Assembly (NCBI GenBank): GCA_025357635.1
Contig: JANXOV010000142.1
Coordinates: forward strand, 1-64,000
Source of the DNA: Pseudomonadota bacterium
Lineage (GTDB): Bacteria > Pseudomonadota > Gammaproteobacteria > Steroidobacterales > Steroidobacteraceae
DNA: 64,000 nt
Direction: 5' to 3'
The notes under the pieces are model-generated. The model saw only the letters and a list, made by a program, of their open reading frames with translations. It was not told the origin of the DNA and made no database searches. Each line of letters opens with the position of its first letter. The stretch's first letter is position 1. Below, one piece after another: positions 1-64,000 of the stretch. Made by a program: the position numbers and the translations under genes.

Positions 1-47
1 TGACTCCTGCTTTTTACCTCGCCGCTCTGTCTGTCTGAGGGGAATCT

Positions 48-185
48 GTTTGGCGCGTGGGCGCGCGGTAAAGGCACCGTTTTGGATCGGTCGGTCGCTA
101 GCGCATCATTCGGTTACTTCAAGAGTCCAACGTCATACTCAGCGCGACCGGCGATCCGAAACGGCCGCGCTTACACGCGCCAAAC
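48..185. repeat. Structured ~130-bp dispersed repeat, copy A
   Basis: Imperfect palindrome with an outer stem (48-59 pairing with 174-185), a middle stem (61-65 with 166-170) and a long inner stem (77-98 with 144-164, one bulged G and two G-T wobbles) closing a 45-nt loop. The second copy at 6257-6387 has the same stems and the same loop length, and paired positions have changed together. Weaker similarity extends about 30-40 bp on each side. It lies past the 3' end of the isoaspartyl peptidase gene and has no shared open reading frame. It could be a structured RNA, or a REP/MITE-like DNA hairpin. Confidence 0.75.
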
Positions 186-267
186 AAACATCTGATCCCG
201 GATCCGCAACAGCAAAGCCGCAAACGGTGAGCCGCGGCTCCTTGTAGAAGAAGCGAAGAGTTCAAAG

Positions 268-1185
268 TCAGGTGTCGTAAATGGCGATGACCGCCGACTC
301 AGCGTCGCGTGTCGCCGCACGGAACATGCCTTGGCTATTGAATTGCATACTGATCGCACCGGAGTGGTCGACGGCGATGACGCCGCCTTCGCCGTTGATC
401 GCGGTGAGTTCCTGATGAACGACTTCGTGTACTGCGGTTCGCAGGTCGCGTCCGCCGAAGCGCATTCGCGCTGCGATGTCGTGTGCGACTGCTGCGCAGA
501 TGAACTTCTCGCCGTGGCCGGTCGCCGACACCGCGCAGGAGCGATTGTCGGCGTAGGTGCCGGCGCCGATGAGGGGCGAATCGCCGATGCGGTTGAAGCG
601 CTTGCCGGTCATGCCGCCCGTGGAAGTTGCCGCCGCGAGGTCGCCGTGCGTATCCACGGCCACTGCGCCCACGGTGCCGGTATGGGAAATGGTCAGCGGC
701 GAGAGTGTGCGATCACCCTCCAGAATGCGCTGCAGCTGCTGCCAGCGCGCCTCGGTCCGGAAATATTCCGGAGGCACGAACGCAAACCCCTGCAAAGCGG
801 CAAATTCCTCCGCGCCGGCGCCGCTGAGCATGACGTAGTCGGAATGTTCCATGACGCGGCGCGCCAGCGCGATGGGGTTGGCGATGCGAGTGAGGCCACA
901 CACGGCGCCGGCCGCCAGCGTCGCGCCGTTCATGATCGAGGCATCCAGTTCGTTGTGCCCGTCATGGGTGAACACGGCGCCGCGGCCGGCGTTGAACAAG
1001 GGGCAGTCCTCCAGCGCCACCACCGCCTGCGTGACGGCATCCAGACTCGTGCCGCCGCGCGCAAGAATCGTGCGCCCCGCCTCAAGGGCCTCGCGCAGGG
1101 CGGCGCGATACTCTCGCTCCATTTCGGTGCTCAACTCGCTGCGCGGCAGCGTTCCTGCACCACCGTGAATCGCCAATGCGTACAT
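268..1185 (-). CDS. iaaA: Isoaspartyl peptidase / plant-type L-asparaginase
   Basis: Ntn-hydrolase of the type 2 asparaginase family, expected to hydrolyse L-asparagine and isoaspartyl dipeptides after autocleavage. The 305-aa length suits the family. Visible landmarks are the N-terminal HGGAG (7-11), NAGRGAVFT (65-73), and the cleavage and nucleophile site GTVGAVA, where Thr171 would become the new N-terminus of the beta subunit. The conserved block GGMTGKRFNRIGDSPLIGAGTY follows directly. No signal peptide is seen, so it is probably cytoplasmic. The gene diverges from pyc, 49 bp away. AGGAAA lies 5 nt before the ATG as a plausible ribosome site. Confidence 0.93.
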   Translation of the reverse strand: MYALAIHGGAGTLPRSELSTEMEREYRAALREALEAGRTILARGGTSLDAVTQAVVALEDCPLFNAGRGAVFTHDGHNELDASIMNGATLAAGAVCGLTRIANPIALARRVMEHSDYVMLSGAGAEEFAALQGFAFVPPEYFRTEARWQQLQRILEGDRTLSPLTISHTGTVGAVAVDTHGDLAAATSTGGMTGKRFNRIGDSPLIGAGTYADNRSCAVSATGHGEKFICAAVAHDIAARMRFGGRDLRTAVHEVVHQELTAINGEGGVIAVDHSGAISMQFNSQGMFRAATRDAESAVIAIYDT

Positions 1186-1234
1186 TTCAATTTCCTAGCC
1201 TGAAAGTTCACAGCAAGGCTATCATCATTTCATC

Positions 1235-4200
1235 ATGACCCCCGCCGCCAAACCTGCCGCCATCCGCAAGTTGCTGATCGCCAACCGCGGCGAAATCGCC
1301 ATCCGCGTGATGCGCGCTGCCGCGGAACTGGGCATCCGCACGGTCGCCGTCTATTCCAAGGAAGACCGCTTTTCCCTGCACCGGACCAAGTCGGATGAAA
1401 GCTATCTGGTCGGCGAAGGCAAGGGGCCCATCGAGGCCTATCTCGACATCGCCGACATCGTGCGCGTTGCGGTCGAAGCGCGCGTGGATGGCATTCATCC
1501 GGGCTACGGCTTCCTGTCCGAGAGCCCCGAATTTGCCGACAGTTGCGCGCGCGCCGGCATCATTTTTGTCGGTCCTGAACCTGACACCATGCGCCGTCTT
1601 GGCAACAAAGTGCAGGCGCGCAATCTGGCGCAGGAAGCCGGCGTGCCGGTCATGCCCGCGACACCGCCTTTGCCGATGGAGGAGGCGCAGGTGCTGGCAA
1701 TGGCACACGCGGTCGGCTTTCCGGTCATGCTCAAGGCCAGCTGGGGCGGCGGCGGGCGCGGCATGCGCGTCATCGACACCGAATCACAGCTCATTGAAGC
1801 GGTGGCCACCGCGAGGCGCGAAGCCAAGGCCGCGTTCGGCAAGGACGAGGTCTACCTGGAAAAGCTGATCCGCCGCGCCCGCCATGTCGAGGTGCAGATT
1901 CTGGGCGACGCGCACGGCAATCTGGTGCATCTGTTCGAGCGCGATTGCACCGTGCAGCGGCGCAATCAAAAGGTGGTCGAGCGTGCGCCGGCAGCTTTCT
2001 TGAGCGCCGCGCAGCGCAGTGAGCTGTGCGAGGCGGCGCTGAAAATCGGCCGCGCCGTGCGCTACCGCGCGGCGGGCACCGTGGAGTTCCTGCAGGACGC
2101 GGACTCCGGCAAGTTCTATTTCATCGAAGTCAATCCGCGCATCCAGGTCGAACACACCGTCACCGAGTGCATCACCGGCATCGACCTGGTCAAGGCGCAG
2201 ATCCGCGTGGCTTCCGGGGCGGTCATCGGCACGCCGGAAAGCGGCGTGCCGTTGCAGGCTGACATCCGCATCAATGCGCATGCGCTGCAATGCCGCGTCA
2301 CCACCGAAGACCCCGAGAACAACTTCGTCCCCGACTACGGCACCATCACGGCCTATCGCAGCCCGGCGGGCTTCGGCATCCGTCTCGACGCCGGAACGGC
2401 CTATGCGGGCGCCATCATCACCCGATATTACGACTCGTTGCTGGTCAAGGTGACGGCGTGGTCGCCGACGCCGGAAGAAACCATCGCGCGCATGCACCGC
2501 GCGCTGTGGGAGTTCCGAATCCGCGGCGTCGTCACCAATCTGCGCTTTCTCGATCAGTTGATCACGCATCCGCGCTTCGTCAACGCGGAGTACACAACCA
2601 AGTTCATCGACGAAACGCCGGAACTCTTCCTGATTCCGCGCAAGCGTGACCGCGCCACGCGGCTGCTGAATTTCCTGGGCGATGTCATCGTCAACGGCAA
2701 TCCCGAGGTCAAGGGCCGCGCCAAGCCGCGCCATCCGGTGTTTCCGCGCGTGCTGCGCGTGCCTCTGCAGCCCGCGCCGCAGGGGACCAAACAGCTGCTC
2801 GACACGCTGGGCCCGGAAAAATTCTCCGCCTGGATGCTGGCGCAGAAGCGCGTGCTGCTCACCGAGACCAGCATGCGCGATGCGCATCAGTCGCTGCTGG
2901 CCACGCGCATGCGATCGCACGACATGACGGCCATTGCGCCGTTCTACGCCTCGCTTCTGCCGCAATTGTTTTCGGTTGAATGCTGGGGCGGCGCCACCTT
3001 CGACGTGGCCATGCGATTTCTAAAGGAGGATCCCTGGGCGCGCCTGGCCTCCTTGCGCGAAGCGATGCCCAATCTGCTGCTGCAGATGCTGCTGCGCTCG
3101 GCCAATGCAGTGGGCTACACGAACTATCCGGACAACGTCGTGAAGTATTTCGTCGAGCAGGCCGCCGCGGGCGGCATCGACGTGTTTCGCATTTTCGACT
3201 GCCTGAACTGGGTGGGCAACATGCGCGTGGCCATCGAGTCGGTGCTGGGCACCGGCAGGCTGTGCGAGGCGGCGTTGTGCTACACCGGCAATCTGAGCAA
3301 TCCGCGCCAGACTAAGTACGACCTGGCCTACTACCTGAAGCTCGCCGCTGAACTCAAGGCCATGGGCGTGCATGTCATCGGCATCAAGGACATGGCCGGA
3401 TTGTGCCAGCCGCGTGCCGCCGCCATTCTCGTGAAAGCGTTGAAGGAGGAAATCGGCCTGCCCGTGCACTTTCATACGCATGACACCAGCGGCATTGCCG
3501 CTGCCAGCGTGCTCGCGGCGGTCGAGGCCGGCGCGGACGCGGTGGACGGCGCCATCGATGCGCTGTCGGGTCTGACCTCGCAGCCCAATCTGGGCTCCAT
3601 CGTCGAGGCGCTGCGCTACGGCGGGCGCGACTGCGGCCTGGACCCGGAGAATCTGCGGCTGATTTCCGGCTACTGGGAGCAGGTGCGGCACGGCTATGTG
3701 GCTTTCGAAAGCGACATTCGCGCGGGCGCCTCGGAGGTGTACGTGCACGGCATGCCCGGCGGCCAGTACACGAACCTGCGCGAGCAGGCCCGTTCACTGG
3801 GCATCGACGATCATCGCTGGCCCGAAGTGGCGCATGCCTATGCGCAGGTGAATGACATGCTGGGCGACATCGTCAAAGTCACGCCCACGTCCAAAGTCGT
3901 GGGCGACATGGCCATCATGATGGTGACCAGCGGCCTGACACGCGAAGCCGTACTCGACCCGGCGGTGGAAATCGCCTTTCCGGAGTCTCTGGTGCAGCTC
4001 TTGCGCGGTGATCTCGGACAGGCCTATGGCGGTTTCCCCGAGCAGTTCCAGCGCAAGGTGTTGCAAGGCCGCGCACCGCTGACGCGCCGGCCGGGTGAAC
4101 TGCTCGCATCGACTGACCTGCCTGGCGCGCGCAACGGCGTGGAAGGCAAGATCGGGCGCAAGATCAGCGATTCGGATCTGGCCTCCTACTTGATGTATCC

Positions 4201-4696
4201 CAAGGTGTTTCTGGAGTACGCCGCAGACCGCGCCAGCTTCGGCGATCTGAGCACCTTGCCCACGTCGGTTTTTTTCTACGGCATGGAGCCTGGTCAGGAG
4301 ATCAGCGTGGATCTGGAGCGCGGCAAGACGCTGATCGTGCGCTACGTCGCCACCAGCGATCCGCATGACGACGGCACCCGCAGCGTGTTTTTCGAACTGA
4401 ACGGCCAGCCGCGCTCAGTGCGCATCGCCGATCGCAGTCAGGTCGCCAAGCGGCCGCCGGCGCGAAAGGCCGAGTCCGGCAACGCCGGACATGTCGGTGC
4501 GCCGATGCCCGGCACCGTCGGCACTCTGCTCGTGCATGCGGGGCAGAAGATGGCGCGCGGCGATGCGCTGCTGACACTCGAAGCGATGAAAATGGAAACC
4601 ACCGTGCGCGCCGAGCGCGACGGCACGGTCAAGGAAGTGCTGGTCAAGCCGGGTCAGCAGGTTGACACGAAGGATTTGCTGCTCGTTATCGACTAG
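1235..4696 (+). CDS. pyc: Pyruvate carboxylase (single-chain)
   Basis: Biotin-dependent enzyme making oxaloacetate from pyruvate, bicarbonate and ATP (anaplerosis). The 1153-aa chain has all three parts in order: an ATP-grasp biotin carboxylase (about 1-460, starting KLLIANRGEIAIRVMRAA), a carboxyltransferase TIM barrel (about 540-830, with LTETSMRDAHQSLLATRMR and the metal-binding HFHTHD), and a C-terminal biotinyl domain with LEAMKMET, biotinyl-Lys about 1119. The single-chain form is less common in gammaproteobacteria than PEP carboxylase. The TAG stop is formed from the TA target of the adjoining IS and the first base of that element. A TATCAT hexamer lies 9 nt before the ATG. Confidence 0.97.
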   Translation: MTPAAKPAAIRKLLIANRGEIAIRVMRAAAELGIRTVAVYSKEDRFSLHRTKSDESYLVGEGKGPIEAYLDIADIVRVAVEARVDGIHPGYGFLSESPEFADSCARAGIIFVGPEPDTMRRLGNKVQARNLAQEAGVPVMPATPPLPMEEAQVLAMAHAVGFPVMLKASWGGGGRGMRVIDTESQLIEAVATARREAKAAFGKDEVYLEKLIRRARHVEVQILGDAHGNLVHLFERDCTVQRRNQKVVERAPAAFLSAAQRSELCEAALKIGRAVRYRAAGTVEFLQDADSGKFYFIEVNPRIQVEHTVTECITGIDLVKAQIRVASGAVIGTPESGVPLQADIRINAHALQCRVTTEDPENNFVPDYGTITAYRSPAGFGIRLDAGTAYAGAIITRYYDSLLVKVTAWSPTPEETIARMHRALWEFRIRGVVTNLRFLDQLITHPRFVNAEYTTKFIDETPELFLIPRKRDRATRLLNFLGDVIVNGNPEVKGRAKPRHPVFPRVLRVPLQPAPQGTKQLLDTLGPEKFSAWMLAQKRVLLTETSMRDAHQSLLATRMRSHDMTAIAPFYASLLPQLFSVECWGGATFDVAMRFLKEDPWARLASLREAMPNLLLQMLLRSANAVGYTNYPDNVVKYFVEQAAAGGIDVFRIFDCLNWVGNMRVAIESVLGTGRLCEAALCYTGNLSNPRQTKYDLAYYLKLAAELKAMGVHVIGIKDMAGLCQPRAAAILVKALKEEIGLPVHFHTHDTSGIAAASVLAAVEAGADAVDGAIDALSGLTSQPNLGSIVEALRYGGRDCGLDPENLRLISGYWEQVRHGYVAFESDIRAGASEVYVHGMPGGQYTNLREQARSLGIDDHRWPEVAHAYAQVNDMLGDIVKVTPTSKVVGDMAIMMVTSGLTREAVLDPAVEIAFPESLVQLLRGDLGQAYGGFPEQFQRKVLQGRAPLTRRPGELLASTDLPGARNGVEGKIGRKISDSDLASYLMYPKVFLEYAADRASFGDLSTLPTSVFFYGMEPGQEISVDLERGKTLIVRYVATSDPHDDGTRSVFFELNGQPRSVRIADRSQVAKRPPARKAESGNAGHVGAPMPGTVGTLLVHAGQKMARGDALLTLEAMKMETTVRAERDGTVKEVLVKPGQQVDTKDLLLVID

Positions 4697-4723
4697 TACC
4701 TTAACACGGTGATTTTGACCGGT

Positions 4724-5866
4724 TCACGCGGCCGCTCTGGCGGCGTTGGATTCGGACAGCAGCTGCGGATAAGCGTGGCGCATTTTCTTGCGGGCCTTTT
4801 CGCAGTTGAACAACCATTTGATTTTCTCCCCGCTGGCATTGCGGCGTTTCTCCCAGATGGCGATCTCTGATTCAAGCTCTGCGCGTTGTTCGATGCGCCG
4901 GTCCAGACATTGTTTGCGCAGCACCCCGATCTCGATCTCCACCATGTTCAGCCAACTGGCATGCTTGGGGGTGTAGTGGAACTCAAGCTTGCTCAACACC
5001 CGCCGTGCCTCGGCCGGGGGGAAGCTGTTGTACAGCGCAGCCCCTGTGTGCGTGGAGAGGTTGTCCAGGATCACGCGGATTTTCTTCGCCCGCGGGTAAT
5101 GCCGATCCACCAGATCGCGCATACAGGCGGCAAAGTCTTGCCCCGTGCGCTGATCGGTGACCTTCACATGCCGCCAGGGACGGTGCGCATCGACCATGAT
5201 GAAAAGGTTCGCGGTGCCATTGCGCCGATATTCGCTATCGTAACGCTCGGCCTGACCGGGGAGCGCGGCGATGGGTGTGCGGACCTCGCCGATCAATTGC
5301 TGCGGGCTCTCATCAAAGCTCACCACCGGATGGCTTGGAGGCGGCTGCTCGGCATACAAATCCAGCACATCTTCCATCCGCGCCACATACTCCGCATCGA
5401 TCTTCGGGATGCACCACATCTTGCGTTGCCAGGGCTTCAACTCATTTGCGTGCAGCCGCCGGCGGATCGTTTCACTGGATAAAATACCGTGTTCGGTCAA
5501 CTCTAGCATCCGACCGGCCAGCAACTTCAAGGTCCAGCGCGCGCACCCGGCAGGGGCTTTGGAACACGCGGTGGCTACCAGCAGCGCCTCTTCCTGCCCG
5601 GAGAGCTTGCGCGGCGCTCCGGCCCTGGCCTCCTCGCTCAGAGCGCAAATCAAATTGCCCTCCACAAAGCGCCGCCGCGTCCGATAGACCGTGGATATCC
5701 CCACCCCGAGCGTACGCGCGATCCTCTCCTCCGCTTGACCCAAATCCGAGGCCAACAAGATCTGCGCCCGCTTCACCCGTCGTACCGCCTGACGCTTGCC
5801 GCTGAGTAAGCCGTTCAATTCCACCCGTTCTGCCTCGCTCAATTGCACCCGATATCGTACATTCAT
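4724..5866 (-). CDS. IS630-family transposase
   Basis: 380-aa DDE transposase. The start MNVRYRVQLSEAERV is preferred because the 33 upstream codons of the open frame do not resemble the family. An N-terminal helix-turn-helix region (roughly residues 1-115, including QAEERIARTLGVGISTVYRTR) binds the ends. The catalytic core shows SFDES, ILDNLSTH and SWLNMVEIEI, giving the Asp, Asp and Glu metal ligands. It is followed by the usual basic tail. The stop lies about 28 bp from the left inverted repeat. No frameshift is visible. Confidence 0.93.
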   Translation of the reverse strand: MNVRYRVQLSEAERVELNGLLSGKRQAVRRVKRAQILLASDLGQAEERIARTLGVGISTVYRTRRRFVEGNLICALSEEARAGAPRKLSGQEEALLVATACSKAPAGCARWTLKLLAGRMLELTEHGILSSETIRRRLHANELKPWQRKMWCIPKIDAEYVARMEDVLDLYAEQPPPSHPVVSFDESPQQLIGEVRTPIAALPGQAERYDSEYRRNGTANLFIMVDAHRPWRHVKVTDQRTGQDFAACMRDLVDRHYPRAKKIRVILDNLSTHTGAALYNSFPPAEARRVLSKLEFHYTPKHASWLNMVEIEIGVLRKQCLDRRIEQRAELESEIAIWEKRRNASGEKIKWLFNCEKARKKMRHAYPQLLSESNAARAAA

Positions 5867-5918
5867 CAACTTGCGCTCCGCGTCAAAATAGTGACGGGGA
5901 AAGAGCGGAGCAATTCTC

Positions 5919-6182
5919 ATGCCCAACAACATCCTGACATCAACACCGCCAAGCTTTACCTCCACTCAGGGTCAATACCTGGCCTTCCTCTATGCCTACA
6001 CCAAACTGAATCGTCGGCCACCGGCCGAAGCGGACTTCCGCGACTTCTTCGAAGTCTCCGCCCCTTCCGTGCATCAAATGATCCTCACCCTGGAGCGCAG
6101 CGGCTTTATCCATCGCACCCCCGGCGCCGCACGCAGCATCGCATTGCTCCTCGCGCCAGAATCTTTGCCCTTGCTGCGTTGA
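5919..6182 (+). CDS. LexA-like winged-helix passenger protein of the IS
   Basis: 87-aa protein transcribed divergently from the transposase and wholly inside the inverted repeats. The sequence TQGQYLAFLYAYTKLNRRPPAEADF followed by FFEVSAPSVHQMILTLERSGFI strongly resembles the N-terminal winged-helix DNA-binding domain of LexA, with no autoprotease domain. GGAG lies 9 nt before the ATG. It could repress transposition by binding the 52-bp gap between the two genes, or it could be a captured host domain. The fold assignment is by eye. Confidence 0.75.
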   Translation: MPNNILTSTPPSFTSTQGQYLAFLYAYTKLNRRPPAEADFRDFFEVSAPSVHQMILTLERSGFIHRTPGAARSIALLLAPESLPLLR

Positions 6183-6256
6183 TCCGCCCAACCGGTCATA
6201 ATCACCGTGTCGAGGTACTAGCGCCGCCGCGTCGGCAGCTGGAACAGAGTCTGGCC

Positions 6257-6387
6257 GGCGCGTGGGCGCGCGGTCAAGGCACCGTTTCGAAGCGGTCGGC
6301 TGCTAGCGCTCCATCCGCTCACCGCAAGCATCCAACCTCGCACTCAGCGCAGCCGGCGCTTCGAAGCGGCCGCGCTTACCACGCGCC
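6257..6387. repeat. Structured ~130-bp dispersed repeat, copy B
   Basis: Second copy of the repeat at 48-185. The outer stem is 6257-6264 with 6380-6387, the middle stem 6266-6270 with 6371-6375, and the inner stem 6282-6303 with 6349-6369, with the same bulged G (6295) and a 45-nt loop. It sits between the convergent 3' ends of pyc (beyond the IS) and the reductase gene. The loop keeps TAGCGC, TCCAAC and CTCAGC in common with copy A. Confidence 0.75.
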
Positions 6388-6448
6388 ACAAGCGCACCCG
6401 GACCCGGACCGGCACAGGCGATAACGCCGGAACATCGAAGCCCGGAAT

Positions 6449-7672
6449 CTAACCAGCGCGCACGGCATCCTTAAGCCCGATCTGCGGATTCGCCAGCTTC
6501 TCCAGGTCCATGAGACTGCGCTCGGCGATCAGCTTGCGTCCGGCCATGTAGTCCTTGGAATGATTGATGGTATCCACGGCCAGCAGTTCATTGCCTTTCA
6601 GGTAACAGACACTGAAGCTGCGCGCCGCCGGCTCGCCGCGCACGACGACGCGATCGTGATCCTGCGACAGCCCGACGATCAACAGCTTCAAATCGAATTG
6701 GTCGGACCAGAACCAGGGCACCTTGTCATGTACCGTGGGCTTGTCCAGCATGTTCAGGGCCGCCGTCCTGGCCTGCTCGAAGGCATTGTCGACGGATTCG
6801 AGGCGGACGCGCCGGCCGAAGCGCGGCGAGGGGTGATTGCAGCAATCCCCAGCGGCGAACACATGGGCGTCGCTGCTGCGGCAGAACTCATCCACGCTGA
6901 TGCCGTTGTCGCAGGCGATGCCGGCATCGCGCGCCAGTTCCACGTTTGGAACGGCGCCCACGCCGACGATCACCATGTCCGCTTCATGCTGTGAGCCGTC
7001 TGTGCACAGCACGCGCTCCACGCCACCGCGGCCCTCCAGGCTCGACACCTGCGTGTTGCACAGGATCTTGATGCCATGCCCGCGGTGTTCGCGCATGAAA
7101 AAATCCGACACAACCGGCGCCACCACGCGGTTCAAGGCGCGCTCCGCCATTTCCAGAATCGTGACATCGCAGCCCAGCTTCACCGCGGTCGCGGCGGTTT
7201 CCAGACCGATGTAGCCGCCGCCGATGATCACCACGCGTGCCCCCGGCTTGAGGTGCGCGCGGATGGCGTCGACATCGGCGATATTGCGCAGCGCATGCAC
7301 CCGTCCCAAGTCCGCGCCGCTGCAGGTGAGCATGCGCGGCCTCGCACCCGTCGCCAGCAGCAGCCGGTCGTAGTGCAGCGTTTCGCCGCTCGACAATTCC
7401 AGCGTGTGCTGCTCCGGGCGCAACCGTTGCGCGCGCGAATCAAGCCTCACCTCGATGCCATGTTCGGCATAGTAGGCGGCGTGGCGGAACAGCAGTCGGT
7501 CCGCGGGCATCTCGCCGGCCAGGTATTTTTTCGACAGGGGCGGGCGCTGATAGGGCAGCTGCGTTTCATCGCCGATCAGAACGAGTTTGCCGGCAAAGCC
7601 GTCGCGGCGCAGCGAGTCGATCGCCTGGGCGCCGGCCTGTCCGCCCCCCACGATCAGGAATGTTGAACTCAT
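6449..7672 (-). CDS. NAD(P)H-dependent ferredoxin/rubredoxin-type reductase
   Basis: 407-aa FAD/NAD-linked oxidoreductase of the group that reduces rubredoxin, putidaredoxin or dioxygenase ferredoxins. It has an N-terminal FAD-binding Rossmann motif (FLIVGGGQAGAQAID), a central NAD(P) motif (VVIIGGGYIGLETAATAVKLG, about 145-165), the ATGARPR turn, and VFAAGDCC near residue 275 as the second FAD contact. A C-terminal reductase dimerisation domain with PWFWSDQFDLKLLIVGL completes it. No partner ferredoxin or oxygenase gene is adjacent, so the electron acceptor is unknown. It diverges from the P-II gene. Confidence 0.88.
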   Translation of the reverse strand: MSSTFLIVGGGQAGAQAIDSLRRDGFAGKLVLIGDETQLPYQRPPLSKKYLAGEMPADRLLFRHAAYYAEHGIEVRLDSRAQRLRPEQHTLELSSGETLHYDRLLLATGARPRMLTCSGADLGRVHALRNIADVDAIRAHLKPGARVVIIGGGYIGLETAATAVKLGCDVTILEMAERALNRVVAPVVSDFFMREHRGHGIKILCNTQVSSLEGRGGVERVLCTDGSQHEADMVIVGVGAVPNVELARDAGIACDNGISVDEFCRSSDAHVFAAGDCCNHPSPRFGRRVRLESVDNAFEQARTAALNMLDKPTVHDKVPWFWSDQFDLKLLIVGLSQDHDRVVVRGEPAARSFSVCYLKGNELLAVDTINHSKDYMAGRKLIAERSLMDLEKLANPQIGLKDAVRAG

Positions 7673-7705
7673 GTTTTCCCCGGTTTGATCTGTAATGAGC
7701 CTGCC

Positions 7706-7724
7706 TGCACCAATGCGGGGCGCA
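7706..7724. promoter_or_regulatory. NtrC-like dyad upstream of P-II
   Basis: TGCACCA-N5-GGGCGCA matches the known NtrC enhancer dyad (TGCACCA-N5-TGGTGCA) perfectly in one half and 5 of 7 in the other. It sits about 150 bp before the P-II start, a typical enhancer distance. I could not find a convincing sigma-54 promoter (the nearest, about 7827-7841, lacks the GG and is one base short), so this is weak. Confidence 0.3.
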
Positions 7725-7834
7725 TCCTAACGTCCGCGCATTCCATCGGTGCACGGATATTACCAGCCGGAGGGCCAGAACCTTAACTCTCTGATACTGT
7801 GTGAGGGGGTAGCGAGAATGACTGATGCCATTAA

Positions 7835-8212
<378 letters not shown>

Positions 8213-8237
8213 GCACGGTCGCGGAGGTAAGCCGAGC

Positions 8238-9212
8238 ATGTCCAAAGCCATTCGTTTGCATCAGCCGGGCGGAGCGGAACAGCTGCGCTATGAAGAGGTC
8301 GATGTCCCCGCGCCGGCCGCCGGGGAAGTGCAGATCCGCCACACCGCGATCGGCCTGAATTTCATTGACGTCTATGACCGCACCGGGCTGTATCCCATGC
8401 CGCTGCCGGCGGTTCTCGGGCGCGAAGCCGCCGGCGTTGTCACCGCTGTCGGCTCCAAGGTCAAACAGTTGAAAATCGGCATGCGCGTGGCCTACGCGCT
8501 CAACTATGCCGGTTCGTATTGTGAACGGCGCAACGTCCCCGCCGAGCGCATGGTGCGCATCCCCGATACCGTCGGCGATGAGCAGGCGGCGGCGATGATG
8601 CTCAAGGGCATGACCGCTCAGTATCTGCTGCGCAGCACGTATCGGGTCAAGCGCGGCGAAACCATTCTGATTCACGCCGCCGCAGGCGGCGTCGGTTCGA
8701 TCGCGGTGCAATGGGCCAAGGTGCTGGGTGCGACCGTCATCGGCACGGTGGGGAGCGATTCCAAAGCGCAGATGGCCAAGGACTTAGGCTGCGATCACGT
8801 GATCGTCACCGCACGGGAGGACTTTACCGCCCGCGTCAGGCAGATCACGGCGGGAAAGGGCGTTCCGGTGGTCTACGACTCCCTTGGACGGGATTCCTTC
8901 TTCGGATCGATGGATTGTCTGGCGCCGCTCGGTCTAATGGTCACCTATGGAAATTCAACCGGTCCGGTGCCGCCATTCTCCGCGCTAGAGTTGAGCAAAC
9001 GCGGTTCGCTGTTTCTTACCCGGCCGGCGTTGTTTCACTACGTGTCGACGCCGCGCCTGCTGAACGCGTCGGCGCGGGAGTTGTTCGATGTCGTCGCCCG
9101 AGGGCAGGTAAAAATTTCCATCGGGCAGCGCTATGCGCTGGCGGATGCGGCGCAGGCGCATCGTGATCTGGAAGCCCGCAAGACCACAGGGTGCACGGTT
9201 CTCATTCCGTAG
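8238..9212 (+). CDS. Zinc-independent quinone oxidoreductase (QorA type)
   Basis: 324-aa medium-chain dehydrogenase/reductase of the NADPH:quinone reductase (zeta-crystallin) group. Starts at MSKAIRLHQPGG behind GGAGG (8224-8228); upstream codons overlap the P-II gene and are not conserved. The GroES-like half has LNFIDVYDRTGLYPMPLP, and the nucleotide-binding half has the AAAGGVGSIAVQWAK motif (about 150). The catalytic zinc ligands of alcohol dehydrogenases are absent. It probably protects against quinones by two-electron reduction. It starts 25 bp after P-II and could be cotranscribed. Confidence 0.9.
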   Translation: MSKAIRLHQPGGAEQLRYEEVDVPAPAAGEVQIRHTAIGLNFIDVYDRTGLYPMPLPAVLGREAAGVVTAVGSKVKQLKIGMRVAYALNYAGSYCERRNVPAERMVRIPDTVGDEQAAAMMLKGMTAQYLLRSTYRVKRGETILIHAAAGGVGSIAVQWAKVLGATVIGTVGSDSKAQMAKDLGCDHVIVTAREDFTARVRQITAGKGVPVVYDSLGRDSFFGSMDCLAPLGLMVTYGNSTGPVPPFSALELSKRGSLFLTRPALFHYVSTPRLLNASARELFDVVARGQVKISIGQRYALADAAQAHRDLEARKTTGCTVLIP

Positions 9213-9257
9213 AAATGCGTGCGGCGTTGCCGCCATTGAACAGGTAGCCTTGAGCGC

Positions 9258-10934
9258 ATGCGGTTAGCAGGCAGGATCGGTTGGGCATTGGTTGCGAGCG
9301 TGGCGCTGTCGTGCGCCTCGCCAGTGCGCGCCGCGAAACTCACCGACACCGAGCAGACACGTATCGATGAGCCCAGGCCGCCCGGCCTGGCCAGCGACGA
9401 ACAGATGCTTGCCGAGGGCGCGGTGATCGGCAAGGTCGTGCTCGATATCCGACAGATATTCGATGAATCCGATCGACGCGAGAACAACGGCCTGTATCGC
9501 CTCGCCAACGATCTGCATATCCGCACCAAGAATTTCACCATCGATGCGCAGCTGCTGTTCAAGGTGGGCGATCGCTACGATCCCAAAAAGCTCGCTGAGA
9601 CCGAGCGCAATCTGCGCGCGTTGCGCTTTATCTATGACGCGCGCGTCGTACCGGAAAAGTATGAGAACGGCAAGGTCGAGGTCAGAGTCATCACCAAGGA
9701 CGTCTGGACCTTGAGTCCGGGCATCTCCTTCGGGCGCTCCGGCGGCACCAACAACACGCGCTTTGAATTGGAGGACTCCAACCTGTTCGGCTGGGGCAAG
9801 AAGATACAGATCGGTCACGGCAGCAACGTGGACCGCACCAGCGACAGCATCGATTATGAGGACCCGAACCTGTTTGGTTCGCGCTGGACGCTGGGCGCCT
9901 CCTATGCCAACTCCAACGACGGCTCGAACCGGGGCATCGCCGTAGGGCGACCGTTCTATTCGCTGGATGCGCCGTGGAGCACCACGTTCAAGGCGCTGCA
10001 GTTCAAGCGCACGGTCTCGCGCTACAGCCAGGGAGAAATTGCCGATCAGTTCCAGCGCGATGAAACCTACTACGAAGCCAGCGGCGGCATCTCCAGCGGC
10101 CTCATCGAGGGTTGGACCAAGCGCTGGACGGGCGGCGTTCGCTATGACCGGAACGTGTTTGCCCCTGTCGACACCCCGACGCCCGCCGCCATGCTGCCGC
10201 CCGATCGCACGACCGCGTACCCGTATCTGGGCATCAGCCTGATTCAGGACGATTTCCGCAAAGCCGGCGATCAGAATCAGATCGGCCGCACCGAAGACCT
10301 CACCTTTGGCACGCAGATGGGCCTGGAGTTGGGCTTTTCGAATTCCGCCTTCGGTGCGACCCGCAACGCGGCCATCGTCAACGCCAACGCGCAGAAGGGT
10401 TTCCAGCTGTCGAATTCGACGCAGCTGTTCCTGACCTCAACCTTCAATACGCGCATCGAAAGCGGCAGGGCCCGCAATCTGATTCTCGACTCAACCGCCA
10501 GCTATTACTGGCGGTGGCGCGCGGACCGCGTTTTCTACGTGTTTCTGGGCGGCACCGCGACCACCGCGCTGGATCCGGAAACGCAGCTGCTCATCGGTGG
10601 GGACAGTGGTCTGCGCGGCTATCCGCTGCGCTATGAGGCGGGCACCTCGCGCGCACTGCTCACCGTCGAGCAGCGCTTTTATACGCAATGGTACCCGTTC
10701 CGTCTGGCGCGCTTCGGCGCCGCAATTTTTGCCGATGTGGGACGCACCTGGGGCTCGGACTCCGTCGGCAACAGCAATGCGGGTTTGTTGAGCGATATCG
10801 GCTTCGGCCTGCGGTTCGGCAACACCCGCTCCGGGCTGGGCAACGTGCTGCACATCGATTTTGCGTATCCGTTGAACAATGACCCGGGCATCAAGAAATT
10901 CCAGGTGCTGGTGGGCACCAAGCAGAGCTTCTAG
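9258..10934 (+). CDS. BamA/TamA-like outer-membrane beta-barrel (surface antigen D15 family)
   Basis: 558 aa with an N-terminal signal peptide (LVASVALSCASPVRA, cleaved about residue 26). Residues about 60-150 resemble a single POTRA-like region (FTIDAQLLFKVGDRYDPKKLAETERNLRALRFIYDARVV). The rest is beta-strand-rich, with the barrel-closing hallmark GGDSGLRGYPLRYEAG near residue 450 and a C-terminal aromatic Phe as expected for BAM substrates. It is shorter than BamA (five POTRA domains), so it is more likely a specialised translocation or assembly protein than the essential BamA. Neighbouring genes give no functional hint. Confidence 0.85.
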   Translation: MRLAGRIGWALVASVALSCASPVRAAKLTDTEQTRIDEPRPPGLASDEQMLAEGAVIGKVVLDIRQIFDESDRRENNGLYRLANDLHIRTKNFTIDAQLLFKVGDRYDPKKLAETERNLRALRFIYDARVVPEKYENGKVEVRVITKDVWTLSPGISFGRSGGTNNTRFELEDSNLFGWGKKIQIGHGSNVDRTSDSIDYEDPNLFGSRWTLGASYANSNDGSNRGIAVGRPFYSLDAPWSTTFKALQFKRTVSRYSQGEIADQFQRDETYYEASGGISSGLIEGWTKRWTGGVRYDRNVFAPVDTPTPAAMLPPDRTTAYPYLGISLIQDDFRKAGDQNQIGRTEDLTFGTQMGLELGFSNSAFGATRNAAIVNANAQKGFQLSNSTQLFLTSTFNTRIESGRARNLILDSTASYYWRWRADRVFYVFLGGTATTALDPETQLLIGGDSGLRGYPLRYEAGTSRALLTVEQRFYTQWYPFRLARFGAAIFADVGRTWGSDSVGNSNAGLLSDIGFGLRFGNTRSGLGNVLHIDFAYPLNNDPGIKKFQVLVGTKQSF

Positions 10935-11431
10935 TCCTCGCCGCGTGCGGCCGCCGCCTTGCGCCGCCGGGAATACAGCAGCAAGAATCCGATGCAGACG
11001 GCAAAATTCAACACCCACCACATCAGCTGGCGCGCCTGCCCGCTGTCAGTCACCTTTTTAGTCACCGCGGGCGCATCCAGAGTACCCACCAGTTTCTCGG
11101 TCTCTCCGGCGCGTGTCACGAGAAACGCGACGACCGCCGGACCTGAGGCGGTCAGCTCCGCACTTTTCACCTCATAGCTTCCGTCCGTCTGCGCCACCGC
11201 TGTCAGACTCAGCGCGCGGATGGTGACTTTCACGGCGGCATCGTGCACCGGCGCATTGTCCAGCGCGCGGCTCAGGTGAATGACCATGCGGTCGGCCGTG
11301 ACGACACCCACCGCCACGAAGGAGTTGGACTTTGCCTCGACGCGCGCCGGTTGCGGCACGCAATGAGCGGCCTGGGCCCAGCCCAGCGCCAGGAGCGCAG
11401 CGGCAGCAAGGCGCGCAGAACCGCTCGTCAC
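10931..11431 (-). CDS. Exported membrane-anchored protein of unknown function
   Basis: 166 aa. I start it at the GTG at 11431, which overlaps the stop of the upstream gene (GTGA), implying translational coupling. Upstream codons of the open frame lie inside that gene. It has a signal peptide (about 1-27), a beta-rich domain (about 30-120) and a C-terminal transmembrane helix (QLMWWVLNFAVCIGFLLLY) followed by a basic tail, so it should face the periplasm from the inner membrane. I do not recognise the central domain. Its 3' end overlaps the barrel gene by 4 bp, convergently. Confidence 0.7.
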   Translation of the reverse strand: MTSGSARLAAAALLALGWAQAAHCVPQPARVEAKSNSFVAVGVVTADRMVIHLSRALDNAPVHDAAVKVTIRALSLTAVAQTDGSYEVKSAELTASGPAVVAFLVTRAGETEKLVGTLDAPAVTKKVTDSGQARQLMWWVLNFAVCIGFLLLYSRRRKAAAARGED

Positions 11432-11949
11432 AATAGAAATCCGGACGCGCCGATGAGGGTTCCGGTCGCCGCCGCGATGAGACCGAAGACCGGGAAAAAC
11501 GCCTTGCGCGCCAGGAAGTACAGCGAACACAGCACCAGCCCCAGTTCCAGCAGGCCCTCACCCAGATCGAAACGCAGCGCGCGTGCCTCTGCGGCCTTGG
11601 TTTCATCGTCCTTGCCGCGTGCCTGCTTTTGAATCTCCAGCGCATCCTGGGCGTAATGATCGCGCGCCGCCGCCAGCTTCTTGACGGGCGCGGCCGCCTT
11701 ATCTTCCGGCGCCACGGCGTTGAGCAGCGTGATGCCCACTTCGCTCATCTGTTCGCGGGTTTTTTTTGCCTGGTAGTAGGTCCACTGATCATTCGCCTCG
11801 GTGCGATGAATGACCGCATCGGTGTGCGCCCGGTGCGAGGAGATCGTGACGACCGACAATAAGACGCCGACCACGCCGATCAATACGCCGACGCGCCGGC
11901 TGCTGGGATCGGTCGCATGCTCTGCGTGATGAATTTCGATTTCGGCCAT
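11428..11949 (-). CDS. DUF4337-type membrane protein
   Basis: 173 aa. A first transmembrane helix (VGVLIGVVGVLLSVVTI, about 22-38) precedes a charged periplasmic or cytoplasmic stretch with HRTEANDQWTYYQAKKTREQ, the hallmark of the DUF4337 family. Two more helices lie at the C-terminus (GLLELGLVLCSLYFLARKAFF and FGLIAAATGTLIGASGFLL). The function of the family is not established. It is the first gene of a two-gene unit and diverges from metY. Confidence 0.8.
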   Translation of the reverse strand: MAEIEIHHAEHATDPSSRRVGVLIGVVGVLLSVVTISSHRAHTDAVIHRTEANDQWTYYQAKKTREQMSEVGITLLNAVAPEDKAAAPVKKLAAARDHYAQDALEIQKQARGKDDETKAAEARALRFDLGEGLLELGLVLCSLYFLARKAFFPVFGLIAAATGTLIGASGFLL

Positions 11950-12034
11950 AAGATTTTAGATGGTTCCTTTGAATGCTGCGCCCGCGAAGCCGCTAGTTTA
12001 GTCGGTTTCGCCGGCCACCATGCGCAGCGCATCG

Positions 12035-12048
12035 TATACTGGCGCCCA
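12035..12048 (+). promoter_or_regulatory. -10-like hexamer 7 nt before metY
   Basis: TATACT at 12035-12040 is followed by GGCGCCC and then the ATG. No Shine-Dalgarno sequence is present. Transcription from this hexamer would begin at or next to the A of the start codon, predicting a leaderless mRNA. No good -35 box is visible. Confidence 0.5.
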
Positions 12049-13343
12049 TGGCTGCTCCCCAACCCCCCGGTTTCGACACCCTGAGTCTGCACGCCGGCCA
12101 CCATCCGGATCCGGTCAACGGCGCGCGTGCGGTGCCCATTTTCCAGACGACTTCGTACGTTTTCCAAGACACGGATCAGGCCGCCTCGCTGTTCAATCTG
12201 GAGCGGCCCGGGTACGTGTACAGCCGCATTTCCAATCCGACCGTGGCCGTGCTCGAGGAGCGTCTGGCCGCGCTCGAAGGCGGCGTCGGCGCGGTCTGCA
12301 CGGCCAGCGGCATGGCCGCCATGCACATCGCCATCGCGACGCTGCTTGGCGCGGGCGATCACATCGTTGCCTCCGCCTCACTGTATGGCGGCACGATCAA
12401 TCTGCTCTCGCACACGCTGCCGCGTTTCGGCATCAACACCACTTTCGTCAAGCCGCGCGACATCGCCGGCTTTCGCGCAGCGCTGCAGCCCAACACGCGG
12501 CTCATCATCGGCGAAACCATCGGCAACCCGGGTCTGGAAGTGCTGGATATTCCCGCCATCGCCGAGATCGCGCATTCCGCCGCCATCCCCTTGCTCATCG
12601 ACAGCACCTTCGCCACACCCTACCTGTGCCGCCCGCTGGATTTGGGCGCGGACCTGGTCATGCATTCGGTCACCAAGTGGATCGGCGGACATGGCATCGC
12701 CATCGGCGGCGCCGTCATCGACGGCGGCCGCTTCGACTGGGAGGCCTCGGGCAAGTTTCCCACCTTGAGCCAGCCGGTGGCCGGCTATCAGGGCATCGTG
12801 TTCACCGAACAGTTCGGCCCCGCGGCTTTCGTGATGCGCGCGCGCACGGAAGGCCTGCGACAGTTTGGCGTATGCCTGTCGCCCATGAATGCGTTCCATC
12901 TGTTGCAGGGCATCGAAACCTTGAGCCTGCGCATGCAGCGCCACATGGAAAACACCGCCGCCATTCTCGAATTCCTGCAAGCCAATCCGTCGGTGGCCTG
13001 GGTGGTTCATCCGAGCCTGCCCAGTCATCCGGATCACGAGCTGGCGCGACGCTTGTTGCCGCGGGGCGCGGGTTCAATGATCAGTTTCGGCGTCAAGGGC
13101 GGGCGCGCCGCGGGCGCCAAGTTCATCGAGTCGCTGCGGCTGGCGAGTCATCTGGCCAACGTCGGCGATGCCAAGACACTGGTCATTCACCCGGCCACCA
13201 CCACGCATCAGCAAATGAGCGCGGCGCAGCTGGGCGCGGCCGGCATCAGCGAGGACATGGTGCGGCTGTCGGTGGGCATCGAGTCGGCATCCGACCTCAT
13301 CGCCGATCTGGGTCAGGCGCTGCGCGCCGCCGCCAAAGCCTGA
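12048..13343 (+). CDS. metY: O-acetylhomoserine sulfhydrylase-type PLP enzyme
   Basis: 431-aa member of the Cys/Met metabolism PLP family, probably converting O-acetylhomoserine and sulfide to homocysteine. It has the N-terminal TLSLHAGHHPDP, the YSRISNPTVAVLEERLAALEGG segment, the phosphate-binding ASGMAA region, DSTFATPYLCRPL, and the PLP-lysine site SVTKWIGGHG (Lys about 208). The ETIGNP motif and a length over 420 aa favour this group over cystathionine gamma-synthase or beta-lyase (about 390 aa). Substrate cannot be proved by eye. The ATG is the only good start, with a -10-like TATACT 7 nt before it. Confidence 0.88.
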   Translation: MAAPQPPGFDTLSLHAGHHPDPVNGARAVPIFQTTSYVFQDTDQAASLFNLERPGYVYSRISNPTVAVLEERLAALEGGVGAVCTASGMAAMHIAIATLLGAGDHIVASASLYGGTINLLSHTLPRFGINTTFVKPRDIAGFRAALQPNTRLIIGETIGNPGLEVLDIPAIAEIAHSAAIPLLIDSTFATPYLCRPLDLGADLVMHSVTKWIGGHGIAIGGAVIDGGRFDWEASGKFPTLSQPVAGYQGIVFTEQFGPAAFVMRARTEGLRQFGVCLSPMNAFHLLQGIETLSLRMQRHMENTAAILEFLQANPSVAWVVHPSLPSHPDHELARRLLPRGAGSMISFGVKGGRAAGAKFIESLRLASHLANVGDAKTLVIHPATTTHQQMSAAQLGAAGISEDMVRLSVGIESASDLIADLGQALRAAAKA

Positions 13344-13363
13344 AGAAGCTAAAGGGGCGCAAC

Positions 13364-14161
13364 GTGCAATTCGTAGTGCAGGGACACAGCGTATACGCGG
13401 TCGGCGGCGGACGCGCGCATCAGCCGGGGCGGCCGCTGGCCGTGTTCGTTCATGGCGCGGGGCTCGACCACACCGTGTGGGCGCTGCAAAGCCGCTGGCT
13501 CGCCTTCCATGGCTGGAACGTACTGGCCGTCGATCTGCCCGGCCATGGAAAATCAGACGGCGAGCCGCTGACCAGCATCGCTGTGATGGCGGGATGGCTG
13601 GTCGATCTGCTGGCCGCGGCCGGCACACGGTCCGCGACGCTGATCGGTCATTCCATGGGTTCGCTCATCGCCTTGCATGCGGCGGCGCAGTTTCCACAGG
13701 CCGTGGACAAACTGGTGCTGATCGGCACGGCGGCGAGCATGCCGGTGCATCCGGATCTGCTCGGCGCCGCCGCTGCGAATGAGCACACAGCCATCGACAT
13801 GGTGAATTTGTGGGGCTATGGATTCGCCGCGGGAATCGGCGGCAGCCGCGCGCCCGGCGTATGGATGGTCGGGGCTGGAGAGCGCATTCTGGAGCGCGCC
13901 AGGCCGGGCGTGCTGCATGCCGATCTTGCCGCCTGCAATGCCTATCGCGATGGACTTGCCGATGCCGGCAAGGTGAAGGCGCAGACGCTGCTGATCAGTG
14001 GCGAGAAGGATCAGATGACGCCGCTGAAGAGCGCGCGCGCGCTGGCAGCAGGTATCCATGGGTCGCATCTGCTGGCCCTGGACAGGGCCGGTCATATGCT
14101 GCTGGCCGAACGGCCCTACGAAGTCATCGACGCCATCGCTGCGCATCTGTCGATCAGCTGA
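13364..14161 (+). CDS. Alpha/beta hydrolase
   Basis: 265 aa, starting at a GTG 20 bp after metY with AAAGGGG 8-9 nt upstream. The oxyanion-hole region VFVHGAGLDHTVW, the nucleophile elbow GHSMGS (Ser about 100), an acid Asp in LISGEKDQMTP and the late RAGHMLLAERP with its His give a complete catalytic triad. The substrate is not identifiable. It is likely cotranscribed with metY. The last bases overlap the 3' end of the minus-strand flavoprotein. Confidence 0.85.
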   Translation: MQFVVQGHSVYAVGGGRAHQPGRPLAVFVHGAGLDHTVWALQSRWLAFHGWNVLAVDLPGHGKSDGEPLTSIAVMAGWLVDLLAAAGTRSATLIGHSMGSLIALHAAAQFPQAVDKLVLIGTAASMPVHPDLLGAAAANEHTAIDMVNLWGYGFAAGIGGSRAPGVWMVGAGERILERARPGVLHADLAACNAYRDGLADAGKVKAQTLLISGEKDQMTPLKSARALAAGIHGSHLLALDRAGHMLLAERPYEVIDAIAAHLSIS

Positions 14162-15353
14162 ATCGTTCCGGCCGGAACGGCGCCAGCGCATTCACCCGCT
14201 CACTGGAAAGCACTTCCTGAGTCATGTGGTGGCCGATGATCGGCGCCAGCGTCACGCCGCTGTGCATCACGGCCACGTGCACTCCCGTCACGCCCGGCAC
14301 GGCGCCCACCACCGGCAATTCGTCCGTCGGCAAAGGCCGGAATCCCAGCGTCAGGCGATCCAGCGTCACGCCGCGTGCGGCCGGCAGCACGTTGCCGATC
14401 TTGGTGAGAATGCGGTTGCCGTGCTGCTCGGCCAGCGCCTGGCTGGGAAAAGCCATGGCGTGATCGCGGATCTCGCGATGCACCGGCAGATCCGGCGGTG
14501 CGCCGGCGTCGGTGCCGACGATGCTGCCATCCGCCATCTGCTTGAAGGACAGCGTGCCGGGGGCATCGAAGATGAGGCGCGTCGCGATGGCCGTGGGCTT
14601 GCTGTGCGCGAGAATGCCGGGGGCATGCTTCAGCCTGAGCTTGAATCCGGCCATGGCGAGCAACGCCGGCGTGTCCACGCCGCCGGCAATGACCAGACGG
14701 TCCAGCGCCACCGGTTCATGCGCCGTGCGCACGCCGGCCAGAGCGCCGCCGGCAAAGTCCAGGCCGATGATCTCGGTATTGAGCAGGATTCGGGCGCCGA
14801 GACTTTGTGCCGCTGATACAAAGCGCCGCGTCACTGCCACCGGATTCAGATGCCCGTCGATACTCGAGAAAAATGCCGCCGCCACCTCGCCGGTGACCAG
14901 CCCAGGCGTCATCGCGGTCAAGCCATGGGCATTGATCGGGCGCACGGGAAACTGCGTGGCCTTCAATTGTGCGGCCGCCTCATTCAACACCTTCACCTCA
15001 TCCGAGGTTCGCGCCCAGGCGGCGTAGCCGCCCCAGACGATGCCGAGTTTCAGCGACCGGTCGAGCCGGTGGTAGGCCTGCAGGCTGTCGAGGCGCAGCG
15101 CCCGATAGTCGGGATGATCGACGAAGGCATTGAGCCAGGCGAAGGAGTTCTGCGTGGCGCCGCTGGCCGGTTGCGATTTGTCGAACAGCGTCACGCGCGC
15201 GCCGGCGCGCGCCAGATGGTAGGCAATGCTGGCGCCGACGATGCCGCCGCCGGCCACGCCGACATGCAGGCTGCGCTGCGTTGCTGCGCGGAGAGGCAGC
15301 GCGGCGGCGGCCGCGAGCGCGGCCGTGTGTCTGAGAAATTGTCGACGCCGCAT
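14154..15353 (-). CDS. Exported FAD-dependent amino-acid oxidase-type protein (DAO family)
   Basis: 399 aa. The N-terminus MRRRQFLRH followed by an Ala/Leu stretch reads as a twin-arginine signal, implying export of a folded flavoprotein. A dinucleotide-binding motif (VGVAGGGIVGASIAYHLARAG, about 31-51) and SQPASGATQNSFAW are typical of the DadA/glycine oxidase/sarcosine oxidase group. The C-terminal LTLGFRPLPTDELPVVGAVPG and VHVAVMHSGVTLAP form the second FAD contact. It is the last gene of a five-gene minus-strand operon led by a GntR regulator. The amine substrate is unknown. Confidence 0.85.
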   Translation of the reverse strand: MRRRQFLRHTAALAAAAALPLRAATQRSLHVGVAGGGIVGASIAYHLARAGARVTLFDKSQPASGATQNSFAWLNAFVDHPDYRALRLDSLQAYHRLDRSLKLGIVWGGYAAWARTSDEVKVLNEAAAQLKATQFPVRPINAHGLTAMTPGLVTGEVAAAFFSSIDGHLNPVAVTRRFVSAAQSLGARILLNTEIIGLDFAGGALAGVRTAHEPVALDRLVIAGGVDTPALLAMAGFKLRLKHAPGILAHSKPTAIATRLIFDAPGTLSFKQMADGSIVGTDAGAPPDLPVHREIRDHAMAFPSQALAEQHGNRILTKIGNVLPAARGVTLDRLTLGFRPLPTDELPVVGAVPGVTGVHVAVMHSGVTLAPIIGHHMTQEVLSSERVNALAPFRPERFS

Positions 15354-15362
15354 GGGTGCAGA

Positions 15363-16955
15363 CTACCGCGGCGCGGAGTCCGGATACAACACGCCGGAGA
15401 GCCGCTCGCACAGCGCGCCATCGGGCGGTTCGATGGCCGCAATGCGTGCGCCCAATTCCTGCACCCGCGGCTGCGTGCCGCCATACGCTGGCCAGGGCGC
15501 AAGCCCCGCGCCATTCGGATCCCCGTTTCGCGCAAAATTGCTCCAGTAGCCCAGCATGGCGGTGGTCAGCGCCGGCTCAACCGCATCGGCGCTGAACCAG
15601 GCATCGTGTGTATCGAAGATGTAGGGAATCTCCGCGCCATGATAGGCGAGCAATGCCTGCCCGCCAGTGCCGGGTCGTACGCGCGTGAACCGGTACACCC
15701 AGCTGCGGTGCCCGTGCCGGGCCGCGGCGCCCGCAAGCAAATAGGGCGGGCAGCCCATCTGGGTCAGGCCGGTGACCTGTGCCACCGCGTGGCGCGCGCT
15801 GGGTTCACGCTGCGCGCGTTCGCGCAGCGGCGCACGCGCGCTTTCCGGCAAATCCTTCAAGGCGGAGTTCAGGCCTTCGGGTTTGTCATCCACGTACATG
15901 TACCACTCATGCTCATTGCTGCCGATCAGCAGATTCGCATCCAGGCCATGCTGGCGAAAATAGGCGGCGGGCGGCTGCAGCAGCGTGATGCCGTCGATCA
16001 CCGGACCAAAGTGATATGCCGGCACCGCGGCTTTGGCCGCCTCGAACACCTGCGCGCTGCCGCGAGCGCGCAGCGCTGCCAGGCTCGTTGCGCCGATGTG
16101 CTGCGCGAGCGCCGCTCCGGCCGATTGCGCCTGCTCGAGCGTGGCGCTTTCGCGTAGAAAATAGCCGCCGCTTTGACTGATGGCCCGCTGAAACAGGCCG
16201 GCCGCGGCCGGCGAGGTGAGCAGATAGCCGATGTCGGCGGCGCCGGCGGACTCGCCGAAGACGGTGACGTTGCGCGGATCGCCGCCGAAGCCGGCGATGT
16301 TGTCCTGCACCCAGCGCAGCGCTGCGATCTGATCCAGCAGTCCGAAGTTCGCAGGCGCGGCGGCGCCTCGCAATTGCGGATGCGACAAAAATCCGAACAC
16401 ACCCAGCCGGTAGCCGACGCTGACGAGCACGACGTGACCGCGAAGCGCCAGATTCCGACCCAGATAGTTCGGTTCGAAGGACCAGCCGGAGACGTTGGCG
16501 CCGCCGTGAATCCACACCATCACCGGCAGCTTTGCGGCCGCGTTCAAATCCGGGGTCCACACGTTCAGGAACAGGCAATCCTCGCTGAAGGCAGGATTGG
16601 TGAACGCAGCGGGATTCGCGCCGAACGCCTTCATCACGCGCGTGTACCAGGCCGCGTTGTAGTCACCTTGATAGCAAGCGGCCGCAAACTGCCGCGCGGC
16701 TTGTTGACCGGCGCGCGCACGGTGCGCTTGCGGGGCTGCCCAGCGCAGCGAATCCACGGGCGGCGCCGCGTAGGGAATGCCCTTGAAAACAGCTCCGCGC
16801 GGCGCACCTGCGAGTGCGGCGCCGATCAGCGCTTCACCGTTGGCGCGCGCGCGCGGTTCGCCGCCGGCAGCGCCGTGCGCGATCAACGCAATGGTGGCGA
16901 ACAAGCCGAGCGCTGGCGCGACCAACGGCCACGTGCGAAGCCGCTTGCCGTTCAT
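15363..16955 (-). CDS. Exported carboxylesterase, type B
   Basis: 530 aa, started at the ATG at 16955 that overlaps the SDR stop as ATGA. A signal peptide or anchor (WPLVAPALGLFATIALIAHGAAG) comes first. Family features: GIPYAAPPV, EDCLFLNVWTP, the oxyanion loop WIHGGANVSGW, and the nucleophile FGESAGA (Ser about 235). The acid and His regions follow (SNEHEWYMY; FDTHDAWF with LLAYHGAEIPYIF). It should hydrolyse an ester outside the cytoplasm, perhaps releasing the compound the rest of the operon imports and oxidises. The frame upstream of 16955 is the SDR gene and not part of this protein. Confidence 0.88.
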   Translation of the reverse strand: MNGKRLRTWPLVAPALGLFATIALIAHGAAGGEPRARANGEALIGAALAGAPRGAVFKGIPYAAPPVDSLRWAAPQAHRARAGQQAARQFAAACYQGDYNAAWYTRVMKAFGANPAAFTNPAFSEDCLFLNVWTPDLNAAAKLPVMVWIHGGANVSGWSFEPNYLGRNLALRGHVVLVSVGYRLGVFGFLSHPQLRGAAAPANFGLLDQIAALRWVQDNIAGFGGDPRNVTVFGESAGAADIGYLLTSPAAAGLFQRAISQSGGYFLRESATLEQAQSAGAALAQHIGATSLAALRARGSAQVFEAAKAAVPAYHFGPVIDGITLLQPPAAYFRQHGLDANLLIGSNEHEWYMYVDDKPEGLNSALKDLPESARAPLRERAQREPSARHAVAQVTGLTQMGCPPYLLAGAAARHGHRSWVYRFTRVRPGTGGQALLAYHGAEIPYIFDTHDAWFSADAVEPALTTAMLGYWSNFARNGDPNGAGLAPWPAYGGTQPRVQELGARIAAIEPPDGALCERLSGVLYPDSAPR

Positions 16956-17716
16956 AGCATCATCCCTCCGGTGACGGGTACTACCTGGCCGGTGATGTAA
17001 CCTGCGCCCGCGCACAGCCAGACGATGGCTTCCGCATAGTCTTGTGGCTGGCCGACGCGCTGCAGCGCCGTGCCGCTTTTCGCTGTCGCTTCGATGTCGC
17101 CGAAGGAACAATCCCAGTTTGAATTCACATAGCCCGGCGCAATGCCGTTGACCCGCACCGCCGGCGCCAGGCCGCGCGCCAGCTCCCGCGTCAATCCGAC
17201 GAGACCGGCCTTGGCCGTAGCGTAGGCGGTGCTGCTGGCGCCGCCGCCGAAGGCTGAACTGGAAATCGTGTTGACGATGGCGCCGCGCGACTCTTTGAGC
17301 TGTGGCGCGAGCGCCTTGCTCATCCAGAAGGCGCTGAGCAGATTCACGCGCAGGATCTTGTCCCAGAATTCATCGCTGAGCGCATCCAGGTCGGCGGGCG
17401 GGATCGGTGCGCGCGTGCCCGGCGATCCGGCATTGTTGATGAGATAGTCCATGCCGCCCAGGGCTTGCGCGGCCTGCCCGGCAACGGCGCATGCGCTGTC
17501 GGAGCGCGACAGATCTCCGCCCGCCGCATGCACCTCGCAGCCTTCGCCGCGCAACTGCGCCACCGCCGCATCCAGCGCCGGCGTGGGCAGATCGTTGATG
17601 GCCACGCTTGCGCCGCTTCGCGCCAGCAGCTGGGCCGTCGCCAATCCGATGCCGGACGCTGCGCCCGTCACCAGCGCGCGCCGTCCTTTGAGATGAAAGG
17701 TGATCGCCGCGCTCAT
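16952..17716 (-). CDS. Short-chain dehydrogenase/reductase
   Basis: 254 aa from MSAAITFHLKGRRAL. Classical SDR: the cofactor motif TGAASGIG (about 16-23), NNAGS near 90, the catalytic Ser in ISSSAF, and YATAK (Tyr and Lys about 153-157). Asp after the beta-2 strand (INDLP) suggests NAD preference. Typical reaction is oxidation or reduction of a secondary alcohol. It starts 13 bp after the MFS stop and overlaps the esterase start, so it belongs firmly to this operon. Confidence 0.9.
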   Translation of the reverse strand: MSAAITFHLKGRRALVTGAASGIGLATAQLLARSGASVAINDLPTPALDAAVAQLRGEGCEVHAAGGDLSRSDSACAVAGQAAQALGGMDYLINNAGSPGTRAPIPPADLDALSDEFWDKILRVNLLSAFWMSKALAPQLKESRGAIVNTISSSAFGGGASSTAYATAKAGLVGLTRELARGLAPAVRVNGIAPGYVNSNWDCSFGDIEATAKSGTALQRVGQPQDYAEAIVWLCAGAGYITGQVVPVTGGMML

Positions 17717-17729
17717 GGCTGCCCCACGG

Positions 17730-18968
17730 TCAGGCCGCGCGCGATGCGGGGGCGGAAGCCGATGACCAGCGCAGCGGCGCAATCGAGGGCAGCACCAACA
17801 CCCAGCCGATGAACCCGAGCAGGCTGACGCCGGCGCTGATGCCGAAGGCCAATTCGAAGCTCCCGGTCCGGTCGACCAGGAACCCGGTGATGGTCGGTGC
17901 GATCAATCCAGCACAGTTGCCGGCCGCGTTCTGCACGCCCACCCAGCGCCCGGTGGCCTGCGTGCCGGCCAGAATCTGCGCGATGGCGAAAATGCCGGGA
18001 TAGGACATGCCGCTGAGCAGCTCGAATATGAACAGCGAGGCCATGGAGCCGGACTGCGGCAGCATCACCACGCCGGCCATGCAGGCGATCCCACCCAGGT
18101 GAGCCAGGGCCATCGGGGCCTTGTAGATCACAGTGGCGCTGCGACCGGCGCGGATCCAGCGGTCGGCGAACCAGCCCATCCCCAGGGCGCCGGCGGCATT
18201 GAGCGCGTACGCCCAGGAGACGATGTCGGACATGGCGCTCATCGAATAGCCGCGCGACTTCACCATGTAGAACGGCAGCCAGGCGAGGATGAAATAATAA
18301 ACGTAGTTGGAGGAGAAATGCCCGAGGCACGTGCCCCACAGCGAGCGCTGCCGCAGGATTTCACCGAACGTCGGCGGCGGGCCGGTGTGCGTGTGCGCAT
18401 CCACCACCGGCGGAATCTTGGTCCGCCGCCACGGCAGCAACCACATCAGCGAGGCCAGGCCAAACACGATGAAAACCATCCGCCAGCCGAATGTCGCCAT
18501 CAGGTGACCGCCAATGAAAGTGCCCACGGCGGGACCCAGCAGGTAGCCAAACGCCATCACGCCGTTGGCCACGCCCAGACGGCTCACCGGCACGGCATTG
18601 GCAATGAGCTTGGTGGCGCAGGGAAAGGACACGCTTTCGCCGATCCCGAGCACCACGCGCAGCGCCAGCAGCATGGTGAAGCTATGCGCGAATCCGGTCA
18701 GCATGGTCGCCACCGACCACAGCGCCACGCCGGCGGCCAGCACGGCCGGCGCGCCGTACCGTTCGGCCAGCCAGCCCGTCGCGGGCATGAAGGGAACGTA
18801 GCCGTAATAAAAAGCGGACAGCAAAATACCGAGCTGGCTCGCCGTGAGCCCCACATCGCTTTGCAGGAGCGGCGCCGCCGTGGCGAGATTGCCGCGGTCG
18901 ACGTAGTTGATGAACATCGCGGCCGTGACCATGAACACCAGCCGGGTTGCAGTTCTGGAATCAGCCAT
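17730..18968 (-). CDS. MFS transporter, anion:cation symporter type
   Basis: 412-aa polytopic protein with about 12 transmembrane helices. INYVDRGNLATAAPLLQSDVGLTASQLGILLSAFYYGY is characteristic of the ACS group (hexuronate, glucarate, phthalate and related organic anions). GWLAERYGAP gives the MFS loop motif. It probably imports an organic acid that the surrounding enzymes degrade. Its ATG overlaps the gntR stop by 8 bp. Confidence 0.88.
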   Translation of the reverse strand: MADSRTATRLVFMVTAAMFINYVDRGNLATAAPLLQSDVGLTASQLGILLSAFYYGYVPFMPATGWLAERYGAPAVLAAGVALWSVATMLTGFAHSFTMLLALRVVLGIGESVSFPCATKLIANAVPVSRLGVANGVMAFGYLLGPAVGTFIGGHLMATFGWRMVFIVFGLASLMWLLPWRRTKIPPVVDAHTHTGPPPTFGEILRQRSLWGTCLGHFSSNYVYYFILAWLPFYMVKSRGYSMSAMSDIVSWAYALNAAGALGMGWFADRWIRAGRSATVIYKAPMALAHLGGIACMAGVVMLPQSGSMASLFIFELLSGMSYPGIFAIAQILAGTQATGRWVGVQNAAGNCAGLIAPTITGFLVDRTGSFELAFGISAGVSLLGFIGWVLVLPSIAPLRWSSASAPASRAA

Positions 18969-19743
18969 GTGCCGTGCTCCGTGCGCGTTTGTGGACGGGC
19001 GCCGGCGCGGCGCCAGGGTGACGAACCTGCTGTGCCTTGCGCGATTGGCGGCGCAGGGCGTTCATGTAATCCGTTAGCGCCGCGCAGGCGGTCTTGGCGT
19101 CGCGCACCTCCAGCCCGGCGCGGATGCGCTCGTGCTGCGCGGCCACCTGCTTTCGGTCGCGATGGCGGAAGATCACCAGATTCACCGCCGGCTGCAGCGA
19201 ATCGAGCAGGCCGGCAGCGGCGAAACTCAGCGCCGGATTGCCCGCCGCTTCCACCAGCGTGCGGTGAAAGCGCACATCGGAGGCGCAGAACTGCACATCC
19301 GCGAGCTGCGCATCGCGCTGCCGGCGGATTTCCTCACTCATGAGGGACAGGTGCGCCTCGGTACGGCGTTTGACGGCCAGCTCGCAGCACACCAGTTCCA
19401 GCGCCTGGCGCGCCTCGGCGATGTCGGGCAGCGCGAATTCACCCAGGGAGACCAGCAGCGTGGCGGCATTGGCCATCGCAAGGCGCGCCTCATCGTGCGT
19501 GGGATGGTTGACGAAAGTACCGCCGGCCGGCCCGCGGCGCGAGCGGATCAGGTTCTGCGCGGCCAGGCGTTTCAATGCCTCGCGGATGGTGGGGCGCGAG
19601 ACGCTGAAGCGTGCGGCCAGTTCCTCCTCGGTGGGCAGGCGCTCGTGCACCTGCAGCCGGCCCTCGAAAATGGCCTCGCGTATTTTCTCCGAAATCTGTT
19701 TGGCGAGGCCCTGCGTGACCAGGCCCTGGTAGTCGATGCTCAT
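18961..19743 (-). CDS. GntR/FadR-family (FCD) transcriptional regulator
   Basis: 260 aa from MSIDYQGLVTQGLAKQISEKIREAI. N-terminal winged helix (about 10-75, with LPTEEELAARFSVSRPTIREALKRLAAQNLIRSRRGPAGGTFV) and a C-terminal FCD ligand-binding domain with the metal or acid-binding Asp and His pattern (SDVRFHRTLVEAAGNPAL; later QHERIRAGLEVRD). It is the first gene of the minus operon and diverges from an acuI-like gene across a perfect operator at 19790-19804. It probably represses both operons until a pathway acid binds. Confidence 0.92.
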   Translation of the reverse strand: MSIDYQGLVTQGLAKQISEKIREAIFEGRLQVHERLPTEEELAARFSVSRPTIREALKRLAAQNLIRSRRGPAGGTFVNHPTHDEARLAMANAATLLVSLGEFALPDIAEARQALELVCCELAVKRRTEAHLSLMSEEIRRQRDAQLADVQFCASDVRFHRTLVEAAGNPALSFAAAGLLDSLQPAVNLVIFRHRDRKQVAAQHERIRAGLEVRDAKTACAALTDYMNALRRQSRKAQQVRHPGAAPAPVHKRARSTAHG

Positions 19744-19789
19744 CCAGGCTCGATTCTTAAGTTGTGTAGACGGTGGAAAATACTCTACC

Positions 19790-19804
19790 ATTTGTCTGAC
19801 AAAT
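19790..19804. promoter_or_regulatory. FadR-class operator between two divergent catabolic operons
   Basis: ATTTGTCTGACAAAT is a perfect 7-1-7 palindrome and contains the sequence TTGTCTGACAA, matching the GntR-FCD consensus TNGTNNNACNA. It lies 47 bp from the gntR start and 28 bp from the acuI-like start, so one bound dimer could block both promoters. Confidence 0.8.
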
Positions 19805-19831
19805 ATTGAAACAGCTGACGCGAGGCCTCTC

Positions 19832-20818
19832 ATGTTCAAGGCTCTGGTAGTGGAGGGCGCCGCAAATGGCGGCAGCGCCGCGGTGCGCGAGCTCGACGAG
19901 TCGGCCCTGCCGGCCGGCGATGTGACGGTCGCGGTCGACTGCTCGACCATCAACTACAAGGACGGCCTGGTCATCACCGGCGCCGGCGGTCTGGTGAAGA
20001 AGTACCCGCATGTGCCGGGCATTGATTTCGCCGGCAAGGTCCTGCACAGCGGCCACCCCGATTACAAGCCGGGCGATGCCGTGCTGCTCACCGGGTGGCG
20101 CGTTGGCGAAGTGCAATGGGGTGGGCTTGCGCAAAAGGCGCGTGTCAAAGGCGAGTGGCTGGTGCCGCTGCCCGCGGGCTTGAGCGCGCGGCAGTGCATG
20201 GCCATCGGCACCGCCGGGTTCACCGCGATGCTCGCCGTCATGGCGCTCGAGTCGCAGGGACTCGCACCGGGCGCGGGCGAAGTGCTGGTGACCGGGGCTG
20301 CGGGCGGCGTCGGTTCGGTTGCCGTGGCGATTCTCGCGCAGCGCGGCTATCAGGTGGTGGCCTCGACCGGCCGCGCCGACACCCACGACTACTTGAAAGG
20401 CCTGGGCGCGCACACGGTCATCGACCGCTCGCCGTTTGCGGACGCGCCAGCCCGTCCTTTGGAAGGCGAGCGCTGGTCCGGCTGCGTCGACTCCGTGGGC
20501 GGCAATACGCTGGCTCGCGTATTGGCGCAGACGCGCTACGGATGTTCAGTGGCGGCGGTGGGCCTGGCCGGCGGCAGCAAGCTCGACCATACCGTCATCC
20601 CCTTTTTGCTGCGCGGCGTCAACCTGCTGGGCATCGACTCGGTGATGTGTCCGATGCCGCGGCGGCTGCAGGCGTGGCAGCGCATCGTGCGCGATCTGCC
20701 CGTCGCCCGGTTGGATGCGATGATCGTGGATGCTGGCCTTGCCGACGCGCCGCGATTGGCTGCGGACATTCTCAAGGGTCAGGTGCGCGGCCGCGTGGTC
20801 ATCAACGTCAATGCCTGA
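19832..20818 (+). CDS. AcuI/YhdH-type NADPH-dependent acrylyl-CoA reductase-like protein
   Basis: 328-aa MDR family protein. Starts at MFKALVVEG, since codons further upstream run through the operator. It shares with YhdH/AcuI the pattern STINYKDGLVITG, VPGIDFAGKV, GWRVGEVQWGG and the cofactor motif VTGAAGGVGSVAVAIL (about 150). AcuI reduces acryloyl-CoA to propionyl-CoA. Here the location beside sugar-acid-type genes leaves the true substrate open. Next gene follows after 10 bp. Confidence 0.87.
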   Translation: MFKALVVEGAANGGSAAVRELDESALPAGDVTVAVDCSTINYKDGLVITGAGGLVKKYPHVPGIDFAGKVLHSGHPDYKPGDAVLLTGWRVGEVQWGGLAQKARVKGEWLVPLPAGLSARQCMAIGTAGFTAMLAVMALESQGLAPGAGEVLVTGAAGGVGSVAVAILAQRGYQVVASTGRADTHDYLKGLGAHTVIDRSPFADAPARPLEGERWSGCVDSVGGNTLARVLAQTRYGCSVAAVGLAGGSKLDHTVIPFLLRGVNLLGIDSVMCPMPRRLQAWQRIVRDLPVARLDAMIVDAGLADAPRLAADILKGQVRGRVVINVNA

Positions 20819-20828
20819 GGTGCAGAAA

Positions 20829-22196
20829 ATGCTCAAGCGTATTCCCGAAGCGGCGCGCAGCGTCGATGTGGTATTGGAAACCGACGTGCTGGTGGTCGGC
20901 AGCGGTCCGGGCGGACTGGCCGCCGCATTGGCCTCGGCGCGCGCCGGCGCGCGCACCGCACTGCTGGATCGCCATGGCTGTTTCGGCGGCAACATCACTC
21001 AGGTGGGCGTCGAGGGATTTGCCTGGTACCGTCACGAGGCCACCGTGGACTGCGAGGGCATCGGCATCGAGTTCGAGGAGCGCGCCAAGGCCATGGGCGC
21101 CGCCATGCCCGAACCGCAATCCATCAGTCACGCCCTGGATGCCGAGATGTTCAAGTACGTCGCCGACGTGCTGGTGCAGGAAGCGGGCATCACGCCGCTG
21201 CTGCACCGGCTGTGCGTGGCACCGATACTCGACAACGGCGTGATCCGCGGCGTCATCACCGAAAGCAAATCCGGGCGTGAGGCCATACTCGCCCAGCGCG
21301 TCATCGACGCCACCGGCGATGCCGACATCGCCGCGCGTTGCGGCGCGCCGGTGCACAAGACGCCGAAGGAAGAAATGATGGCGGTGTCGGTGATGTTTTC
21401 AATGAGCGGGGTCAACAAGCAGCGCTTCATCGAGCAGATCAAGGCCGATCCTCAGACCTACAAGGACTGGACCGGCAACGGCGAGTGGGACATCACCACC
21501 ACCGGCAAGGAAGACGCGTTGTTCTCGCCGTTTCTGCGCAAGCCGTTTAAACAGGCGGTGGCGGCGGGACTGATTCCCGCCAGCTTGAGCACCATCGCCG
21601 GTACCTGGGGCACGGTCAGCGATCAGGGTGACCTGACGTATCTGAACCTGGTGCATGTGCCGCGCATCGACGGAACCAATGCGGACGATCTCACCGCCGG
21701 CGAGATCGAAGGACGGCGGCAGGCCATCCACGCGGTCGAGGCGCTGCGGCGCTTCATGCCCGGCTGCGAAACCGCGAAACTGCGCAACTTCGGCATGACG
21801 CTGGGCATCCGCGACACGCGCAAGATCGATGCGCTGTACAACCTGACCGCCACCGACGTGCGCGAGCAGGGCCGTTTCGATGATGCCATCGGCATTTTCC
21901 CGGAGTTCATCGACGGCTACGGCATTCTGATTCTGCCCACGACGGGACGCTATTTTCATGTGCCCTACCGCTCGCTGGTGCCCAAGGGCGTGGGCAACCT
22001 GCTGGTGGCCGGACGCAGCATCGGCGGCGATAAGACTTCGCACGCGGCGGTTCGAAACATGATGTGCTGTGCCGTGGCCGGACAAGGAGCCGGCGTCGCG
22101 GCGGCCGTTTCACTGCAGACCGGTCAGCCGTTCGAGCGGCTAGACCTCGCTGCGGTTCAGCGCGAATTGAAGCGGCAGGGCGCGCGCATTCATTAG
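20829..22196 (+). CDS. FAD-dependent oxidoreductase (FAD_oxidored type)
   Basis: 455 aa. I start at ATG 20829, which has GAGG 8 nt upstream; the ATG at 20811 inside the previous gene is the alternative. FAD motif VLVVGSGPGGLAAALASARAG near the N-terminus, then RHGCFGGNITQVGVEGFAW and DATGDADIAARCGAP, which place it in the FAD_oxidored family rather than fumarate reductases. The C-terminal GNLLVAGRSIGGDKTSHAAVRNMM is the second FAD contact. Members often sit in sugar-acid or heterocycle degradation clusters. Substrate unknown. Cotranscribed with its neighbours. Confidence 0.85.
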   Translation: MLKRIPEAARSVDVVLETDVLVVGSGPGGLAAALASARAGARTALLDRHGCFGGNITQVGVEGFAWYRHEATVDCEGIGIEFEERAKAMGAAMPEPQSISHALDAEMFKYVADVLVQEAGITPLLHRLCVAPILDNGVIRGVITESKSGREAILAQRVIDATGDADIAARCGAPVHKTPKEEMMAVSVMFSMSGVNKQRFIEQIKADPQTYKDWTGNGEWDITTTGKEDALFSPFLRKPFKQAVAAGLIPASLSTIAGTWGTVSDQGDLTYLNLVHVPRIDGTNADDLTAGEIEGRRQAIHAVEALRRFMPGCETAKLRNFGMTLGIRDTRKIDALYNLTATDVREQGRFDDAIGIFPEFIDGYGILILPTTGRYFHVPYRSLVPKGVGNLLVAGRSIGGDKTSHAAVRNMMCCAVAGQGAGVAAAVSLQTGQPFERLDLAAVQRELKRQGARIH

Positions 22197-22220
22197 GCAG
22201 CGCTGGGCTGGTAGAGCGTC

Positions 22221-23330
22221 ATGATCAAGATTGGAAAACTCGAAACCTTCACCAACGAATTTGTCTGCTTCGTCAAGCTCAGCACCGATTCGGGCGCGGT
22301 GGGCTGGGGCCAGACCTCCACCTATAACGCCGACATCACGGCGAGCATTTTTCACCGCCAGGTCGCACCCTGGGCGTTGGGCATGAACGCCATGGACATC
22401 GACGCACTGGTGGCACGGATCGAGGAGCGCGAACACAAGTATCCGGGCAGCTATCGCTGCCGCGCCATGGCCGGCCTGGACACGGCGCTGTGGGACTTGC
22501 GCGGCAGGCTCGAGGGCAAACCGGTGGTGGAACTGCTGGGCGGCAAGCCGCGGCAGTTGCGCGCGTATGCCTCATCGATGAAGCGCGACATATCACCGGA
22601 TGACGAGGCGGCGCGACTCGTGCGGCTGCGCGATGAACAAGGATTCGATGCCTTTAAGTGGCGCGTGGCCGCGGAGTGCGGACGCGACGTGGACGAATGG
22701 CCCGGCCGCACCGAGGCCATCGTGCCGCGCGTTGCGCGCGCGCTGGGCGATGGGTGCGCGAAGCTCGTCGATGCGAACAGTGGGTTTTCGCCGCAGCGCG
22801 CGATCGAAATCGGACGGCTGCTGGCCGCCGAGGGCGTCGGCCATTTCGAGGAGCCGTGTCCCTATTGGGAACTCGAGCAGACCAAACAGGTGGCCGACGC
22901 TCTCGACATTGACGTCACCGGCGGAGAGCAGGATTGGGATCTGGCCACCTGGCGCCGCATGATCGACATGCGCGCGGTGGACGTGGTGCAGCCGGATGTG
23001 ATGTACATGGGCGGAATGATGCGCACCTTGCGGGTGGCGCGCATGGCCGCCGAGGCTGGCCTGCCGTGCACACCGCACAGCGCCAACCTGTCGCTGGTGA
23101 CGATCTGCACCATGCATCTGCTGGGGGCCATTCCCAATGCCGGCAAGTATCTGGAATTCTCGATCGAGGGGCCGGATTACTATCCCTGGCAGGAAGAACT
23201 TTTTCTGGGTGATCCTTTCGCGATTCGCGATGGCTGTGTGACGATCCCGGCGGAACCCGGCTGGGGCGTGCAGATCAATCCTGAATGGCTCGGGCGAGCC
23301 GCGCATCAGGTCAGTCAGTTACCGGGCTAG
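22221..23330 (+). CDS. Enolase-superfamily dehydratase/racemase (mandelate racemase group)
   Basis: 369 aa. Residues consistent with the mandelate racemase group: a KxR base in DAFKWRV (about 147), metal ligands in [16 protein letters not shown] and TGGEQDWD (Asp, Glu, Glu), and the catalytic His in PHSANLSL, with [11 protein letters not shown] after it. Group members dehydrate or racemise hydroxy acids, commonly sugar acids, which agrees with the ACS-type transporter across the operator. Exact substrate cannot be deduced by eye. The gene closes the plus-strand operon. Confidence 0.88.
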
Positions 23331-23336
23331 TCCCGA

Positions 23337-23450
23337 TCAGCGCGCCTCATAGTTGAAATCCGCCACCCGGCGCGTGCCGCGCGGATCTGCTGCAGCGATG
23401 CCGGACAAGAGGATCAATGCGACCAGCATCACGTTTGCGATTTTACTCAT
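23337..23450 (-). CDS. Small exported peptide overlapping the kinase stop
   Basis: 37-aa frame beginning MSKIANVMLVALILLSGIAA, a good signal peptide, with only about 15 residues after it (ending VADFNYEAR). Its ATG overlaps the kinase stop codon (ATGAGTAA), so it could be translationally coupled. Too short for homology by eye. It may be a secreted signal or accessory peptide of the kinase system, or chance. Confidence 0.4.
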   Translation of the reverse strand: MSKIANVMLVALILLSGIAAADPRGTRRVADFNYEAR

Positions 23451-26292
23451 CGAGTTCTTTGAGATGTCTGGCGACCCTCGCGGGCGCTTCGGCGTAGTCG
23501 CCTCCCAGCGCATCCGTGCGCCGCAGGTCATTCCAGATAGCCAGGCTCATTTGATAATAGCCGCGCGCGGCGTCGCGAGAGGTGGCGTAGCGGTCGGTTG
23601 GCCAGGGACCGCCACGCCGTGCGCACAGTGCCGCGAGCTTCTCGTACAGACGAGCCGATACTATTTGCCAGTCGCCGTTGCCCGGGTCGGCGGCGACGGC
23701 GCTTTCGCTGTCCGCGGCGCCCTGAAGGTAGTCGCTCAGCGCCGCGCGTTGACTGCCGAGGGCAACGTGAACATCGCCCGCCAGCATTCGGATCTCGGAC
23801 AGATCGGAGCGGGCGGCCATGTCTTTCGGATTCCGTTTCACGGAAGTCATGGCGAGCTGCGTTGCGTGCTGCACAGCATCCAATGCGCCGCGATGATCCG
23901 CTCTTTTCTCCAATATCTGGGTCAGCAGAAAATACAGGGTTTGCAAATCGGACTGGGTCACCGCGCTGCCGGGCGCCGCTTTGTCCTCCGCCAGCACCAA
24001 CTCCATGGCGTGGCGCGTGTTGGCAAGCGCATCGCCGCTGTCGCCAAGCTCCAATTGCAGGTGGGCGACTTTGTAGTAGTCCACATACACGTCGCGCCGC
24101 GCCAGGTGGTTGCGCGGATCATCGCGTGCGGCCTGTTCATCCTCGGCGATGAACTGCTGTTCAATGGCAAGCGCTGCCCGCTTGCCGCCCATTTGCTTCA
24201 ACTCCTCGGCAATCATTGCGTTGGCGACGGCAAGATCGCGTCGCGACTGCGCATTCGTGGGCATCAGCAAGGACTGGAACATGTCACGCGCGCTGCGCGC
24301 GCTGGCCAGCGCCTCGGGCAGCCGCCGCATCCTGTCGTAGCCGTTGGCCAGATGCACATGGGCAATGGCACGCTCCCGCAGAGTCTGCCGATCCGACGGA
24401 TCCTCCCGCAGGACATCGGTGTCCAATGCGATCGCCCTCTGGTAGGCGCTGATGGCCCCGGCGATATCCGCGCCTTTGAGGAGGGTGTCCGCATAGCTGA
24501 CGTTGAGCGCGGCAAATTGTCTGCGCGCCTTTTTATCTGGCCGGCTCAGCGTCGCGAGCAGCGCAATGGCTTTGCGATGCAGATCGACAGCTTGCGCAAA
24601 ATGTCCGGTGGCATTGAGCAGATCGGCTTTCTCGCCATAGGCTTTTGCCAGTTCGATGCGCAGGTCCTGATCCTTGGGTGCGCGCCGGATGAGATCCTCG
24701 AACAGTGCGATGGCCTTGTCGATGCTTTGCAGTGCGCCGGCATATTCTCCCAGACTGTCGCGATTCGGGGCTCCTTGCACATCCGCGACCTTGACGTAGG
24801 CGCTCGCCAGTTCGTGGCGCAAAGAGGCGTCCTGGTCTGATTCCCTTGCGAGGCTGTCCAGATACAGCAAGGCCCGCTTGACCAGCATCTCGCGTGCCGG
24901 GGTTGATCCGGCCAGGGGGCGGATGGCATCGTGAAATTCGAACAAGAAAGAAGTCGCGAGCTGGCGCACGTCGTTGAAGCGCTGCTCGGCTCGGCGCGCA
25001 TTGCGGGTCGCCAGATGCGCCTGGTGAACGGTGCTGACCACGCCGCCGATCAGAGTCAGCAGCACCAATGCCGCGGCGGCCGCTTTGCCCTTGTGACGCA
25101 CGAGAAATTTTCCGGTGCTGTAGCCGAAGGATCCTTGCGCAGCGCTGACCGGCCTGCCGGCCAGGTGATGTTCGATGTCCCGGGCCAATTGCTCGACCGA
25201 GCTGTAGCGGTCCGCCGGCTCTTTGCGCATGGCCTTGAGAACGATGTGGTCCAGGTCACCCGCCAGACGGCGCTTGAGCCGCCCCGGTGTATCTTCCTGA
25301 GCGCTGGCGATGCTGCCTGTGGTCCTTGCGTCCGCATCGTGCGCCGAGGCAGCGGAGACGATGGTGCTCGGTCGGGTCGGTTCGATCTCACAAATGGCGC
25401 GCGCCAGGGCATGTTGCGCCGTCTGCTTCGGACCGTACGGTGAATGACCGGTCAGCAATCGGTACAGCACGACGCCCAAGGAGTAGACGTCCGTTGCCGT
25501 GGTGATGGGCTGACCTTTGATCTGTTCGGGGCTCGCGTACTCGGGCGTCAACGCGTTGAGCAGAGTGACCGACGCATCCAGCGTGGTATCGAGCAGACGT
25601 GCGATGCCAAAGTCCAGCAGTTTGGGTTGTCCGTCCGGCGTGACGAGAATGTTGCTGGGTTTGATATCGCGGTGAACGACGAGCCGCTGATGTGCGTATT
25701 GCACCGCCGCGCAGACGCGCAGAAAAATCCGCAGCCGTTCGGTGACGCTCAATTTTTCAGCGTCGCAGAATTGATCGATGGGTGTCCCGGCCACGAGTTC
25801 GATGACCAGATACGGCGCGCCCTCCGGCGTCGTGCCGCCATCGAGCAGCCGCGCGATATTGGGATGCTCGAGACTGGCCAGAATCTGCCGTTCCTGCCGC
25901 AGGCGCGCGATGACCAGCTCGCTGTCAATTCCGCTGCGCACCAGTTTGATGGCCACCTCAGCCTGGTACTGGCCATCGGCCCGCGCTGCGCGGTAGACCT
26001 CGCCCATTCCGCCATGGCCGATGAGATCCAGAATCTGATAGGCGCCGATGCGGCTGCCGATCCGCGATATCCGCGCCGGTTCCGGCCCCGGGTCATCCAG
26101 AAGCCGCATGGCCGGGATTTCCAGAAATTGTTCGCCGGCTTGCGCTGCGCTGGCCAGCAGCGATTCGACTTCCCGCCGCAAGCCGTCATCTGCGGCGCAG
26201 GCCGCATCCAGGTAGGCAGCACGTGCATCACCCTGCAGCGCGCTGGCCGGCTCGAACACCGCCCGCACCTGCCGCCAGCGCTCAGGATTCAT
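23443..26292 (-). CDS. Transmembrane Ser/Thr protein kinase with TPR repeats
   Basis: 949 aa, started at the ATG overlapping the sigma-factor stop (ATGA). Short N-terminal helical region, kinase domain about 84-360 (glycine loop IGHGGMGEVY, Lys116, HRDIKPSN at 207-214, DFG at 227-229, APE-like SPEQ), a transmembrane helix near 395-415 (ALVLLTLIGGVVSTV), then a long exported-side TPR array to the C-terminus. This resembles PknB/HipA-unrelated receptor kinases paired with ECF sigma factors. The kinase probably senses through its TPR region and controls the upstream sigma factor or other targets. Confidence 0.92.
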   Translation of the reverse strand: MNPERWRQVRAVFEPASALQGDARAAYLDAACAADDGLRREVESLLASAAQAGEQFLEIPAMRLLDDPGPEPARISRIGSRIGAYQILDLIGHGGMGEVYRAARADGQYQAEVAIKLVRSGIDSELVIARLRQERQILASLEHPNIARLLDGGTTPEGAPYLVIELVAGTPIDQFCDAEKLSVTERLRIFLRVCAAVQYAHQRLVVHRDIKPSNILVTPDGQPKLLDFGIARLLDTTLDASVTLLNALTPEYASPEQIKGQPITTATDVYSLGVVLYRLLTGHSPYGPKQTAQHALARAICEIEPTRPSTIVSAASAHDADARTTGSIASAQEDTPGRLKRRLAGDLDHIVLKAMRKEPADRYSSVEQLARDIEHHLAGRPVSAAQGSFGYSTGKFLVRHKGKAAAAALVLLTLIGGVVSTVHQAHLATRNARRAEQRFNDVRQLATSFLFEFHDAIRPLAGSTPAREMLVKRALLYLDSLARESDQDASLRHELASAYVKVADVQGAPNRDSLGEYAGALQSIDKAIALFEDLIRRAPKDQDLRIELAKAYGEKADLLNATGHFAQAVDLHRKAIALLATLSRPDKKARRQFAALNVSYADTLLKGADIAGAISAYQRAIALDTDVLREDPSDRQTLRERAIAHVHLANGYDRMRRLPEALASARSARDMFQSLLMPTNAQSRRDLAVANAMIAEELKQMGGKRAALAIEQQFIAEDEQAARDDPRNHLARRDVYVDYYKVAHLQLELGDSGDALANTRHAMELVLAEDKAAPGSAVTQSDLQTLYFLLTQILEKRADHRGALDAVQHATQLAMTSVKRNPKDMAARSDLSEIRMLAGDVHVALGSQRAALSDYLQGAADSESAVAADPGNGDWQIVSARLYEKLAALCARRGGPWPTDRYATSRDAARGYYQMSLAIWNDLRRTDALGGDYAEAPARVARHLKELDE

Positions 26293-26858
26293 GCCGGATC
26301 CGCCCGGTTCAGTTCGCGATACAGCCACACGCGCGCGGTGCTCCAATCGCGCTTGACCGTGGCCGGCGAGACATTCAGTGCCTCGGCGGCGTCCTCGATC
26401 GAAAGACCGGCAAAAAAGCGCAGTTCAACCACCTGGCTTTGTTGCGCGTCGATGGCAGCCAGTGTCCGCAGCGCATCGTCGAGCGCGACCACATCCAGCG
26501 CCTCACTATCGGGTGTGTCGAAGGCTGCGCTCAAGGTCACCTTGATCACCCCCGCGCCGCGCTTCGAAGCGCCACGGCTGCGCGCGTAGTCCACCAGAAT
26601 CTGACGCATCAGCCGGGCTGCGATGCCCAAGAAGTGCGCGCGATTGCGAAAGGCCGGCGCATGGCCGCCGCTGAGCCGCAAATAGGCTTCGTGCACGAGC
26701 GCCGTGCTTTGCAGCGTGTGATTGCTGCGTTCTTGCCGCAGATAGCCGTGGGCAATCTGGCGCAGCTCTTTATACATAAGCGGCAAAAGCGTCTCGAGCG
26801 ACGCGGCATTGTCCGACGGTGCGGCGGGAAGCGGTGAATCCTCGTTCTCGTTGTTCAT
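26289..26858 (-). CDS. ECF-type RNA polymerase sigma factor
   Basis: 189 aa from MNNENEDSPLP; an alternative GTG/ATG pair 30 bp upstream would add 10 residues. Regions 2 and 4 are visible: LPLMYKELRQIAHGYLRQER.. and a C-terminal helix-turn-helix FFAGLSIEDAAEALNVSPATVKRDW. The TALVHEAYLRL stretch is typical of the ECF subgroup that is encoded beside TPR Ser/Thr kinases. Coupled to the kinase by an ATGA overlap. It diverges from the PKD protein, a possible target. Confidence 0.9.
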   Translation of the reverse strand: MNNENEDSPLPAAPSDNAASLETLLPLMYKELRQIAHGYLRQERSNHTLQSTALVHEAYLRLSGGHAPAFRNRAHFLGIAARLMRQILVDYARSRGASKRGAGVIKVTLSAAFDTPDSEALDVVALDDALRTLAAIDAQQSQVVELRFFAGLSIEDAAEALNVSPATVKRDWSTARVWLYRELNRADPA

Positions 26859-27020
26859 GTCCCTTGCGCCCGCCAGCTCGAACATCACCCGATTCAGCCG
26901 AAGTGTAGCGCAAGTGCCATTTCTTGCAGGCGATGAGCTGTTTCGGGGAGGAATTGCGCATTACTTGGTAGTTGAGCGTCAATTCGACCGCTCATCGCGG
27001 TCATGGGCGGGAGAATCAAA

Positions 27021-29294
27021 ATGAAAAAACCATTCGCAACAATCCTGGCGGCGCTGCTGCTCGTCTCAATCGGTTCGGGCCTCGCGCTCGCAGTCGTGCC
27101 TGTGCCTGGCCCTGCTCCAGTCCTCGCGCCCGTCACGATTAACGACAGCGCGGGCGATCAGTTCGACCCGCATGTGAGCGGTAACTTTGCCGCCTATACC
27201 GATGATATAGGGATTCGCTATTACAACTTCGCGACCGCCACCGATGCTCCGATTCTGATGGGCCTCGCCGCGCGTGACCTGCTCTCGGATGTCAGCGGCA
27301 GCAAAATCGCCTTCTCGCGGGTGATCGTCGGCTCCGGGACTTCGGTAATGGTGTTCGATGCCGCGAACCCCGCCGACCCGGCCGTCGAAGTCAATCCAAC
27401 GGCCGGCCCGAATCGCATTGGCGCGGCGATCGGCGGCAACACGGTTGCCTACATCGACTTCGGTCTGCAGGCGAATGGAGAACTGGTGGTCACCGATCTG
27501 GCAAGCGCCGTGTCGACCCGGATCACCGATGACACGGCAATCGACGGAAATCCGTCGGTGTCTCCCAACGGGAACGTGGTCGTGTGGGAGCACTGCGCCA
27601 CCTCGCTCGCCAACTGCGACATTTGGCAGGCCGTGAAAACCGGAACCACCTGGACTAAAAGCGTCGTCTCCGACTCGGCCAGTCCCGAGGCCAACCCGGA
27701 CACCAATGCAACGCTGGTCGTCTATGATTCGCAGCGCGGTACAAACCCCGACATCTTCTGGCGACCCGTCGCCGGAGGCGCCGAGGTGCAGCTGGAGTTG
27801 CCTGGCCTCGAGGGCAATCCGAGCATCGCCGGCGACTACATCGCCTTCGAAAGCCGAGCTTCGCTGCTGGATTCCGCGGACATCTATGTCTACGACCTGG
27901 TCTCCAATCAGATTTACAAAATCACCGACACGGTGGACGTCAACGAACAGCTCAACGACATCACCGTGCTGCCCGATGGCCGGGTGCGTGTGGTGTGGGC
28001 GAGCGACGAGGTTGGTTTCGCTGAGCGCAACATCAAAGGCGCCACGTTCAAGCTCAATCGCCTGCCCGTGGCGAACGCGGGGCCCGATCAGAATATTTAC
28101 CTCGGACAGACGGCGGCTCTGAACGGCGCGGCCTCCTCCGACGCCAATGGCGATGTCTTGACCTATGCATGGACGCTGGATGTCGCGCCGCCCACCAGCA
28201 CTGCGGTACTGGTCAACCCAAACTCGATGACGCCGCACCTGACGCCGGACGTGGTGGGTCCGTATCATTTGTCGCTGGTCGTGAACGATGGCACCGGCAA
28301 CAGCGCGGCTTCCACCGTCGCCATCAACGTATTTGAGAATCTGCCGCCCGCCGCCGCCGCCACCGGCAACATGGCGGCATCGGTTGCCGGCAGCGCACCC
28401 CTGGCGGTGGTTTTCGATGCCGGCGCCAGCCAGGATCCGGAGGGCAGTCAGCTGACCTATGTCTGGGACTTTGGCGATCAGGCCAGCGGTGCGCAAAATT
28501 CTAGCACGCAGGTGTCCATGCTTCACACCTACGCCGCGGCAGGCAGCTACACGGCCACCGTGACGGTGACCGACAATCTTGGCAAAACCGATCAAGCCTC
28601 GGTCGCGGTTACCGCAACGGCTGCCAATGTGGCGCCGGTGGCATTGCCGACGGCCACGCCCAATCATGGCGCGGCAGCGCTCGAGGTTCAGTTTGCGGCG
28701 AACGCAACCGATGCGAATCCGGCCGACGTATTGAGCTATAGCTGGAGCTTCGGGGACGGCTCGCCGCTGTCGACACAGGCCAACCCGCTGCACAGCTACC
28801 TCAACGCAGGCACTTACCATGCAACGCTATCGGTGTCAGACGGCGTGAACCCACCGGTTTTGGCCAGTCTGACCATCAGTGTCGGCTCGGCGCTCACCAT
28901 CGAGGTGACCGAAGCGAAAGTCGAGCGCGGCGAGAAGGGCAAGGTCGAAGGCAGAATCAGCATGAAGGCCAACTTTCATTTTGCCGGCGTGCCGGCCGCG
29001 GCCGATGTCATCCGGGTGAAGTTCGATGGCTTCACGCTGTTGGAAGTGCCGTTTGCGAGTTTCAAACCAGAGTCTGCGGGCAAGTATGAGTACGAGACAA
29101 AAACCACCGAAGGACAGATTGACTTCAACCGCGGAACGATCAAGGTGGCGCGCCACAAGATGCTGACGAGTGGCATCGATAATTCCAACGGCATCGACGT
29201 CGAAATCAGCTTCGGCGCCGCGACCGGCACGGATCACTTCGATATGACGGGAGAAAAGGGGAGGCGCGACTGCGATCTATCGCACCGGCGGTAG
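27021..29294 (+). CDS. Exported beta-propeller and PKD-repeat protein
   Basis: 757 aa from MKKPFATILAALLLV with GGGAG 9-10 nt upstream. Signal peptide about 1-28. Residues about 35-345 contain TolB/WD-like blades (repeats around GDQFDPHVSGNFAAYTD, EANPDTNATLVVYDSQRG, EGNPSIAGDYIAFESR). Three PKD-like Ig modules follow (AGPDQNIYLGQTAALNG; VVFDAGASQDPEGSQLTYVWDFGD; LSYSWSFGDGSPLST). A final beta domain (about 620-757) ends in an unusual basic tail. It is probably an extracellular binding or adhesion protein. Adjacent to the divergent ECF sigma gene. Confidence 0.85.
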   Translation: MKKPFATILAALLLVSIGSGLALAVVPVPGPAPVLAPVTINDSAGDQFDPHVSGNFAAYTDDIGIRYYNFATATDAPILMGLAARDLLSDVSGSKIAFSRVIVGSGTSVMVFDAANPADPAVEVNPTAGPNRIGAAIGGNTVAYIDFGLQANGELVVTDLASAVSTRITDDTAIDGNPSVSPNGNVVVWEHCATSLANCDIWQAVKTGTTWTKSVVSDSASPEANPDTNATLVVYDSQRGTNPDIFWRPVAGGAEVQLELPGLEGNPSIAGDYIAFESRASLLDSADIYVYDLVSNQIYKITDTVDVNEQLNDITVLPDGRVRVVWASDEVGFAERNIKGATFKLNRLPVANAGPDQNIYLGQTAALNGAASSDANGDVLTYAWTLDVAPPTSTAVLVNPNSMTPHLTPDVVGPYHLSLVVNDGTGNSAASTVAINVFENLPPAAAATGNMAASVAGSAPLAVVFDAGASQDPEGSQLTYVWDFGDQASGAQNSSTQVSMLHTYAAAGSYTATVTVTDNLGKTDQASVAVTATAANVAPVALPTATPNHGAAALEVQFAANATDANPADVLSYSWSFGDGSPLSTQANPLHSYLNAGTYHATLSVSDGVNPPVLASLTISVGSALTIEVTEAKVERGEKGKVEGRISMKANFHFAGVPAAADVIRVKFDGFTLLEVPFASFKPESAGKYEYETKTTEGQIDFNRGTIKVARHKMLTSGIDNSNGIDVEISFGAATGTDHFDMTGEKGRRDCDLSHRR

Positions 29295-29393
29295 CGCGGA
29301 TGACATCCGTGCTTGGCCCGCGCGTACCGGTCTGGCGCTTTTCGCAGCAATGTAGCATCGTGAACCCCCTGTGGCGATCCTGTGGAGGCACTC

Positions 29394-29969
29394 ATGGTTC
29401 AGCGGCGCAGCGTTTTGCGACTTCTCCTGTCGCTCCTGGCGTGGGCACCCTTTGGTCATAAGGCGGTGGCACGCGAGGCTTTTGGCGACGCGCACGCGGC
29501 GCGGATGAGGGCTTTGGCCGAGACCGTGTTGCCGCGGGAAATCGGCGCCGACGGCCGTGCGCGCGCGGTCGGGCAATTCATGCAATGGGTGCGCGACTAC
29601 CGTGCCGATGCGCAAAGCGACCACGAGTACGGCAGCCCGACGCTGCGCCGGACGCCTGCATCCCCGGCGCTGAACTATCCTGCGCAGATCCAGGATCTGG
29701 ACCGCCGCGCGGGCGGTGCGTTTGCGGCAGCCTCCCTGACCGAGCGGCAGCGCGCCGTCACCGAGGCCGTGGTCGCCGCCCGAGTGAAGAACCTGCCCGC
29801 TCTGCCTGACGGCGGGCACATCGCCACCGCTCTCATGGCGCATTTTTTCAACGGCCCCGCTGCCAACGATCTGGTCTACGGTCGTTCCATCGGGCGTTTT
29901 TCCTGCCGCGGCCTGCCCGGTTCCGAGCAGCGTCCGCCGCTGCTGCCAGGCGCCACCGGTTCGCCATGA
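29394..29969 (+). CDS. Gluconate 2-dehydrogenase subunit 3-like protein
   Basis: 191 aa from ATG 29394 with GGAGG 6 nt upstream. A QRRSVLRLLLSLLAWAP start looks like a twin-arginine signal. RMRALAETVLPREIGADGR matches the pattern seen in small subunits of membrane-bound gluconate/GMC dehydrogenases, which help export the catalytic subunit. The stop overlaps the next start as ATGA. The C-terminal 25 residues look unstructured. Confidence 0.75.
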   Translation: MVQRRSVLRLLLSLLAWAPFGHKAVAREAFGDAHAARMRALAETVLPREIGADGRARAVGQFMQWVRDYRADAQSDHEYGSPTLRRTPASPALNYPAQIQDLDRRAGGAFAAASLTERQRAVTEAVVAARVKNLPALPDGGHIATALMAHFFNGPAANDLVYGRSIGRFSCRGLPGSEQRPPLLPGATGSP

Positions 29970-31555
29970 CCAGGCGCCACGAGTCCGACGTCTGCATCAT
30001 CGGCGGCGGAATTTCCGCAGCGCTGCTCGCATGGAAACTGTCGGAACAGCGGCCCGGGGCCTCCATCATCGTGGTGGAGGCCGGCGAGCGCGCCTTCGAT
30101 GCCGAGAAACGCTGGGAGCAGCGCAGGCGCATGCTCGAGTACGGTGAGAATCCGTGGCCGGGCGACACCCTTGCCGATCAATCGGCGCAAGGCATCATCT
30201 CGCCTTCGATGGTCGTGGGCGGCTCCGCCATGCACTGGGGCGGCGTCACCAATCGCTTTTCCGAGGAAGACACCCGCCTGCATTCCCTGTTCGGTCTGGC
30301 AGTGGATTGGCCCATCGACTGGCCGGAGCTGGAGCGCTACTACTGTGAGGCGGAGCGGCGCATCGGCGTGTCGGGCGATCCGAGCCCGCTGCCCGAGGAT
30401 GCACGATCGGCAAGCTATCCGATGCCGGGAATGCGGTTGTCTTGGAATTTGCGGCAGCTGAAGCAATGGGCGCAGAAGAGCGGCATCCCCTTCTGGGCCA
30501 CGCCGCAGGCCAAGAACACGCAGCCCTACGATGGGCGCGGCGAATGCCAGCGCTGCAATACCTGCGCGGTGTGCCCAATGCAGGCGCGCTACGCACCCGA
30601 CATCACTTACAAGCGGCTGCTCGCCGCCAAGGCCATCGAACTGCACGATCGCACGCTGGTGCGCAGGCTGAGCGCGGGCGGCAGCGGTCCAAACATCGAC
30701 GTGGCGCATGCCGTGCATCGCGACCGGCCTGACGAGGCTGTGGAGTATCGCGCCAAGACTTTCGTGGTGGCTGCGGGTTATGCGTGGAGCTCGCATCTGC
30801 TGTTGCTGTCGGCATCGCCCCGGTTCCCGACGGGGCTTGCGAATTCCTCGGGTCTGGTCGGCAAGTACATGACGGGGCATGCATCCGTGCAAACGCAGAT
30901 CGAACTCGATGCGGAAATTTATCCGGGGATGAACGAGGAGCACAGCCTCGTCTCGCGGCAGTTCTTCCGCGCCGACCGGCGCAAGCCCTACGTGCGCCAT
31001 GACCTGCGCATTTGGGAAAGCACGGTGAATCGCGAGCCGCGGCTGCGCGATGAGTCGGGCAGGCTCCTGCTGGGGGATGCGCTGCTGGCCGACTGGCGTG
31101 CGCGCACCCGCCGCGCCACCGCACGCGTGCGCGCCTACTACGACGTGCATCCCGACCGCAACAGCGAACTGTCGCTCGATGCGTCGACCAAGAACCGCTA
31201 CGGCGATCCGCTGCCCAGAATCGTGCATCGCGCGGATGCGGCGTCGCTGGCGCGGCGTGAGGCCACCCTCGAGCACATCCGCGGCGTGTTCGCGCGAATG
31301 GCGCGCAATGACAACGGCTCGATGGGCCGGCTCGACGTCGGCGCCTATTGGGACCACCCGGGCGGGGGCTGCCGCATGGGCAGCGACCCGGGCGCGAGTG
31401 TCACCGACAGTTACGGCCGCACCCATGACCACGAGAATCTGTTCGTGGTGGGCTCGCCGACCCTGCCCACGGGCGGCTGCACCAATGGCACGCTCACCTT
31501 CGCGGCGCTGACCCTTCGTTCGGCGGACCACATCGCCGGCGCCGCGCGCACATAA
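29966..31555 (+). CDS. GMC oxidoreductase, dehydrogenase catalytic subunit
   Basis: 529 aa without its own signal, consistent with hitch-hiking export on the small subunit. FAD motif CIIGGGISAALLAWKLSE (about 10-27), VVGGSAMHWGG, and the C-terminal MGSDPGASVTDSYGRTHDHENLFVVGSPTLPTGGCTN with catalytic His region. A cluster ECQRCNTCAVCPMQARY (about 192-208) carries four Cys spaced three apart, resembling the Fe-S cysteines of bacterial FAD-glucose dehydrogenase alpha subunits. No cytochrome c subunit gene is adjacent. Likely oxidises a sugar or alcohol in the periplasm. Confidence 0.85.
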   Translation: MTRRHESDVCIIGGGISAALLAWKLSEQRPGASIIVVEAGERAFDAEKRWEQRRRMLEYGENPWPGDTLADQSAQGIISPSMVVGGSAMHWGGVTNRFSEEDTRLHSLFGLAVDWPIDWPELERYYCEAERRIGVSGDPSPLPEDARSASYPMPGMRLSWNLRQLKQWAQKSGIPFWATPQAKNTQPYDGRGECQRCNTCAVCPMQARYAPDITYKRLLAAKAIELHDRTLVRRLSAGGSGPNIDVAHAVHRDRPDEAVEYRAKTFVVAAGYAWSSHLLLLSASPRFPTGLANSSGLVGKYMTGHASVQTQIELDAEIYPGMNEEHSLVSRQFFRADRRKPYVRHDLRIWESTVNREPRLRDESGRLLLGDALLADWRARTRRATARVRAYYDVHPDRNSELSLDASTKNRYGDPLPRIVHRADAASLARREATLEHIRGVFARMARNDNGSMGRLDVGAYWDHPGGGCRMGSDPGASVTDSYGRTHDHENLFVVGSPTLPTGGCTNGTLTFAALTLRSADHIAGAART

Positions 31556-31668
31556 CCCGCGCTAGCAAACTTTCAGAATAGATTCAGAGGCGATTCAAGA
31601 CGCTGCGGGTGGCGCGCGCGACACTGTTCCCGTACGGCGAACAATCACCAACCACTTTGGAGATAAGA

Positions 31669-32316
31669 ATGAAGACTTTCATCGCATTACTGCCCGTTTT
31701 GTTCCTCACCCAGGCGTTCGCGGCGGGCTCCTCCTCGCTGCCGGGGCCGGCGCCCGGGGCGGCCGAACCCGTTCACCGCTACCTCATCGAACGGACATTT
31801 CCGGCCGGCGCGCTCGCCGGTCTTGACGCTGCCACCAAGCAGAAAGTCAATGCCAACAATGCCTCGGTCGGTGTGCGCTGGGTGCAATCCTATGCCAACG
31901 CCGACAAGACCAAGACATTCTGTGTCTACGAAGGACCCAGTGAAGCGTCGGTCCGCAAAGCGGCGACGCTCAATGCCTTGCCCGTCGACAGCGTCACGGA
32001 GGTGCCGGTGGACCTTGATCCGGGTCACCCGGCGCATCAGGCCGCGTCCGCCAAGAAGAATCACCGCTACCTGATCGAGCGGACCTTTGCCCCCGGCGCA
32101 CTGGATGGGCTGGACGCTGCGGGCAAAGCCAAGGTCAACGCAACCAATGCCAAATATGGCGTGAACTGGGTGACCTCCTACGCCAATGCCGACAAGACCA
32201 AGACGTTCTGCGTCTACGACGGACGCAGCGAGGCTGCGGTGAGAAAGGCCGCGAGCGCGAACGGCATCCCGGTGGACAAGGTGACCGATGTTCCGGTGAC
32301 GCTGTTGCCAAACTAA
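31669..32316 (+). CDS. Exported tandem DUF4242 protein
   Basis: 215 aa with a signal peptide (about 1-18) and two copies of the same ~90-residue module: HRYLIERTFPAGALAGLDA.. and HRYLIERTFAPGALDGLDA.., each with SYANADKTKTFCVY and a following RKAA..N. The module matches DUF4242, whose members are thought to be ferredoxin-like, possibly nickel-binding. The repeat is 288 bp (96 codons) apart and nearly identical in places at DNA level, suggesting a fairly recent duplication. Confidence 0.82.
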   Translation: MKTFIALLPVLFLTQAFAAGSSSLPGPAPGAAEPVHRYLIERTFPAGALAGLDAATKQKVNANNASVGVRWVQSYANADKTKTFCVYEGPSEASVRKAATLNALPVDSVTEVPVDLDPGHPAHQAASAKKNHRYLIERTFAPGALDGLDAAGKAKVNATNAKYGVNWVTSYANADKTKTFCVYDGRSEAAVRKAASANGIPVDKVTDVPVTLLPN

Positions 32317-32339
32317 CCGACGGACGCGGCGCGTCTGGG

Positions 32340-32840
32340 CTACTTCACCGCATGCAGTTTCGGGTTTGCATGCGCGATGCCCAGCGCGCCGCTGCGCACG
32401 ACTTCCAGCACCTCGCCGAAGGCGCCCACCTCGGCAATGAACTGGCTGATCTGCACTTCGGTGCTGGCCAGTTCGATGATGAAACTACCCGGGTTGGGGG
32501 CGAGCACCCGGCCGCCGGCGCGATGCACGAGATCGGTGAGCGCTTCGAGGCGCGCATTGCTGGCGTGAACCTTGATGAGCATCAGCTCGCGCGCCAGATG
32601 TTCCCCGCCCGTCATGTCCTCAACCGAGGCCACGTCCACCAGTTTGAGCAACTGGGCGTTGATCTGGGCAATGACCGACTCGGAGCCGCTGGTCACCAGG
32701 GTGATGCGCGAGACGGTCGGATCCTCAGTGGGAGCGACCGACAGCGACTCGATGTTGTAGCCGCGGGTGGAGAACAGACCGGCCACGCGGGTGAGCGCGC
32801 CGGCCTCGTTTTGCAGGCGAATGGCGATGATATGACGCAT
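32340..32840 (-). CDS. ilvH: Acetolactate synthase small (regulatory) subunit
   Basis: 166 aa. N-terminal ACT domain (RHIIAIRLQNEAGALTRVAGLFSTRGYNIESLSVAPTED) that binds valine for feedback inhibition, then the C-terminal domain (RELMLIKVHASNARLEALTDLVH, PGSFIIELAS). Full family length. Unusually it is divergent from the large-subunit gene instead of directly downstream. TATCCT lies 7 nt before the ATG. Confidence 0.96.
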   Translation of the reverse strand: MRHIIAIRLQNEAGALTRVAGLFSTRGYNIESLSVAPTEDPTVSRITLVTSGSESVIAQINAQLLKLVDVASVEDMTGGEHLARELMLIKVHASNARLEALTDLVHRAGGRVLAPNPGSFIIELASTEVQISQFIAEVGAFGEVLEVVRSGALGIAHANPKLHAVK

Positions 32841-32847
32841 CGTTCCA

Positions 32848-32853
32848 AGGATA
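32848..32853 (-). promoter_or_regulatory. -10-like hexamer 7 nt before ilvH
   Basis: On the minus strand, TATCCT, then seven bases, then the ATG at 32840. No strong ribosome site except a weak GGA, so a leaderless transcript is possible. Confidence 0.4.
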
Positions 32854-32866
32854 CGGGCCGCGGCAC

Positions 32867-32895
32867 TTGGGCGCCAGAGCGGGAACTGCTAGGCT
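32867..32895 (+). promoter_or_regulatory. Predicted ilvB promoter (TTGGGC-N17-TAGGCT)
   Basis: TTGGGC at 32867 and TAGGCT at 32890 are spaced by 17 bp. TAGGCT is 7 nt before the GTG at 32903. The block TAGGCTTTGG recurs before the symporter at 41582 and, shorter, before the ECF gene at 40440. Confidence 0.5.
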
Positions 32896-32902
32896 TTGGC
32901 GG

Positions 32903-34738
32903 GTGAAAGACCGATACGACATGATGAATCAGCGCGCCCACCCCCTGGCGGGCGCCAGTATGACCGGCGCGGAAATGCTGGTTCAGGTGCTGGCCGACGA
33001 GGGTGTGGACACCATTTTTGGCTACAGCGGCGGCGCCATATTGCCGATCTACGACGCGGTGTTTCTCTATAACGAGAAGCATCAGGCCTCCATGCCGCTG
33101 ATCGTGCCCGCCAATGAGCAGGGCGCGGGTTTCATGGCGGCGGGCTTTGCCCGCGCCAGCGGCAAGGTGGGCGTCGCGCTGGTCACCTCCGGCCCGGGCG
33201 CGACCAACATGGTCACGCCGGTGCGCGATTGCATGGCCGACTCGGTGCCCATCGTGGTCATCTGCGGCCAGGTGCCCACCGGCGCCATCGGTACCGATGC
33301 CTTTCAAGAAGCGCCCGTGCCCAGCATCATGGGTGCGGTCGCCAAGCATGTGTTTCTGGTGACCGATCCGGCCAAGCTCGAAGCCACGGTGCGAACCGCG
33401 TTCGAGATCGCGCGTACCGGACGCCCCGGACCGGTCGTTCTGGACGTCCCCAAGGACGTGCAGAATTGGAAAGGCGTGTTTCATGGCTCAGGCCGTCTGC
33501 CCGTGGCCGGTTACCGGCAGCGCATGAACCGCGTGTCGGCGAACAAGTTGAGCGATGTCGCCTGCGCGGAATTCTTCGATCACCTGACGAAGAGCGAACG
33601 CCCGCTGATCTACGCCGGCGGCGGCGTCATCAACGGCAGCGCCGCCTTTGCCTTGCGCGAATTCGTGCAGGAGTTTCATGTTCCGGTGGTGACGACATTG
33701 ATGGGCATCGGCGCCATCGACACCAAGAGTCCGATGTCCATGCGCATGCTGGGCATGCACGGCGCCGCGTTCGCCAATTACGCCGTGGAGGACTGCGATT
33801 TTCTGCTGGCGCTGGGCGCGCGTTTCGATGACCGCGTTGCCGGCTTGCCCACGCGCTTTGCGCCCAAGGCAACATTCATCGCGCATCTGGACATCGACGC
33901 TTCCGAAATCGACAAAGTGAAGCGCGTGCACTGGAGCCACATCGGGCTGCTGCCCGACGCCATTCTGGCGCTGGTGGATTACGGCAAGCGCATCGCCTTC
34001 AAGCGCGACTGGAGCGCCTGGCATCGGCATTGCGAAGCGCTTCGCGCCACGCATGCCATGAACTACGACCGCAACAGTCCGCTGATCCAGCCGTACTACG
34101 TCATCGAAGAAATCAACCGGCTGACCAATGGCGAGGCAATCATCTCCACCGGCGTCGGTCAGCATCAGATGTGGGCCGCACAATACTTCGACTTCCGCAA
34201 TCCGCGCCAATGGCTCACCTCGGGCAGCATGGGCACCATGGGATTCGGTCTGCCGGCGGCGGTGGGCGCGCAATTCGCGCAGCGCAACCGCCTGGTCATC
34301 GACATCGACGGCGATTCCAGCATCCGCATGAATCTGGGCGAGATGGAAACCGTCACCACCTACGACTTGCCGGTGAAAGTGGTGGTGATGAACAATTGCG
34401 GCGACGGCATGGTCAAGCAATGGCAGAAGTTGTTCTTCAAGGGCCGCTTCAGCGCCAGCGACAAGAGTCTGCATAAGAAGGATTTCATCAAGGCGGCGCT
34501 GGCCGATGGCTTCCCCTATGCCGTGCGGCTCGACAACAAGGCCGATGTGCCGCGCGTCATCGACGAGTTCATCAAGTTCGCCGGACCGGCGTTCCTCGAA
34601 GTCATGATCGACCCGGATGCGGGCGTGTATCCGATGGTGGGTCCGGGGCAGTCGTATGATGAGATGATCACCGGCGAGTTCATCAACTCGCGCCATCAAG
34701 TGGTGATCAAATCACCCGACGCGTCGGAGATGTTTTAG
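32903..34738 (+). CDS. ilvB: Acetolactate synthase large subunit
   Basis: 611 aa if started at the GTG at 32903; ATG 32924 is the main alternative. ThDP enzyme making 2-acetolactate or 2-aceto-2-hydroxybutyrate for Val/Leu/Ile. N-terminal GYSGGAILPIYDAV with catalytic Glu in VPANEQGAGFMAAGFAR, a central FAD/dehydrogenase-like domain (PLIYAGGGVINGSAAFAL; LLALGARFDDRVAG) and C-terminal ThDP motif (IDIDGDSSIRMNLGEMETV; VVMNNCGDGMVKQWQ). IlvA at the far end of the window supplies 2-oxobutyrate. Confidence 0.94.
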   Translation: MKDRYDMMNQRAHPLAGASMTGAEMLVQVLADEGVDTIFGYSGGAILPIYDAVFLYNEKHQASMPLIVPANEQGAGFMAAGFARASGKVGVALVTSGPGATNMVTPVRDCMADSVPIVVICGQVPTGAIGTDAFQEAPVPSIMGAVAKHVFLVTDPAKLEATVRTAFEIARTGRPGPVVLDVPKDVQNWKGVFHGSGRLPVAGYRQRMNRVSANKLSDVACAEFFDHLTKSERPLIYAGGGVINGSAAFALREFVQEFHVPVVTTLMGIGAIDTKSPMSMRMLGMHGAAFANYAVEDCDFLLALGARFDDRVAGLPTRFAPKATFIAHLDIDASEIDKVKRVHWSHIGLLPDAILALVDYGKRIAFKRDWSAWHRHCEALRATHAMNYDRNSPLIQPYYVIEEINRLTNGEAIISTGVGQHQMWAAQYFDFRNPRQWLTSGSMGTMGFGLPAAVGAQFAQRNRLVIDIDGDSSIRMNLGEMETVTTYDLPVKVVVMNNCGDGMVKQWQKLFFKGRFSASDKSLHKKDFIKAALADGFPYAVRLDNKADVPRVIDEFIKFAGPAFLEVMIDPDAGVYPMVGPGQSYDEMITGEFINSRHQVVIKSPDASEMF

Positions 34739-34748
34739 CCCGTCGGCA

Positions 34749-35168
34749 TCACCAGGCACCGACGTTGGGCATCGAGGCCCAAGGTTCACGTGGCGCCAGC
34801 GCGCTGCCTTTCTGCAGCAATTCCACCGAAATATTGTCCGGCGAGCGCACAAAGGCCATGTGGCCATCGCGCGGCGGGCGGTTGATGACGACGCCGTGGT
34901 CCTGAAGGCGTTTGCAGACGGCGTAAATGTCATCCACCGCATAGGCCAGGTGTCCGAAGTTGCGGCCGCCGCTGTAGCTTTCCGGATCCCAGTTGTAGGT
35001 GAGTTCCACCTGCGCATCCTCATCGCCCTCGGCGGCGAGAAACACGAGCGTGAAGCGACCCTTCTCAGATTCGTGCCGCTTCAATTCTTTCAATCCGAGC
35101 GCGTCGCGATAGAATCGCAGCGACTGTTCGATGTCGGTAACACGGACCATGGTGTGCAGGTATTTCAT
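34749..35168 (-). CDS. gloA: Lactoylglutathione lyase (glyoxalase I)
   Basis: 139 aa from MKYLHTMVRVTDIEQSLRFYRDALGL. Isomerises the methylglyoxal-glutathione hemithioacetal. Two betaalphabetabetabeta halves with metal ligands His5, a Glu in VELTYNWD, His in FGHLAYAVDD and Glu in SVELLQ; the length and pattern fit the short Ni-type GloA. The 40 codons upstream of the chosen start carry no family similarity. Divergent from another VOC-fold gene. Confidence 0.93.
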   Translation of the reverse strand: MKYLHTMVRVTDIEQSLRFYRDALGLKELKRHESEKGRFTLVFLAAEGDEDAQVELTYNWDPESYSGGRNFGHLAYAVDDIYAVCKRLQDHGVVINRPPRDGHMAFVRSPDNISVELLQKGSALAPREPWASMPNVGAW

Positions 35169-35196
35169 CCCGTCAGCATGCCCAAAGAGTAATGAC

Positions 35197-35577
35197 ATGC
35201 ACAAGAGCAAACTGGCCGGTTTCATCATCGATTGCGAATCCGGCGATCTGCGGTCCTCCTCGAATTTCTGGGGCGCGGCGCTCGGCATGCGGCTGCAGCA
35301 ATTGCCCAGCGATGAAGCGGACCGCTACATGCGCCTGGTGGATCCCAACAGCGACCTGCACATCGAGGTGCAGACCGTGAAACACCCCAGCCGCGTGCAT
35401 CTGGACATCGAGTCCGACGACATCGAAGCCGAAGTCGTACGCCTGGAAAGGCTGGGCGCCACGCGTGTGGCCAATGTCCACACCTGGGTGGTCATGCAGG
35501 CGCCCACGGGACATCGATTCTGCGTGGTTTGCGCAAGCTCTGAGGATTTTGAATGCCGCGCCACGCAGTGGCCCTGA
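35197..35577 (+). CDS. VOC (glyoxalase-fold) protein
   Basis: 126 aa from MHKSKLAGFIIDCESGDLRSSSNFWGAALGM. One vicinal-oxygen-chelate domain with VHLDIESDDIEAEVVRLERLGATRV and HRFCVV. Substrate unknown; the pattern FWGAALGM..HLDI is common in uncharacterised glyoxalase-like proteins. It starts 28 bp from the divergent gloA gene, sharing one promoter region. Confidence 0.8.
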   Translation: MHKSKLAGFIIDCESGDLRSSSNFWGAALGMRLQQLPSDEADRYMRLVDPNSDLHIEVQTVKHPSRVHLDIESDDIEAEVVRLERLGATRVANVHTWVVMQAPTGHRFCVVCASSEDFECRATQWP

Positions 35578-35628
35578 TCGCACCCGGCGGGAGGGCGCGG
35601 ATCCGCGGCCCCATGACAAAACACCGAT

Positions 35629-35652
35629 TTTTGTGGTTAATGTGTCACAAAA
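35629..35652. promoter_or_regulatory. Inverted repeat TTTTGTG-N10-CACAAAA
   Basis: Perfect 7-bp arms with a 10-bp spacer in an AT-rich stretch, without a following T-run. It looks like an operator for a dimeric regulator. The spacing does not fit Crp (TGTGA-N6-TCACA). Confidence 0.4.
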
Positions 35653-35892
35653 TGGCGACAGCTTTTAACATAGTGTGTTGATTTCTTTAGATGTCCGCCC
35701 CAAATACTAGAATTCGTTGTACTTTCTGATAACCTAGACTCTGTCTTAAACGTTGCGTCCCGGACACATCCGTGACGATGAAACAACGGGTTGTTAACGA
35801 AATAGGTCGAGCGTTTCTAGGTTTTCATAGCGGCGCATCTTCCAACGAAGGACGTGACGGGCATTGCGACCCGCCACCTGTTCCCCTCGATC

Positions 35893-35920
35893 CCCCGGGC
35901 CCTCCCGGGGTTTTCTTTTT
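35893..35920 (+). terminator. Rho-independent terminator in the DUF4331 leader
   Basis: Stem CCCCGGG / CCCGGGG (35893-35899, 35904-35910) with a 4-nt loop, followed directly by TTTTCTTTTT. Its position upstream of a gene suggests it ends an sRNA or acts as an attenuator; it may instead end the VOC transcript at a distance. Confidence 0.75.
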
Positions 35921-36010
35921 ATGGGCTCCTGCATCCGATCGCAGCCCTGATTCGTATACCCCTCGAATCAACTGGCAGCGATGCCGTAACAACATTTGCA
36001 GGAGAAACTC

Positions 36011-37600
36011 ATGTCCAGGATTAAATGGGCGGCTGCGGCAGCTCTCGCCGTGCCGATGCTCGCCTTCGCATCGAGCCACCGCGAGGCGCCGAACATCACC
36101 CGTCTGCCCACGCTCGACAGCACTGACTTCTATCTCTTCAACAGCTATGAACCCGGACGCAGCGGCTACGTCACGCTGATTGCCAACTACATCCCGCTGC
36201 AGGACCCCTATGGCGGTCCGAATTATTTCGCGCTCGACCCCGCCGGCTTGTACGAAATCCACGTCGACAGCGACGGCGATGCGAAAGAGGACCTGACCTT
36301 TCAGTTCCGCTTCACCAATACGCTGGCCAACAACAACAAGGGACTCACGCTCAACATCGGACCTGCCGGCCAGCAACAGGCCGTGGCCGTGCCGCTGAAA
36401 AACATCGGATCGATCAGTGCCAGCGACCAGTCGGCGCTCAATTTCAAAGAAAGCTACACGCTGACCGTGGTGAGCGCAGACCGGCGCAAGGGCCAGGCCC
36501 AGCCCGTCACCAACGCCGTCAGCGGTGAAGCCACGTTCGGCAAGCCCTACGACTATGTGGGTCAGAAGAGCCTCGGAGACGCGAACGCCTATGCCGCTTA
36601 CGCGCAGAAGTTTCTGTACTCCATCAACGTGCCGGGTTGCGCATCGCCAGGGCGCGTATTCGTCGGTCAGCGCAAGGAAGGCTTCGTGGTCAATCTGGGA
36701 GAGACCTTCGACCTCGTGAACAACGTGCCGGTGGAAGGCGACAGCGCTCCCGGCGCGGGCGATGGCGGCGGCTTTCCCGGCGGCATCACGCAGAAGGCCT
36801 CGCACAATGAACTGACGGACAAGAACGTCACCTCATTTGCATTGGAACTGCCGGCCGCCTGTCTCAAGGGCAGCGGCAATGGCGTGATCGGCGCCTGGAC
36901 CAGCGCCAGCCTGCGGCAGGTGCGGGTGCTGAATCCAAAGGCAACCTTCGCCAAGCCTGAGGTCAATGGCGGCGCTTACACACAAGTCTCGCGCCTGTCC
37001 AATCCGCTGGTCAACGAGCTGGTCATCGGCATTCCCGACAAGGACCGTTTCAACAGCAGCCAGCCCAAGGATGATGCGCAGTTCGCCACGTACGTCACCA
37101 ACCCGACGCTGCCGGCGCTGCTCGACGTGCTGTTTCGCGATGCGGTCAACACCACGCTTGGCGCAAACATTCCTAATCTTGCGCCGCAGAACTTTCCTCG
37201 CACCGATCTGGTGACGGCGTTCCTCACCGGCTTTCCCGGCGTGAATCAGCAGTCCAAAGTGACGCCCTCGGAAATGCTGCGGCTCAATACCGCCATCGCC
37301 GCGACGCCTGCCGCTCAGCAGAGCGCATTCGGTGTGGCCGGCAACGATCTGGCCGGATTCCCCAATGGCCGCCGGCCCGGCGACGACGTGGTCGACCTCG
37401 CATTGCGCGTGGTCATGGGACGGTTGTGCTATCCGATTCCCGTCAACGGCGTGGACACCGATCTGGGCCTGTGCAAGCCGGCCGACGCACCCGTGGGCAA
37501 CGTGCCGTTCACCGACGGCGCACCGGTCAGTGCGGCCGACTTCGACACGCAGTTCCCGTACCTGAAGACTCCGTTGGCCGGCTCGCCCGGCTCGATGTAA
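36011..37600 (+). CDS. Exported DUF4331 protein
   Basis: 529 aa from MSRIKWAAAAALAVPMLAFASSH, with AGGAGAA 6 nt upstream. The mature protein begins SHREAPNITRLPTLDSTDFYLF, the hallmark DUF4331 N-terminus (SHREAP...D.tDfYlF). Several conserved blocks follow (DLTFQFRFTN; FVGQRKEGFVVNLGETFDLVN; NPLVNELVIGIPDKDRFN). Function of the family is unknown. First gene of a four-gene unit with a lipoprotein, a TPR protein and a HupE-like membrane protein. Confidence 0.9.
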   Translation: MSRIKWAAAAALAVPMLAFASSHREAPNITRLPTLDSTDFYLFNSYEPGRSGYVTLIANYIPLQDPYGGPNYFALDPAGLYEIHVDSDGDAKEDLTFQFRFTNTLANNNKGLTLNIGPAGQQQAVAVPLKNIGSISASDQSALNFKESYTLTVVSADRRKGQAQPVTNAVSGEATFGKPYDYVGQKSLGDANAYAAYAQKFLYSINVPGCASPGRVFVGQRKEGFVVNLGETFDLVNNVPVEGDSAPGAGDGGGFPGGITQKASHNELTDKNVTSFALELPAACLKGSGNGVIGAWTSASLRQVRVLNPKATFAKPEVNGGAYTQVSRLSNPLVNELVIGIPDKDRFNSSQPKDDAQFATYVTNPTLPALLDVLFRDAVNTTLGANIPNLAPQNFPRTDLVTAFLTGFPGVNQQSKVTPSEMLRLNTAIAATPAAQQSAFGVAGNDLAGFPNGRRPGDDVVDLALRVVMGRLCYPIPVNGVDTDLGLCKPADAPVGNVPFTDGAPVSAADFDTQFPYLKTPLAGSPGSM

Positions 37601-37610
37601 GGAATCTGCC

Positions 37611-38144
37611 ATGCACAGATCAATACGAATGGCATTCTGGTCGGCGCTGACGCTGGCCGCTGCTGCAGGCCTCGCGGCCTGCGGCGGCGGCTCCACGCCG
37701 AAAAATGCAACGCCCACCATCGCGGGCATTGCGGACCAAAGCGTGGAACAGGACACGCCGACCAATGCACTGCCCGTGATGGTGTCGGATGCGGAAACCC
37801 CGGCGGACCAGCTGCAGATCACGCTGGCCAGCAGCGACCTTGCGCTGATACCGGTATCGGGGCTGGTTCTAAGCGGCACAGGAGCCTCCAGAACGCTCAC
37901 TGTCACGCCAGCCAGCGGCGCGACCGGCACGGCCACGGTGAGTCTGGTGGTGATCGACAACAACGGTGCGTCGACGACCGGAACCTTCAAGCTCACTGTC
38001 AGTCCGGTGCTGGCGCAATTTTCGACTCTCACCGAGTCGCTGTTTGCGAAGGACGCAACGCTGGATCCGCAGCGGGTGGACAACGTGACCTTCACCTTCG
38101 ATGCGAACGACAACCCGGCCGCGTTCGACGCGTTGTTTCAGTAG
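37611..38144 (+). CDS. Lipoprotein with Ig/cadherin-like fold
   Basis: 177 aa. Lipobox LAAC at about residues 21-24 after a hydrophobic stretch, then GGGS and a beta-rich domain (TIAGIADQSVEQDTPTNALPVMVSDAET, then VSLVVIDNNGAS). It resembles one module of the cadherin-like or PKD-type repeats. Starts 10 bp after the DUF4331 gene. Probably an outer-membrane partner of it. Confidence 0.72.
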   Translation: MHRSIRMAFWSALTLAAAAGLAACGGGSTPKNATPTIAGIADQSVEQDTPTNALPVMVSDAETPADQLQITLASSDLALIPVSGLVLSGTGASRTLTVTPASGATGTATVSLVVIDNNGASTTGTFKLTVSPVLAQFSTLTESLFAKDATLDPQRVDNVTFTFDANDNPAAFDALFQ

Positions 38145-38153
38145 GAGCGCGAC

Positions 38154-39284
38154 ATGACTCGAGGCTGGATCGCGGGCTGGCTGCTGTTGGGTGCGCAGAT
38201 TGCGCACTGCGCGCCGGTGCGGCCCGTCGATCCGGCCCTCGAACTGGCGCGCGATCTGCCTGCCTATCGGGTGCCGCGCGGCGTGGCGGTGGATGCCGCC
38301 GCCGCCGTGGTGCAGGCCCGTTTGCTCATCGACGAAGGCCGGCGCCGCGCAGACATCCGCGCCTTCGCCTACGCCGATACGGTGCTGGCGCCGTTTGCGC
38401 CTCAAGCGGCCACGAACGCGCCGCTGGCGCTGCTGCTCGCCGACATCCATCAATACCGGCATGATTTCGACGGCGCCGCACAGTTACTGGATCAAGTGCT
38501 GGCCCACGATGCACATGACTCCAACGCGCGCCTGATGCGCGCACAGGTCCGCATTGCCCAGGGCAGAGGAAGCGAGGCGCTGCGCGATTGTCTGAACCTC
38601 GTCGGGCGTGAAGCGGCCTGGGTGTGGAGCGCCTGTTCCGCGCAAGCCTATGCCATCAGCGGACGGCTGTCGGATGCGCAGCGCCTGCTGGACACCACTC
38701 TGCGCGGCCAGGAACTCAGGGGAGCGCGCGGAGCCTGGGTGGCAGGCATCATGGCGCAACTCGCCGCGCAACGCGGGGATCGTGTTTCCGAAGAGAACTG
38801 GCTGCGACGCGCGCTCAGCGCCGATCCCGACGATCACGTCGCCGCCATCGAACTTCTCGACCTGCTCAACGCCAGCGGCCGGCAGGCCGAGGCGTTGCAA
38901 TGGCTGCGCAGCCGGCCCGCGAGCGATGCCTATCTGATCCGCAAGGCGCAGGCACTGGAGTCCGTCGATGCTGCACAGGCGCAGGCCGTGATGAATGAAA
39001 TGCGGCGGCGTTTTGCGGAAAGCGACGCGCTCGGAGAGCGTTCGCATCTGCGCGAGCGCGCCGACTTCGAACTGCGCTTTGGCGATGCACGCGCAGCGCT
39101 TGCGCACGCGCAGGAGAATTTTCGAACGCAGCGCGAGTTGACCGATCTGCGCCTGCTGCTGCAGGCCGCAGCCGCCGCGCGCGATCCGGCCGGTGGGCGG
39201 GCAGCGTTGGCATGGCTGCGCCAAACACGCGCGCAGGATGCGCAGGCGGTGAGTGCCGCGAGCGCGCTCGGCGGTGCGACGTGA
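38154..39284 (+). CDS. Exported TPR-repeat protein
   Basis: 376 aa with an N-terminal signal (about 1-19). Helical repeats throughout: LALLLADIHQYRHDFDGAAQLLDQVLAHDAHDSNARLMRAQVRIAQGRGSEAL and others fit the TPR pattern. Periplasmic scaffolding role is inferred. Starts 9 bp after the lipoprotein stop and overlaps the next gene's GTG as GTGA. Confidence 0.8.
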   Translation: MTRGWIAGWLLLGAQIAHCAPVRPVDPALELARDLPAYRVPRGVAVDAAAAVVQARLLIDEGRRRADIRAFAYADTVLAPFAPQAATNAPLALLLADIHQYRHDFDGAAQLLDQVLAHDAHDSNARLMRAQVRIAQGRGSEALRDCLNLVGREAAWVWSACSAQAYAISGRLSDAQRLLDTTLRGQELRGARGAWVAGIMAQLAAQRGDRVSEENWLRRALSADPDDHVAAIELLDLLNASGRQAEALQWLRSRPASDAYLIRKAQALESVDAAQAQAVMNEMRRRFAESDALGERSHLRERADFELRFGDARAALAHAQENFRTQRELTDLRLLLQAAAAARDPAGGRAALAWLRQTRAQDAQAVSAASALGGAT

Positions 39285-40399
39285 GCCGCGCGCGATCCAT
39301 CGTCCTGGCCGTCGCGTGGATGCTGTGCGCCGCCGCGGCATCTGCGCATGGCACCAGCCGCAGCTATCTGAGCGCCGAGCCGGCCGACTCCGGCGGGCAC
39401 CGCGCGGCGCAATGGGAGGTGGCGCTGCTGGATCTGGCGGTGGTGCTGCCGCTGGATGAAGACGGCGATCACCGCATTGTCTGGGGCGAGATCCTCGCGC
39501 AGGAGACGCTCATCGCATCCATGGTGCACGCCCAGCTGCGTTTCAGCGATGCGGCCGGTGACTGCCGCACCGAGGTGGCGCCGCTGATGATCAACTGGCA
39601 CGGCGAACAGGCCTACGTGGTCGCACCATTGCGCCTCGCCTGCGCAGGACAGTCCGGAACGCTGGCCGTCACTTACGGATTTCTCAACGGCATTGACGGC
39701 TCGCACCGCATGCTGGTGCGCATCGGCGATGCGTCCGTCGTGCGCACGCTCGTGGCGGTTCCGGGAGAGCGGCGCGAGATCGGCGCAGCGCATGCCTCGG
39801 GCCGCGTCGAATTCATGCGCTATCTCAAAGAGGGCGCACATCACATCTGGATCGGCTACGACCATCTGGCGTTCCTGCTCGCCTTGCTGCTGCCCGCGGT
39901 GCTGCGTCGCGTGGGCAGCCGCTGGCAGCCGGTCTCGCAGCTGCGCGATGCGGCGACCGAGACGCTGAAAATCGTTTCCGCCTTCACGCTCTCGCACTCG
40001 ATCACGCTGGCGCTGTCGGCGTTGGGCTGGGTGCGGCCGCCGGCGCAGGCGATTGAGGTCGCCATCGCATTGTCGGTGGCTGCGGCAGCGGCGCTTAACC
40101 TGGCCCCAAAATGGAACCTGCGCGGCGCCTGGCTTGCGTTCGGATTCGGTTTCATTCACGGCTTTGGGTTTGCCAATGCGCTGTCCGATCTGGGCCTGAG
40201 CCGTGGCGATGTCGTGCTGCCGCTGCTGGGTTTCAACCTGGGGGTCGAGATCGGCCAGCTGGCAGTGGTTGCCGCCGTGTTGCCGCTGCTGTTCTGGTGG
40301 CGGCTGCGCCCCGTGTACGTGTCGCGCTGGCTGCCGGCGGCATCCTGCGCCATCGCCGCCGTGGCCTTGTACTGGACGCTGATCCGCTGGCCGCATTGA
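39281..40399 (+). CDS. HupE/UreJ-like membrane protein
   Basis: 372 aa from a GTG overlapping the upstream stop. Signal peptide about 1-22, a periplasmic beta domain (HGTSRSYLSAEPA.. to about 185), then about six helices with the family signature FMRYLKEGAHHIWIGYDHLAFLLALLLPAV and FTLSHSITLALSALGWV and FIHGFGFANALSDLG. HupE/UreJ relatives are linked to metal (Ni, Co) uptake; this longer type with a periplasmic domain is uncharacterised. Last gene of the DUF4331 operon. Confidence 0.82.
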   Translation: MSRARSIVLAVAWMLCAAAASAHGTSRSYLSAEPADSGGHRAAQWEVALLDLAVVLPLDEDGDHRIVWGEILAQETLIASMVHAQLRFSDAAGDCRTEVAPLMINWHGEQAYVVAPLRLACAGQSGTLAVTYGFLNGIDGSHRMLVRIGDASVVRTLVAVPGERREIGAAHASGRVEFMRYLKEGAHHIWIGYDHLAFLLALLLPAVLRRVGSRWQPVSQLRDAATETLKIVSAFTLSHSITLALSALGWVRPPAQAIEVAIALSVAAAAALNLAPKWNLRGAWLAFGFGFIHGFGFANALSDLGLSRGDVVLPLLGFNLGVEIGQLAVVAAVLPLLFWWRLRPVYVSRWLPAASCAIAAVALYWTLIRWPH

Positions 40400-40439
40400 A
40401 CACCGGCTTGATTCCGGTGCGAATTCAGAGCCTATCCGT

Positions 40440-40445
40440 TAGGCT
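40440..40445 (+). promoter_or_regulatory. TAGGCT hexamer before the ECF gene
   Basis: TAGGCTTTGCGGTGA recalls the elements before ilvB and the symporter. Here the hexamer is 10 nt from the ATG and the following GTG is out of frame. Confidence 0.35.
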
Positions 40446-40455
40446 TTGCGGTGAG

Positions 40456-41076
40456 ATGCCGATCAAAGCGCAACGCGGCGGGCGCGCCGCCCCGAACCTC
40501 GCCATTCCAGCCCGGATGGATGGCGGCGATCTGGCTCGTCTCATGAGCCGGATCGCCGTCGGCGACAAGATCGCGCTGTCGAGCCTTTATGAATCCACGG
40601 TCGCGCAGGTCCTGGCCATGGCCCGCGCCGTGCTGCGGTCCAAGGAGGACGCCGAGGAGATCGTCTGCGATGTGTACGTGCATGTGTGGCAGCGCGCCTC
40701 GGACTTCGACGCCGGCCGCGGCAATGTCATGGGGTGGCTGCTCATCATGGCCAGGAATCGGGCAATCGATCGCATCCGGCGGCGGCGCAATAGCGTATCT
40801 TTGGATGATGAACGCGAAGCTGGACTTGCCTCGAGCCTGGTCAGCGCCGAACCCGGCCCGGATGAAGTCCTGTCGCAGTTCCAATCGGGAAGCGCCGTGC
40901 ACCGCGCGCTAGCCGCGCTCACGCCGCTGCGCCGCCGGCTGCTGGGACTGGCGTTTTTTCGTGGCTTGAGCCATCAGGAGATAGCCGAATCGCTTGGCAT
41001 GCCGCTTGGCACGGTCAAATCCCACGTACGCCGCGCGCTGAACGCCCTGCAAACGGCGCTGGCGGCTGAATCATGA
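40456..41076 (+). CDS. ECF sigma factor (ChrR-regulated type)
   Basis: 206 aa from MPIKAQRGGRAAPN; upstream codons run into the HupE-like gene. Region 2 ALSSLYESTVAQVLAMARAVLRSKEDAEEIVCDVYVHVWQRASDFD.. and WLLIMARNRAIDRIRRR, region 4 RRRLLGLAFFRGLSHQEIAESLGMPLGTVKSHVRRAL. The gene is followed immediately by a cupin of the ChrR anti-sigma type, as in RpoE-ChrR pairs responding to singlet oxygen or peroxides. Its target may include the DUF4331 operon. Confidence 0.9.
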   Translation: MPIKAQRGGRAAPNLAIPARMDGGDLARLMSRIAVGDKIALSSLYESTVAQVLAMARAVLRSKEDAEEIVCDVYVHVWQRASDFDAGRGNVMGWLLIMARNRAIDRIRRRRNSVSLDDEREAGLASSLVSAEPGPDEVLSQFQSGSAVHRALAALTPLRRRLLGLAFFRGLSHQEIAESLGMPLGTVKSHVRRALNALQTALAAES

Positions 41077-41567
41077 AATCGCGCACCCGCAACAAGCCCG
41101 CCGCAGCCGCGGATGTCATTGATGCCGCCACGATGGAGCGCATGGCGGCGGCCATTGCGCCGGCCGAATTGTCGCAGCGCGATCGCGAGTCGCTGCACGA
41201 ACGCATCATGTCGCGCATTTCAACGGCGCCGCCGCCGCGCACCTACACTGTTCGCGCCAACGAGGGCACGTGGCTGCCGGCGGGGCCCGGAGTGGAGCTG
41301 AAGGTGCTGCGCATGGACCGTGAGCACAACAGCCAGACCATCTTGATCCGCATGCAACCCGGTGCGCAGATCGTCCCGCATCCTCACAATCAGGAAGAAG
41401 AATGCCTGGTGATGGAAGGCGAGATCCTCATCGGCGAGCATCGCGTGCGGCAGGGCGACATGCACATCGCCATGCCCGGCGCCGAGCATCCGCCCATCAT
41501 TGCACCGCACGGCGCGCTGCTGTGCATCCGTTCGGAAATCCCGCCGCCGCATTTTCAAATCGCGTAG
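41073..41567 (+). CDS. ChrR-type cupin anti-sigma factor
   Basis: 164 aa, ATG overlapping the sigma stop (ATGA). The N-terminal half is a short anti-sigma-like helical segment (about 15-50). The C-terminal cupin (VELKVLRMDREHNSQTILIRMQPGAQIVPHPHNQEEECLVMEGEI) carries HPHNQEEE metal-ligand residues. Note that the N-terminal zinc motif HxxxCxxC of classical ChrR is not seen, so it is an atypical member. Probably sequesters the sigma factor until a signal acts on the cupin. Confidence 0.82.
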   Translation: MKSRTRNKPAAAADVIDAATMERMAAAIAPAELSQRDRESLHERIMSRISTAPPPRTYTVRANEGTWLPAGPGVELKVLRMDREHNSQTILIRMQPGAQIVPHPHNQEEECLVMEGEILIGEHRVRQGDMHIAMPGAEHPPIIAPHGALLCIRSEIPPPHFQIA

Positions 41568-41581
41568 AACGCGCCGCGTGC

Positions 41582-41594
41582 TAGGCTTTGGCCG
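41582..41594 (+). promoter_or_regulatory. -10-like TAGGCT 7 nt before the symporter
   Basis: TGCTAGGCTTTGGCCGGTGAAA is nearly the same as the sequence before ilvB at 32888. TAGGCT is 7 nt from the GTG at 41595, again suggesting a leaderless mRNA. Confidence 0.45.
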
Positions 41595-42878
41595 GTGAAA
41601 CGGCTGCTGCGCTCCCTGTATTTCCAAGTCATCCTCGCGATTCTCAGCGCGGGCATTCTCGGATACTTCTTCCCGCAGACCGCGATCGAAATGAAGCCGC
41701 TTGGCGATGCCTTCATCAAGCTGGTCAAGATGCTCATCGGCCCGATCATTTTCTGCACTGTGGTCGGCGGCATCGTCGGCGTGGAAGACATGAAGAAGAT
41801 CGGCAGGACGGGGGGGCTTGCGCTTCTGTATTTCGAGGTGTTGAGCACGCTGGCGCTGATCGTCGGGCTCATCGTGGTGAATCTGCTGCGGCCCGGCAGC
41901 GGCATGAACGTGGATCCGAAGAGCCTCGATACCAGCGGGCTGGCCGCTTACACGGGCGCCGGGAAAATGCAGTCCGTCCCGGATTTTCTGCTGAACATCA
42001 TCCCGACTTCAGCGATGGACGCATTTGCGAAGAACGAGATCTTGCAGGTGCTGCTGTTCGCCGTCCTGTTCGGCTTCGCGCTGCATGCCATGGGGTCGCG
42101 CGCAGCCGTGGTGCGAGAATTGATCGACGCCGCCTCGCAGGTGCTGTTCGCGGTCATCGGCATGATCATGAGACTGGCGCCGCTCGGCGCCTTCGGCGCC
42201 ATGGCGTTCACCATCGGAAAGTACGGTTTCGGCACGCTCCTGAACCTCGGCAAGCTGATGGGCGGTTTTTATCTCACCTGCCTGATATTCATTTTCCTGG
42301 TGCTGGGCCCCATCGCGCGCCTGCACGGCTTCAGCCTCTGGAAGTTCATCCGCTACATCAAGGATGAAATGCTGATCGTGTTGGGCACGTCTTCCTCGGA
42401 AACCGTGCTGCCGCTGCTCATGAAGAAGCTGGAGACCCTGGGTGCCGGCAAGTCCGTGGTGGGCCTGGTCATTCCGGCCGGCTATTCCTTCAATCTCGAC
42501 GGCACGGCGATCTATCTGACCATGGCCGCGGTGTTCGTGGCCCAGGCCACCAACACGCCCATGGACCTGGGGCATCAGATCACCCTGCTGCTGGTCTTGT
42601 TGCTGACCTCCAAGGGGGCGGCCGGCGTCACCGGCAGCGGTTTCATCGTGCTGGCCGCGACGCTGTCGGCCCTGGGCACGGTGCCGGTGGCCGGTCTTGC
42701 GCTGATTTTGGGCATCGACCGGTTCATGTCCGAGGCGCGCGCGCTCACCAACGTCGTCGGCAACTCGGTGGCGACGCTGGTGGTGGCGAAGTGGACGAAC
42801 GAATTGGATATGGCACAGTTACAGCGGGAGCTGGATCTCAGCACGCGCGGCAGTTCGAAAGCAGAGGAAAATCGATGA
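41595..42878 (+). CDS. Dicarboxylate/amino acid:cation symporter (DctA/GltP family)
   Basis: 427 aa starting at GTG 41595. Polytopic DAACS transporter with two re-entrant hairpins: [21 protein letters not shown] (the serine-rich motif) and [25 protein letters not shown], and [50 protein letters not shown]. These are the conserved substrate- and Na-binding segments. It most likely imports C4-dicarboxylates or glutamate/aspartate with cations. The last codons overlap the cysK-like start. Confidence 0.92.
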
Positions 42879-43861
42879 GCATCACAAACGGCTTCGCCGA
42901 TTCGATCGGCGATACTCCCTTGATCCGGTTGCGGCACCTGAGCAAGGAGACGGGTTGCGAAATCCTCGGCAAGGCCGAGTTCATGAATCCGGGCGGGTCG
43001 GTCAAGGACCGGGCGGCGAAGTGGATCATCCAGGATGCCGAGCGGCGCGGCGTGCTCAAGCCCGGCGGCACCGTGGTGGAGGGCACGGCCGGCAACACCG
43101 GCATCGGCATCGCGCACGTGTGCAACGCGCGCGGCTACCGCTGTGTCATCGTCATGCCCGACAATCAGGCGGCGGAGAAGTATCAGATCATCGAGGCGCT
43201 CGGCGCCGAATTGCGCAAGGTCCCGGCGGTGCCCTACAGCAATCCGAATCAGTATCAAAAAGTGGCGGCGCGTCTGGCGGCCGAACTGCCCAATGCCGTA
43301 TGGGCCAATCAATTCGACAACACCGCAAATCGCGATGCGCATTTTGAGAGCACCGGGCCGGAGATCTGGCGCGATACCGCCGGCAAGGTGGATGCGTTCG
43401 CCGCCGCCACCGGCACGGGCGGCACGCTGGCCGGCGTCGCGCGCTATCTGAAGCAGCAGAATGCCGGCGTGCGCATCGTCCTGATCGACCCGCCGGGCAG
43501 CTCGCTGTATCACTACTTCAAGGACGGCGAGCTGAAGTCCGACGGCGGTTCATCGATCACCGAAGGCATCGGCACCGGCCGCATCACCGCCAATCTGCAA
43601 GGCGCGCCGGTCGATGACGCGCTGCGCATTCCCGATGCCGAAACCATGCACTACCTGTACCGACTGCTGCGTGAAGAGGGGCTGCTGCTCGGCAGTACCG
43701 CGGGCATCAATGTCGCAGGCGCCGTGCGCGTCGCGAAGCAACTCGGACCGGGGCACACCATCGTCACCATCCTGTGCGACGGCGGCGCGAAGTATCAGTC
43801 GCGTCTGTTCAACAAGGCATGGCTGGCGGAGAAGAATCTGCTCGATGCGATACGCGCTTAG
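42875..43861 (+). CDS. Cysteine synthase-type PLP enzyme
   Basis: 328 aa, ATGA overlap with the symporter. Fold type II: PLP-Lys in [15 protein letters not shown] (Lys about 45), substrate loop [14 protein letters not shown] (in place of the usual TSGNTG), phosphate loop [11 protein letters not shown]. The altered loop and long C-terminus resemble cysteine synthase homologues that accept other substrates, so O-acetylserine sulfhydrylase is likely but not certain. Translational coupling to the symporter is unusual. Confidence 0.87.
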
Positions 43862-43899
43862 CGTTGCTTTTACACCTCGCGCCGCCGGCGCGCTTGCGC

Positions 43900-45332
<1,433 letters not shown>

Positions 45333-45383
45333 TCGGGCATCCTTGGGTGTTGGCCTGCGCATCCTGGGTGAGCAGGCATTTTT

Positions 45384-45411
45384 TTGACATTGCCGCAGAC
45401 TACGCTATCGT
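45384..45411 (+). promoter_or_regulatory. Promoter of the MttB homologue (TTGACA-N16-TATCGT)
   Basis: A consensus -35 TTGACA (45384-45389) and TATCGT (45406-45411) are spaced by 16 bp, giving a ~35-nt leader to the GTG at 45453. Confidence 0.6.
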
Positions 45412-45452
45412 ACGCTCGTTCAATAAGCAATCAGTCCACCCTTGAGAACACT

Positions 45453-46991
45453 GTGACCGATCCGATACTTGCTCCGCGCCGCGGCCGTGACATTCGACTT
45501 GCCCGGGCCCGCACGCAGGCGGCGAAGTATCCCTACATCCGCCGCAAGCTCAAACCCGTGGAGCTGCTGAGTGCCGAAGCGGTGGAAGTGATCGAGGCGA
45601 ACGCGGAAACCATTTTGGAGGAAATCGGCATCGAGTTCCGGCGCGACGAAGAATCGCTGCGCCTGTGGCGTGAAGCAGGCGCGGACGTCAAAGGCGAGCG
45701 CGTGCATATTCCGCGCGGCATGGCGCGCAAGCTCCTGCAAACCGCGCCGGCCGAATTCATGGTGCATGCGCGCAATCCTGAGCGCAGCGTGCGCTTCGGC
45801 GGCGATGCGACCGTCTTCTCGCCCGTGGGAGGCCCGCCCTTCGTCAGCGATCTGGACCGCGGCCGGCGCTATGGCTCGCTGGAGGATTTGCAGAATTTCA
45901 TCAAGCTGGCGCACATGGCCCCCGCGATCCACTTCTCCGGCGGCTGCATGTGCGAGCCCATGGAAATCGCGCCGAACAAACGCCACCTGGACACGCAGTA
46001 TTCCTTCTTCCGTTTGTCGGATCAGGCCTGCGAGGCCACGCCGGAAACGCCCAGTCACGCGGCGGATGCCATCGGCATGGCTCGAGTGCTGTTCGGCGAA
46101 GAGTATTTGCAGGACCACGCGGTGGTGTTGGGCAACATCAATTCCAATTCACCGCTGGTGTTCGACGGCCGCATGCTCGGCGCCCTGCGGCAGTTCGCCG
46201 GCAACAATCAGGGCACCATCATCGTTCCGGCCGTGTTGGCCGGCGCGATGGGACCGGTCACCACCGCCGGCTGCATGTCCGAAATTCTCGCCGAGACGCT
46301 GGCCGGCATGGCGCTGACGCAGCTGGTGCGTCCGGGCGCACCCGTCATCATGGGCTCCTTCGTCGGCGCCATATCCATGCGCACCGGCGCGCCCACCTTC
46401 GGCACACCGGAGGCGACTCAAATGATCTTCGCCACCGCGCAGCTCGCGCGCCGCGTCGGCGTTCCCTGCCGCAGCGGCGGTTCATTGTGCTCATCGAAAA
46501 TCGCCGATGCACAGGCGGCCTACGAAAGCGCTCACACCCTGCTGCCTACTTTGCTCGCCGGCGTCAATCTGGTGACGCATGCGGCCGGGTGGCTGGAGGG
46601 CGGACTGGTGGCGGGCTATGAGAAGTTCGTGATGGACATTGATCAGCTGGCCATGATGCAGGCACTGGCCGCCGGCATGGACATGTCCGAACGCGGACAG
46701 GCGCTCGAGGCGATACGCGAAGTGGGGCCGGGCAGCCATTTCCTGGGCTGCACACACACGCAGGAAAATTTCGAGACGGCGTTCTATCAGTCCAACATTG
46801 CGGATTATTCTTCCTACGAGCAATGGTCGCTGGAGGGCAAGCTCAACGCCGAACAGCGCGCCAACCGGGTGTGGAAAAAAATGCTCGCCGAGTATCAGGA
46901 CCCGGGCATCGATCCGGCGCAGGATGAGGCCATGCTGGATTTCATGGCGCGCCGCAAGGCCGTGCTCACGGATGCGATCGAAGACGAGTGA
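45453..46991 (+). CDS. Trimethylamine methyltransferase family protein (MttB-like, non-pyrrolysine)
   Basis: 512 aa from the GTG at 45453, downstream of a good promoter; a longer open frame starts within that promoter and is rejected. Family landmarks: KPVELLSAEAVEVIEANAETILEEIGIEF, NPERSVRFGGDATVFSPVGGPPFV, and a long C-terminal TIM-barrel part. The frame has no internal TAG, so it lacks pyrrolysine; such members (MtgB/MtpB/MtcB types) demethylate glycine betaine, proline betaine or carnitine. The neighbour encodes a sarcosine-oxidase-like enzyme, agreeing with a methylated-amine role. Confidence 0.88.
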   Translation: MTDPILAPRRGRDIRLARARTQAAKYPYIRRKLKPVELLSAEAVEVIEANAETILEEIGIEFRRDEESLRLWREAGADVKGERVHIPRGMARKLLQTAPAEFMVHARNPERSVRFGGDATVFSPVGGPPFVSDLDRGRRYGSLEDLQNFIKLAHMAPAIHFSGGCMCEPMEIAPNKRHLDTQYSFFRLSDQACEATPETPSHAADAIGMARVLFGEEYLQDHAVVLGNINSNSPLVFDGRMLGALRQFAGNNQGTIIVPAVLAGAMGPVTTAGCMSEILAETLAGMALTQLVRPGAPVIMGSFVGAISMRTGAPTFGTPEATQMIFATAQLARRVGVPCRSGGSLCSSKIADAQAAYESAHTLLPTLLAGVNLVTHAAGWLEGGLVAGYEKFVMDIDQLAMMQALAAGMDMSERGQALEAIREVGPGSHFLGCTHTQENFETAFYQSNIADYSSYEQWSLEGKLNAEQRANRVWKKMLAEYQDPGIDPAQDEAMLDFMARRKAVLTDAIEDE

Positions 46992-48177
46992 AGCGCGGGT
47001 CCACCGGCTTGCCGTGCAGCACGGCGCCGGCCGCGTATTCACCCACCGCGGGACCGTTCTTGAAGCCGTGACCTGAGCCGCCGCCCAGCCACCACACGCC
47101 TTCGAAGTGCGGATGCCGGTCGAGCAGGTACTGCTCGTCCGGCGCCATTTCATACTGACACACGCGCGTTTCCACCACCGGCGCATCGGCCAGTGCCGGG
47201 AAGCGCTGCGCCACGTACGCATGTACATCGGCGAAGAATTCAGGCGTCGCGCGCCGGTCCATCGTGTCGGGATCCGCCGGCACGATCAGCCGGTCGATGG
47301 CAAGCTTGAAGCCGCGGTTCTCCAGTTCCGGCATGCCCCAGGCGTCCCACTGCGAATTCATGTCCATCCAGGTGGGCATGGCGGGCGGCGCAAAACGCGT
47401 ATCGCCCGGCGGCACGCCCAGGAAATACACTTCGGCGCGGTCGGCGCGGAACTGCGGCGCGAGCAGATCCGGAAACAGCTTGGGCAGCCAGGGGCCGCAG
47501 GCGTAGATGTACTGCGTGGCCGAGAGGCGCTCTCCCGCAGCCGTTTCTACGAGCGGCGCCGTGCGTTCGCCGCGCGGCACCGATACCTTCGCGCGCCGGT
47601 AGTCCACGCCACGCTTCTGCAACTCCGCCACCAGCGTCTGCACCGCGCGGCGCGCGAACAGCACGCCGGCGGCCGGTTCGAACAGGCCCTGCTCGCGCTC
47701 GCCGAAGTTCACCTGCGCAAAGCGCCGGCGCAGTTCGGCATTGTCCAGCCGCTGATGCGGAATGCCGTGCGCCTGCAGTGCACCCTCGGAGGCTTCGATG
47801 AAACCGGAATCCGGGACGCCGAAAGCGAGCACGCCGGTGGGCGCGAACAGCGTGGCGCCACTGCGCGCTTCCAGCGCGCGCCAGCGCGGCAGCGACTTCC
47901 ACGACCAGCCCGTGTACCAGTCGTCCTTGCCGTAGGAGCAGCGGGTGATGCGTGATTCGCCGCCGGAACTGGCGCGGCTGTTGGCCGCGCCGTAGGCATC
48001 CAGCAGCAGCACGCGCGCACCGGCTTCGTGCAGGTAGTGAGCGGTCCAGGCGCCGAACACGCCGGCGCCGATCACCGCAACGTCGAAGCGATCAGACGAG
48101 GCACGTGCCGCGGCCCGCGCGGCGCGCGCGGCGACCACGCCGGCGGCCAAGGATTGAATGACGGTGCGGCGGCGCAT
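46966..48177 (-). CDS. Exported sarcosine oxidase-type flavoprotein
   Basis: 403 aa from ATG 48177 with GGAGAG 6-7 nt upstream. MRRRTVIQSLAAGVVAARAARA looks like a twin-arginine signal. FAD motif VAVIGAGVFGAWTAHYLHEAG and SSGGESRITRCSYGKDDWY as in monomeric sarcosine oxidase/N-methyltryptophan oxidase. A Cys in ETRVCQYEMAPDEQYLLDRHP fits the covalent FAD cysteine region, and WLGGGSGHGFKNGPAVGEY ends the FAD site. It overlaps the MttB gene convergently by 26 bp. Confidence 0.86.
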   Translation of the reverse strand: MRRRTVIQSLAAGVVAARAARAAARASSDRFDVAVIGAGVFGAWTAHYLHEAGARVLLLDAYGAANSRASSGGESRITRCSYGKDDWYTGWSWKSLPRWRALEARSGATLFAPTGVLAFGVPDSGFIEASEGALQAHGIPHQRLDNAELRRRFAQVNFGEREQGLFEPAAGVLFARRAVQTLVAELQKRGVDYRRAKVSVPRGERTAPLVETAAGERLSATQYIYACGPWLPKLFPDLLAPQFRADRAEVYFLGVPPGDTRFAPPAMPTWMDMNSQWDAWGMPELENRGFKLAIDRLIVPADPDTMDRRATPEFFADVHAYVAQRFPALADAPVVETRVCQYEMAPDEQYLLDRHPHFEGVWWLGGGSGHGFKNGPAVGEYAAGAVLHGKPVDPRFTRLRSHP

Positions 48178-48259
48178 GCAGCTCTCCTGCGAAGTTTCTA
48201 CCAGCCGCCGGAATGATATAGGAACCCGCGCCCTGCGTAAGGCACGACGGGGCGCAGAC

Positions 48260-49681
48260 TCAGGCGCTGCGGTGAACCTCGAGCGCCGCGTCGGCGCCAG
48301 GTGCGAACCAACCCAGCTGCGCATGCAACGCCACCACCTCGCCCACCAGCAGCAGCGCAGGCGAGGCCAGGCCTGCGGCCGCAGCCATCGCCGGCAGCGT
48401 AGCCAGCGTAGCGCTCAGCACGCGCTGCTCGGGCGTGGTGGCCTGCACCACCAGGGCCGCGGGCCGGGTTCCGGGCGCGCCGTGCGCCATCAGCTGCGCA
48501 CTGATGTGCTGCAAACGCGCCAGGCCCATGTAGAACACCACGGTCTGCCCGCCCTGCGCCAGCGCCGCCCAGTTCGGTTCCTTGCCGTTCTTGTCGGCGT
48601 GCCCGGTGACGAAGCTGACCGAATGCGCATGATCGCGATGCGTGAGCGGGATGCCGGCATAGGCGGCGCTGCCGGCAGCGGCCGTGATGCCCGGCACCAC
48701 CGAGAAGGCGATGCCGGCCTGTGCCAGCGCTTCGAGCTCCTCGCCGCCGCGGCCGAAAATAAACGGGTCGCCGCCTTTCAGCCGCACCACGCGCTGTCCG
48801 GCGCGGGCGTGCTTGATCAGCAGTTCGTTGATGCGTTCCTGCGGCGTGCTGGGGCCATCAGCCGCTTTGCCCACGCAGATGCGCGCGGCGTCGCGCCGCC
48901 CCATATCAAGAACGGCAGGGCCAACCAGGCGGTCATACAGGATCACGTCCGCGTCCTGCAGGGCGCGCAATGCCTTCAGCGTGAGCAGCTCCGGATCGCC
49001 CGGACCTGCGCCCACGAGCGTCACCTCGCCGCGCGCGGGCGCCGAGTTTGAGGTCACTGCCAGCAGTTGCCGGGCGATGCGCTCGGCGCCGTGACGGTCG
49101 CCTTCGATCAGCCGCCGCGCGGCCGGACCATCGATCAGGGTCTGGAAAAACTGCCGGCGCTCGGCGCTGTCGCGCAGCCGCTCCAGTGCGCCCTTGCGCA
49201 ATTGATGCAGCCACAACGCCAGCTCGCCGAATCGTCCGGGTATGAAGGCTTCGAGGCGCTCGCGCAGACGGCGCGCCAGCACCGGCGAGGTGCCGGCAGT
49301 GGACACGGCCACCAGCACCGGATCGCGGTCGATGATGGCCGGTACAATGAAGCGCGAGGCCTCGCGATCGTCCACCACGTTGGTGGGAATGCCGCGCGAG
49401 TCGGCAAGCTTGGCGATCCAGCGGTTCACGGCGCGGCGCGAAGTGGCCACGATCACCAGCCGCGCAGTATCAAGGTCCTCGGGAATGAATTCGCGTTGTG
49501 CAACCTGCAGGCTGCCGCGCTGCGCGCGTTCCAGAATTGCCGCAACGATGACCGGCGCCACCACCCGGATGCGCGCGCCCGTGCGCTCCAGCAGCGCAAG
49601 CTTGCGCAGCGCCACTTCGCCGCCGCCGACGATCAGCACGGGCTGGTCGGTGAGATCGTAAAAGATCGGAAAATATTTCAT
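48260..49681 (-). CDS. cysG: Siroheme synthase
   Basis: 473 aa. N-terminal CysGB part (MKYFPIFYDLTDQPVLIVGGGEVALRKLALLERTGA) has dehydrogenase and ferrochelatase activity; C-terminal CysGA part (from about 216, VTLVGAGPGDPELLTLKALRALQDADVILYDRLVG) is uroporphyrinogen-III methyltransferase. Makes siroheme for the sulfite reductase encoded nearby. Its ATG overlaps the cysH stop (ATGA). Confidence 0.96.
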   Translation of the reverse strand: MKYFPIFYDLTDQPVLIVGGGEVALRKLALLERTGARIRVVAPVIVAAILERAQRGSLQVAQREFIPEDLDTARLVIVATSRRAVNRWIAKLADSRGIPTNVVDDREASRFIVPAIIDRDPVLVAVSTAGTSPVLARRLRERLEAFIPGRFGELALWLHQLRKGALERLRDSAERRQFFQTLIDGPAARRLIEGDRHGAERIARQLLAVTSNSAPARGEVTLVGAGPGDPELLTLKALRALQDADVILYDRLVGPAVLDMGRRDAARICVGKAADGPSTPQERINELLIKHARAGQRVVRLKGGDPFIFGRGGEELEALAQAGIAFSVVPGITAAAGSAAYAGIPLTHRDHAHSVSFVTGHADKNGKEPNWAALAQGGQTVVFYMGLARLQHISAQLMAHGAPGTRPAALVVQATTPEQRVLSATLATLPAMAAAAGLASPALLLVGEVVALHAQLGWFAPGADAALEVHRSA

Positions 49682-50409
49682 AGGTCAGTCGTGGCCAGAA
49701 CGGCCACGGGCAACTGGCGGCGCGGATGCAGGCCGCATTCGCGAGATTCGGCGCGCTCCCACCACCAGCGCCCGGCGCGTTCGTCCTCGCCGTGTTGAAC
49801 CGCGCGCGTGCAAGGGGCGCAGCCGATGCTGGGGAAGCCGGTGTCGTGCAGACTGTTATAGGGCAATCGCAGCTTGCGGATATAGGTCCAGATATCCTTT
49901 TCGCTCCAGTCGAGCAGCGGACTGATCTTGTGCAGGCCGTATGCGGCATCCCACTCCACCGGCGCGGACAGCGCGCGGCTGGCGGATTGCCCCTTGCGGA
50001 TGCCGGTCACCCAGGCGGCCTTGCCTTGCAGCGCACGCTGGAACGGCTCGATTTTGCGGATATGGCAGCAGCTGCGCCGCTCGTCCAACCCATTGCGAAA
50101 TCCGTTGATGCCGTTCTGCGCGACCCAGCCTTCGACCTTCGCGCCTTGCGGGTAGTACACGTGGAGCTTGCGGCCGTATTTGTGCTGGATGCGTTCGATC
50201 AGCTCGTAGGTCTCGGGATACAGGCGGCCCGTGTCGATGCTGAAAACCTCGATCTGCGGCACTTCGCGCCAGATAAGGTCGGTCAGAACCATGGATTCGG
50301 ACCCCAGGCTGTTCGCGTAGGTCACATTTTTGTATTCTGCGACCGCCGCCTTGAGCTGCTCAACGGCGTTGGCCGCTCGAAAACGAAGTTCTTCGGGTAG
50401 TTCGGACAT
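49678..50409 (-). CDS. cysH: Adenylyl-sulfate-type reductase
   Basis: 243 aa from MSELPEELRFRAANAV. Reduces APS or PAPS to sulfite with thioredoxin. RRSCCHIRKIEPF (CC pair), GCAPC and the C-terminal ECGLH (catalytic Cys) are present: the Cys pair plus CxxC would bind a [4Fe-4S] cluster, pointing to an APS reductase rather than the E. coli PAPS enzyme. A TATAGT hexamer is 6 nt before the ATG. Coupled to cysG. Confidence 0.94.
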   Translation of the reverse strand: MSELPEELRFRAANAVEQLKAAVAEYKNVTYANSLGSESMVLTDLIWREVPQIEVFSIDTGRLYPETYELIERIQHKYGRKLHVYYPQGAKVEGWVAQNGINGFRNGLDERRSCCHIRKIEPFQRALQGKAAWVTGIRKGQSASRALSAPVEWDAAYGLHKISPLLDWSEKDIWTYIRKLRLPYNSLHDTGFPSIGCAPCTRAVQHGEDERAGRWWWERAESRECGLHPRRQLPVAVLATTDL

Positions 50410-50415
50410 GGCGGC

Positions 50416-50421
50416 ACTATA
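50416..50421 (-). promoter_or_regulatory. -10-like TATAGT 6 nt before cysH
   Basis: On the minus strand TATAGT-GCCGCC-ATG. There is no Shine-Dalgarno sequence and no -35 match, as expected for an activator-dependent, possibly CysB-controlled, leaderless promoter. Confidence 0.45.
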
Positions 50422-50536
50422 GAATTCATGGCGCTCTTCCCGGAACGAACTTCCGATTATGAACATATGTTCTTTCGTCATGGCAGGGCGCGCCCGACCG
50501 CCCGCATACTGAGGGCCTCACGGAGTGGATTGCCGT

Positions 50537-51520
50537 ATGAAATTTCAACAATTGCGCTATCTGGTCTCGGTTCACGAAAACGGACTCAACATCACCGCCG
50601 CGGCGCGTCAGCTGCACACCTCGCAGCCAGGGGTCAGCCGGCAGCTGAAAATGCTGGAAGAAGAGCTCGGATTTCAGCTGTTCGAGCGGGAAGGCCGGGC
50701 GCTGACCCGGACCACGCCGGCCGGCGAGGAAATCATCGCGCGCGCCGCCAGCATCCTGCGGGAAATGCACAACATCCGCCGCACCTCGGCGGAGTTGCGC
50801 AAGGCGGACGGCGGCTCTTTGTCCATCGCCACCACGCACACGCAGGCGCGCTACATTCTTCCTGAGGTGATCCGCGAATTCCGCATCAAATACCCCAAGG
50901 TGCGGCTGCATTTGCATCAGGGCACCTCGGAGCAGATTGCCGAGATGGTGGCCAAGGATCGGGTCGATTTCGCCATTGCCACCGGCTCTGAAGAACTGTT
51001 CCCTCATCTCGTGCGCCTGCCGGTGTACCGCTGGCATCGGACTGTGGTCGTGCCCAAAGGCCATCCGCTGGTCGGGGCCGGCAGGCTCACGCTCAAGAAA
51101 CTGGCTGAGTTCCCCATCGTCACCTATGTGTTCAGTTTCTCCGGCCGTTCATCCCTGCAGTCGCTGTTCGACAAGGCTGGGCTTACGCTGGATGTGGCGC
51201 TGACCGCGCGCGATTCGGACGTGATCAAGACCTACGTGCGTCTGGGGTTGGGCGTCGGCATCATCGCCAGCGTTGCAATCGATTCCACCGCCGATGCGGA
51301 CCTGGTGGCGCTGGATGCCAAACATCTGTTCGAGGGCCACACCACCTGGATCGGGTTTCGCCGCGGCGCGCTGCTGCGCGCCTATATGTATGAATTCATC
51401 GAGCTGCTGGCGCCGCACCTGCCGCGCAAGCTGGTGCGCGAAACCGAAAAACTCGAGGCACAGACCGAAGTCGATGCGGCGATGGAGGACATCCGAATTC
51501 CGGTGCGCGACATGCGTTGA
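50537..51520 (+). CDS. cysB: CysB, LysR-family sulfur regulator
   Basis: 327 aa from MKFQQLRYLVSVHENGLNITAAARQLHTSQPGVSRQLKMLEEELG, the diagnostic CysB helix-turn-helix. Effector domain with TTHTQARYILPEVIREFRIKYPKVRLHLHQGTSEQIAEMV is conserved with CysB/Cbl. Activates sulfate assimilation in response to N-acetylserine. It sits between cysH-cysG and cysI, diverging from cysH. Confidence 0.95.
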   Translation: MKFQQLRYLVSVHENGLNITAAARQLHTSQPGVSRQLKMLEEELGFQLFEREGRALTRTTPAGEEIIARAASILREMHNIRRTSAELRKADGGSLSIATTHTQARYILPEVIREFRIKYPKVRLHLHQGTSEQIAEMVAKDRVDFAIATGSEELFPHLVRLPVYRWHRTVVVPKGHPLVGAGRLTLKKLAEFPIVTYVFSFSGRSSLQSLFDKAGLTLDVALTARDSDVIKTYVRLGLGVGIIASVAIDSTADADLVALDAKHLFEGHTTWIGFRRGALLRAYMYEFIELLAPHLPRKLVRETEKLEAQTEVDAAMEDIRIPVRDMR

Positions 51521-51547
51521 TCGCAGATCGATCCGCCCCTGCGGATC

Positions 51548-52036
51548 TCAACGTCGTGCCAGCCTCTCAGGCAGCCCGGCATCGTTACTGGACTGATACG
51601 CAGCGCTGAACGTTTTGAAGGCCGCGCTGGCACCCGGCAACTCCTCTTCCGGCAAGTCCATGGCGTTGAATCCGCAGCGTGCCAGGAAGAACACTTGATC
51701 GCGCCGGACATAGCCGGCGGCGCGCAATTCGCCGCTGAACCCGTAGCGCTCGCGCAGCAGCCGCGCCTGCGTGTAGCCGCGGCCATCGCCGGGGCCTGGA
51801 AAATTTGCGGCAACGAGGGCGAGGCGCGGCAGATCCGCCGCCAGATCCTCCACTTTGTGCGCCGGCTCGAGCTTCACGCCCAGTTTGCCGGCGTACTGGC
51901 GCAGGTTGTCGCGTTCATTGCGCCAGCGATCGAAACCGACGATCACCGCCCGCGAGTCCTGCGGCAGGGGCGCATCGTTCAGATCCACCCACTCATCCGC
52001 AACGACGGCGCCGTTACGCAGCAATTGGCGTGGCAT
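51548..52036 (-). CDS. DUF934 protein of the sulfur locus
   Basis: 162 aa. VGFDRWRNERDNLRQYAGKLGVKLEPAHKVEDLAADLPRLALVAANFPGPGDGRGYTQARLLRERYGF matches DUF934, which is found beside sulfite reductase and may be a partner or oxidoreductase subunit. Its ATG overlaps the 3' end of cysI by 23 bp, so it is translationally linked to it. Confidence 0.88.
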   Translation of the reverse strand: MPRQLLRNGAVVADEWVDLNDAPLPQDSRAVIVGFDRWRNERDNLRQYAGKLGVKLEPAHKVEDLAADLPRLALVAANFPGPGDGRGYTQARLLRERYGFSGELRAAGYVRRDQVFFLARCGFNAMDLPEEELPGASAAFKTFSAAYQSSNDAGLPERLARR

Positions 52037-53666
52037 AGACTCTCTCTTTGAAGGGTTTCACGCCCAGGCGGCGCACCACGTCCAGAAAGCGCTCGTCTTC
52101 CTGACGGTGTTCGACATACACCGCCAGCAGCTTGGCGATGGTTTCGGCGACCTCCGCCTTGGCGACCGACGGTCCGATGACCGTGCCCAAGGCCGCATCC
52201 GCGGAAGCGGACCCGCCAATGGTGATCTGATACCACTCCTCGCCGTGCTTCTCGACGCCCAGAATGCCGATCTGTCCGACGTGATGATGTCCGCAGGCGT
52301 TCATGCAGCCGGACATCTTGATGTCGATCTCGCCCAGATCGTACACATAGTCATAGTCATCGAACCGCTGGTTGATCTGCCTGGCGACATCGATCGAACC
52401 GGCGTTGGCCAGGCTGCAGAAATCCAGTCCCGGGCAGCAGATCATGTCGGTGAGCGTGCCGATGTTCGGCGTGGCAAGTCCGGCGCTGCGCAATGCCTGC
52501 CACAACTCGAAGGCGCGTTCCTGTTCGACATCGCCAAGCAGCAGATTTTGCGTGTGTGTCACGCGCACCTCGCCAAAGCTGTAGCGGTCGGCAAGATCCG
52601 CGATGAAATCCATCTGCGCATCCGTGGCATCGCCGGGCGCGATGTCCGGCGCCTTGAGTGAAATGAACACGGCGCGATAGCCCGGCATCTTGTGTGCATG
52701 CGTGTTGTAGCGGTACCAGGCCTTGAATGCCTTTTCCTGATCCGCGGCGACGTCGCGGTCCGTCAGGCAACGGTAGGCCGGTGGCGGGAAGAAAGCGCGT
52801 ATGCGCGCCACTTCGCGCTCGTCAAGCTGCAGCGCGCTGTCCTTGATGAGCAGCCATTCCGCTTCGACGCGGCGCTTGAATTCCTCGATGCCAAGAGCTT
52901 TCACCAGAATCTTGATGCGCGCCTTTTGGAGATTGTCGCGCCGGCCTTCGCGGTTGTAGATGCGCAGGATGGCTTCGAGGTAGGACAGCAGATGCTGGCG
53001 CGGCAGAAACTCGCGCACCACCTGGCCGATGATGGGCGTGCGGCCCAGCCCGCCGCCGGCGAGGATCTCAAATCCTATCTCCCCCGTTTCGTTTCGCACC
53101 AGATGCACGCCCACGTCATGCACCTGCGAGGCGGCGCGGTCGTCGGGCGTGCCGGTCACGGCGATCTTGAATTTGCGCGGTAAAAAGCTGAATTCAGGAT
53201 GAAAGCTCGACCATTGGCGGATGATTTCGCACCAGATGCGAGGATCGTCCAGTTCGTTCGGCGTGATCCCGGCCAGATGATCGGAGGTGACATTGCGTAT
53301 GCAATTGCCGCTGGTTTGAATGGCATGCATTTCTACCTGTGCCAGCTGCGCAAGAATGTCCGGCACGTCCTGCAATGCCGGCCAGTTGTACTGCAGGTTT
53401 TGGCGCGTGGTGAAATGCGCATAGCCCCGGTCGAAGCGGCGCGCGATGGCCGCCAGCGTGCGCAGTTGCAGTGAGGACAGCAGGCCGTATGGAATCGCCA
53501 CCCGCAGCATGGGCGCGTGGCGTTGGATGTAAAGGCCGTTGCGCAGCCGCAAGAGCTTGAATTCCTCCTCGCTCAGGGATCCTTCGACAAAGCGACGGGT
53601 CTGATCGCGGAATTGCTCCACGCGTTCATTTACCAAGGCGCGATCCATGGTGTCATATCGATACAT
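52014..53666 (-). CDS. cysI: Sulfite/nitrite reductase hemoprotein
   Basis: 550 aa. Two ferredoxin-like halves and the siroheme-Fe4S4 cysteines in NCIRNVTSDHL and TDMICCPGLDFCSLANAGSIDVARQI plus SGCMNACGHHHVGQIGILG. Six-electron reduction of sulfite to sulfide (the gene context supports sulfite over nitrite). About the size of single-subunit ferredoxin-type enzymes and of CysI. Confidence 0.92.
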   Translation of the reverse strand: MYRYDTMDRALVNERVEQFRDQTRRFVEGSLSEEEFKLLRLRNGLYIQRHAPMLRVAIPYGLLSSLQLRTLAAIARRFDRGYAHFTTRQNLQYNWPALQDVPDILAQLAQVEMHAIQTSGNCIRNVTSDHLAGITPNELDDPRIWCEIIRQWSSFHPEFSFLPRKFKIAVTGTPDDRAASQVHDVGVHLVRNETGEIGFEILAGGGLGRTPIIGQVVREFLPRQHLLSYLEAILRIYNREGRRDNLQKARIKILVKALGIEEFKRRVEAEWLLIKDSALQLDEREVARIRAFFPPPAYRCLTDRDVAADQEKAFKAWYRYNTHAHKMPGYRAVFISLKAPDIAPGDATDAQMDFIADLADRYSFGEVRVTHTQNLLLGDVEQERAFELWQALRSAGLATPNIGTLTDMICCPGLDFCSLANAGSIDVARQINQRFDDYDYVYDLGEIDIKMSGCMNACGHHHVGQIGILGVEKHGEEWYQITIGGSASADAALGTVIGPSVAKAEVAETIAKLLAVYVEHRQEDERFLDVVRRLGVKPFKERVYATPIAA

Positions 53667-53875
53667 GGGCGCTCACCCTATGCGAGCAGCCCCCGGCAGC
53701 TCCAATATCGGCGCGTCATGACCTTATAACCGGGCCGCATATGGTAACTGGGCGGGCCGCGTCGTCAGGTAACGACAGACGGGTCACGCAAAGCCCCCTC
53801 AATCCGTGATTGGATCGGCATCGGCGAAAGAGCCGTTTTAGGCATTATTGCGGGCGGGAAACGAGGATCATTTAC

Positions 53876-54391
53876 TTGTCCAAAGCATTGCCTGAAATCA
53901 CAGTCGCCCCTGACACCTATGAAGTCTCGCCGGAGCCGGTGATCCTGGTGGCTAACCTCAGTGGTGCGCTGGCCTTGTGCCTGCACGATGAGGGCCGCGG
54001 CGTCGGCGGACTGCTGCATTTGCGCTTTTCCAGCGGCGATGGCCGGCCCAGCGAAGTGACGGATAACACGTTGAGTTCGGTGCTCGTGGTCCTGGACCGG
54101 TTCAAGAAGGCGGTGTTGGGCAACAATTTCCGCTCCGATGAGGTCCAGGCGCGGGTGCTGGCGCATGCGTTGCCTCCGGCCGGTGCGTCGGAACCCACCG
54201 CATCCATCGTGGATCTGGTGCAGGCGGACTTCGCCGACAGCAAGATTCACTGCGGCTCGCAAGTCGTTCGCCGCCAGGACGGTCTGTGCATCTGCTTCGA
54301 GCCATTTCACGGCCGCGTCTGGGTGAGCGGACCGAACGACAGGCGGCACACCGCCGCGATTCCCGGGCGCCGCACCGCTTCGCAGCGCTGA
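53876..54391 (+). CDS. CheD-like protein without catalytic cysteine
   Basis: 171 aa from the TTG at 53876 (GAGG about 10 nt upstream); no ATG fits better. Residues 21-50 align without gaps to CheD (VILVANLSGALALCLHDEGRGVGGLLHLR against the Thermotoga protein). The catalytic Cys27 of CheD corresponds to Ala31 and Thr21 to Val25, while His44 is kept as His48. It therefore cannot be a chemoreceptor deamidase. No chemotaxis gene is near. Role unknown. Confidence 0.6.
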   Translation: MSKALPEITVAPDTYEVSPEPVILVANLSGALALCLHDEGRGVGGLLHLRFSSGDGRPSEVTDNTLSSVLVVLDRFKKAVLGNNFRSDEVQARVLAHALPPAGASEPTASIVDLVQADFADSKIHCGSQVVRRQDGLCICFEPFHGRVWVSGPNDRRHTAAIPGRRTASQR

Positions 54392-54404
54392 GTCTTGCGT
54401 AGCG

Positions 54405-54410
54405 TAGAAT
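54405..54410 (+). promoter_or_regulatory. -10-like TAGAAT before the phosphoesterase gene
   Basis: TAGAAT lies 7 nt from ATG 54418 (4 nt from the in-frame GTG 54415) and no ribosome site is seen. Confidence 0.4.
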
Positions 54411-54417
54411 TCCGGTG

Positions 54418-55398
54418 ATGCTCGATCGCGCCGGCGCAGCCGCATGCCTGTTGTTGATTCTCACACCCGTCGCCCTGTTCGCCGCGCCGCCGGCGCGTAC
54501 GCTGACGCTGGCCACCTGGAATCTGGAATGGCTGATGACGCCCGCCACGCATGCCAGCCTGCGGCGCACCTGCACGCCGGAGGGCCAGGCGGCGGCGGCA
54601 CGCAGCATTCCTTGCGATGTGGCCCGTCAGGAGGCGAGGCGCGAGCCCGACTTCGCCCGCCTTCGCGACTACGCGGGGCGCCTGGATGCGGATGTCGTGG
54701 CCGTGCAGGAAGTGGACGGCAAGGACGCTGCGCGATTGGTGTTCGCCGATCACGATTTTTGCTTCACGGCTCGCACCGCGGTGCAGAACAACGGCTTTGC
54801 CATTCGCCGGGGCCGCGGCATTCGCTATCGCTGCGACGCGGATTTGCGCGAACTTGCCGTCGGGCACGGGCATCTGCGCACGGGTGCGCAGCTCACCTTG
54901 TTCCCGGGCACGGCCGGCGAACTGCACCTGCTCAGCGTGCATCTGAAGTCCGGCTGCGCGGGCCAGCCCTTGAGCAAAGACGAAGAATCGTGCCAGCTGC
55001 TGCAGCAGCAGATAACCCCGCTGCTGCAGTGGATCGACACGCAGGCGCGGGCCGGCCGCCGTTTCATTCTGATGGGCGATTTCAACCGGCAGCTGGCGAA
55101 GGAACGGGGCAGGGCGCGCGATGCCGCTGGCCGGCTGGTGAAAATGTGGCCGGAACTGGATCGCAACGATGAGCCGGGCGCCGATCTGGTGAACCTTGCC
55201 GAGGGCCGTCCGTACATCAAGTGTCATGTCAGCGAACGGCACGGCGCCTACATCGATCACATCGTCGCAGGCGAAAAAGCCGCGTTGAATCTCGTGTCCG
55301 GATCATTCCGCCGCGTCGTGTACGCGCAAAGCGATGCGGTGCGATTCAAGTTGTCAGACCATTGTCCGATCGCCGTCGAGTATCGGCTGCCGCCATAA
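54418..55398 (+). CDS. Exported endonuclease/exonuclease/phosphatase-family protein
   Basis: 326 aa from MLDRAGAAACLLLILTPVALFAAPP, a signal peptide. EEP fold: LTLATWNLEWLM (Asn ligand), VVAVQEVDG (Glu), SVHLKSGC (His), MGDFNRQL (Asp and Asn), SDHCPIAVEY (Asp-His). The metal-dependent catalytic set is complete. Substrate could be extracellular DNA or a phosphoester. Paired Cys in the mature protein suggest periplasmic disulfides. Confidence 0.88.
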   Translation: MLDRAGAAACLLLILTPVALFAAPPARTLTLATWNLEWLMTPATHASLRRTCTPEGQAAAARSIPCDVARQEARREPDFARLRDYAGRLDADVVAVQEVDGKDAARLVFADHDFCFTARTAVQNNGFAIRRGRGIRYRCDADLRELAVGHGHLRTGAQLTLFPGTAGELHLLSVHLKSGCAGQPLSKDEESCQLLQQQITPLLQWIDTQARAGRRFILMGDFNRQLAKERGRARDAAGRLVKMWPELDRNDEPGADLVNLAEGRPYIKCHVSERHGAYIDHIVAGEKAALNLVSGSFRRVVYAQSDAVRFKLSDHCPIAVEYRLPP

Positions 55399-55425
55399 AA
55401 AAAGGCCGGGCAATGTGCCCGGCCT
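55397..55425 (-). terminator. Rho-independent terminator on the minus strand
   Basis: A 10-bp stem AGGCCGGGCA / TGCCCGGCCT with a 3-nt loop (55403-55425) next to A7 at 55397-55403, which is T7 when read on the minus strand. On the plus strand it could also stop the phosphoesterase transcript but lacks a T-run. It would end the predicted minus-strand RNA. Confidence 0.8.
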
Positions 55426-55534
55426 GATATTTCCCCATGCCTGTCGCTGTACCTTGACGGTGCTTATGAGCGACTACTGGTCTGCCTTACTTCCCTTGAA
55501 ACATTGCCGCCAACACCTTGATGTTGCGCGCGCG
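55397..55534 (-). ncRNA. Candidate small RNA with promoter and terminator
   Basis: About 138 nt on the minus strand between a good promoter (TTGACG at 55564-55569, 17-bp spacer, TAGTTT at 55541-55546) and the terminator at 55397-55425. The only ATG frame inside codes for five residues (MFQGK). It contains AAGGGAAG and ATGGGGAAA, which weakly resemble GGA motifs. It does not match 4.5S RNA, 6S RNA or tmRNA as I remember them. No minus-strand gene lies upstream that would need this terminator. Confidence 0.5.
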
Positions 55535-55551
55535 ATTCGGAAACTACGCTG

Positions 55552-55585
55552 ATAAAACAATGCCGTCAATGCCCTGTTGTTTTAT
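55552..55585. promoter_or_regulatory. Operator-like inverted repeat over the sRNA -35 box
   Basis: ATAAAACAA (55552-55560) and TTGTTTTAT (55577-55585) form perfect 9-bp arms with a 16-bp spacer that contains the -35 TTGACG of the minus-strand promoter. A bound regulator would block this promoter. Confidence 0.45.
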
Positions 55586-55678
55586 TGTCACACGATGCGT
55601 GGGATGGTCGTGGGCAGAACCTGCAACTCGCGTATCCTTACTCCCCCATCGGCTTACGACTTTTTACAAGGGTCATTC

Positions 55679-56248
55679 GTGTCCAAGAACTCTGAGGTGC
55701 GAGCCCGGCGGGCGTATTTCGACACCCGCTTCGGTCAATTGCACGTGCGCACCGCTTTTCCGGGCAGCGGCGGCTTTGATGAACACACGACGCTGCTGTG
55801 CATTCACGCGCTGTCGCCGGCCGGGACGGCATCGAGCCGCACGTTTGCGCCGTTTCTGGAGCTGATTGCCGCCGATCGATCGGTGTATGCGCCTGACCGG
55901 CCCGGCTGCGGCGAATCCGACGGCAGCGCCGGGGCAGGGTGCGCAGGCGCCCATGCGCACGCTCTGTTCGATCTGGCGGCCGACCTGCGCCTGCGGAAAA
56001 TTGACCTGCTGGGATTGGAGGATGGATGTGACGTGGCGGTGGAAATGGCGCTGTCACAGACGGAACGGGTGCGGCGCGTGGTGCTCGCCGCCAGTCATGA
56101 CGTGGAGCGCGCCTCCGCGATCAAACAGCCCACGCTGCTGCTGCGGCTGGAGCGGGCGGCAAAGCAGCCGGCGTTTCCGGCCGACGCGTTCACTGCGCAT
56201 CCGGCGCTCATCGCTGCGGCAACGAGTGCTTTTTTGAATCAGCGATGA
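55679..56248 (+). CDS. Degenerate alpha/beta hydrolase-like protein
   Basis: 189 aa from the GTG at 55679 (AAGGG about 7 nt upstream); MSKNSEVRARRAYFDTRFGQLHVRT. Oxyanion-like LLCIHALSPAG and APDRPGCGESDG belong to the hydrolase fold. The nucleophile elbow reads LLGLEDGCDVA, with Glu114 where Ser or Asp is expected, and the chain is much shorter than the ~260-residue family norm. Probably catalytically dead. Stop overlaps the rluF start (ATGA), so the two are coupled. Confidence 0.7.
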   Translation: MSKNSEVRARRAYFDTRFGQLHVRTAFPGSGGFDEHTTLLCIHALSPAGTASSRTFAPFLELIAADRSVYAPDRPGCGESDGSAGAGCAGAHAHALFDLAADLRLRKIDLLGLEDGCDVAVEMALSQTERVRRVVLAASHDVERASAIKQPTLLLRLERAAKQPAFPADAFTAHPALIAAATSAFLNQR

Positions 56249-56982
56249 GGCTTAACAAGTTCATCAGCGAAAGCGGCGCCTGTTCACGCCGCGAGGCCGA
56301 CAAGTGGATCGAACAGGGACGCATCAGCATCAACGGCGTCACCGCGGTGCTCGGGACTCAGGTGGGTGAGAACGATGAGGTGTGCATCGACGGCGAACCC
56401 ATCGGCGCCAAGAAGCGCGCGATCTACATCGCGCTGCACAAGCCGGTGGGCATCGAATGCACGACCGATCCGCGCGTTGAGAACAACGTCGTGGATTTCG
56501 TCGGCTATCCGCAGCGGATCTTTCCGGTGGGCCGCCTGGACAAGGATTCCGAAGGGTTGATATTGCTGACCAACAACGGCGACATCGTGAATGGCATCTT
56601 GCGCGCGGAAAATCATCACGAAAAAGAATACATTGTTGAACTGGACCGTCCGATCACGGATGTTTCGATGAACATCATGGCCAGCGGCGTGCGCATCCTG
56701 GGCGTGATGACCCGGCCCTGCAAGGTCGCGCGCATCAATCAACGCACATTGCGCATCGTCCTGACGCAAGGTCTGAACCGGCAGATCCGCCGCATGTGCT
56801 CCGCGCTGGGTTATCAGGTGCGGCGCCTGCAGCGCGTGCGAATCATGAACCTGCATCTGGGTCAGATGGGCGTGGGCAAGTGGCGCCTGCTGACCGAGGC
56901 TGAGATCAAAGGGCTGTCACGCCCAGCTTTGGCGAAGCTGCGCCGAGTCGATGCCGGCGGACCACAAAGCGGGGCTGGTTGA
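56245..56982 (+). CDS. rluF: 23S rRNA pseudouridine synthase RluF-type
   Basis: 245 aa. N-terminal S4 domain (MRLNKFISESGACSRREADKWIEQGRISING), then the RsuA/RluB/E/F core with GRLDKDSEGLILLTNNGD containing the catalytic Asp, and the C-terminal GLNRQIRRMCSALGYQVRRLQRVRI. The latter and the KPVGIECT element fit RluF, which acts on 23S U2604. Coupled to the upstream hydrolase-like gene. Confidence 0.9.
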   Translation: MRLNKFISESGACSRREADKWIEQGRISINGVTAVLGTQVGENDEVCIDGEPIGAKKRAIYIALHKPVGIECTTDPRVENNVVDFVGYPQRIFPVGRLDKDSEGLILLTNNGDIVNGILRAENHHEKEYIVELDRPITDVSMNIMASGVRILGVMTRPCKVARINQRTLRIVLTQGLNRQIRRMCSALGYQVRRLQRVRIMNLHLGQMGVGKWRLLTEAEIKGLSRPALAKLRRVDAGGPQSGAG

Positions 56983-57378
56983 ACGCCATTGCGGCTCGGC
57001 GCATTGGCGCGCCAGAACGCTGAAAAAGTCCGGACCGGAATATGCCCAGTAGCGCTCGCTGAACGCGGTGCGCCCGCCGGCCGCTTTCACGCTGAAGATG
57101 CGCCGCAGCCCGCCGCTGAGCCATTCCGGTTCGCACAGGAGCTGCGGTTCGTTCGCGTCGAAGACAAACTGCGCCGCGCCGATCTGCAAGAACATCTGCT
57201 GCGCGTACGCGTAGAGGCATACCGCGGGGAGCGTGGGCCGGATCAGGGCGATGCCATGCACGCGCGCCGGCGTTTCCTCGAGCACGGTCCACGAACTCGT
57301 GGAGACGTTCCAACGCACCGACATGCGCCGGCGCCGAAAATCCAGGACGGAAATGAGAGGAGGAGTGTCCTCAGACAT
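56917..57378 (-). CDS. Hypothetical protein downstream of dsbD
   Basis: 153 aa, not recognised. No signal peptide; the charged N-terminus (SVLDFRRRRMSVRWNV) leads into a mixed region with YAYAQQMFLQIGAAQFVFDANE and a C-terminal YWAYSGPDFFSVL. It starts 29 bp after the dsbD stop and could be cotranscribed. The last 66 bp overlap rluF on the other strand, which lowers confidence in the end. Confidence 0.5.
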   Translation of the reverse strand: MSEDTPPLISVLDFRRRRMSVRWNVSTSSWTVLEETPARVHGIALIRPTLPAVCLYAYAQQMFLQIGAAQFVFDANEPQLLCEPEWLSGGLRRIFSVKAAGGRTAFSERYWAYSGPDFFSVLARQCAEPQWRSTSPALWSAGIDSAQLRQSWA

Positions 57379-57407
57379 GTAATGAAGGCCTCAAGGCGCG
57401 CGCAACG

Positions 57408-59555
57408 CTAGCGATCGGGCAACTGCGCAAAGCTGTCGCGGACCAGTTTCGCGCTCAGCAATTGCGGCAGCACCAACGGATCGTGCGCGCCGGGACTGGC
57501 ATTATAAACCACATACAACGGTACGCCGGCGCGGCCGAACTCGGCCAGGGCCTTGGTGATCTGCGGTTCACGATTGGTCCAGTCGCCTTTCATCAAGGTC
57601 ACGCCCTTGCGTTTGAACGTGTCCTGCACGCTGGCATCGGAGAAGGCATTTCTTTCGTTGACCAGGCAGGTCAGGCACCAGGAGGCCGTGAAATTCACCA
57701 GCACCGGCTGACCCGAGGCCACCAACTGTGCGAGCGCCGCCGCATCGTAGCGCTGCCATTCGTCGGCTGTCTGCCTTCCCGATTGCGCCGCCGCGCCTGC
57801 GGCCGCGCCTGCGGCCGCATCCATCTGAGTGGGTAGAAACAGCGCCAAACCCAGTGACAACAGCGCGGTTGCGAGTGCGGCAAAGCGCGCGCGGCCAAGG
57901 CAAGCGCGAGACTTCTGGAAGGACCATGCGGCCAGGGCGATCAGGATCAAACCCGCCAGCGCGGCGGCCAGGCCGCCCGGCGAGGTTTGCTGTGCCAGCA
58001 CCCACAGCAGCCATGCGGCCGAGGCATACATCGGAAAGGCAAACACCTGCTTCAGCGTGTCCATCCAGGCACCGGGTTTGGGCAATGCACGACGCAGCAC
58101 GGGCGCGAATGACAGCAGCAGATACGGCAGCGACAGGCCCACGCCCAGTGCGGTGAAAATCGCCAGCGCCAGTCCGGTCGACTGGGTCAACGCTGCGCCC
58201 ACCGCCGCGGCCATGAAAGGCGCGGTGCAGGGTGTGGCCACCAGCGTGGTGAGCACGCCGGTGAAGAAGGATGCGCGCAAACCACTGCCTTGCGTCAGGC
58301 TGTCGCCGACGCCCGCCAGCGATCCGCCGAATTCGAAAACCCCTGACAGGTTCAAGCCGACGGCCAGCAGCAGATAGGCCATCAGCGTCACGAACAGCGG
58401 TGATTGCAGCTGAAACCCCCAGCCGATCTGCTGCCCGGCGGCACGCAGCGCGAGCAGCACGGCGGCGAGTGTCAGCATGGAGGCGATCACGCCGAGTGCG
58501 AACACCAGGCCCTTCACACGCACTGCGCCCGGACTTTTCTTCGCCTGCTCCACCAGGCCGATGGCTTTGATCGACAGCACCGGAAACACGCAGGGCATGA
58601 GATTCAGGATCAAACCCCCGGCAACGGCGAGCAGCAGGAGGCTCAAGAAGGACTGTGCCGGCGGCGCGGCGCCTTTTGCAAAGCGCGGCGATGGCACGGT
58701 TGCGAGGCCGGTGCTCACGCTCAGCGGCGCGGAGATGGTCACCGGCACGTTCAATTCCTGCGCGCCGCTGCCCTGCTTGAGCACGAGTACGCCTTCGATC
58801 GGCCCGTTCTTCGGCGGCGCATAGCCCAGCTTCATGCTCAACTGGACCGCGCCATCCACGCGCGACATGCGCTGCGCGGCAGCGTATTCAATACCGCCTT
58901 CGGCGAATGGGAAAAAGCTCAGCGAGTCTGTCTGGGTCAAAGCCGCGCCCCAGTCCCGGTTCAAGCTCAGCACCAGCTCCTGCGCGCGCAGTTCGGCACT
59001 CACCGTACCCAGCGCCGGCTGCGGCAGTTCGGCGTGCGCTGCCGCGAACAGTGCCGCCGCCGCCGGATCCTTCGCGCCGTTGCCCACGGGCAGAGTCAGC
59101 TTCAGATCACCGCTTTCCGGAATACAGATGTCAGAGCACACCAGCCAGTTGGCGGTGGCCGCCAGTGCCACGATGCTGCCCGGCTTCAGATCCTGCGGGG
59201 CGTTCAGCTGCACCAGGTGCATGGCATGCCGCGCGTAGCCGTAGTTCACCAGCGGCGGAACATCGAAGCGATGTGGCGCGGTCCATTGGATCTCGGATGC
59301 TTTGAAGCCGGCGGGAAGCGTCCACTTCAAGCGCGTTGCCTGGCCCGAATCCCCGGGATTGCGCCAATAGGTGTGCCAGCCTTCGCGAATGTCAAATTCC
59401 AAGGCCACCGTGAATGCCGCGCCGGGGGCAATGCTCGCGACCTCGCTCACCAGGCGTGCCTTGACGTTGTCGGTGGCGACGGTGTTGCCGGTGCCGGCGG
59501 CGGCCAGCGTGCAGAACAGGATCGAGGCGGCAACGCCGCCAACTACAGTGCGCAT
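57408..59555 (-). CDS. dsbD: Thiol:disulfide interchange protein DsbD-type
   Basis: 715 aa from ATG 59555. Signal peptide (VVGGVAASILFCTLAAAG), a periplasmic alpha-type domain with CSDICIPESG, eight helices with the redox pair PCVFPVLSIKAIGL and TPCTAPFMAAAVGAAL, and a C-terminal thioredoxin domain FTASWCLTCLVNERNAF (CxxC). Moves electrons from cytoplasmic thioredoxin to periplasmic partners. TACCAT lies 6 nt before the ATG. Longer upstream codons are not conserved. Confidence 0.93.
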   Translation of the reverse strand: MRTVVGGVAASILFCTLAAAGTGNTVATDNVKARLVSEVASIAPGAAFTVALEFDIREGWHTYWRNPGDSGQATRLKWTLPAGFKASEIQWTAPHRFDVPPLVNYGYARHAMHLVQLNAPQDLKPGSIVALAATANWLVCSDICIPESGDLKLTLPVGNGAKDPAAAALFAAAHAELPQPALGTVSAELRAQELVLSLNRDWGAALTQTDSLSFFPFAEGGIEYAAAQRMSRVDGAVQLSMKLGYAPPKNGPIEGVLVLKQGSGAQELNVPVTISAPLSVSTGLATVPSPRFAKGAAPPAQSFLSLLLLAVAGGLILNLMPCVFPVLSIKAIGLVEQAKKSPGAVRVKGLVFALGVIASMLTLAAVLLALRAAGQQIGWGFQLQSPLFVTLMAYLLLAVGLNLSGVFEFGGSLAGVGDSLTQGSGLRASFFTGVLTTLVATPCTAPFMAAAVGAALTQSTGLALAIFTALGVGLSLPYLLLSFAPVLRRALPKPGAWMDTLKQVFAFPMYASAAWLLWVLAQQTSPGGLAAALAGLILIALAAWSFQKSRACLGRARFAALATALLSLGLALFLPTQMDAAAGAAAGAAAQSGRQTADEWQRYDAAALAQLVASGQPVLVNFTASWCLTCLVNERNAFSDASVQDTFKRKGVTLMKGDWTNREPQITKALAEFGRAGVPLYVVYNASPGAHDPLVLPQLLSAKLVRDSFAQLPDR

Positions 59556-59561
59556 GGGCCT

Positions 59562-59567
59562 ATGGTA
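59562..59567 (-). promoter_or_regulatory. -10-like TACCAT 6 nt before dsbD
   Basis: TACCAT-AGGCCC-ATG on the minus strand, another candidate for a start close to the codon. AGG could instead act as a weak ribosome site. Confidence 0.35.
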
Positions 59568-59618
59568 CGCCCACGCCGGCATCGGCTGAGCCGTGATCCG
59601 CACTTTCCGTGGCGCGCC

Positions 59619-60848
59619 TCACAGTGCGACCGTTTCCGAGCCGTCGTATTCTGGCGACGGCGACGGATTTTCCCTTCTTTTGCGGATGTAGAGGTAAATC
59701 GCAGCCGCTATCAGCACCTGTGCCAGCACCGTCAGCACGAAGGGCACCGGCGTGCGGTCGGCCAGGTGCGCCACCAATTGCGTGCCCGCCGCGGCCAGCG
59801 CCAGTTGCGTGAATCCGAGCAGACCCGAGGCGGCGCCGGCGATGTGCGGATGGGTGGCGATGGCGCTGGAGGTGCTGCCCGGCGTCGCCAGCGCATTGGA
59901 GAAACCCAGCCCCATCGCCGGCAGAAAAATGACCAGTGGCTGCCAGACATGCAGCAGCACGAGCACCGCCATGAGGATGGCGGAGGTCAATCCGATGCTC
60001 AGGCCGACGCCCATCAGCCGCACCGCGCCAAATCGCCGGCCGATCCGCGCCGCCAGAAAAAACCCGCTGAAGGATCCGAGCGCCGGAATGATGAACAGCT
60101 TGCCGTAGGTCGAGGGCGCCAGATGCATCACGTCGATGACGACGTAAGGCGCGCCGGTGATCACCGTGTACATCGCCGACATCATGAATGTGCCGAAGCC
60201 GACGTAGGCCAGGTAGTCTGGCGAGATCAGCAGCGTGCGGTAACTGCGCAGCGAACGCGGCCGCAAACCCTTGACGGTGTCGCGCGGATGCGTCTCGGCG
60301 ATGCGCACCCAATTGAAGATCAGCACGGCTGCGCCGAGCAAGGCGCAGATCACGAATATCCAGCGCCATCCCAGGTACTGCGCCATGTAGCCGCCCAACG
60401 TCGGCGCGAACATGGGCACGAGCAGGATGGCGGTCGCGGTGTAGGCGATGCCGGTGGCGGCGCGGGTCGGGCCGAAATAGTCCATGAGCGTGGCGCGCGC
60501 CACGGAGATGGATGCGCCGCAGCCGAACGCCTGCAGTGCGCGCGCACCGATCAACCAGCCGATGTGCTTGCTTGACGCGGCGGCAATGCTCGCCAGCACG
60601 TAAAGCACGAGTCCGGTCAGGATGACCGGCCGGCGACCGAACCGGTCCGACAGCGGCGCCACAAACAGCTGGCCGACGCCGAGGGACAGCAGCGAGAGGC
60701 TCACGATCAGCTGCGTCACGCCGATGTCCGAGTGCAGGTCGGCGCGGATGGAACTCAGCGCCGGCAGTATCGAGTGGGTTGCGAAAGATCCCAGGGCGCC
60801 GATGGCGGCACTGCCGAAAATCACTTGCCAAGGCCGGGACCTGTTCAA
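59619..60848 (-). CDS. MFS multidrug exporter, Bcr/CflA type
   Basis: 409 aa from the TTG at 60848; no upstream ATG is in frame, and a GTG 8 codons later is an alternative start. Twelve helices, with the Bcr/CflA signs LSPALSSIRADLHSDIGVTQLIVSL and LFVAPLSDRFGRRPVILTGL (motif A) and RALQAFGCGASISVARATLMDYFG. Proton-driven efflux of drugs or metabolites is the family role. Confidence 0.88.
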   Translation of the reverse strand: MNRSRPWQVIFGSAAIGALGSFATHSILPALSSIRADLHSDIGVTQLIVSLSLLSLGVGQLFVAPLSDRFGRRPVILTGLVLYVLASIAAASSKHIGWLIGARALQAFGCGASISVARATLMDYFGPTRAATGIAYTATAILLVPMFAPTLGGYMAQYLGWRWIFVICALLGAAVLIFNWVRIAETHPRDTVKGLRPRSLRSYRTLLISPDYLAYVGFGTFMMSAMYTVITGAPYVVIDVMHLAPSTYGKLFIIPALGSFSGFFLAARIGRRFGAVRLMGVGLSIGLTSAILMAVLVLLHVWQPLVIFLPAMGLGFSNALATPGSTSSAIATHPHIAGAASGLLGFTQLALAAAGTQLVAHLADRTPVPFVLTVLAQVLIAAAIYLYIRKRRENPSPSPEYDGSETVAL

Positions 60849-60927
60849 ACTGCAAAACCACGTTGAGCGGGAATTCGAACGGTAAGAATACCCGGCGGGC
60901 GCCTCATGCGCTAATGTACGTGGCCAT

Positions 60928-62451
60928 ATGCCTGAAAATTACGCTGAAAAGATTCTCAAAGCCAAGGTCTACGGCGCAGCCGTTCAAACCCCGCTCGAAC
61001 TCGCGCCGCGTCTGTCGCGCCGCTTGAACAATCAGGTGTTCTTCAAGCGCGAGGATCTGCAGCCCGTGTTTTCCTTCAAGATCCGCGGTGCCTACAACAA
61101 GATCGCACATCTGTCGGACGTGGCCGCACAGCGCGGGGTGATTTGCGCCTCCGCGGGCAATCATGCGCAAGGAGTGGCGCTGGCAGCACGCATCCGCGGC
61201 ATCGCGGCGGTGATTGTCATGCCGCGCACGACGCCGGAGATCAAAGTGCGCGCGGTGGCCGATATCGGCGGCGCTGAGATCGTGCTCGAGGGCGATGACT
61301 ACGACCAAGCCTATGAGCGCGCCCTGGAAATTGCCAAACAGCGCGGCCTGGTTTTCGTGCATCCCTTCGATGATCCGGATGTGATCGCCGGACAGGGGAC
61401 CATCGGCATGGAAATTCTGCGGCAGCGGCACGGCGAGCAGATCGACGCGATTTTCATTCCCATCGGCGGCGGCGGACTGATCGCGGGCATCGCCGCTTAC
61501 GTCAAATGGCTGTTTCCGCGCATCAAGATCATCGGCGTGGAACCTGAAGATGCGGCCGGCATGTATGAATCGCTCAAGGCGCGAAAGCGCGTCACCCTGG
61601 AGCGCGTCGGCATTTTTGCCGACGGCGTCGCGGTGAGGCGCGTGGGGGAGGAAACCTTCCGGCTGGCGCAGCTGTATGTGGATGAGGTGCTGCTGGTCAC
61701 CACCGACCAGATTTGCGCTGCGATCCAGGATATTTTCGAGGACACGCGCTCCATCGCAGAGCCTGCCGGCGCTCTGGCCGTGGCCGGCATCAAGAAGTAC
61801 GTTGCGCGCGAGAACTGCACCGGCAAGAATCTGATCGCGATCAACTGTGGCGCCAACATGAACTTCGACCGGCTGCGGCACGTGGCCGAGCGCGCCGATA
61901 TCGGCGCGCAGCGCGAGGCCCTGTTCGCCGTGCAGATTCCAGAGGTGCCCGGAACTTTTCTGCGATTCTGCGAACTGCTCGGCGCGCGCAGCGTCACCGA
62001 GTTCAATTACCGCTTCGACGATGCAAAGGCGGCGCAGATTTTCGTCGGTGTCAGCCTTACCCAGGGCAAGCCTGAACGCGATGCACTGATCAAGACCATG
62101 ACTTCGGGCGGCTTTGCCGTGCGCGACATGACCGACAATGAAATGGCGAAGCTGCATGTGCGCTACATGGTGGGCGGCCGCGCGCGTGGGCTGGCGCATG
62201 AACGGCTGTTCCGTTTCGAGTTTCCGGAGCGACCGGGCGCGCTGCTGAAGTTCCTGCAGGCCATCGGCTCGAAGTGGAACATCAGCCTGTTCCACTACCG
62301 CAATCACGGCTCCGACAGCGGGCGCGTGCTGGCGGGCATCCAGGTGCCGCCGGAAACCGCGCAGGACTTCATGATCCACCTGCACGATCTTCACTATCCC
62401 TACTCTGAAGAGACGGAAAACCCGGCTTACAAGATTTTTCTGGGCGCCTGA
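60928..62451 (+). CDS. ilvA: Threonine ammonia-lyase, biosynthetic
   Basis: 507 aa. PLP enzyme making 2-oxobutyrate from threonine for isoleucine. PLP-Lys in PVFSFKIRGAYNKIAHL, SAGNHAQGVALAA, and the glycine loop IPIGGGGLIAGIAAYVKWLFP. Two C-terminal ACT-like regulatory domains (from about 330) bind isoleucine or valine, the hallmark of the long biosynthetic form. TAATGT lies 10 nt before the ATG. Fits with ilvB/ilvH in this window. Confidence 0.96.
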   Translation: MPENYAEKILKAKVYGAAVQTPLELAPRLSRRLNNQVFFKREDLQPVFSFKIRGAYNKIAHLSDVAAQRGVICASAGNHAQGVALAARIRGIAAVIVMPRTTPEIKVRAVADIGGAEIVLEGDDYDQAYERALEIAKQRGLVFVHPFDDPDVIAGQGTIGMEILRQRHGEQIDAIFIPIGGGGLIAGIAAYVKWLFPRIKIIGVEPEDAAGMYESLKARKRVTLERVGIFADGVAVRRVGEETFRLAQLYVDEVLLVTTDQICAAIQDIFEDTRSIAEPAGALAVAGIKKYVARENCTGKNLIAINCGANMNFDRLRHVAERADIGAQREALFAVQIPEVPGTFLRFCELLGARSVTEFNYRFDDAKAAQIFVGVSLTQGKPERDALIKTMTSGGFAVRDMTDNEMAKLHVRYMVGGRARGLAHERLFRFEFPERPGALLKFLQAIGSKWNISLFHYRNHGSDSGRVLAGIQVPPETAQDFMIHLHDLHYPYSEETENPAYKIFLGA

Positions 62452-64000
62452 TCAAGCCTGCGGCGCAGGCTGCTTCGATTGCAGCCGCGCCTGATTCAGC
62501 CACTTGAGCACGCGCTGCGTGAACAGATCGTTGACGCCTCGCGCCTGAACGATGACCGGATAGGCGGCTTCGATCTCGATCAACGCCGCCGGTGCCTGAC
62601 CCAGCATCAGCTGCGTGTAGCCGTGAATGGCGTGCGCCTGAGCCGTCTTCGAACTACCCGGCGGGGAGGTCGCGCTCCAGATCTGGATCGATTGCGCGCT
62701 TAAACCGGCCGCTTCCTGCGCCTTGCCGCGCTGCGCAAGCAGCCGGGCGAGATGCATCAGCGCGGATGCGCGCCACTGGTGCTCGGGCGGCAGCGTCTGG
62801 TCGTAGACGGCCAGCGCCTGCCGGTATTGGCCTTCGGCCTCGGCCAGATCGCCCTGCTCGTGCAACAGCATGGCGAGGCTTACGCGGCTGTAGGCGACGT
62901 CGAAATGATTCGCGCCGTACAGCGACAGCATCACCGCCAGCGCGCGCCGCAGGTAGGGCTCGGCCTCGTTCAAGCGGCCTTCGCGCTGCAGCAGCAGGCC
63001 GTAGTTGCCCCACGCGGTGGCCGTGATGGGGTGATGCTCACCGTAGATGCGCTCGTCTCGGCCGATGGCGTCGAGATACAAGGATTCCGCCTGTTTCAGT
63101 TCCCCCAGGCTTTCGGTGACGAAGGCGAGGTTGTGCAGGTGCACCGCAATGCGCGGATGATCCGCTCCCAGCAGATCGCGGTCGATGTCCAGCGCACGCT
63201 CATAGGTCAGCTTCGCCAGCGCCCATTGCTGTTCGCGCTCGTAGATCTTGCCCAGGTCATCCAGCAGCCAGGACACATCGGTGGGAGCGGCACGCTGGGT
63301 TTCGAACAGTGTCAACGCGCGTTTGTACAACCCTTCGGCTTCGTTGAAGCGGCCCTGCGCATGGCGCAGTTCTCCCAGTCCCCACAGACTGCGAGCCGTT
63401 TCCAGGCTGCCGGCGCTGAATTGACTTTGCGCCAGCCGCAGTGCGCCTTGCAGCGCGGCATCGGCTCCGGAAAGATCCCCGGATCCGAGCCGCGCGCGTC
63501 CCTGTGCAAGCAGCGTGCTCAGGCGCACGCGATCGTGCGTGTCGCGCTGCAGTGCCAGGGATTCATCCAGCACCGGCAGCGCCTCGCGGTACAACCCCAG
63601 GCTGTTGTAGACCGCGCCGACGGTGGCAAGCAGTGCTGCCCGCGTCTGCGGCTGATCGTGCAGGCCGGTGCGCAACCGCTGCGCGCCGGAGCTGAGCAGC
63701 TCGCGCGCGGTGACCTGGTTGCCGCGGTTTTCCTCCGGGTCGGACAGCTTGAAGAGATTCACCAGGAATTCCGACACCTCTTCGGCTCGCGCCCGCTCGC
63801 GCTCGGCGTTGGCCCGCTGCAGTTTCACCTGATCGCGCTCCGCGGCGATGTGCACGGACTGCAGGTAGGTGATCACGGCGAAAGCCGCGGTGATCGCGAA
63901 CAATGCGGCGCCCGCGCTCACGCCGATCCAATTGCGGCGGATGAATTTTTGTGCCCGGTAGGCGAAGGTGTCGTGGCAGGCTATGACCGGCATGCCGTCC
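62452..64000 (-). CDS. 3' part of a second TPR Ser/Thr kinase (cut by window end)
   Basis: About 513 residues are visible and the frame stays open to the window edge. The sequence starts GMPVIACHDTFAYRAQKFIRRNWIGVSAGAALFAITAAFAVITY, which has the linker and transmembrane helix pattern that follows the kinase domain in the paralogue at 23443-26292 (GRPVSAAQGSFGYSTGKFLVRHKGK). A coiled stretch and about eight TPR repeats follow (e.g. EAEGLYKRALTLFE, EQQWALAKLTYERALDIDRDLLG). The kinase domain should lie beyond the window. No ATG is used as a start. Confidence 0.85.
   Translation of the reverse strand, partial: DGMPVIACHDTFAYRAQKFIRRNWIGVSAGAALFAITAAFAVITYLQSVHIAAERDQVKLQRANAERERARAEEVSEFLVNLFKLSDPEENRGNQVTARELLSSGAQRLRTGLHDQPQTRAALLATVGAVYNSLGLYREALPVLDESLALQRDTHDRVRLSTLLAQGRARLGSGDLSGADAALQGALRLAQSQFSAGSLETARSLWGLGELRHAQGRFNEAEGLYKRALTLFETQRAAPTDVSWLLDDLGKIYEREQQWALAKLTYERALDIDRDLLGADHPRIAVHLHNLAFVTESLGELKQAESLYLDAIGRDERIYGEHHPITATAWGNYGLLLQREGRLNEAEPYLRRALAVMLSLYGANHFDVAYSRVSLAMLLHEQGDLAEAEGQYRQALAVYDQTLPPEHQWRASALMHLARLLAQRGKAQEAAGLSAQSIQIWSATSPPGSSKTAQAHAIHGYTQLMLGQAPAALIEIEAAYPVIVQARGVNDLFTQRVLKWLNQARLQSKQPAPQA

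Follow-up and report, generated by a model that had tools for sequence, protein, structure and literature searches.

ECF sigma factors that control the handling of metals in the cell envelope are a known kind of system, of which the metal-responsive CnrYXH and CorE are examples. The locus described here lies in a window of 64 kb (the whole stretch of DNA that was analysed) and is unlike these two systems in that neither a CnrX-like sensor nor a C-terminal Cys-rich domain was noted, and the anti-sigma types are unrelated. Other described systems resemble it in part. The SigK-RskA (ECF18/ECF19) surface-protein regulons (PMC7509140) share with relatives of our module the RskA_C anti-sigma factors and the expression of secreted proteins from a conserved promoter, and among the named NCBIfam models SigK comes closest to the window ECF; however, the partner in the window is a soluble cupin, the ECF falls in a separate clade, and the targets are DUF4331 and Ang-1/HupE proteins rather than MPT70/83. 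In SigmaE-ChrR (ECF11; PMC6852236) the gene for a cupin anti-sigma factor lies directly 3' of the sigma gene, an arrangement that is predicted in the window too, where the cupin ligands are also kept. The window protein nonetheless differs in having no ZAS domain, its promoter motif is GMATCY-N16-CGTAT, and its targets are not those of the core sigmaE-ChrR regulon as named in that paper. The ZrgABCDE zinc uptake system of Vibrio (PMC9817125) includes a protein, ZrgA, whose fold resembles the HupE periplasmic domain, and a DUF3299 (ZrgE family) gene is located two genes upstream of DUF4331 on the Marinobacter plasmid pHP-187; that system uses an ABC permease and Zur control, whereas the module has a HupE permease and ECF control.

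The membrane component of the locus is most readily compared with the Ang-1 HupE/UreJ-2 proteins (9GCE; PMC12537917), with which it shares the two-domain layout, a predicted mature N-terminal histidine and the HupE/UreJ-2 membrane domain, although in the Rheinheimera group of modules the domain stands alone and the permease is absent. The 9GCE structure is a Cu-bound Ang-1 domain that binds Cu2+ with a Kd of 74 nM and Ni2+ with a Kd of 220 nM through its N-terminal histidine, and the text of that report mentions neither DUF4331 nor sigma factors (PMC12537917). The gene content of the module and the exchange of anti-sigma factors under one promoter appear to be undescribed in the literature searched, which yielded no paper on DUF4331 and none on the module.

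The features of the locus are as follows.

35931..35957, + strand: predicted ECF-dependent promoter GCATCC-N16-CGTAT, preceding the DUF4331 operon, with the top matrix score in the 64-kb window
36011..37600, + strand: DUF4331 secreted protein, 529 aa, ATG start, PF14224 (E 1.8e-148), predicted mature N-terminus Ser-Ser-His
37611..38144, + strand: lipoprotein with a Big_9 Ig-like domain, 177 aa (Pfam)
38154..39284, + strand: exported TPR protein, 376 aa (Pfam)
39281..40399, + strand: periplasmic domain modelled as Ang-1 (anglerase), fused to a HupE/UreJ-2 permease, 372 aa, GTG start, PF13795 (E 1.3e-47), predicted mature N-terminal His23
40456..41076, + strand: ECF sigma factor, 206 aa, ATG start, in the cupin-partnered clade (Pfam, NCBIfam, tree)
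41073..41567, + strand: cupin protein, 164 aa, predicted anti-sigma factor, PF12973 (Cupin_7, ChrR cupin-like domain; E 1.3e-17)

The DUF4331 and lipoprotein genes are separated by 10 bp and the lipoprotein and TPR genes by 9 bp, the TPR and HupE genes overlap at GTGA, and a 56-bp gap precedes the ECF gene, which overlaps the cupin gene at ATGA. The genes, coordinates, gaps and GTGA overlap given in the initial annotation are exact in the sequence and its families are confirmed by Pfam, with which NCBIfam agrees for the module genes; the computation supports the operon layout. The DUF4331 protein spans PF14224 end to end (profile positions 1-421 of 421, 495.7 bits), the ECF consists of sigma-70 regions 2 and 4 only (PF04542 at residues 44-111 and PF08281 at residues 147-198 of 206), and HupE_UreJ_2 (PF13795) occupies residues 181-341 of 372, C-terminal of the periplasmic domain. 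We think it rather probable that the DUF4331, lipoprotein, TPR and HupE genes form an operon controlled by the adjacent ECF, with an envelope function directed at a transition metal, likeliest Cu or Ni; the best reading of the module is ECF-controlled envelope acquisition or buffering of such a metal.

The conservation of the gene set was examined in 83 loci, comprising 79 with close DUF4331 relatives from a scan of species genomes and four longer stretches from the family and order to which the window belongs. ORFs were labelled with profile HMMs derived from the proteins encoded in the window, together with two relatives, and genes within 7.5 kb of DUF4331 were taken as its neighbourhood. 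In this set, which was selected by similarity to the window DUF4331, a TPR gene is present at 67/83 loci, a HupE-like gene at 65/83, an ECF gene with an RskA or cupin partner at 58/83, and a TonB receptor gene at 30/83; when the Rheinheimera group (16 loci) is removed, the corresponding counts are 52, 50, 43 and 15 of 67. A second set, whose selection was independent of similarity, came from an even draw of 274 gammaproteobacterial genomes, 25 of which carry DUF4331. The 26 loci read from these, several of which end at contig boundaries, include 18 with TPR, 16 with HupE and 12 with the ECF pair. The gene set recurs in Gamma- and Betaproteobacteria with its order mostly kept, and recurs partially elsewhere, and because of this recurrence the grouping exceeds chance.

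The metal assignment draws on the HupE protein, whose AF2 model has a pLDDT of 90. With this model, Foldseek returned 9GCE as the top PDB match (E 2.4e-5, probability 1.00) with a moderate TM score of 0.53 by target length and about 11% identity across the structural alignment, and the next matches were the zinc-binding ZrgA and PA4063; 9GCE was not found from HupE by a sequence-profile search of the PDB. The residues at the predicted cleavage junction, A22-H23, are invariant in the HupE alignment (25 sequences), the AxA|H pattern is found by a simple rule in 77/82 HupE sequences, and most of the alignment has an EF-hand-like D-x-D-x-D loop. Even the Ang-1 proteins do not all conserve Asn41, which is the second Cu ligand in 9GCE. 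Modelling places the periplasmic part of HupE with the Cu/Ni-binding Ang-1 (anglerase) domains, with a predicted mature N-terminal histidine, and the description of the long HupE form in the initial annotation as having no known function is out of date, Ang-1 proteins having been described in 2025 (PMC12537917). Relatives in Rheinheimera and Idiomarina encode the domain by itself, as a protein of 140-206 aa without the permease, and this stand-alone form weakly resembles DUF6702, one tested member of which binds Ni tightly. The ZrgA-like fold neighbours of the HupE domain bind zinc, which tempers the assignment to Cu or Ni.

The DUF4331 protein has a similarly conserved N-terminus, with an AxA-type cleavage site before XXH in 103/104 family members and a conserved predicted junction of A|SSHREAP, at an end where AF2 confidence is low. 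The mature protein probably starts with Ser-Ser-His (NH2-X-X-His, ATCUN type), which is a potential Cu/Ni chelator. PDB sequence searches with DUF4331 gave no match, and a moderate model (pLDDT 67) matched general Ig-like sandwiches only, so we claim no fold. We also entertain, more tentatively, the idea that DUF4331 is a new secreted protein that binds Cu or Ni through its N-terminal X-X-His and passes the metal to the anglerase-HupE permease, and that its promoter has been taken over by RskA and cupin sigma pairs in different lineages while the targets stayed constant. The analysis supplies DUF4331 with a candidate regulator and promoter and with a biochemical role that can be tested, and the recently described anglerase permeases are placed in a defined regulon.

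In the mechanism that we propose, the cupin protein, with its metal-binding cupin site, would keep the sigma inactive until a signal in the cytoplasm (redox or the state of the metal) freed it, and the freed sigma would transcribe the DUF4331-lipoprotein-TPR-HupE genes from the GCATCC-N16-CGTATA promoter at 35931. The lipoprotein and TPR protein would act as envelope partners and the HupE part would move metal over the inner membrane, with a TonB receptor perhaps covering the outer membrane in many relatives. The window operon contains no TonB receptor gene, and the protein in this genome that best matches the Rheinheimera receptor is 33% identical to it. Fec-type surface signalling was considered and rejected, as the two TonB receptors scanned consist of plug and barrel only, with no N-terminal signalling domain. 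A Pfam scan of 137 flanking ORFs revealed no dominant metal-resistance family, and its sole metal hint is DUF4198, a family of Ni-binding proteins (PMC12537917) encoded close to five DUF4331 loci.

An alternative direction of transport would make the module a metal efflux or detoxification system in which excess Cu or Ni is bound in the periplasm. This is consistent with the observation that in Sphingobium sp. ba1 exposed to excess Ni a HupE/UreJ-domain gene shows the strongest up-regulation (PMC5557971), and anti-sigma control is often a stress answer. We consider it unlikely, as the HupE of Rhizobium is a permease for Ni uptake according to work cited in PMC12537917, TonB receptors, which import and thereby suggest uptake, accompany many of the modules, and genes for P-type ATPases or RND efflux do not recur near modules among the top families of the flanking-ORF scan.

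The anti-sigma partners are of two types. Most relatives have a gene for a membrane RskA-type protein (RskA_C, PF10099) after the sigma gene, but the partner in the window is a soluble cupin in which Pfam detects no RskA_C domain, and cupin partners are also found in Steroidobacter L012 and in L029, L036, L069, L126-L128, L139 and L146. In a tree of 76 ECFs, 11 cupin-partnered ECFs form one clade (support 99/92) with the window ECF next to those of L012 and L029; the RskA-partnered ECFs are outside this clade, although a single split by partner type is weakly supported (69/41). Across gammaproteobacterial genomes RskA_C occurs in 15/22 with DUF4331 and 23/230 without (Fisher p 3e-9), or in 15/25 with every DUF4331 genome included (p 4e-8); for both comparisons the genome overlap is estimated and related genomes are non-independent. 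In the sample, an ECF-cupin pair adjoins the module at five loci, all of which are in genomes without RskA_C. The window genome has both a cupin and an RskA protein, and the RskA-linked ECF matches the module ECF of the family less well. The type of putative anti-sigma factor is interchangeable under one promoter, being RskA in most relatives and a cupin in the window's clade. This would be a natural case of one promoter and target operon served by two anti-sigma sensors, and a comparison of the two could reveal the signal.

We infer that the window cupin is the anti-sigma factor of the adjacent ECF because of the ATGA overlap, the recurrent pairing and its homology. Its match to ChrR models begins at position 54 and takes in the last part of the anti-sigma domain and the cupin domain, and in the alignment the protein retains the pattern H-x-H-x3-E...H (HPHNQEE...H), whose residues are the Zn ligands in the ChrR cupin domain. 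Both features would also fit a ChrR-type (ECF11) module that its sigma switches on in response to oxidative stress or singlet oxygen and that is not a metal system. This seems improbable to us: the ZAS motif, whose zinc residues in ChrR are His6, His31, Cys35 and Cys38, is absent from the window cupin, which has no cysteine in its first 58 N-terminal residues, the operon lacks any gene for oxidant defence, the HupE domain has a metal-carrier fold, and most relatives use RskA rather than a cupin. The initial annotation had suggested a metal- or oxidant-responsive system, and whereas the metal half is favoured by the Ang-1 model, the DUF4331 N-terminus and the frequent TonB receptor, the oxidant half has only the ChrR likeness of the cupin in its favour.

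A word-pair count, an unbiased search for spaced words in the 340 bp 5' of DUF4331, returned ATCCG-N15-CGTA and overlapping words at up to 20/81 loci, compared with at most 5 in shuffles, and from this result a loose motif, [GC][AC]ATC[CT]-N15-17-CGT[AT], was written with sequences already inspected. Counted in this loose form, the motif GMATCY-N16-CGTAT is present 5' of DUF4331 at 63/82 loci, with 1.3 expected from shuffles and 2.2 from random regions, and at 46/65 loci outside the Rheinheimera group. Among sampled module loci nearly half have no detected motif, and it is seen at one of four plasmid loci, possibly since three of these belong to more distant lineages. With a matrix made without the window, the window site (35928-35960) has the best score, 20.9, on both strands of the 64 kb; the second-best, 17.8, falls within the ECF coding sequence, and the third is 12.1. 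The exact motif has seven matches in the window's own genome, and the window site is the sole one outside a long ORF; the number of other matches fits chance, and we claim no wider regulon.

The initial annotation had proposed that the sigma controls the module, a link that it would have regarded as refuted if the module were widespread without the ECF pair and shared no promoter match with it. Modules without an adjacent ECF and anti-sigma pair are in fact common (25/83 survey loci and 14/26 sampled loci), but the motif is kept at 18/24 such loci tested outside the Rheinheimera group. Similarly, the matrix scan finds no motif in the 56-bp gap 5' of the window's ECF gene, although in relatives the loose motif lies ahead of the ECF gene in 23/53 cases. 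Fifteen genomes chosen for having no labelled adjacent ECF all carry a homologue of the module ECF, which in six betaproteobacteria shares 69-78% identity with the module ECF of Duganella; in one of these six, a Herbaspirillum (G315), the ECF in fact adjoins the module. In Acidovorax an ECF-RskA pair is located away from the module, and the exact motif is found close to where its ECF gene starts; in another genome (G169) a loose motif lies 135 bp 5' of the ECF gene. The presence of these homologues elsewhere in the genome, some behind the motif, supports a putative sigma-promoter pairing retained across lineages, also in trans. Control of the module by the sigma is thus supported by the recurrent linkage, the common motif 5' of DUF4331, and the homologous ECF genes of genomes without an adjacent one.

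That the adjacent ECF is a chance neighbour in the window genome, with a different regulator driving the operon, we regard as very unlikely even though 25/83 modules have no adjacent ECF, the window ECF has no motif in its own upstream gap, and the genome contains further ECF genes and an RskA protein (C113), since Steroidobacter L012 repeats the identical order DUF4331-TPR-HupE-ECF-cupin with motifs ahead of both DUF4331 and the ECF gene, and nothing else in its own genome matches the module ECF of a family member nearly as well as the window ECF does (E 1.7e-31, versus 1.1e-20 for the next).

At the downstream end of the locus, a gene for a DctA-like SDF transporter starts 27 bp 3' of the cupin gene; a homologue is present in only two survey sequences, and we do not count it as a module gene. 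The lipoprotein of the relatives is frequently shorter than that of the window.

Within the window, the second-ranked match to the motif of the predicted ECF-dependent promoter falls inside the ECF sigma factor coding sequence, 272 nt 5' of the cupin start, and could be either an internal promoter or mere chance. The Acidovorax ECF-RskA pair, which is located in trans, is adjoined by a second exact motif that is divergent and directed toward a neighbouring gene.

40769-40801, + strand: second-ranked match in the window, GCATCC-N16-CGTATC
L182 6201, - strand: divergent exact motif beside Acidovorax ECF-RskA
L183 6105, - strand: divergent exact motif beside Acidovorax ECF-RskA

Modules also occur on plasmids. 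That on the 792 kb plasmid replicon of Pseudoalteromonas sp. CuT4-3 (L187) has the complete order ECF, anti-sigma, DUF4331, Ig-like, HupE; that on Marinobacter adhaerens plasmid pHP-187 (L188, region 470-12000) is preceded on its 5' side by genes for a PhoD-type phosphatase, a metallophosphoesterase, a DUF3299 (ZrgE family) protein and a PKD-domain protein. Upstream of the window module lies:

27003-29294: gene for a PKD-domain-like secreted protein

DUF4198 proteins with the N-terminal sequence AH[DE]FWLQP are found near DUF4331 in Alphaproteobacteria and Granulosicoccaceae (L033, L034, L035, L042, L048), and no HupE gene was detected at these five loci. Rheinheimera-group modules carry the Ang-like periplasmic domain alone, without the permease fusion, followed by a TonB receptor:

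L006-L010, L015, L017-L019, L022, L025, L026, L031, L032: loci with lone Ang-like domain and TonB receptor
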